Shown piece by piece: positions 1-20,429 of a stretch of 20,429 nt of DNA. The translations under genes and the position numbers were made by a program. Below the pieces are notes generated by a model. It made no database searches and was not told the DNA's origin. It saw only the letters and a program-made list of their open reading frames with translations. Location of the stretch: NCBI GenBank assembly GCA_026770585.1, contig MU647002.1, positions 51,902-72,330 of the forward strand, in the 5' to 3' direction. Source of the DNA: Baffinella frigidus (taxonomy: Eukaryota > Cryptophyceae > Cryptomonadales > Baffinellaceae). How positions within the stretch are numbered: position 1 is the stretch's first letter; each line of letters opens with the position of its first letter.

Positions 1-629
1 GGGGGGGGGGGGGGGGGGGGGGGGGGCGTTTAGGGTCGGGATGTTGCGTTTAGGATGTTTGGAGGGTTGGGGTTTGTCCCACCTCGCTGCCGCGTGGGAG
101 GCCCTAAACCCAAACCCTAAGCAGTAAACCCTAACCCTAAACCCCAAACCCGAGCTAGCTGGAGGAAGCTGGGTGGGGGTAGCGTGTTGGGTGTAGGCTG
201 GCTAGCTGGGAGGCCTGCTGGGTGCGTGACGCTGGTTGGGAGTTGGGAGGAGGCCAGCCAGCTGGGTGTAGCTAGCTCTGAGTTGCGGCTGGGTGGGTGG
301 GAGGCGTTCGGGTGAAGCGTAATCCGACGGCCTAAACCTTACACCCTGGCGGGAGGAGCCCCTTGCTGCTGAGTCGGAGGCTAGCTAGCTGGGTGTAGCT
401 GGCTCTTGGTCCAGGCTAGCTGCGTTTTAGATTTTAGGCCAACTGGGTGGGAGGCGTACGGCGCAGGGTTTAGGGATCAGGGTTTAGGGTTCAGAATTTA
501 GCCTAGCTGGTTGGGTGTAGCTTGGGTTTCGGGTTTCAGGTTCAGGGTGGGTGGGTGGGCGGGAGGCGTACGGCGCAGGCGGGGATTCCGCTGACGACGG
601 GACCCTCGCTGCTGGAGCCTGGTTTGGGG
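1..629. repeat. poly-G run and degenerate TTTAGGG/GCTAGCTGG repeats
   Basis: The window opens with an uninterrupted G run (1-26). It is followed by degenerate TTTAGGG/CCCTAAA units and by repeated blocks related to GCTAGCTGGGTGTAGCTGGCT (about 160-510). A motif GGGTGGGAGGCGTACGGCGC occurs near 445 and 549, with a diverged copy near 296. I see no gene here. The poly-G could be an assembly or sequencing edge effect. Confidence 0.6.
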
Positions 630-685
630 TTTAGGGTTTAGGGTTTAGGGTTTAGGGTTTAGGGTTTAGGGTTTAGGGTTTAGGG
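630..685 (+). repeat. perfect (TTTAGGG)8 telomere-type array
   Basis: Eight uninterrupted copies of the Arabidopsis-type telomere heptamer are read directly here, followed by a degenerate unit. The G-rich strand is on + at the left side of the window, which is opposite to the orientation expected of a left chromosome end. It is therefore interstitial, or the contig reads inward from somewhere else. Degenerate variants (GGGGTTT, GGGTTTC) flank it for hundreds of bases. Confidence 0.9.
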
Positions 686-833
686 TTTAGAGTTGAGCGT
701 TCCATTTTTGTCTCGTTTAGGGTTGGGGTTTGGGGTTTGAGGTTTGGGGTTTAGGTTTTAGGGTTCAAGGTTCAGGTTTTGAGGTTGGGGTTTCGGGTCA
801 AGGTTTCAGGGTTCAGGGGTTGTGGGGGTTCAG

Positions 834-913
834 CAAACCTGCTCCTGCTGCTCCTGCCGCGCGGCGACCCCCTGGAGCGCGCACGCGAGGGCGGCGGGGG
901 GGACCTGGCGTAG
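834..913 (+). CDS. candidate terminal exon of an unidentified upstream gene
   Basis: This is a GC-rich island inside degenerate heptamer sequence. It is preceded by a TTCAG acceptor-like site, and one frame reads NLLLLLLPRGDPLERAREGG followed by GGDLA and a TAG stop at 911-913. The composition resembles the real exons further right: GC-rich third positions, a sharp boundary with heptamer DNA, and an AG acceptor. I recognise no domain, the leucine run could be chance, and I found no partner exon. It is offered only as a candidate last exon. Confidence 0.22.
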
Positions 914-1136
914 CGCGTGGGGGGTTAGGGTTTCGGGTTTCGGGTTTCGGGGTTACCGAGTGGCACAAAACCCCCCCGTGCATCCACCATAAGACCTTGC
1001 ATCCGCTATAAAACGTTGTATCTTCCCGGTTTGGGGGTGACGGGGTTCGGGGAGTACCGAGTGGCTGGGGGCGGGGAGGGCGACGGGGTCGGGGACGAGG
1101 AGCTCTCCTAGGAGATCCGAAGTCGCGTCGACTAGC

Positions 1137-1401
1137 CCTGCTCCGCCTGGCGCGTTCCTGGTGAAGAGGGTTGAGGGCTTAGGGTTTCGACGAGTGCACA
1201 TTTCGGGGGTGAAATCTCATACGCAAACACTTACAATTTATAAACTGGATTTCAATCAAAATTACTTTAATATTACTAGTAAAGATCGTTATGTGTAGTA
1301 AATTTCATTGGATACAGTTTGTAAATTATAAGTGTTTGCGCATGGGATCTGGCAGGTGTCGGAGCTCGAAACCTAAGCCTGCTCCGCCTGGCGCGTTCCT
1401 G
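1137..1401. repeat. 24-bp direct repeat flanking a MITE-like element
   Basis: The block CCTGCTCCGCCTGGCGCGTT plus CCTG occurs identically at 1137-1160 and 1378-1401. The AT-rich inverted-repeat element at 1213-1350 lies between the two copies. The repeat is far too long to be a target-site duplication. It is better read as a local duplication that the element later entered, or as exon-like DNA copied together with its flank. Confidence 0.55.
1213..1350. mobile_element. MITE-like AT-rich element with about 36-bp terminal inverted repeats
   Basis: The left arm 1213-1247 (core GCAAACACTTACAATTTATA) is the imperfect reverse complement of the right arm 1315-1350 (core TATAAGTGTTTGCGCATG). The interior contains CTTTAATATTACTAGTAAA and GTAGTAAATTTCATTG. 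Both reappear with few changes at 4390-4440, so this is a dispersed family and not a one-off hairpin. There is no coding capacity, and I could not define a target duplication. Size, AT-richness, terminal inverted repeats and a second copy all fit a non-autonomous DNA transposon. Confidence 0.65.
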
Positions 1402-2200
1402 AGGTGTGGGGATAAGGTTGAGTTTCTTGGGTTAGGGGACATGAATTAGGGTTTGGGGTTTGGGGTTCGGGGTTTGGGGTGAAGTGTGTAGGGTTTGGGG
1501 TGTAAGGTTTAGGGTTAGGGGGTTCAGGGGTTATGATGCAGGGGAGCAAAGCCAAAACACCGCTCAGAGAGGTCGCAGAAGGGTCTAGAACGATCCAGAT
1601 CTATTTCAAGTGTGTGGGTGAAGGAAGGGATTGGAAAGACACAAATTCTGCCCTTGACCGGTATCTACCGAAAACTCGTGGTAGTTCAGATCTGACCTAA
1701 AATTCATTTGAGCCAGATTACTACACAAATTCCAGGGTGGATTAGAGGTCACCAGTGGCGTCGTGTGGTCGAAACCACAGGTTTCGAGCCCCGGGGCTTG
1801 AAACCTGACGAACTCGTCGAGAAGCGTAGCGCGCACATTCAGATTGCAACTAGTACCACGATGTATATTTAGATTGTAAATAGTACCACGACGTCCTGTA
1901 AAACACATATCCACGATGGAATCTGGTAGGCGCGGGTCGAGGGTCGAAACCTGACGAACTCGTCAAGATCGCGGGTGGCGCGGGGGTCGAAGGTGCCGGT
2001 CGACGGCTGCGCCGGCTGCTGCAAAAGGGGGTGGAGGATTTTTAGGGTGCCACGCGGTGGGCTTCGAGGGTTTCGGGACCCCTAGATTTAGCGGTAACGT
2101 GACCAAATTCGTATTAGAACATCCTTAAAGTTAACTACCCACAGGGTAAGTTGACTTTTGATGAAAGGTCCGTAGTCCACTGTGTGGTTTGGGGAACCCG
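1352..2200. other. intergenic region with short local duplications, no gene seen
   Basis: It holds heptamer-like GGGTTTGG (1440-1540) and a duplicated AAACCTGACGAACTCGTC (about 1801-1818 and 1948-1965). It also has duplicated AGTACCACGA (1851 and 1882) and GGTCGACGGCTGCGCCGGCT (about 1998, recurring at about 2380). All reading frames across it are short and show no protein signature that I recognise. Confidence 0.5.
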
Positions 2201-2740
2201 CCAGGTTCCTGTAAAGCGATTTCGCTGTTTGAACACGGGGTAGAAAAAAAGTAACTTCATCGCTGTTGTACAGCAAGGGGGTTGGAGGGCAAAAGGGGGT
2301 TCGAATTCAGAATCACGGTCAACCGCTCAAGTTAGAGGATAAATACAAGCTAAAGCTAGGGTCGACCCTAAAGCTAGGATCGACGGCTGCGCCGGCTGCT
2401 GGAAAAGGAGGTAGCGCGGGTCACTGTAAAGCAAATTCGCTGCGTGTATACGGGGTAGAGTGGGTCACTGTAAAGCAACTTCGCTGCCCACGCCAGATCA
2501 CAAGTGGGGATTTCAGAACGCGACGTTTCTTTTCTTGGTACTGAATGAGTGTACGCTTCACGGTGAAACGCAGCTCCTCGTCCGTTCCACGCCCGGGCTT
2601 TTATTACCTGCGTCAGAAAACCCCGGTACAAACGTAAAACCAGACTTGTATCGAAAATTCCCACGTGTGACCTGGCGTGGTGAATACGGGGCAGCGCGGG
2701 CTGCTGCAAGTAAAGCAACTTCTGCTGCTTTCGCGTCGAG
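2201..2740. repeat. CTGTAAAGCAACTTCGCTGC dispersed short repeat, four copies
   Basis: Related copies lie at about 2209-2229, 2424-2442, 2468-2486 and 2709-2729. The first three are preceded by a GT-rich segment, and two are followed by a variant of TACGGGGTAGA. The overlapping ORFs on both strands here (for example 2374-2718 on - and 2460-2825 on +) come from GC-rich repeats. None has recognisable protein features, so no gene is called. Confidence 0.5.
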
Positions 2741-2823
2741 GTCGCGAATGGCGTGGGGCAACCATACCTACGTTTCAGTGACCCGCCCTAACACCAATAC
2801 ATTGGTAGGTCGCGAGCGGTGCT

Positions 2824-3395
2824 GACCTGCGGCCACCCGGTGGAGGCTGGCGGCGGCTGGGCGAAGGCTGTTCGGCTGTCCGGGCCGAACACAACCTTCG
2901 CATCCTGAAGGTCCTACTCCGAACTCGAGGCCCGAGCCCTAACACCTGAGCCCTAAACCCAGCACCCGAATCAGGACACACCTGGTTGGAAACCAACCAG
3001 GTCTCGGCTAGGACCTCCGTACAAAACCGGTTTCGGCTACGATCCCCTTAGGAAACCTTCTATGGCCCTGCGGACGGCCGACCTGCGGCCACCCGGTGGA
3101 GGCTGGCGGCGGCTGCGCGAAGGCTGTTCGGCTGTCTGGGCCGAACACCACCTTCACGTCCTGTTGGCCCTCCTCCGCCGCTGCTGTCCCGCTCTTTCCA
3201 CTGTACAGTAACCCGCCCTTCCCACTCTCCAGCAACCCGCCCTACACCCCACCCGCACACATGGGTGGGCGGCGCGCGGCTCTAGGGATGTGGAGGGGAC
3301 CTGAGGCCACCCGGTGGAGGCTGGCGGCGGCTGGGCGAAGGCGGCTAGGCTGTCCGGCCCGAACACAACCTTCGCGTCCTCAAGGTCCTCCTCAG
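2824..3395. repeat. three copies of a GC-rich block of about 95 bp
   Basis: Copies at about 2824-2917, 3080-3175 and 3299-3395 share the core GGCCACCCGGTGGAGGCTGG followed by GCGGCTG, GCTGTCCGG and GAACACAACCTTCG. Each contains the palindrome GGCCACCCGGTGG and a short TTCGG-GGCCGAA hairpin. Spacing is about 255 and 220 bp. The block looks like degraded exon duplicates of an unknown gene, or a minisatellite with long units. All frames differ among copies, so I assign no protein. Confidence 0.6.
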
Positions 3396-3600
3396 ACGCC
3401 GGCGCCTGGTTCAGGGGTTGGGGTTTAGGGTGTGGGGTTTAGGGTTGACGGTATGGGGGTTAGGGGTTGGGGCTTTGCGTCCTGTTGGTCCTCCCCAGAC
3501 GTTGGCGCCTGGTTCAGGGTTTGGGGTTTAGGGTGTGGGGTTTAGGGTTCACGGTATGGGGTTAAGGGGTCAGGGGTCAGGGTTTAGGGGTTAGGTAGGG
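3376..3600 (+). repeat. tandem duplication of GC block plus GGGTTTAGG tail
   Basis: The segment beginning GCGTCCTCAAGGTCCTCCTC (3376) and running into GGCGCCTGGTTCAGGG and a G-rich heptamer tail ending ACGGTATGG is repeated about 100 bp downstream from about 3477. A third, shorter version (GCTGGCGTCTGGTTCAGGGG) lies near 3712. This is the same pattern seen in the gene further right, where a non-heptamer block is copied together with adjacent heptamer DNA. Confidence 0.6.
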
Positions 3601-3656
3601 TTTAGGGTTTAGGGTTTAGGGTTTAGGGTTTAGGGTTTAGGGTTTAGGGTTTAGGG
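3601..3656 (+). repeat. perfect (TTTAGGG)8 telomere-type array
   Basis: This is a second block of eight exact TTTAGGG units in the same orientation as the array at 630. It is embedded in degenerate GGGTTCAGGG/GGGGTTAGG sequence that continues to about 3900. It is interstitial because complex sequence lies on both sides. Confidence 0.9.
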
Positions 3657-3930
3657 ATGGAGTTAGAGGTCAGGGTTTAGGGGTTAGGGTTTCGAGTCCC
3701 CCTCAGCCGCTGCTGGCGTCTGGTTCAGGGGTTGGGGGTTGGGGTTGAGGGTTTAGGGCTGGGGGTTGAGGGTACGGGGCGTAGGGGTCAGGGTTCAGGG
3801 TCCAGGTTTCAGGTTTTCGGGTTTCGGGTATGGGGTGTCGAGTTTCGGGTTTCGGGTATGGGGTTCAGGGTTCAGGTGTCAGGGTTCAGGCCTCGGGGAC
3901 AGGCCGTGATCATGCAAGCTTGCGGCTACC

Positions 3931-4130
3931 TAGCTCTGCCCGAGTTTTATTCTGGCGCGTCATTAAAAGTATTTAAGCGCAGCAATCCAGTACAAAAGGG
4001 CGAATAGAAAGCCTTTAAGCCGAGCCAGAATAAAACTCGGGCAGAGATAGACATCCCACACAGTGGGCTGAACAGAACGGTCCAATTAGTTTCGTGTGGG
4101 ATGTCTAGCTCTGCCCGAGTTTTATTCTAG
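3931..4130. repeat. three-armed inverted repeat built on GCCCGAGTTTTATTCTGG
   Basis: The sequence CTCTGCCCGAGTTTTATTCT occurs on + at 3933-3952 and again at about 4108-4128. Its reverse complement sits between them at 4024-4047. The middle and right arms extend for about 37 bp, including GACATCCCACACA against TGTGGGATGTC. The middle arm can therefore pair with either neighbour. 4024-4130 alone has the shape of a MITE of about 107 bp. Weaker relatives of the arm (CTCTGCC..ACTCGGGTTG) occur in the gene at 8784 and 9855. Confidence 0.7.
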
Positions 4131-4147
4131 GATACCTTCATAGGCTA

Positions 4148-4293
4148 ACGGCCTGAAAATGGGGTAGTTAGGCATACGGCATTGCCTAGGACCTCCTACC
4201 GTAGGCCGAGGGATCCTAGGACCAAAAAGTCTCGGCCTGCGGTAGGAGGTCCTAGGCAATGCCGTAGGCCTAACTACCCCATTTTCAGGCCGT
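4148..4293. repeat. 146-bp near-perfect hairpin (63-bp arms, 20-nt loop)
   Basis: Arm 4148-4210 and arm 4231-4293 are reverse complements with about two mismatches. They contain ACGGCCTGAAAATGGGGTAG, CTAGGACCTCCTACCGTAGG and their complements. The loop 4211-4230 includes GGATCCTAGG. It could be a foldback or MITE-type element, or, if transcribed, a long double-stranded RNA hairpin suited to small-RNA processing. The inner CCTACCGTAGG motif recurs in other elements of the window (6357-6400, 6845, 13770, 18652, 18955). Confidence 0.85.
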
Positions 4294-4334
4294 CACCCTA
4301 TTAACCTGGTACGGGCGCCCGCGCCACCTCTGAT

Positions 4335-4480
4335 TTCATAAAAAAACGGTATAAAATCAAGATCGTTGGATCAATGAAAATTACTACACGAATGCTTTAA
4401 TATTATTAGTAAAAATCAGTCTGTGCAGTAAATTTCATTGCCAGAAAGTTTCAATTCTAAACCGTTTTCCTACGAGATCC
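4335..4480. mobile_element. second copy of the AT-rich MITE family
   Basis: The interior 4374-4441 reads ATGAAAATTACT, then CTTTAATATTATTAGTAAAA, then GCAGTAAATTTCATTG. It matches the interior of the element at 1213-1350 closely. The ends CAATGAAAATTACT and AGTAAATTTCATTG are themselves complementary. An outer AAAAAAACGGT/ACCGTTTT pair (about 4340 and 4458) suggests wider terminal repeats that differ from those of the first copy. It may be a related subfamily. Confidence 0.5.
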
Positions 4481-4639
4481 AGCTTCGCCAATCTGGCGAG
4501 ACCGAACCCCCCCCCCAAAAAAAAACAAAGTCCAGCTTGCGTGCGCAGGGAGGCCCCTACACCCTCAACTCCCAAAGTCGACAGATCCGTACCGCACACC
4601 TAGGCTGTCAACTTACGAATAGTCCGCCGAGCGGACCAT

Positions 4640-4769
4640 CAACCCTCACAACTTGGGCAAATCGAAAAAGTCAAAAACACCAAATCCCCTTGGAGGCCGA
4701 CGGAATCCGACGGCCTTCAAGGGGATTTTTGGAGCCATTTCCCCCGATTTGCCCAGACTGTGAGGGTTG
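4640..4769. repeat. 130-bp imperfect hairpin
   Basis: The outer arms CAACCCTCACAACTTGGGCA.. (from 4640) and ..TGCCCAGACTGTGAGGGTTG (to 4769) pair. The inner arms CCCCTTGGAGGCCG (4686-4699) and CGGCCTTCAAGGGG (4712-4725) pair around a loop of about 12 nt containing GACGGAATCC. The total length and interrupted stem fit a foldback element. No coding potential was seen. Confidence 0.65.
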
Positions 4770-5260
4770 GTGGGACTGAGGCGGAGCTAGAAGAGGGGGG
4801 GCGGGACTCGTCGGTCTTCCAACGATAAATTAAATCACCGTTCAGCGATATTTCAAGGGTGTAAGGCACTAGCTTAGCCCGTACATAGCTTTTTACCCTA
4901 GCAGCCGCTGCGGCAAGGGCGAGGATGGAGGCTAGAGCGGTGGTCACGTCCGTCGGCCACGAAAAGAAAGAAACAATGCACACGTTGACGGTTTAGCACC
5001 AGCACCGTCAAATTTTGCCAGCGTTTCATTCTTTCCCGAGGCGAACATATATGCCAACACCGTGGTACCTGGGTGCACCAAATCGAGGATGCAGCTTTCG
5101 CCATTTCCCGCCTGGGTGGTTCGAAATCGAACCGTAGCGTAGGATCCTATACAACGAATACCCGAAGCTCCCGGACCCGAAATAAGCTGTTTCGGATACC
5201 TGGTTGGGAGGCGGGCGCTCTTCCGAGGGCGGGCGGGGCGGCTTCGGGCCTCTCCGCGCG
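4770..5260. other. unassigned sequence, no gene seen
   Basis: This is mixed-composition DNA without heptamer arrays. Short ORFs overlap on both strands (for example - strand 4944-5294, rich in Arg and Pro in its GC-rich part), but none shows a motif, splice pattern or repeat that I can interpret. The right part (5200-5290) becomes very GC-rich just before the triplicated block at 5264. Confidence 0.4.
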
Positions 5261-5263
5261 GGC

Positions 5264-5572
5264 GCTGGCGCTGTCGCGGGCTGCGCGACGCCAAGTGCTT
5301 CCGCGAACTGGGGTTCGGGTTCGGGTTGGAATTCCGGGATTGGGGTTTGTTTGCGTGGGGTTTAGGGTGTAGGGACAGGGGTTGAGGGGTTCAGGGGATA
5401 GGGCGCTGTCGCGGGTTGCGCGACACCGAGGGCTTCCGCGAACTGGGTTTGAGGTTTCGAGTTCAGGGATTCAGGATTCGGGATTCGGATCTCATGGTGG
5501 GGTTTATGGGTAGGGGTTTAGGGCGCAGGGCGCTGTGGTTGGTTGTGTGATTCCGAGTGCTTCCGTGAACTG
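5264..5572 (+). repeat. triplicated exon-like block with progressive CpG decay
   Basis: Three copies lie at about 5264-5310, 5404-5446 and 5527-5573. Each starts GCGCTGT and ends CTTCCG(C/T)GAACTGGG, separated by degenerate GGGTT heptamer DNA. One + frame reads RCRGLRDAKCFREL, RCRGLRDTEGFREL and RCGWLCDSECFREL in turn. Copy 3 differs from copy 1 largely by C-to-T or G-to-A type changes at CpG sites. The pattern matches the exon ghosts of the gene at right, so this may be a dying exon of another gene. The protein is unrecognised and the strand uncertain. Confidence 0.4.
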
Positions 5573-6060
5573 GGGCTGGGGTTGGGGCTGGGGTTGGGGT
5601 TTAGCGTTTGGGGATTCGGGATTCGGGGTTCGGGTTCAGGGATCCGGGATTGGGGTTTACGGGGTGTGGTTTAGGGTGTGGGGGTTGGGGGTTCAGGGGG
5701 TTATGCGTGACGATGGATTAGGGGGCTGGTTTTAGGGGGTGAGGGATTGGGGTTGAGGATATGGGGTTAAGGGTTTAGGGTTTATGGTTCATGGTTTATG
5801 GTTGAGGGTTTATGGTTTAGGGTTTGGGATTTAGGGTTTAGCGTTTCGGGTTTAGGGTTTGGGAAAGCTTTTGCGAACTGCGATGGCGAGGCAGGCGCAT
5901 TGAGGGCGGTTCTGGTGCAAACCCCAAACCCAAACCGGTCCAAACCAAACCGGTCTGGAGTTGTTTGGGTGTGGTGTTCAGGTGGGTTTAGGATTTACAC
6001 ACCCATTTGGGATCAGGGTTTAGGTGGGTTTAGGGTTTACACCAGAGCCGTTACAATTTG
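5573..6060 (+). repeat. degenerate GGGGTT/TTTAGGG repeat tract
   Basis: This is G-rich degenerate heptamer DNA: GGGGCTGGGGTTGGGG, GGTTTATGGTTTAGGG and related units. It includes a palindromic-looking AAACCGGTCCAAACCAAACC GGT (about 5931) and a duplicated GGTGGGTTTAGG..TTACAC (5982-5999 and 6022-6040). Nothing suggests a gene. Confidence 0.6.
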
Positions 6061-6104
6061 AAATTGCCGTGCTGCGCCACCGAAACCTCCTCTTTTCGGT
6101 AAGC

Positions 6105-6465
6105 CGGGTGTGGAAAGTCACTTCTGTGTGGAAAGTCACTTTCCACACAGCGGGCTACTTTTCGAGGCGGGCCCGCTTCTTAAGGCTCATAGACTTTTGT
6201 ATCACTCAACGCAAGGCTCACGAGCCTTCCTTGGGACCTGTATCGAGAGTAATGAACAAGAAGAAGAAGAAGAGGCTACGCAGGGATTTTTTAAATGATT
6301 TTTGGTCGAATTCTGGCCAAGAATCGGTTAGGATGTCCGTAGGACTAGCCAATGCCCCTACGGTATTACCTACCGTACGGTATTATCTACCGTAGGGTCC
6401 AGTGAATTATTCACTTATGGGGTGTTCCCGAAATCCCTTCGAAGTGCGCTGTGCGGATGCCAGAA
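6105..6465. mobile_element. MITE-like element, CACACAGCGGGCTACGAAG family, copy 1
   Basis: A palindromic GTGGAAAGTCAC/GTGACTTTCCAC segment (about 6109-6147) leads into TTCCACACAGCGGGCTAC (about 6143). A second left end, AGGCTACGCAGGGATTTTTT, lies near 6272. The right end AAATCCCTTCGAAGTGCGCTGTGCGG (about 6432-6458) is its inverted counterpart. Interior landmarks shared with the other copies are GGCCAAGAATCGGTTAGGAT, GTCCGTAGGA, CCCCTACGGTATTACCTACC and CCGTAGGGTCC. It looks like one element inserted in, or fused to, another. There is no coding capacity. Confidence 0.6.
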
Positions 6466-6604
6466 TCGAGAATAATATTAATAATAATAAGAAGAGGGGG
6501 TTTAGGGTCTAGGGTGTATTTACACCTGGTTTATGGGCCAGGATCACTCTAGTCTAGGCCTGAGTAATAAAGAAGGAGAAGAGGATATACCACACAAAAG
6601 GCTT

Positions 6605-6748
6605 GGATAGGATCTCCCCGTGGAGGCGATACCCAATTTCGGATATCTTTTGACTTTTGGCGAATTCCGGGGGAAATCCGATTTTTTTCTCCCCAAGTGG
6701 CCGATTCGCGGTACAAATAATAGAGAGACTCTGTTTCGCCAGCTCAAT
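6605..6748. repeat. dispersed repeat R4, copy 1
   Basis: The features are TTCGGATATCTTTTGACTTT and, at the right, GAGACTCTGTTTCGCCAGCT. Diverged counterparts lie at 9361-9487 (CCGGATATTTGAC.., AGACGCTGTTTCGCCAGCTC). The reverse complement of 6690-6735 appears at 16217-16260 (CTATTATTCTGTACCACGAA, TCGGCCACTT), inside an intron of the main gene. The element abuts the MITE at 6749, so the two may form one composite element. Confidence 0.6.
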
Positions 6749-6908
6749 CCACACAGCGGGCTCCGAAGGGATTTTCTGGCCGAATTTAAGCGACTTTCCG
6801 TTACCTTATCTGTTGGAGCCCCCCTATATCCCTACGCTATTGCCTACCGTAGGGTCTACGTCTGATCACCCATGGGTTATGCACGAAATCCCTTCGAAGT
6901 CTGCTCTT
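6749..6908. mobile_element. MITE-like element, CACACAGCGGGCTACGAAG family, copy 2
   Basis: The left end CCACACAGCGGGCTCCGAAG continues GGATTTTCTGGCCGAATTT. The right end GAAATCCCTTCGAAGTCTGC is its inverted repeat. The interior has GACTTTCCGTTACCTTATCT, GGAGCCCCCCTATATCCCTA and TTGCCTACCGTAGGGTC. All of these are closely shared with the copy at 18862-19020. The length, about 160 bp, matches that copy. Confidence 0.75.
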
Positions 6909-7254
6909 GGGCCTACCACGCCAGAGCCTTGGAAGGGGTCGCCAAAAATCAATTTCCCCTCAAGGCAGTGGTTTTCAAAAGTCAAATAACCCCACCATGG
7001 GTTTTTTTTTTTAAAAATCAACACCCTCCACCACTCTCTACTGAAAAGCCACAGGGGAAGTCTCAAAAAGTAGAGGACACTCTGGTGTCCGCTATTTTGA
7101 AGCCATTTCCCCCTCAAAAGGCAATTTTTACCCTGAGGACGTGACCAAAATTCGTCAAAAGGTAACCTACAAATAGTTTTAGAGTCGTGTCCAAGAATTT
7201 GAGAAGTCCCCTGTGGCTTTGCAGTAGCTGGCGTGGTAGGCTCGTGCGGGGCAC
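6909..7254. other. unassigned sequence, no gene seen
   Basis: This AT-richer stretch includes a T run (7002-7012) and several imperfect direct repeats of CCCCTCAA(G/A)(A/G)GGCA (6957 and 7110). Overlapping ORFs occur on both strands but carry no recognisable features. It separates the MITE at left from the minus-strand exon candidate. Confidence 0.4.
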
Positions 7255-7312
7255 CTTGTTGCGGATCAAGTCGCCGAACGCCAGGGCGTTCCCGAAGAAG
7301 TGCTCCTCGGGC
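7255..7312 (-). CDS. candidate minus-strand exon of an unidentified gene
   Basis: Read on the minus strand, a good acceptor (AATTTTTCCCGCAG, ending at 7313) precedes a 58-nt block. After one leading base it reads PEEHFFGNALAFGDLIRNK, and it is followed by a GTGCCC donor at 7254. The codons are GC-ending and the peptide has the amphipathic look of real protein, unlike the other frames. The frame stays open past the donor, so the exon could be longer. I do not recognise the family and found no companion exon. If real, it marks a gene transcribed away from the TPR/ABC1K gene. Confidence 0.33.
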
Positions 7313-8083
7313 CTGCGGGAAAAATTCAATTCTGACTCTTCATTCTCCTCTCCTCGCTACGCCCCTCGCCCACTTGGCCATGCAGCTCCGGTTGGGGGGG
7401 GCGCGGGGAGGAGAGGAGGGCGGGGGGGCGAATGGGCAGGGCACAGGTTGGAACGAGCGGCGGGGCGGGTGTATTCAGCAGGCAGATTGCTGGGGCGGGA
7501 AACAGATGTCGGGGCAAATTCCAGGATCGCCGAGGAGCCGGATCGTGGGAGGGACCTGGATTCAGCGACCTCCGGCGGCGCCCCGAACTCTCCGGGGTGT
7601 ACCGGGGCCCCGAACTCCGGGGATTCGCTCTCGGGAGCGACGAAGGCGGTCGGCTGGCCGAGCCCCCTGCTCGCCCCAGTTGTGCTCAGCGTGGGGCGCG
7701 GTGGGGGTCTACAGGGCTGGGCTGGGGAGAGCACCTTGCAGGGGTCCTGACCCGGACGACGGAAGAGATGATCGTCCTCTGGGGGGTACGGGGTGCGGGT
7801 CGTGCAGACCGCCCCTCGGCCTGGTGCGGCTAGCCCGCCTCCTCCGACGCGCCTGCTCGCTTGCTCCTCCTCCTCTGTGGAACAGGCAGGCTCAACCTCA
7901 ATCGCTGCCAGGTCGCTGCTGGGGAGAATATGAAAACGCTGCTGCGGGCGGGGGGGGGCGCTCACCCGCTGCTCCTGTGAAGGGAAGGACCCCCCGGGAG
8001 AGCTGCAGAGAAGAGAGAGCGCCGAGCGGTCGTCAAGCAGATCTGGTTGTAAAATATTGGTTGTAAAATATTTTTACAACCAT
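7313..8083. other. GC-rich region upstream of the main gene
   Basis: Long ORFs overlap on both strands (7187-7750 and 7233-8066 on +, 7357-7965 on -). The GC content alone explains them: their products are Gly/Arg/Pro/Ser-rich with no domain. A small exon-like segment (about 7743-7784, VLTRTTEEMIVLWG, between a TTGCAG acceptor and a GTACGG donor) is possible but isolated. The region plausibly contains the 5' regulatory sequence of the downstream gene. I saw no TATA box or other defined promoter element. Confidence 0.35.
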
Positions 8084-8085
8084 TT
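8044..8085 (+). promoter_or_regulatory. AT-rich repeat/hairpin ending in a strong 3' splice acceptor
   Basis: GGTTGTAAAATATT occurs twice in tandem, and the second copy pairs with AATATTTTTACAACC to form a short hairpin (8059-8081). It is followed directly by CATTTTTGCAG, the most pyrimidine-rich acceptor-like site near the gene start. The open frame containing exon 1 begins immediately after it. The site may be the acceptor of a 5' UTR intron, or a trans-splice site if the organism uses spliced leaders. Confidence 0.4.
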
Positions 8086-8109
8086 TTGCAGTTGAGTAAT
8101 CCAAAAGTC

Positions 8110-8442
8110 ATGAGATTCTCCAAAAGTCCTCCAAAAGACCCACAGGTTATTGTTGAGCCACCCCAGCAAGGCATCCAGAGGGCGCGCGCGGGAAGAGCCC
8201 GCACGAGCCCCCCGAGTCTCACTAAGGTGGTTCTTGTCAAGCGCCTGTCCGAGGAGGCCTCGCGGCCCGGAGCCCTCGGCGAGAAGCTCAAGAAGCGGCG
8301 CAAGGAGGGTCCGACACCCAAGGCTTTCCCCCAGGTTGAGATGGGCGGAGCAGGGGCGGTCGCTGGGGGCGATTCTGGCAAAACCAGCGACCCTGTAGTG
8401 CAAGCGGCTCTCCACAAGGAGGATGGCAACGGCAAGCTCAAG
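8110..8442 (+). CDS. exon 1 (start uncertain): basic N-terminus and first TPR helix
   Basis: The open frame runs to AAG|GTTCAC at 8442. The 3' part (8335-8442) ends AALHKEDGNGKLK, the first half of TPR1. K103 and N107 occupy the first two carboxylate-clamp positions. Possible starts are ATG 8110, an acceptor at 8145 (CCCACAG|GTT), or ATG 8341 just after CCCCCAG. I chose 8110 because the codons from 8206 on are strongly GC-ending and encode a charged stretch (VVLVKRLSEEASRPG, GEKLKKRRKEG) that looks coding. The basic KLKKRRK could act as a nuclear signal or as part of an organelle presequence. This is the only exon before the right edge with no ghost copy in the window. Confidence 0.6.
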
Positions 8443-11400
8443 GTTCACCTCGACCCCAATCGATGCCTTTCCCGCCCCAGGCTTCCATACCCAGGCCAGA
8501 AGCCCAAAGCCGATTGTGCTCACGCCGCGCAAGCTGTACGCTTCTTGCTTCTCGACTGCCGTTCAGGATCTGTATTGCACACACCGGGCCTAGGATGTAC
8601 AGCTCGAAGCCGCACCGAATCCGAGGTGGGCCTGTGCCAACACAGGCCAGCTGCCCCCCCCTCACGATTGTGCTCCGCATGTCGCAGGTTGGCAACTTTG
8701 CGGAAGCTGAGCGGCAGTACACGCTGGCGATCCAGCTGGACCCGAGCGTGGAGGCCTACTTGACCAACCGCGCGCTGGTAACCTAGTTCTGCCGAACTCG
8801 GGTTGCCCGTCGACTATTCTCAAGAGAGAATATTCTCACGCTGGGTTTGCGATATAAATTCGTCAACTTTGGCGCGGGAAAGAGCCCGGGTGTGCCGACA
8901 TAGACTGAGACAGAGCGATAAACTCCAACCCCCTCAGCTGGGCCTGTGCGTGGAAACCGACTGGACCAACCGCGCGCTGGTCGCCCCCCCCTGATTTGTA
9001 CTGGAGGTCGCCGGAATCCGCTCTATTCTCAAGTTGACCCCTAAACCCTAACCCCCAAGCACAAACCTGAAACCCTAGACCCTGGACCCTGAACCCTAAA
9101 CCCCAAAACCTAAACCCTAAAACCGAACCCCTAAACTTCAGACCCTAAACTCTGAACCCTGAGCACAGACCCTAAACCCTAACCACCCCGGCCTACTCCG
9201 CGGATATCCTGTCGAGCGATCCGCCAGTGAAACCTAACCCTAAACCATACCCCCTACCCCCTAGCCCTTTACCCCTAACCCCGAACACCCGAACACCCGG
9301 GTGCCCCCCCGCACGAGGCTTGTACCAGAGCTTTTTAAACCCTAAACCCTAAACCCTAAACCTGGAGAGCTCCCTGTGGACACCATTCCGGATATTTGAC
9401 TCCGGATATTTGACATTCCCGGATGTTCCCGGATATTTAACGTTCGTGGTAGACATAACAGAAAGACGCTGTTTCGCCAGCTCAACCCCAGGCTCGTGTG
9501 TGGGGCCTCTCTCTCTCTCTCGAGGTCCGCCAGTGAAACCCAACCCTAAACTCTAAACCCAACCCCCAAACTACAAACCACAAAGCAGAAACCACAAACG
9601 ACACACCACACACCACACACCACACAGAACAAATCCAGGTGCGCACAATGCTCAACAACACCGGAACATGGAGTTGTTCCTACGGATATCCTAACTGATT
9701 CTTGGATGCTCAGCCACCAAGAATCCCTTCGTAGCCCGCTGTGCGGACCCCAAACCCTCAACGACCCAACCAGGTGCGCACAAAGCTCAACAGCACAACC
9801 GGAGCCGTAGAGGACTGCAACTCACCCCCCACCCTCCACCCTCCACCCTAAATCTAGCTCTGCCTCACTCGGGTTGACCAACTATTCTCAAGTTGACAAG
9901 CTGGATGTGCGGTACTAATCCGTCAACTTTGGAGCGAAAAAGAACCTGGGCTCACACAAATTCTGAGACCAAATAGACTGAGACAGCTAGTAAACATTAC
10001 ACAACACACCCCAGGTGCGCACAAAGCTCAACAACACAGCCGGGGCCGTAGCGGACTGCAATGCGGCGCTTCTCCTGAACCCCACCTCGGCGCGCGCGTT
10101 CGGGCGGCTCGGCGCCGCGCACTTCTCGGGAGGTGATTTTGTACCAGGGAGGGAATAAGTAGTTTGTAAGCGGTGGTTTTATACCAGGAAAAGAGTATAT
10201 AATGGATTTGTAGGTGATATAAGTACATGTAGTGCCCGGTTTGAGGATCGCAACGCGGCGCTTCTCCTGAACCCCACCTCGGTGCGCGCGTTCGGCCGGC
10301 TCGGCGCCGCGCACTTCTCGGGAGGTTAGTAAGTTATAACGGATATATTTTGTACCAGGAAGGGAATGAATAATAGATGTATAGGCGAAATAATGGATGT
10401 ATAGGCGATATAACTATATGTAGTGCCCGGTTAGCTCGCCAACGGTGACTGGGCCCCGCGCTTTTCTCCGGAGGTTGCAAAGAGAACCCTAGAACCCTGA
10501 TACCGCACCCCTCAACCCTGAATCCTAATTCCGTATCCTTATCCCAGACCCCAACCCCCAAAACCCAGAACCCAAAACCCTAACCCCCAACCCCGAATCC
10601 CTAAACCCCAAACCCCAAACCCTAGCAGATTTAGTGTTTGGGGGTTGGGGTTTAAGGTTGAGGGAGCACGTAGGGCGCCGTGTTGCCCGAGAGCGCCAGC
10701 AGCAAGACGTCCGGAACCCTAACCCACAGAATGCTACACCAGGCAATTTCGCGGAGGCCTACCGCAAAGCCCTGGAACTCGACACTGACTGAAACTGCTA
10801 GAGTTGAAGATTTGCAATGTGTGTGGTGTTGTGTGTGTGGTTGAGGTCTCGCAGCCGCGCGCGCCAGGGCCTCTAGCAGGACGTCAGCGAGAGAGAGAAA
10901 GAGATAGATAGATAGATAGAGAGAGAGACAGCGTGAGAGAGAGAGAGCGAGCGAGAGAGAGACAGAGACAGAGATCCGGCACCCTCACCCCGCCGCCCCC
11001 CACCAGGCAACTTCGCGGAGGCAGCGGAGGCGTACCGCAAAGCCCTGGAGCTCGACAAGGGCAACGCTACGTACGCCCAGGTGACAGCCCCACACCAGCC
11101 CTACGGTCGAACAGCCCCAAGGTTGAACAGCCCCACACCAGCCCTAAGGTTGCCCCAAATCAGCCCTAAGGTCGAAGAGCCCTAAGGTTGAACAGCCCCA
11201 TACCAGCCCTACGGTTGCCCCTAACCAGCCCTAAGGTTGAAATGCCCCACACCAGCCCTACGGTCAAACAGCCCTAAGGTCGAACTTTGACAGCCCTAAG
11301 GGCTGTTCAACCCTGCAAGGTTCAACCCTGCAAGGCCGTGGGTTTAGGGTGTTGGGTTTAGGGGTTGGGGGTTGGGGGTTGGGGGTTGGGGGTTGGGGGT

Positions 11401-14400
11401 TGGGGGTTGGGGTCGGGGTTAGTGTTTGATAGGTTATTTCCCTCGCGCCCGCCCCTCGGTTCCCTACAGCCAAGCGCTGCCTTACACCCTAACCCACGCA
11501 CACCCATCACAAAAATACCACCCGCGCGCCATGTGCACCAAGTGCGTTGTTCGTGCGTTGATCCAAACCCTAACCCTGCGCACGGGCCGAGGCCCTGTGG
11601 AGCGCCGCTTCGAGGGTATCCGTGAAGCCCCCGGTGGCTGCTCAGTGGACCGCCAGACGCTGCCTCACACCCTCGCCCTACGCGCAGGGCCTCGAAGCGG
11701 CGCGCCCCAGGGCTTCGGCTGCCGCCGCCGGGGGGAAGGTGTGGAACCCTACACCCTAAACCTTAAACCCCATACTCCAAACCCTCACCGTAAACCCTAA
11801 ACCCTAAACTCCATTCCCTAAAACCTCCCTAAACCCTCAACCCCAAAGCCCAAACCCTAAACCCTGAACCCCAACCCCTAAACCCCAACCCCTCAACCCT
11901 AAACCCTAAACCCTAAACCCTAAACCCCAAACCCTAAACCCTAAACCCTACCATGGTAAACCTCAAACCCTAAACTCTAAGCACCATGGTAAACCCCAAA
12001 CCCCAAACCCTAAACCCTGACCCCTCCGGAACCAGCATGGCGCAGCGGGGAACCCTAAACCCTGACCCTGAACCCTAAACCCATACTCCAAGCCCTAACC
12101 CTGAACCTTATACCCTCAACCCTACACCCTCAACCCTGAACCCTAAACCCTAACCCCCAAATCCTAAACCCCAAACCCTAAACCCTAAACCCGAACCCCT
12201 CCGGAAGCAGCATGGCGCGGCGGGGAGCACGGGCAACGCGTCCGACACGGCCGATGCCGTGAAGGAGGTAGACCCTAGACCCTAGACCCTAGACCCTAGA
12301 CCCTAGACCCTAGACCCTAGACACTATTCCCTAGACCCTAGACACTATACCCTAGACCCTGGACACTAGACCCTAGACCCTAGACCCTAGACCCTAGACC
12401 CTAGACCCTAGATACTATTCCCTAGACCCTAGACACTAGACCCTAGACCCTGGACACTAGACCCCAGACCCTAGACCCTAGACACTAGACGCTAGACACT
12501 AGACGCTAGACCTGAAACGGGCAGCGCGTCTGAGACGGTCGATGCCGTGAAGGAGGTGCTCACCGAACCACTAAACCCTTCAAGGTTTAGTGACCCTAGA
12601 CACTAAATCCCAAAGGTTTAGTGACCCTAGAGACTAAATCCTAAGCGCGTACGAGACGGCTGATGCCGTGAAGGAGGTGCTCTCACCGAACCCTAGAACC
12701 CTCAAACCTAATCCCTCGCTAGTATGGCCCTAGACCCTAGACCCTAGACCCTAGACCCTAGACCCTAGACCCTAGACCCTAGACCCCAGACCCTAGACCC
12801 TAGACCCTAGAACCGAAACGGGCAGCGCGTCTGAGACGGTCGATGCCGTGAAGGAGGAGCTCACCGAACCACTAAACCGAAATCCTAAACCGTAAACCCT
12901 CCTAGTACGTGAAGGTCCCCCGCCGAACCCTATAATTCTCAACCCGAATCCCTTGCTAGTATGCCCCTAGACCCTAGACCCTAGACCCTAGACCCGAGAC
13001 CTTAGACCCTAGACCCTAGACCTTAGACCCTAGACCCGAAACGGGCAGCGCGTCCGAGACGGCTGATGCCGTGAAGGAGGAGCTCACCGAACCCTAGAAC
13101 CCTCAACCCTAATCCCTCGCTAGTATGCCCCTAGACCCTAGACCCTAGACCCTGGACACTAGACCCTAGACCCTAGACGCTAGACGCTAGACACTAGACG
13201 CTAGCCCCGAAACGGGCAGCGCGTCTGAGACGGTCGATGCCGTGAAGGAGGAGCTCACCGAACTTCTAAACCTAAATCCTAAACCGTAAACCCTCCTAGT
13301 ACGTGAAGGTCCCCCGCCGAACCCTAAAACTCTCAACCCGAATTCCTCGCTAGTATGCCCCTAGACCCTAGACCATAGGCCCTAGACCCGAGACCCGAGA
13401 CCCTAGACCCTAGACCCTGGACACTAGACCCTAGACCCTAGACCCTAGACCCTAGACCCTAAACCGCCGATGCCGTGAAGGAGGTCCCTCGCCGAACCCT
13501 CAAACCCTCAACCTCGATCCCTCACTAGCCAAAACCCCTAAACCCCAAACCCTAAACCCTAAACTCTAGCACCTTGGACCTTAATTTCTTGCTAGTATGC
13601 CCCTGAACTCTAAACTCTAAACCCTTGTTCCCAAACCCTAAACTCTAAACTCTAAACTGTGAACACGAAACATGGCAGGTGCTCGCGAAGATGGGCGGGG
13701 CCGCGGAGGTCATGCGCAAGCACCAGGTGCTTCCCCCTCTATCCCTCAAGTGCCCAGTAGGCTCACACGCCCTACCGTAGGGCGTATGATGGGCAAGCAC
13801 CAGGTGCGCGCTTCGCCCCTGGTTCCTAGTTATCATAGTTCATGCACAAACACAAATGGTTTGTACCTATTTCTACGAAATTCCTGTGCCAGTTTTGCCA
13901 AACCATCGGAAAACGTCACTCGTAGTGCAAAAAAGCGCGCTTATCCCTCTATAAATGGCGGCATGCGTCCCTAAACGGAGGGCGTGCCTCCATCAACGGA
14001 GGTTTCACATCCGCAAATTTTCAACCCTGATCGGAAACCTGATCTGAAGCCTGATCCATGAAACCTGATCCTGAAACCTGAAGCCTACCCTGGTGCAGGA
14101 GCAAGCTGCGGCAAAGCGCGCCAACGAGAGCATCAACGACGCCGCCCCCGATCTCGGTACACCCGAAGCCCTAAAGGGAAACGGGGCGTGTTCTTGTGGG
14201 CCCAAAATTATAGGGCCCACAATTGTATTATTTGGGCCCAAAATGGAATTATTGGGCCCAAAAGAGCCCACCATTGTTTTATTTTATTGTTTGCACCTAG
14301 TGCCTCCATACCACTCAGCAGCCACCGGGGCCTTCGGGAATCGGTCCATCGAAACGAGGAGGCTTCCTCATCTAGTGTCTAGGGGGGGGGGGTAGGGTCT

Positions 14401-17400
14401 GGGGTCTAGGGTCTAGGGTCTAGGGTCTAGGGTCTAGGGTCCAGGGTCCAGGGTCTAGGGTCTAGGGTCTAGGGTCCAGGGGCATACTAGCGAGGGATTA
14501 GGGTTGAGGGTTCTAGGGTTCGGTGCCGCGAAGCGCGCCACCGAGAGGCATCAACGACGCCGCCCCTGACCTCGGTACCCCGGAACCCAAGAACCCGAGA
14601 ACCTGAAACCCGAAGCGCGAGATGCCTCTATGCCTGCAAAACACCCGAACCCCGAAAACTGAAACCCGAAACCCGAAACCCGAAACCCGCAGCCTGGAAC
14701 TCGAAACCGGGAATCCGAAAACCGAAACCCCGAACCTGAGCCTCCGCCTCCATAAACCCTACACCCTAACCCTACACCCTAAACCCTAAACCCTACACCC
14801 AGGGGTTGGGATGGAGCGTTCAAAGCTGGCGTGGGACCTGTTCGAGGATGGCAAAGCCGACTACGCCGTTGCCTTTCAGGTGTCACTACCACTTAATTCG
14901 CATTATAAACTAGTACGTTTATACGTATAAACTTAGTACTGTGCTTATAAACTTAGTACTGTGTACCCTTATAAACACAGTATTGTGTGCGGGGTTGTAA
15001 GTTTATGAGAATGCGCGTACTAAGTTGTACACAGCGCTAAGTTTATAAGGCGACGCGGGCGTGGGACCTGTTTGCGGATGCCGACGCCGACTACGCCGTT
15101 GCCTTTCAGGTGCGTCCGTACGACTTAATTCGCATTATAAACTAAACTAATACATGCATACTTATAAACTTAGCACTGCGTACCCTTGTAAAGTTAGTAC
15201 TGTGTACGAGGTGCTTTTCAGTACTAGTTTACAAGTACTAGTTTACAAGTGTACTAGTGGCATGGTACTAGTTTGAACAAGCGTACCCGTGTCGTAGTAC
15301 TAGTTTATTATTCTACTAGTGTCGTGCTACTAGTTTTGTCGTGCTACTAGTTTATAAGTGTAGCGGGATGCTATGCAGGTGCGTGCGAGGGAGGAAAGTA
15401 AGTGATGCAGAGAGAGATGAAAGAAGAAACTTTCTTCTGTGAAGAATCGAAGAAAGGTTTCGGAGCTTTGACACGTTTTGAAGAAAAGATTCTTCTTTAC
15501 CGGAATCCGGTAGCGCCCGAAGGCGGGCGGATTCTATCTTCCAACTGACATTCCCAAATCCTCGAATCGAGGATATGGGTACGTAGGATATCGCAACGAT
15601 TCGAAAACACAGTGTCATCTTACGGGTAGGGGGGTGCATGTTGTCGTCGACCAAGACCTAAGATAGCATAACCCTGAGATGGACGCAAAACCCTTCAGAT
15701 CCTCCCGAATCCGGGCGCGGTCCTACCGCCTCGACGATGCCTCGGCCGGGAAATTAACACAGAGAATGTATTAATTAATTTCTGGCCTGCCATCCAGACT
15801 TACTACACAATTGGATCATACTGGTAAGGCGTGGCTGATTCCCGCCTACATAGGTGCAAGGGAGCAAGTCGGAGAAAGAAGCGGCGGTGAATGCCGCGCA
15901 CGAGCGCACGATTGCCTCACTGATTGGCTACCTGGTTGAGGCTCAAACCCCAACACCCCAAACCCCAAACCTCAAACCAGGTGCATGGGAGCGAGAAGGA
16001 GAAAAAAACGGCGGCGGTGAATGCGGCGCACGAGCGCACGATTGCCTGTACCTGGTTTAGGGTTTAGGCCCAAACCCTAAACACACTAAACCCTTAACGC
16101 GCCTAGGCGCCAGGGAGCGAGAAGGAGAAGGACGCGGCGGTGAATGCCGCGCACGAGCGGACTGCGCTCAAGTGTCTTGAGCTCGCGCGCACCAACGGCG
16201 GCATCTACAACAAGGTCCTTCTATTATTCTGTACCACGAATCGGCCACTTTTGGAGAATGTTTGGTAGTGGTGGTACGAATGAAAGTCAATTTGTGGATG
16301 AGCGCACCGCGCTGAAGTGCCTGGCACTCGCGCGGACCAACGGCGGCATCTACAACAAGGTTTCGCCCTAAACCCTAAACCCTAAACCCTGAACCCTAAA
16401 CCCTAAACCTCACACACTAAACCCTACACCCTAAACCCTTAACCTCAAACACTAAACCCGTCAACCCGTCAACCCTCACCCAGAGTTGTTCTGTCCGGGA
16501 CTCGCAACCTGCGTCAATTACAGCTACTTAGGGACGTTTTTCCCGATATAGGACTCACCCTTGGAGCCCTTTTCCCCAGAGGCGGGCCCATCCAGGACCC
16601 GGTCCTCCAACATATTACCTCTCAGTAATCTGACGCCAGAAGTGGACGAATTCCCCCTGAAATCCAAGAAATTGACTTTTGCGATTGCTCCTCGTCTGAT
16701 CTTGGGTGGCTGGCTTCGGGGCCCGTAACCTGCTCGAATTTCCCCAGGCTCCAAACCCTAAACCCTCAACCCTCACCCCAAACCCAAAACTCAACACCTA
16801 AAATTATACCCCACAAGGTGTCGCAGCTCGAAACCCTAAACCCTCAACCCTGAATCCTCACCCTGAAACCCTGATCCCTAAAACAGGCGGCGCAGTTCGT
16901 AGCCTCCCTCCAGGGCGGGGCGGGCGACCGGGGGTAAACCCTAACCCCTAACCCCTAAACCCTGATTTAGGGGAAACCTCAACCCCTGAACCCTAAACAC
17001 TAAACCCTAACCCCTAACCCCTAAACCCCAACTTCTAAACCCTCAACCCTAACCCCTAACCCCTAACCCCTAACCCCTAAACCCCAAACCCTAAACCTTA
17101 AACCCTAACCCCTAAACCCTAAACTCCAAACCCTCAACCAGGGTGCCGAAGCAGTACGTGAAGGCGCTGGCGGTGCTCACGGACCAGGCGCCCTTTCGGC
17201 CGTTCGCCCAGATGGAACAGGTGCTTGTCTTGGGGTTTAATGTTCGGAGGATGGAGGGGAGGAGGGTTTTGGGGGGAAGGGGGTTTAGGGTTTTGGGGAA
17301 GCGGGGTGAGGGGTGGGGGGTGAGGGGGGAGGGGGGAGGGGGTTGCCGAAGCAGTATGTGGAAGTGCTGGAGGTGCTCACGGACCAGGCGCCCTTCCGCC

Positions 17401-20340
17401 CCTTCGCCCGGATGGAACAGGTGCTCATATAACCTTTCCTGAACCCTAAAATCTTTTACTTTTGACGCCCGAAAGTTAACGCCCGAAAGTCACCTCGAGG
17501 CAATTTTTGGTGGAAGGTCTGGGGAAGGAAGGGGATCAGCGTTTCAACCCTGACCCTAAACCCTACAACCTAATCCCTGCATCCCTAAAGCTAAACCCTA
17601 AATCCTAAAACCTGAACCCTAAACCCTAAAACCCAAACCCTAAACCCCAAACCTCAAACCCTAAACCCTACAACGCTAAACCCCTACAACCTAAACCCTA
17701 AACCCGTGCGGCGTTTTTCTGGTAGAACGCTACAGCCCTCAAACCTCACCCCAAACCCCAAACCCAGGTCCTGGTGGAGGATCTGGGCAAGAAGGGGAGT
17801 GAGCTGTTCAGCTCGATCGACACGCAGCCGATCGCTGCGGCCTCTCTCGCGCAGGTGTGTAGTCAGGGCGCATGGTGGTGGTGTAGGGTTCAGGGCGTTT
17901 GGGTTTGGGGATCAGGGGGCCAAGGGACTTAAAGTGTAAGGTTTAGGATCTGGGGAAGAAGGTGAGCTGTTCAGCTCGATCGATGCGGAGCCGATCGCTG
18001 CGGCCTCTCTCGCGCAGGTTTGGGGTGGATGGTTTGGGGTTCAGAGTGGAGAGTGGAGGGTGGAGGGTGGAGGGTGGAGGGTGGAGGGTGGAGGGTGGAG
18101 GGTGGAGGGTGGAGGGTGGAGGGTGGAGGGTGTGCAGGGTGCAGGGTGTTTTGTGGTGTAAGGTGTATGGGTTTAGGTTTAGGGGTTTAGGGGTTGGGGT
18201 TGAAGGTTGAGGGTTCGGGGGTTAGGGGCGTGAGCTGTTCAGCTCGATCGATGCGCAGCCCATCGATGCGGCCTCTCTCGCGCAGGTTTCGGGTGTAGGG
18301 TGTAGGGCTTAAGGTTTAGAGTTGCTACTGCAAGCCCCAAACCTTAGACCCTGTAAACCCTAGACCCTAGACCCTAGACCCTGTAAACCCTACACCTCAC
18401 GTCCTAAACCCTAAACCCTGCAAACCCTAAACCCCAAACCCCGCACCCTAACCCATAATCCCCAACCCAGGTACACAAAGCGAAGACGAATGCGGTGCAG
18501 GACGTGGCGGTCAAAATGCTCTACCCTCAACCTCAAAACCCCGACCTTGGCGTTAACAAAGGCCTCTCTCACAACAGGCGCCGTCGCGCAGCTTCGAACG
18601 GCCGTCTCACACGTTATCCACTATCCCTTAAGTGGTGAGGAGGCTCATACACCCTACGGTAGGGTCCGAAGACCTGCCTAGGGCGAGTTAGGGTGAATAT
18701 TCACCCTATGGCCACTTAAGGGACATTCAGTCGTCTTATACTCTATCCGCGAACTCAGGTGCACAAAGTCAAGACGAAGGAGGGGAAGGACGTCGCAGTC
18801 AAAATGCTCTACCCTCGACCCCAAAACCTCGACCTTGGCGTTAACAAAGGCCTCTCTCACACCACACAGCGGGCTACGAAGAGATTTTCGGCCCATTTTT
18901 GGCCGAATTTCCGTTACCTTGTCCGTAGGAACCCCCCTATGCCCCTACGGGTTGCCTACCGTAGGGTCCTAGGTCTTATCGCTGAGGGATTATTCAGGAA
19001 TCCCTTCGAAGTCCGCGGTGAGGACAGGCGCCGTCGCGCGGCCGTCTCATACATTATCCACTATATACGGCCGTCTTACACTCTATCCGCGAATCCAAAG
19101 CTATCCACTATATACGGTCGTCTTATACTCTATCCGCGAATCCAGGTGCACAAAGCCAGGACGAAGGAGGGGGAAGACGTCGCTGTCAAGATGCTCTACC
19201 CCGGCCTCCGCAAGAACACCGCGTAAACCCCAAACCCTAAACCCCAAACCCTCAACCCCAAACCCTAAACCCTGAACCCTGAAACCTCAACCCTGCACCC
19301 TGAACCCTGAACCCTAAACCATGAACCTGCGTAAAACCCTAAACCCGAAACCTTTATGATCTATCGGCTGCTGGAAATCCAGATCTTTATTACCCTAGAC
19401 CCTAGACCCTAGACCCTCGACCCTAAACACCGAAAAATAAACACTAAACATGCTCTACCCGTGCCTGCGCAAGAACACCGCGTAAACCCCAAACCCTTAT
19501 CCCTGAACCCTGAAACCTCAACTCTGAACCCTGAACCCTAAACCATGAACTCTGAACCCTAACCCGTTATGTGTCTGTCTTCCAGCTAGCGGCTGCTGGA
19601 AATCCAGATCTTTTTTGCCCTAGACCCTATACCATAGACCTTAAACACCGAACACTAACCACTAAACGCTAAACACTAAACACTAAACACTCACCCCCAA
19701 CCCCCAAACCCCAAACCCCAATCCAGTTCGGAATGCTCTTTCTTCGAGACTATGGACAAGCAGAACCCCCCCCGGGTTTCGGGTTTCGGGACTAGGGTTC
19801 CGGGTTGCCACTCAAACCCTCTACCCTGGATATCAAACCCCCAAGCCCAAAACAGGTCGGACTTTTCCGTCTTCGAGACTATGGGCAAGCAGATCAAGCC
19901 GGGTGGCTTCGACCTTGAGTGGTTCTCCCCTACACCCTGAACTCTACACCCTACACAGTACACCATCAACACCCAACCCTTGACCCAAGGCTTAGAGCTT
20001 CGACCTTGAATGGTGATCGTGAATGATCTTTGATCTTGACACCACACCCTAGCCCCCTCAACCCTCAACCCCTAACCCCAACCACCCAACCCTTACCCCT
20101 CACCCCTAAACCCTTCACTCGAAATCCGACACCCTTAACCCTTAACCCTTAACCCTCAACCCTCAACCCTAACCCATCACCCCCCCCTCCCCCTAAACCA
20201 TAAACCATAAACCCTGAACCATAAACCCCAACCCCTTTACCGTAAACCCCAACCCCCAAACCTCAAACCCAAACCCCGAAACCAGGCTGGTGCGCGACTT
20301 CAAGGAGGCCCTGGCGATGGAGCTTGACTTGCAAACCGAG
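8110..20340 (+). CDS. TPR co-chaperone domain joined in frame to an ABC1/ADCK-type kinase (spans exons and introns; 3' end beyond window)
   Basis: This is a sixteen-exon model inferred by similarity and phase. The exons sum to 1425 nt (475 codons), and every donor/acceptor pair is GT-AG with matching phase. Residues about 95-205 are three TPR motifs with an Hsp70/Hsp90 carboxylate clamp. Residues 206-277 form a low-complexity linker. Residues 278-475 are the N-terminal half of an ABC1 (UbiB/ADCK) atypical kinase, a family linked to quinone and lipid metabolism in mitochondria and plastids. The catalytic core is not in the window. No targeting peptide is evident if ATG 8110 is the start; residues 11-80 are Arg/Lys/Pro-rich. 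If the gene is really two, the break would fall at exon 8 or 9 (ATG at 14811). The order and frame support one gene, but only transcript data would settle it. Confidence 0.6.
8688..8777 (+). CDS. exon 2: TPR1 helix B and TPR2 start
   Basis: Acceptor GTCGCAG|GTT, donor CTG|GTAACC, 30 codons, phase 0/0. It reads VGNFAEAERQYTLAIQLDPS followed by VEAYLTNRAL. This is a canonical TPR: the G-N-F, A-(x)-Y and A-I-x-L-D-P pattern, then the N-R-A of the next repeat. N138 is the third clamp residue, 31 residues after N107, as in Hop TPR1. It joins exon 1 to give KEDGNGKLK-VGNFAEAE, a normal TPR1. A degraded 3' copy lies at 8935-8979. Confidence 0.85.
8783..8925. repeat. intronic repeat R3, copy 1
   Basis: From CTAGTTCTGCCGAACTCGGG it runs through GACTATTCTCAAG, GCGATATAAATTCGTCAACT and TTGGCGCG to TAGACTGAGACAG. 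The same series appears at 9852-9995 (CTAGCTCTGCCTCACTCGGG, AACTATTCTCAAG, ACTAATCCGTCAACTTTGG, TAGACTGAGACAG). The first copy precedes the exon 2 ghost and the second precedes exon 3. This is consistent with one original intron segment duplicated along with exon DNA. Confidence 0.65.
8935..8979 (+). pseudogene. ghost of exon 2 (3' half)
   Basis: 45 nt match the end of exon 2: CAGCTGG.CC.G.GCGTGGA, then ACCAACCGCGCGCTG with the following GT donor. It would read QLGLCVETDWTNRAL. The 5' half is missing and there is no acceptor adjacent, so it cannot replace exon 2. Confidence 0.7.
8980..9660 (+). repeat. intron 2 heptamer tract and R4 copy 2
   Basis: This contains degenerate CCCTAAA/CCCTGAACC units (9040-9190, 9230-9360, 9537-9560). 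The diverged R4 repeat (9361-9487; CCGGATATTTGAC twice, then AGACGCTGTTTCGCCAGCTC), a (CT)n run (9510-9521) and a CACACCACA microsatellite (9601-9628) also lie here. GTGAAACC(T/C)AACCCTAAA is repeated at 9226 and 9533. Confidence 0.6.
9637..9826 (+). pseudogene. two 5' ghosts of exon 3
   Basis: CCAGGTGCGCACAATGCTCA (9636) and CCAGGTGCGCACAAAGCTCA (9770) copy the acceptor and first codons of exon 3. The second continues to GAGCCGTAGAGGACTGCAAC (about 9802) before breaking into C-rich DNA. Both keep the acceptor but lack the rest of the exon and any donor in register. Confidence 0.7.
9655..9752 (-). mobile_element. MITE family copy 3, truncated and inverted
   Basis: On the minus strand this reads CCGCACAGCGGGCTACGAAG, GGATTCTTGG, CAAGAATCAGTTAGGATATC, CGTAGGAACAAC. 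These match the left end and early interior of the other family members; the distal half is missing. It lies inside or next to the first exon 3 ghost, so it entered or was copied after that duplication. Confidence 0.6.
10015..10132 (+). CDS. exon 3: TPR2/TPR3, clamp residues R168 and R172
   Basis: Acceptor CCCCAG|GTG, donor GGGAG|GTGATT, 39 codons plus one base. It reads VRTKLNNTAGAVADCNAALL, then LNPTSARAFGRLGAAHFSG. This is the second half of TPR2 (A-G-A-V-x-D-C) and the first helix of TPR3 (A-x-G-R-L-G-A-A), very like SGT and Hop. R168 and R172 fall at the fourth and fifth clamp positions (spacing 30 and 4). The phase-1 end is completed by exon 4 (G|GC = Gly). Confidence 0.88.
10139..10474 (+). 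pseudogene. ghost copies of exon 3 in a tandem exon+intron duplication
   Basis: 10244-10324 repeats exon 3 from GATCGCAACGCGGCGCTTCT to TTCTCGGGAG with its GT donor. It reads NAALLLNPTSVRAFGRLGAA and onward, with only a few differences, but lacks the 5' third and an acceptor. A more decayed third copy lies at about 10436-10472. The AT-rich intron piece (TTTTGTACCAGGGA.., GATATAA.TA.ATGTAGTGCCC) is duplicated with it. The unit is about 190 bp, which shows the duplications spanned exon and intron together. Confidence 0.8.
10475..10742 (+). repeat. intron 3 heptamer tract
   Basis: C-rich degenerate CCCTAAA/CCCCAAA units (10480-10625) switch to a short G-rich stretch (10630-10665). A GC-rich segment GCACGTAGGGCGCC..CGAGAGCGCCAGCAGC (10666-10705) resembles CGCGCCAGGGCCTCTAGCAG at 10861. 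It may be an exon remnant, but I cannot assign it. Confidence 0.5.
10743..10789 (+). pseudogene. ghost of exon 4 with deletion and in-frame stop
   Basis: CACCAG|GCAATTTCGCGGAGGCCTAC matches exon 4 with its acceptor, but nine bases (GCAGCGGAG) are missing. After GAACTCGACACTGAC it hits TGA instead of continuing to a donor. Its phase is compatible with exon 3, so inclusion would truncate the protein. Confidence 0.8.
10801..10975 (+). repeat. GT-rich and (GA)n/(GATA)n microsatellites
   Basis: TGTGTGTGG runs (10818-10840) are followed by GAGAGAGA/GATAGATA/GAGCGAGC purine tracts (10888-10975) shortly before exon 4. A purine run this close to an acceptor is unusual, since a pyrimidine tract would be expected. 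The actual pyrimidine tract is the short CCCCGCCGCCCCCCACCAG. Confidence 0.85.
11007..11080 (+). CDS. exon 4: TPR3 second helix
   Basis: Acceptor CCACCAG|GC, donor CCCAG|GTGACA. After two bases completing Gly181 it reads NFAEAAEAYRKALELDKGNA followed by TYAQ. This is a textbook TPR helix B and the start of the capping helix, as in SGT proteins (A-x-x-Y-x-K-A-L-E-L-D). It ends in phase 0. Confidence 0.88.
11086..11330 (+). repeat. tandem CCAGCCCTAAGGTTGAACAG minisatellite in intron 4
   Basis: About eight variants of ACCAGCCCTA(A/C)GGT(T/C)GAACAGCCCC follow one another. They end at the palindrome ACAGCCCTAAGGGCTGT (11290-11306) and a duplicated GTTCAACCCTGCAAGG (about 11308 and 11321). CCCTAAGG is a one-base variant of the heptamer, so this may be a telomere-like repeat that grew into a longer unit. 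Confidence 0.75.
11338..11425 (+). repeat. G-rich (GGGGGTT)n tract in intron 4
   Basis: GGTTTAGGGGTTGGGGGTTG and repeats run through 11420 on the coding strand, unlike the C-rich orientation of most introns of this gene. Runs of four to five G in close series could form G-quadruplexes in the pre-mRNA. Confidence 0.75.
11460..11660. pseudogene. partial direct and inverted copies around exon 5
   Basis: 11469-11490 (AAGCGCTGCCTTACACCCTA) is a direct copy of the sequence upstream of exon 5 (GACGCTGCCTCACACCCTCG, 11656). 11585-11615 on the minus strand reads CCTCGAAGCGGCGCTCCACA then GGGCCTCGGCC, an inverted copy of exon 5 itself. The inverted copy can pair with exon 5 across a loop of about 75 nt. 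Confidence 0.7.
11688..11738 (+). CDS. exon 5: TPR capping helix and Ala-rich linker
   Basis: Acceptor CGCGCAG|GGC, donor GGGAAG|GTGTGG, 17 codons, phase 0/0, reading GLEAARPRASAAAAGGK. Joined to exon 4 it gives ATYAQGLEAAR, the typical end of an SGT-type TPR domain. The Ala/Gly tail starts the linker. Codons are GC-rich. Confidence 0.7.
11739..12210 (+). repeat. intron 5: CCCTAAA heptamer tract with exon 6 ghost
   Basis: This is almost entirely CCCTAAA and its variants (CCCTCAA, CCCCAAA, CCCTGAA). CCATGGTAAACC appears twice (11951 and 11984). At 12020-12051 the sequence CCCCTCCGGAACCAGCATGG then CGCAGCGGGG copies the acceptor and first codons of exon 6 before reverting to heptamers. Confidence 0.8.
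12211..12267 (+). CDS. exon 6: linker segment
   Basis: Acceptor GGAAGCAG|CAT, donor AAGGAG|GTAGAC, 19 codons, phase 0/0, reading HGAAGSTGNASDTADAVKE. This is a low-complexity, helix-compatible linker with no family match that I recognise. The exon is called because it is phase-compatible with both neighbours and is the only intact member of a set of copies. A fragment of it recurs six more times downstream. Confidence 0.55.
12268..13510 (+). repeat. (CCCTAGA)n higher-order repeat carrying six exon 6 ghosts
   Basis: Runs of CCCTAGA, a one-base variant of the telomere heptamer, alternate with exon 6 fragments (..GGCAGCGCGTC(T/C)GAGACG.. then GATGCCGTGAAGGAG). These fragments have GATGCC at 12541, 12662, 12842, 13065, 13236 and 13469. 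The pairs 12842/13236 and 13065/13469 are about 395-405 bp apart and share CCTCCTAGTACGTGAAGGTC and CTCGCTAGTATGCCCCTAGA. A unit of about 395 bp has therefore been duplicated in tandem. Ghosts read GSASETVDAVKE or GSASETADAVKE, so the frame survives, but most have GAGGAG instead of the GAG|GT donor. Confidence 0.85.
13511..13678 (+). repeat. degenerate CCCTAAA tract before exon 7
   Basis: Heptamer variants (CCCTAAA, ACTCTAA) include one more TTGCTAGTATGCCCCT (13587), the landmark of the higher-order unit. The immediate acceptor region, AACACGAAACATGGCAG, has little pyrimidine. Confidence 0.7.
13679..13726 (+). CDS. exon 7: linker helix
   Basis: Acceptor ATGGCAG|GTG, donor CACCAG|GTGCTT, 16 codons, phase 0/0, reading VLAKMGGAAEVMRKHQ. 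It is amphipathic and probably helical, with no family assignment. It is supported by the clean AG..GT borders, the GC-rich codons and a 3' ghost at about 13788-13803 (ATGGGCAAGCACCAG|GTG). Confidence 0.6.
13727..14098 (+). other. intron 7 with exon 7 ghost and mixed sequence
   Basis: It contains the perfect palindrome CGCCCTACCGTAGGGCG (13769-13785) directly before the exon 7 ghost. A non-heptamer stretch (13810-14000) carries CGGAGG repeats (AAACGGAGGGCGTGCCTCCA, ACGGAGGTTT). It ends in CCTGATC/GAAACCTGA repeats (14025-14085). CCTACCGTAGG is the motif found inside the MITEs, so the palindrome may be a MITE remnant. Confidence 0.55.
14099..14156 (+). CDS. exon 8: linker/ABC1K N-terminal helix
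   Basis: Acceptor TGGTGCAG|GAG, donor ATCTCG|GTACAC, 19 codons plus one base, reading EQAAAKRANESINDAAPDL. The next exon completes Gly (G|GG), giving APDLGVGMERSK. If the donor is not used, the frame stays open to about 14392, so this could instead be the last exon of a separate TPR gene. A frameshifted ghost lies at 14523-14574. Confidence 0.6.
14190..14275. repeat. GGGCCCAAAAT short repeat cluster in intron 8
   Basis: TGGGCCCA-type hexamer palindromes occur at about 14198, 14213, 14235 and 14255, separated by AATTATA/AATTGTA. Adjacent units can form several alternative small hairpins. Two units share GGGCCCAAAATTA and GGGCCCAAAATGG. Confidence 0.6.
14380..14525 (-). repeat. inverted copy of the exon 6 higher-order repeat
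   Basis: On the minus strand this reads ACCGAACCCTAGAACCCTCA, ACCCTAATCCCTCGCTAGTA, TGCCCCTGGACCC and (TAGACCC)n. These are the same landmarks, in the same order, as 13086-13160 on the plus strand. The block is thus an inverted duplicate about 1.3 kb from its source and abuts the exon 8 ghost. The G-rich orientation on + explains the GGGTCTAGGG tract. Confidence 0.8.
14523..14574 (+). pseudogene. ghost of exon 8 with +1 frameshift
   Basis: GCCGCGAAGCGCGCCACCGA then GAGGCATCAACGACGCCGCC and CTGACCTCG|GTACCC match exon 8 from its fourth codon to the donor. An extra G in GAGAGGCATC breaks the frame, and no acceptor precedes it. Confidence 0.8.
14575..14802 (+). repeat. CCCGAAA/CCCTAAA heptamer variants before exon 9
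   Basis: Runs of GAAACCCGAAACCC (14600-14735) change to CCCTACACCCTAAACCC (14755-14800) and end at the CACCCAG acceptor. CCCGAAA is another single-base heptamer variant. Different introns of the gene are dominated by different variants. Confidence 0.7.
14803..14879 (+). CDS. exon 9: start of the ABC1-kinase-like region
   Basis: Acceptor CACCCAG|GG, donor TTTCAG|GTGTCA, 2 + 25 codons. After the split Gly277 it reads VGMERSKLAWDLFEDGKADY followed by AVAFQ. The position and character (helical, R-S-x-x-x-W, D-Y) fit the segment that precedes the HER..GG motif in ADCK1-like kinases. ATG 14811 could be an independent start if the kinase is a separate gene. A copy at 15059-15109 is discussed separately. 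Confidence 0.75.
14880..15375 (+). repeat. tandem duplication of exon 9 plus intron; ACTAGT-rich tract
   Basis: 15059-15109 repeats exon 9 from GCGTGGGACCTGTT to GCCTTTCAG|GTG, reading AWDLFADADADYAVAFQ. The following intron start, ACTTAATTCGCATTATAAAC, is duplicated too (14891 and 15122), so the unit is 230 bp. The only nearby acceptor for the copy (AAG|GCG, 15050) gives phase 0, incompatible with exon 8. It is therefore probably a ghost. The rest is built of TATAAACTTAGTACTGTG and ACTAGTTT palindromic units (15220-15360). Confidence 0.75.
15376..15853 (+). other. intron 9, mostly single-copy sequence
   Basis: A purine-rich region has interleaved GAAGAA/TTCTTC pairings (15415-15510). It is followed by CTACCGGAATCCGGTAG-like symmetry (15498-15513) and an inverted repeat GGCCGGGAAATTAA..TTAATTTCTGGCC (about 15743-15788). 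No exon candidate was found. The sequence just before the ghost at 15854 is unremarkable apart from the TAG acceptor. Confidence 0.45.
15854..16047 (+). pseudogene. two 5' ghosts of exon 10
   Basis: 15854-15917 (VQGSKSEKEAAVNAAHERTI) and 15981-16047 (starting GTGCATGGGAGCGAGAAGGA) copy the first two thirds of exon 10 behind TAG and CCAG acceptors. Both end at the same point, after CGCACGATTGCCT, and run into heptamer or TACCTGGTT sequence. They share that breakpoint with each other and not with exon 10, so one ghost was probably copied from the other. Confidence 0.8.
16107..16214 (+). CDS. exon 10: ABC1K segment up to the KxGQ lysine
   Basis: Acceptor GCCTAG|GCG, donor AACAAG|GTCCTT, 36 codons, phase 0/0. 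It reads APGSEKEKDAAVNAAHERTA, then LKCLELARTNGGIYNK. The block H-E-R-x-A-x-x-x-x-x-L-x-x-x-N-G-G-I-Y-x-K is the hallmark lead-in to the KxGQ motif of ADCK1-like ABC1 kinases, and it ends on the motif lysine (K338). Two 5' ghosts precede it and one 3' ghost follows. Confidence 0.85.
16215..16296 (-). repeat. fragment of dispersed repeat R4 in intron 10
   Basis: CTATTATTCTGTACCACGAA and TCGGCCACTTTTGGAGAA (16222-16260) are the reverse complement of R4 at about 6690-6730. The fragment sits between exon 10 and its 3' ghost. Confidence 0.6.
16297..16359 (+). pseudogene. 3' ghost (or alternative 3' half) of exon 10
   Basis: GATGAGCGCACCGCGCTGAA to ATCTACAACAAG|GTTTCG matches the second half of exon 10. 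It reads DERTALKCLALARTNGGIYN then K, with mostly silent changes and an intact donor. There is no AG acceptor in register immediately upstream, so inclusion would need a different 5' boundary. Its coding quality is high for a relic. Confidence 0.75.
16360..16886 (+). other. intron 10: heptamers flanking a single-copy block
   Basis: CCCTAAA variants (16366-16480 and 16747-16880) surround a non-repeat block (16481-16745). No exon was found in that block, despite short ORFs on the minus strand. At 16818-16831, AAG|GTGTCGCAGCTCGA resembles the first 14 bases of exon 11 (GCGGCGCAGTTCGT) behind an AG. It is probably a small ghost. Confidence 0.5.
16887..16933 (+). CDS. exon 11: KxGQ-region (KAAQ) segment
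   Basis: Acceptor AAAACAG|GCG, donor CGGGG|GTAAAC, 15 codons plus two bases, reading AAQFVASLQGGAGDR with a split Gly354. Joined to K338 it forms K-A-A-Q-F-V-A-S-L, the KxGQ site of ABC1 kinases with Ala replacing the usual Gly. The following V-P-K-x-Y (exon 12) is the normal continuation. Confidence 0.8.
16934..17141 (+). repeat. intron 11, entirely CCCTAAA/CCCCTAA variants
   Basis: Practically the whole 208-bp intron, from GTAAACCCTAACCCC to CCCTCAACCAG, is made of telomere-like heptamer or octamer variants. Even the donor (GTAAACC) and acceptor (AACCAG) read as modified repeat units. Confidence 0.85.
17142..17220 (+). CDS. exon 12 (copy a): ABC1K V-P-K-x-Y segment
   Basis: Acceptor CAACCAG|G, donor GAACAG|GTGCTT, 1 + 26 codons, reading VPKQYVKALAVLTDQAPFRP then FAQMEQ. 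It matches the P-x-E-Y-x-x-x-L-x-x-L-x-D-x-A-P-x-x segment that follows KxGQ in ABC1 kinases. Exon length is not a multiple of three (79 nt), so it cannot be spliced together with copy b without a frameshift. Confidence 0.88.
17221..17338 (+). repeat. G-rich spacer between the two exon 12 copies
   Basis: The 118-nt spacer is G-rich on the coding strand (GGGGGGAAGGGGGTTTAGGG, GGGGTGAGGGG, GGAGGGGGGAGGGGG). The introns on either side of the exon 12 pair are C-rich. It could form G-quadruplexes in RNA, and it leaves copy b with a purine-rich acceptor context. Confidence 0.75.
17339..17420 (+). CDS. exon 12 (copy b): possible mutually exclusive alternative exon
   Basis: This is a second complete copy. 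After one base and a Gly codon it reads LPKQYVEVLEVLTDQAPFRP then FARMEQ, with donor GAACAG|GTGCTC. Many differences from copy a are silent, and five change an amino acid (V-L, K-E, A-V, A-E, Q-R). An AG at 17337-17338 gives a phase-compatible acceptor, though in a poor G-rich context. It is unlike the other ghosts because both ends and the frame survive. It could be a recent relic or a true alternative to copy a. Confidence 0.5.
17421..17767 (+). repeat. intron 12: short unique stretch, then CCCTAAA variants
   Basis: 17440-17545 carries a duplicated AC(G)CCCGAAAGT (17466 and 17481). GGTCTGGGGAAGGAAGGGGA (about 17516) faintly resembles exon 13. The rest is CCCTAAACCC/CCTACAACC to the CAAACCCAG acceptor. 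Confidence 0.6.
17768..17854 (+). CDS. exon 13: ABC1K Ala-rich loop
   Basis: Acceptor AACCCAG|GTC, donor GCGCAG|GTGTGT, 29 codons, phase 0/0. It reads VLVEDLGKKGSELFSSIDTQ then PIAAASLAQ. P-I-A-A-A-S-(L/I)-x-Q is the alanine-rich loop that replaces the protein-kinase glycine loop in ABC1 kinases (AAAS at residues 403-406). D-L-G-K-x-x-x-E-L-F-x-S-I/F-D is standard for ADCK1-like members. Two ghosts follow. Confidence 0.93.
17945..18017 (+). pseudogene. ghost of exon 13 with 4-nt deletion
   Basis: GATCTGGGGAAGAAGGTGAG then CTGTTCAGCTCGATCGATGC to CTCGCGCAG|GTTTGG. Loss of four bases after AAGAAG shifts the frame. By chance it also makes AAG|GTGAGC, a near-ideal donor. It is preceded by TTTAG, so the first part could be spliced as a short exon, but no correct protein would result. 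Confidence 0.85.
18018..18225 (+). repeat. (GGAGGGT)n minisatellite and G-rich tract in intron 13
   Basis: A perfect GGAGGGTGGAGGGTGGAGGG array (about 18050-18131) is followed by GGGTTTAGG/GGGGTTGAAGG units. The coding strand is G-rich, as between the exon 12 copies. The tract lies exactly between ghosts two and three of exon 13. Confidence 0.9.
18226..18285 (+). pseudogene. second ghost of exon 13 (3' two thirds)
   Basis: GTGAGCTGTTCAGCTCGATC then GATGCGCAGCCCATCGATGC and GGCCTCTCTCGCGCAG|GTTTCG. The 5' part including D-L-G-K is absent. It shares the GATGC variant with the first ghost (the parent has GACAC), which implies it was copied from the ghost and not from exon 13. Confidence 0.85.
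18286..18470 (+). repeat. heptamer tract with orientation switch
   Basis: GGGTGTAGGG units up to about 18325 change to CCCTAGA/CCCTAAA units from 18335 to the ACCCAG acceptor at 18470. The direction of the telomere-like repeat thus reverses within a few tens of bases. Confidence 0.65.
18471..18577 (+). pseudogene. ghost 1 of exon 14 (5' two thirds)
   Basis: CAACCCAG|GTACACAAAGCGAAGACG, reading VHKAKTNAVQDVAVKMLYPQ. It keeps the VAVK lysine but diverges from exon 14 after CTCTACCCT. It continues into CTCAAAACCCCGACCTTGGC and GTTAACAAAGGCCTCTCTCA, sequence shared only with ghost 2. No donor is present. Confidence 0.8.
18624..18723. mobile_element. 100-bp MITE-like element with TCCCTTAAGTGG termini
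   Basis: Perfect 12-bp inverted termini (TCCCTTAAGTGG at 18624-18635, CCACTTAAGGGA at 18712-18723) enclose two further palindromes, ACCCTACGGTAGGGT (about 18651-18665) and AGGGTGAATATTCACCCT (18690-18707). The sister duplicate at 19060-19085 runs from ATTATCCACTATA directly to CGGCCGTCTTACACTCTATC without it. The element was therefore inserted after the duplication, or lost from the other copy. Confidence 0.75.
18759..18861 (+). pseudogene. ghost 2 of exon 14 (5' two thirds)
   Basis: AACTCAG|GTGCACAAAGTCAAGACG, reading VHKVKTKEGKDVAVKMLYPR. It ends at the same breakpoint as ghost 1 and carries the same following sequence (CCTCGACCTTGGCGTTAACA). VHK, VAVK and M-L-Y-P are intact, but L-R-K-N-T and the donor are missing. 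Confidence 0.8.
18862..19020. mobile_element. MITE family copy 4, with paralogous empty site
   Basis: The left end CACACAGCGGGCTACGAAGA and right end GAATCCCTTCGAAGTCCGCG flank GGCCGAATTTCCGTTACCTT, GTCCGTAGGAACCCCCCTAT and TTGCCTACCGTAGGGTCCTA. In the sister duplicate the sequence GCCTCTCTCACAACAGGCGC (18563-18582) is uninterrupted. Here GCCTCTCTCAC and ACAGGCGCCG (19023) are separated by about 160 bp. The pair defines the insertion site to within a few bases. Confidence 0.85.
19021..19145 (+). repeat. intron 13 end: duplicated CTATCCACTATATACGG units
   Basis: TATCCACTATATACGG(C/T)CGTCTTA(C/T)ACTCTATCCGCGAAT occurs twice in tandem (about 19055-19095 and 19100-19142) before the TCCAG acceptor of exon 14. 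A related CGTCTTATACTCTATCCGCG precedes the acceptor of ghost 2 (18732-18751). This shows that the acceptor region was duplicated with the exon. Confidence 0.8.
19146..19222 (+). CDS. exon 14: ABC1K VAVK lysine segment
   Basis: Acceptor ATCCAG|GTG, donor ACCGC|GTAAAC, 25 codons plus two bases, reading VHKARTKEGEDVAVKMLYPG then LRKNT. Q-V-H-K-A across the exon 13/14 junction and V-A-V-K-M-x-Y-P are core ABC1K motifs. K424 is the ATP-binding lysine by analogy with VAIK. It is the only one of three copies with a 3' end and donor, so it is taken as the functional exon. Confidence 0.92.
19223..19855 (+). repeat. intron 14: duplicated exon end plus heptamers, exon 15 ghost
   Basis: Positions 19451-19487 (ATGCTCTACCCGTGCCTGCG then CAAGAACACCGC|GTAAAC) repeat the 3' end of exon 14 with its donor. 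The following intron text (CCCTGAACCCTGAAACCTCA, GGCTGCTGGAAATCCAGATC) is also duplicated (19270-19390 and 19505-19608). The unit is about 265 bp. CTGGAAATCCAG is a short palindrome in both. At 19727-19766 a 5' ghost of exon 15 (ATCCAG|TTCGGAATGCTCTTTC, then TTCGAGACTATGGACAAGCA) precedes CCCCCCC and GGGTTTCGGG. Confidence 0.8.
19856..19921 (+). CDS. exon 15: ABC1K segment before ELD
   Basis: Acceptor AAACAG|G, donor GAGTG|GTTCTC, 1 + 21 codons + 2, reading SDFSVFETMGKQIKPGGFDL then E. The split codons give Ala435 (GC|G) and Trp457 (TG|G). The pattern D-x-x-x-x-x-x-x-x-x-x-x-x-P-x-F-x-x-x-W-L is that of ADCK1-like kinases between VAVK and ELD. A 5' ghost lies upstream and a 3' ghost downstream (about 19999-20012, TTCGACCTTGAATG|GTGATC). 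Confidence 0.88.
19922..20285 (+). repeat. intron 15: exon 15 3' ghost and CCCTAAA variants
   Basis: The ghost GCTTCGACCTTGAATG|GTGATC at 19998-20012 keeps a donor. It is followed by ATCTTTGATCTTGACACCAC, and then heptamer variants (CCCTTAACC, CCATAAACC, CCCCAAACC) up to the GAAACCAG acceptor. Confidence 0.75.
20286..20340 (+). CDS. exon 16: ABC1K ELD (ExD) segment, last exon in window
   Basis: Acceptor AACCAG|G, donor ACCGAG|GTAACC, 1 + 18 codons, reading LVRDFKEALAMELDLQTE. W-L-V-x-D-F-x-x-x-L-x-x-E-L-D is the conserved ABC1K helix carrying the ExD motif (E469, D471). It ends in phase 0, and the catalytic half of the kinase must lie to the right of the window. Confidence 0.9.
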
Positions 20341-20393
20341 GTAACCCTAGCCCGTATACCCTAAACCCTAAACCCTAAACCCTACACCCTACA

Positions 20394-20429
<36 letters not shown>
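20341..20429 (+). repeat. start of intron 16: CCCTAAA units and (GGTTCT)n microsatellite
   Basis: GTAACCCTAGCCCG leads into CCCTAAA units. An uninterrupted GTTCTG/GGTTCT hexamer array (20392-20429) then runs to the window edge, so its full length is unknown. Confidence 0.9.

What the first reader, a model, noticed from the sequence alone, without database searches (positions are those of the whole stretch)
8688..20340. Nearly every exon is shadowed by degraded 'ghost' copies of itself
Of sixteen exons in the model, fourteen have one to seven partial copies in the adjoining introns. There are 5' pieces that keep the acceptor (exons 3, 10, 14, 15), 3' pieces that keep the donor (2, 10, 13, 14, 15), frameshifted copies (8, 13) and an internal stop (4). 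There is an inverted copy (5), a six-fold expansion (6) and one nearly intact copy (12). Shared breakpoints and variants (the exon 10 and exon 14 ghosts; GATGC in both exon 13 ghosts) show that ghosts are copied from ghosts. Such systematic per-exon duplication and decay is not a pattern I know as a standard gene feature. It suggests continuous local duplication through the intronic heptamer arrays. It would also create many decoy splice sites.
Basis: partly seen in the sequence, partly recalled or inferred. Interest (0 to 1): 0.88.

Follow-up and report, generated by a model that had tools for sequence, protein, structure and literature searches.

The report
Half-exon tandem duplicates in algal introns
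In this algal genome, probably a cryptophyte's, many genes carry worn, partial copies of their own exons in the neighbouring introns, apparently left by short tandem duplications that began inside an exon and ended in an intron; this offers a natural test of how cells tell real exons from half-exons.

Summary
The window carries an intact 15-exon stretch (E2-E16) of a TPR + ABC1-kinase gene. Thirteen of 15 exons have a nearby copy scoring above each of 29 control pieces from the same genome; 25 copies, 80-96% identical, were listed.

It is not an isolated pseudogene. Copies occur in a CCT-alpha gene (6 of 17 exons), in other ABC1/CCT genes and in kinesin genes on 3 of 22 contigs. Intensity varies: some loci have almost none. 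The genome has 11 matches to the phycoerythrin family PF02972, so it is probably a cryptophyte; Baffinella sp. CCMP2293 is a guess.

What is new is a polarity rule. 5' pieces lie upstream of the exon and 3' pieces downstream: 22 of 22 in the window, 41 of 43 overall. Tandem duplications (median unit about 210 bp) with one breakpoint inside the exon must give this. Whole-exon copies are depleted (1 seen, 13.6 expected of 38), suggesting that selection removes spliceable copies and tolerates half-exons.

I rate it a known process at unusual extent; nine paper searches found no description.

The parts
8688..8777 (+). exon E2 (TPR)
8935..8979 (+). E2 ghost, 3' piece, downstream, GT kept, 38/45
9639..9661 (+). 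E3 ghost, 5' piece, upstream, AG kept, 22/23
9774..9820 (+). E3 ghost, 5' piece, upstream, AG kept, 43/47
10015..10132 (+). exon E3 (TPR)
10250..10324 (+). E3 ghost, 3' piece, downstream, GT kept, 72/75; unit 192 bp with intron part 71% alike
10751..10784 (+). E4 ghost, inner piece, upstream, 32/34; frame runs into a stop just after it
11007..11080 (+). exon E4 (TPR)
11586..11615 (-). E5 ghost, inverted, 27/30
11688..11738 (+). exon E5
12211..12267 (+). exon E6
12517..12555 (+). E6 ghost 1, 3' piece, GT kept
12646..12676 (+). E6 ghost 2, 3' piece, GT kept
12818..12856 (+). E6 ghost 3, 3' piece, GT lost
13041..13079 (+). E6 ghost 4, 3' piece, GT lost
13212..13250 (+). E6 ghost 5, 3' piece, GT lost
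13463..13483 (+). E6 ghost 6, 3' piece, GT kept
13679..13726 (+). exon E7
13789..13803 (+). E7 ghost, short 3' piece followed by GT; seen only with the splice flank in the query
14099..14156 (+). exon E8
14524..14574 (+). E8 ghost, gapped 3' piece, GT kept, 45/51
14803..14879 (+). exon E9
15055..15109 (+). E9 ghost, 3' piece, GT kept, 49/55; intron part 68% alike
15856..15909 (+). E10 ghost, 5' piece, upstream, AG kept, 47/54
15987..16039 (+). E10 ghost, 5' piece, upstream, AG kept, same inner end, 46/53
16107..16214 (+). exon E10
16300..16359 (+). E10 ghost, 3' piece, GT kept, 52/60
16887..16933 (+). exon E11 (no copy by score)
17142..17220 (+). exon E12 (ABC1)
17344..17420 (+). E12 ghost, nearly whole, 68/77, GT kept, AG lost
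17508..17546 (+). E13 ghost, weak 5'-side piece, upstream, 32/40
17768..17854 (+). exon E13 (ABC1)
17945..18017 (+). E13 ghost, 3' piece with a 4-base gap, GT kept, 69/77
18224..18285 (+). E13 ghost, 3' piece, GT kept, 57/62
18471..18526 (+). E14 ghost, 5' piece, upstream, AG kept, 45/56
18759..18814 (+). E14 ghost, 5' piece, upstream, AG kept, 50/56; alike to the previous ghost beyond the exon part too (18464-18576 / 18752-18864)
19146..19222 (+). exon E14 (ABC1)
19447..19481 (+). E14 ghost, 3' piece, GT kept, 31/35
19728..19764 (+). E15 ghost, 5' piece, upstream, AG kept, 31/37
19856..19921 (+). exon E15 (ABC1)
19997..20012 (+). E15 ghost, short 3' piece followed by GT; read by eye, below score threshold
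   Evidence: sequence
20286..20340 (+). exon E16 (ABC1); no copy by score, N gap soon after

Best explanation
The ghosts are products of repeated short tandem duplications of genomic DNA, median unit about 210 bp, many with one breakpoint inside an exon and the other in the adjoining intron. A unit that spans the acceptor leaves a truncated 5' piece upstream of the intact exon; a unit that spans the donor leaves a truncated 3' piece downstream. The intact exon stays under selection and serves as a frozen reference, while the half copy drifts, so exon pieces stay recognisable after the intron part of the unit has faded. Once two direct copies exist, further exchange or slippage between them multiplies ghosts from ghosts. 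Copies of a whole exon with both splice sites would be spliced in and are removed by selection; half-exons with one site are tolerated. Shown: the copies, their polarity, the depletion of whole copies, partial intron homology, occurrence in other genes. Inferred: tandem duplication as the DNA event, selection as the cause of the depletion, the frozen-reference effect, tolerance through exon-defined splicing.
For: Polarity 41 of 43 direct partial copies (22 of 22 in the window, 19 of 21 elsewhere; binomial p 2e-10 if independent); non-redundant and units up to 700 bp, 25 of 26. Whole copies: 1 seen vs 13.6 expected of 38 (P 4e-8), non-redundant 1 vs 9.1 of 27 (P 5e-5) under random breakpoints. 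The intron part of the unit is alike above random intron pairs (p<0.05) for 11 of 24 ghosts, e.g. E3 71% over 106 columns beside a 96% exon part, E9 68% over 174 beside 89%. Direct orientation in 44 of 45 copies; reversed-exon control 0 from 55 exons. Mismatches by codon position 18/379, 35/379, 64/377: position 2 is not the most conserved, as free drift of the ghost plus synonymous drift of the exon would give. Kinesin matches with stops lying downstream as 3' pieces (C112, C506).
Against: 13 of 24 ghosts show no significant homology in the intron part, including well-kept copies such as E12 and E10-3'; this needs fast intron decay or later rearrangement. In E3 the exon part (96%) is better kept than twofold-faster intron decay would predict. 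Copies are not independent (E6 family, nested ghosts). Two copies break the rule: an inner fragment in L026, 630 bp down, and a 27-bp match 2.1 kb away in L024. Several copies called 5' or 3' are inner fragments (e.g. E4). Exons outside the window and L046 were delimited automatically from Pfam cores. Duplicates are sparse in L025, L030, L047, L028 (1.2-2.1%). No RNA or long-read data; the assembly has N gaps.
Confidence: 0.75

Rival explanations
1. Whole exons were duplicated in tandem through exchange between intronic heptamer arrays, and the extra copies then lost one half.
For: Intronic heptamer arrays are abundant; one nearly whole copy, E12; some ghosts begin or end beside heptamer-like sequence (sequence; not tested for enrichment).
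Against: Later decay would trim either end on either side of the exon; observed polarity is 41 of 43. Local duplication does not track tandem-repeat content over 15 loci (rho 0.06): L026 has 7% masked and 18% duplicated bases, L025 39% and 1.2%.
Confidence: 0.12
2. The copies are functional: alternative exons or regulatory half-exons kept by selection.
For: Third-position excess of mismatches (64 of 117); splice dinucleotides mostly kept (12 of 15 GT, 7 of 8 AG); the exon part is better kept than the intron part.
Against: Nearly all copies lack one splice site; gaps in E8, E10 and E13 copies and a stop after E4; position 2 mismatches exceed position 1 (35 vs 18); the excess at position 3 is also expected from the exon's own synonymous drift.
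Confidence: 0.08
3. Assembly artefact: allelic or repeated segments placed in tandem by a short-read assembler.
For: Window begins with poly-G and ends at an N gap; if this is the Baffinella assembly it is Illumina-only AllPathsLG (passages).
Against: Copies differ by 4-20%, up to six per exon, are truncated at different points, and obey one polarity in several genes; allelic misplacement would give one extra copy of whole segments with flanks. If anything, near-identical recent copies would be collapsed.
Confidence: 0.06
4. Exon pieces were inserted into nearby introns by templated repair or reverse transcription, not by tandem duplication.
For: 13 of 24 ghosts lack detectable intron homology; one inverted copy, E5.
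Against: Such insertion has no reason to put 5' pieces only upstream and 3' pieces only downstream; 11 of 24 carry intron sequence of the unit.
Confidence: 0.07

Closest known systems
Tandem exon duplication and internal gene duplication
   Same: Direct, local duplication of exon-bearing DNA, a common process (Gao and Lynch 2009 as cited in PMC4974935, passages).
   Different: Known cases are mostly whole exons that add coding sequence or alternative exons; here nearly all are half-exons, non-coding in effect, on most exons of one gene and in several other genes.
[quoted passage not shown] potato RdRp case, PMC4974935)
   Same: Tandem duplication with exon and splice-site sequence; the potato case also duplicated an intron-exon structure (passages).
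   Different: Here no new intron is evident: the ghost keeps its own splice edge, with intron-like sequence beyond it, and does not abut the neighbouring exon.
Introner elements and intron transposition
   Same: Repeated sequence concentrated in introns.
   Different: Copies come from the adjoining exon and lie within about 1 kb as a rule, not dispersed near-identical elements.
Pseudoexons / decoy splice sites
   Same: Unused sites with fair consensus beside real exons.
   Different: Here the decoys derive from the real exon beside them.

Membership tests
Tandem duplication of intron-exon boundary segments | copies in direct orientation and close by | tested here: met
   44 of 45 direct; median distance about 210 bp for units up to 700 bp
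Tandem duplication of intron-exon boundary segments | truncated copy on the side that a tandem unit with one exon breakpoint requires | tested here: met
   41 of 43
Tandem duplication of intron-exon boundary segments | the intron part of the unit is duplicated with the exon part | tested here: inconclusive
   significant in 11 of 24 ghosts, not in 13
Tandem duplication of intron-exon boundary segments | unduplicated ancestral state in a sister genome | not testable with these tools
   no relative of G000 is held
Intron gain by tandem duplication (AGGT model) | copy of the upstream exon's end abuts the next exon, and copy of the next exon's start follows the first donor | tested here: not met
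   by reading ghost flanks: acceptor-side copies have their own AG after intron-like sequence, donor-side copies run into intron (sequence)
Tandem (alternative) exon duplication | whole exon copy with both splice sites | tested here: not met
   1 whole copy of 44 direct ones, acceptor lost
Tandem (alternative) exon duplication | copies used in transcripts | not testable with these tools
   no RNA data
Introner elements | near-identical elements dispersed over many genes | tested here: not met
   for 12 of 15 window exons the best match among 29 control pieces scores 44 or less, against 33-139 locally for 13 exons; the high control scores are E10 (63) and E11 (58); no genome-wide search of ghosts was made

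The most novel reading that the evidence does not exclude
In this cryptophyte, introns grow genome-wide by continual tandem duplication of exon edges. Most exons of affected genes stand among half-exons with intact-looking acceptors upstream or donors downstream, and the cell reads through them because a splice site without its partner at exon distance is ignored. The genome would then be a natural saturation experiment on exon definition: single-sited copies survive, two-sited copies are purged.
Probability: 0.45. Interest if true: 0.75.

Novelty: new variant of a known kind. Interest (0 to 1): 0.58.

Why it matters
If it holds genome-wide, one genome offers very many natural tests of what makes an exon an exon: copies of the same splice site, in the same gene, with and without a partner site. 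It also points to a route of intron lengthening and genome growth by duplication of exon edges, and warns gene finders, since near-perfect decoy exons lie beside real ones. The exon as a frozen reference makes it possible to date local duplications that would be invisible in intron sequence alone.

Tried and rejected
Rejected: isolated pseudogene (open 364-aa frame; ghosts in other genes); chance; heptamer-array exchange as the main route; the AGGT intron-gain model (flanks read). Considered and dropped: Cymbomonas as host (its long-read assembly is 914.3 Mb in 35,945 scaffolds, passages).

Not reached: SSU rRNA (RF01960), HSP70 (PF00012) and dynein (PF12774) searches of G000 never gave an answer; the relatives of the protein could not be sought. 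No sister genome, RNA or raw reads. Junction microhomology and enrichment of heptamers at intron-side breakpoints were not tested formally. Random sampling was weak: of 12 random 10-kb stretches (L032-L043) 8 read wholly N and one was 94% masked or N; the other three, L032, L036 and L037, were all rich in local duplicates but are unannotated. In one search the direct and inverted self-hits were counted with dispersed repeats left in.

Paper searches for a description of such ghosts or of this genome; none found in what they listed. Most subscription papers are not in that library. PMC10675990, PMC9756366 and PMC4974935 were seen as passages only; other papers only as listings. Rogers 1989, Hellsten 2011 and Gao and Lynch 2009 are known here only as cited in PMC4974935. 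That PF02972 is confined to cryptophytes is recalled.

A correction: an earlier count gave 13/16 donors and 8/9 acceptors; one search shows 12 of 15 and 7 of 8, used here.

Full report
What is there. The window is G000:C671:51902-72330, in an unnamed 382-Mb assembly of 1364 contigs. From 8688 to 20340 it holds E2-E16 of a gene whose joined exons give 364 aa without a stop, with TPR repeats and the first part of an ABC1 atypical kinase domain (PF03109, residues 255-364, E 1.4e-31). The first exon was not established, and the gene runs on into an N gap. Introns are AG/GT and rich in C-rich heptamers.

The copies. A local alignment search lists 25 copies of pieces of 12 exons within 3 kb, 80-96% identical, 24 direct and one inverted. 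Against 29 control pieces of 3 kb from other loci of the same genome, 12 of 15 exons (exon alone) and 13 of 15 (with 6-bp flanks) score higher locally than in any control. E11 and E16 do not. Controls were high for E10 and E11 (63 and 58); I did not trace those matches, which may be paralogues. Reversed exons gave no hit from 55 exons.

Not only this gene. In a CCT-alpha gene (L046, 17 exons, open frame) 6 of 17 exons pass the same test. Over 55 exons in 11 loci, 23 exons in 8 loci have a copy, 45 copies in all; outside the window it is 11 of 40 exons, and one of those, in L024, rests on a 27-bp match 2.1 kb away. In the kinesin family search, overlapping neighbouring matches, most of them with stops, appear on 3 of 22 contigs (C112, C506, C123). 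The share of unmasked non-exon bases in direct duplicates within 1 kb ranges from 1.2% (L025, L030) to 29.5% (L036), the window gene 27.8%. So the feature is spread through the genome but uneven, and this window is one of its strong cases.

The polarity rule. Of 43 direct partial copies, 22 are 3' pieces downstream and 19 are 5' pieces upstream; two break the rule. In the window it is 22 of 22. With one copy per exon and side and units up to 700 bp it is 25 of 26 (that cut drops the L024 exception). If a tandem unit starts in an intron and ends inside the exon, the first copy is a truncated 5' piece upstream and the second is complete; a unit that starts inside the exon and ends in the next intron gives the mirror case. 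Free insertion of exon pieces, or whole-exon copies trimmed later, has no such handedness.

Whole copies are missing. With random breakpoints and the observed unit lengths, 13.6 of 38 copies should contain the whole exon; one does (P 4e-8; non-redundant 1 against 9.1 of 27, P 5e-5). That one, E12, has lost its AG. Selection against copies that would be spliced in is my reading; a mechanistic preference for exon breakpoints is not excluded.

Intron parts and drift. For 11 of 24 ghosts the intron part of the unit is also alike (p<0.05 against random intron pairs of the gene); for 13 it is not. Where it is, it has drifted more than the exon part (E3: 71% beside 96%; E9: 68% beside 89%). Free drift of both intron copies against drift of one half-exon beside a conserved exon explains about a twofold difference; E3 exceeds that. 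Mismatches fall 18, 35 and 64 on codon positions 1, 2 and 3 of about 379 each, as expected if ghosts drift and exons change mainly silently, though some past constraint on ghosts is not excluded. In the window gene 58.2% of exon bases and 27.8% of unmasked non-exon bases lie in local duplicates; the latter includes the ghosts themselves, so exon sequence is over-represented. I read this as detection against a frozen reference; preferential duplication of exon edges is the alternative.

Decoy sites. The expected GT is present in 12 of 15 donor-side copies and the AG in 7 of 8 acceptor-side copies. The three GT losses are all in the E6 family. There is thus no sign that single decoy sites are purged, which would fit splicing that requires both sites of an exon. 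No RNA data were available.

Heptamers. Over 15 loci the tandem-repeat share does not track the duplicate share (rho 0.06; for the window the repeat share is that of the whole window). The arrays are therefore not shown to drive the process; whether intron-side breakpoints favour them was not tested.

Host. PF02972, the phycoerythrin alpha/beta family, has 11 matches in G000 and none in 14 control genomes; I recall it as a cryptophyte family. The Arctic cryptomonad Baffinella sp. CCMP2293 is described as 534.5 Mbp, 10,880 scaffolds, half of it in 344 scaffolds down to 439.3 kb, GC 53.9%, Illumina with AllPathsLG (PMC9756366, passages). Contig sizes seen here (C1 2.12 Mb, C303 463 kb, C291 433 kb, C376 369 kb) and the N gaps fit the top of that assembly, but 382 Mb in 1364 contigs does not equal it; the name is a guess. 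The word intron does not occur in that paper's main text.

Verdict. Real, and best explained as serial short tandem duplication with one exonic breakpoint, sieved by selection. The process is of a known kind; its extent and its half-exon signature are, as far as my nine searches of an incomplete paper library go, not described.

Noticed in passing
window 8688-20340; L046 546-8386; L024, L028, L029, L030: C-rich heptamers (CCCTAAA and variants) sit mainly on the sense strand of genes: 251 to 35 in the window gene, 183 to 7 in CCT-alpha, 28 to 0, 42 to 8, 21 to 2 and 11 to 0 in other genes with approximate limits; L026 and L031 have too few within the gene, and L031's 10 kb as a whole is opposite (5 to 149). 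They may act as pyrimidine tract or branch-point signals.
   Followed up: partly
window 1-8600: Heptamer orientation is reversed (16 to 86), which may mean a divergent gene upstream; three copies of a segment of about 100 bp lie at 2821, 3077 and 3298, 85-91% alike.
   Followed up: no
window 6743-6904 and 18856-19016: An 80%-identical element shared by the upstream region and an intron, perhaps a dispersed repeat; TACCGTAGGG-bearing sequence recurs in L046.
   Followed up: no
window 4141-4300 and 4681-4760: Near-perfect inverted repeats visible in the sequence, such as CCTACCGTAGGC arms around a short loop, possibly small foldback elements.
   Followed up: no
G000, e.g. L025 and L030 against L029, L036, L037: Loci fall into rich (15-30% of unmasked bases in local duplicates) and poor (1-5%) ones, with L031 at 8.7% between; what sets them apart is unknown and is not tandem-repeat content.
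   Followed up: partly
window exon E10-E11 junction (16214 / 16887): The usual KxGQ motif of ABC1 kinases (recalled) reads K-A-A-Q here, a possible divergence or a different exon choice.
   Followed up: no
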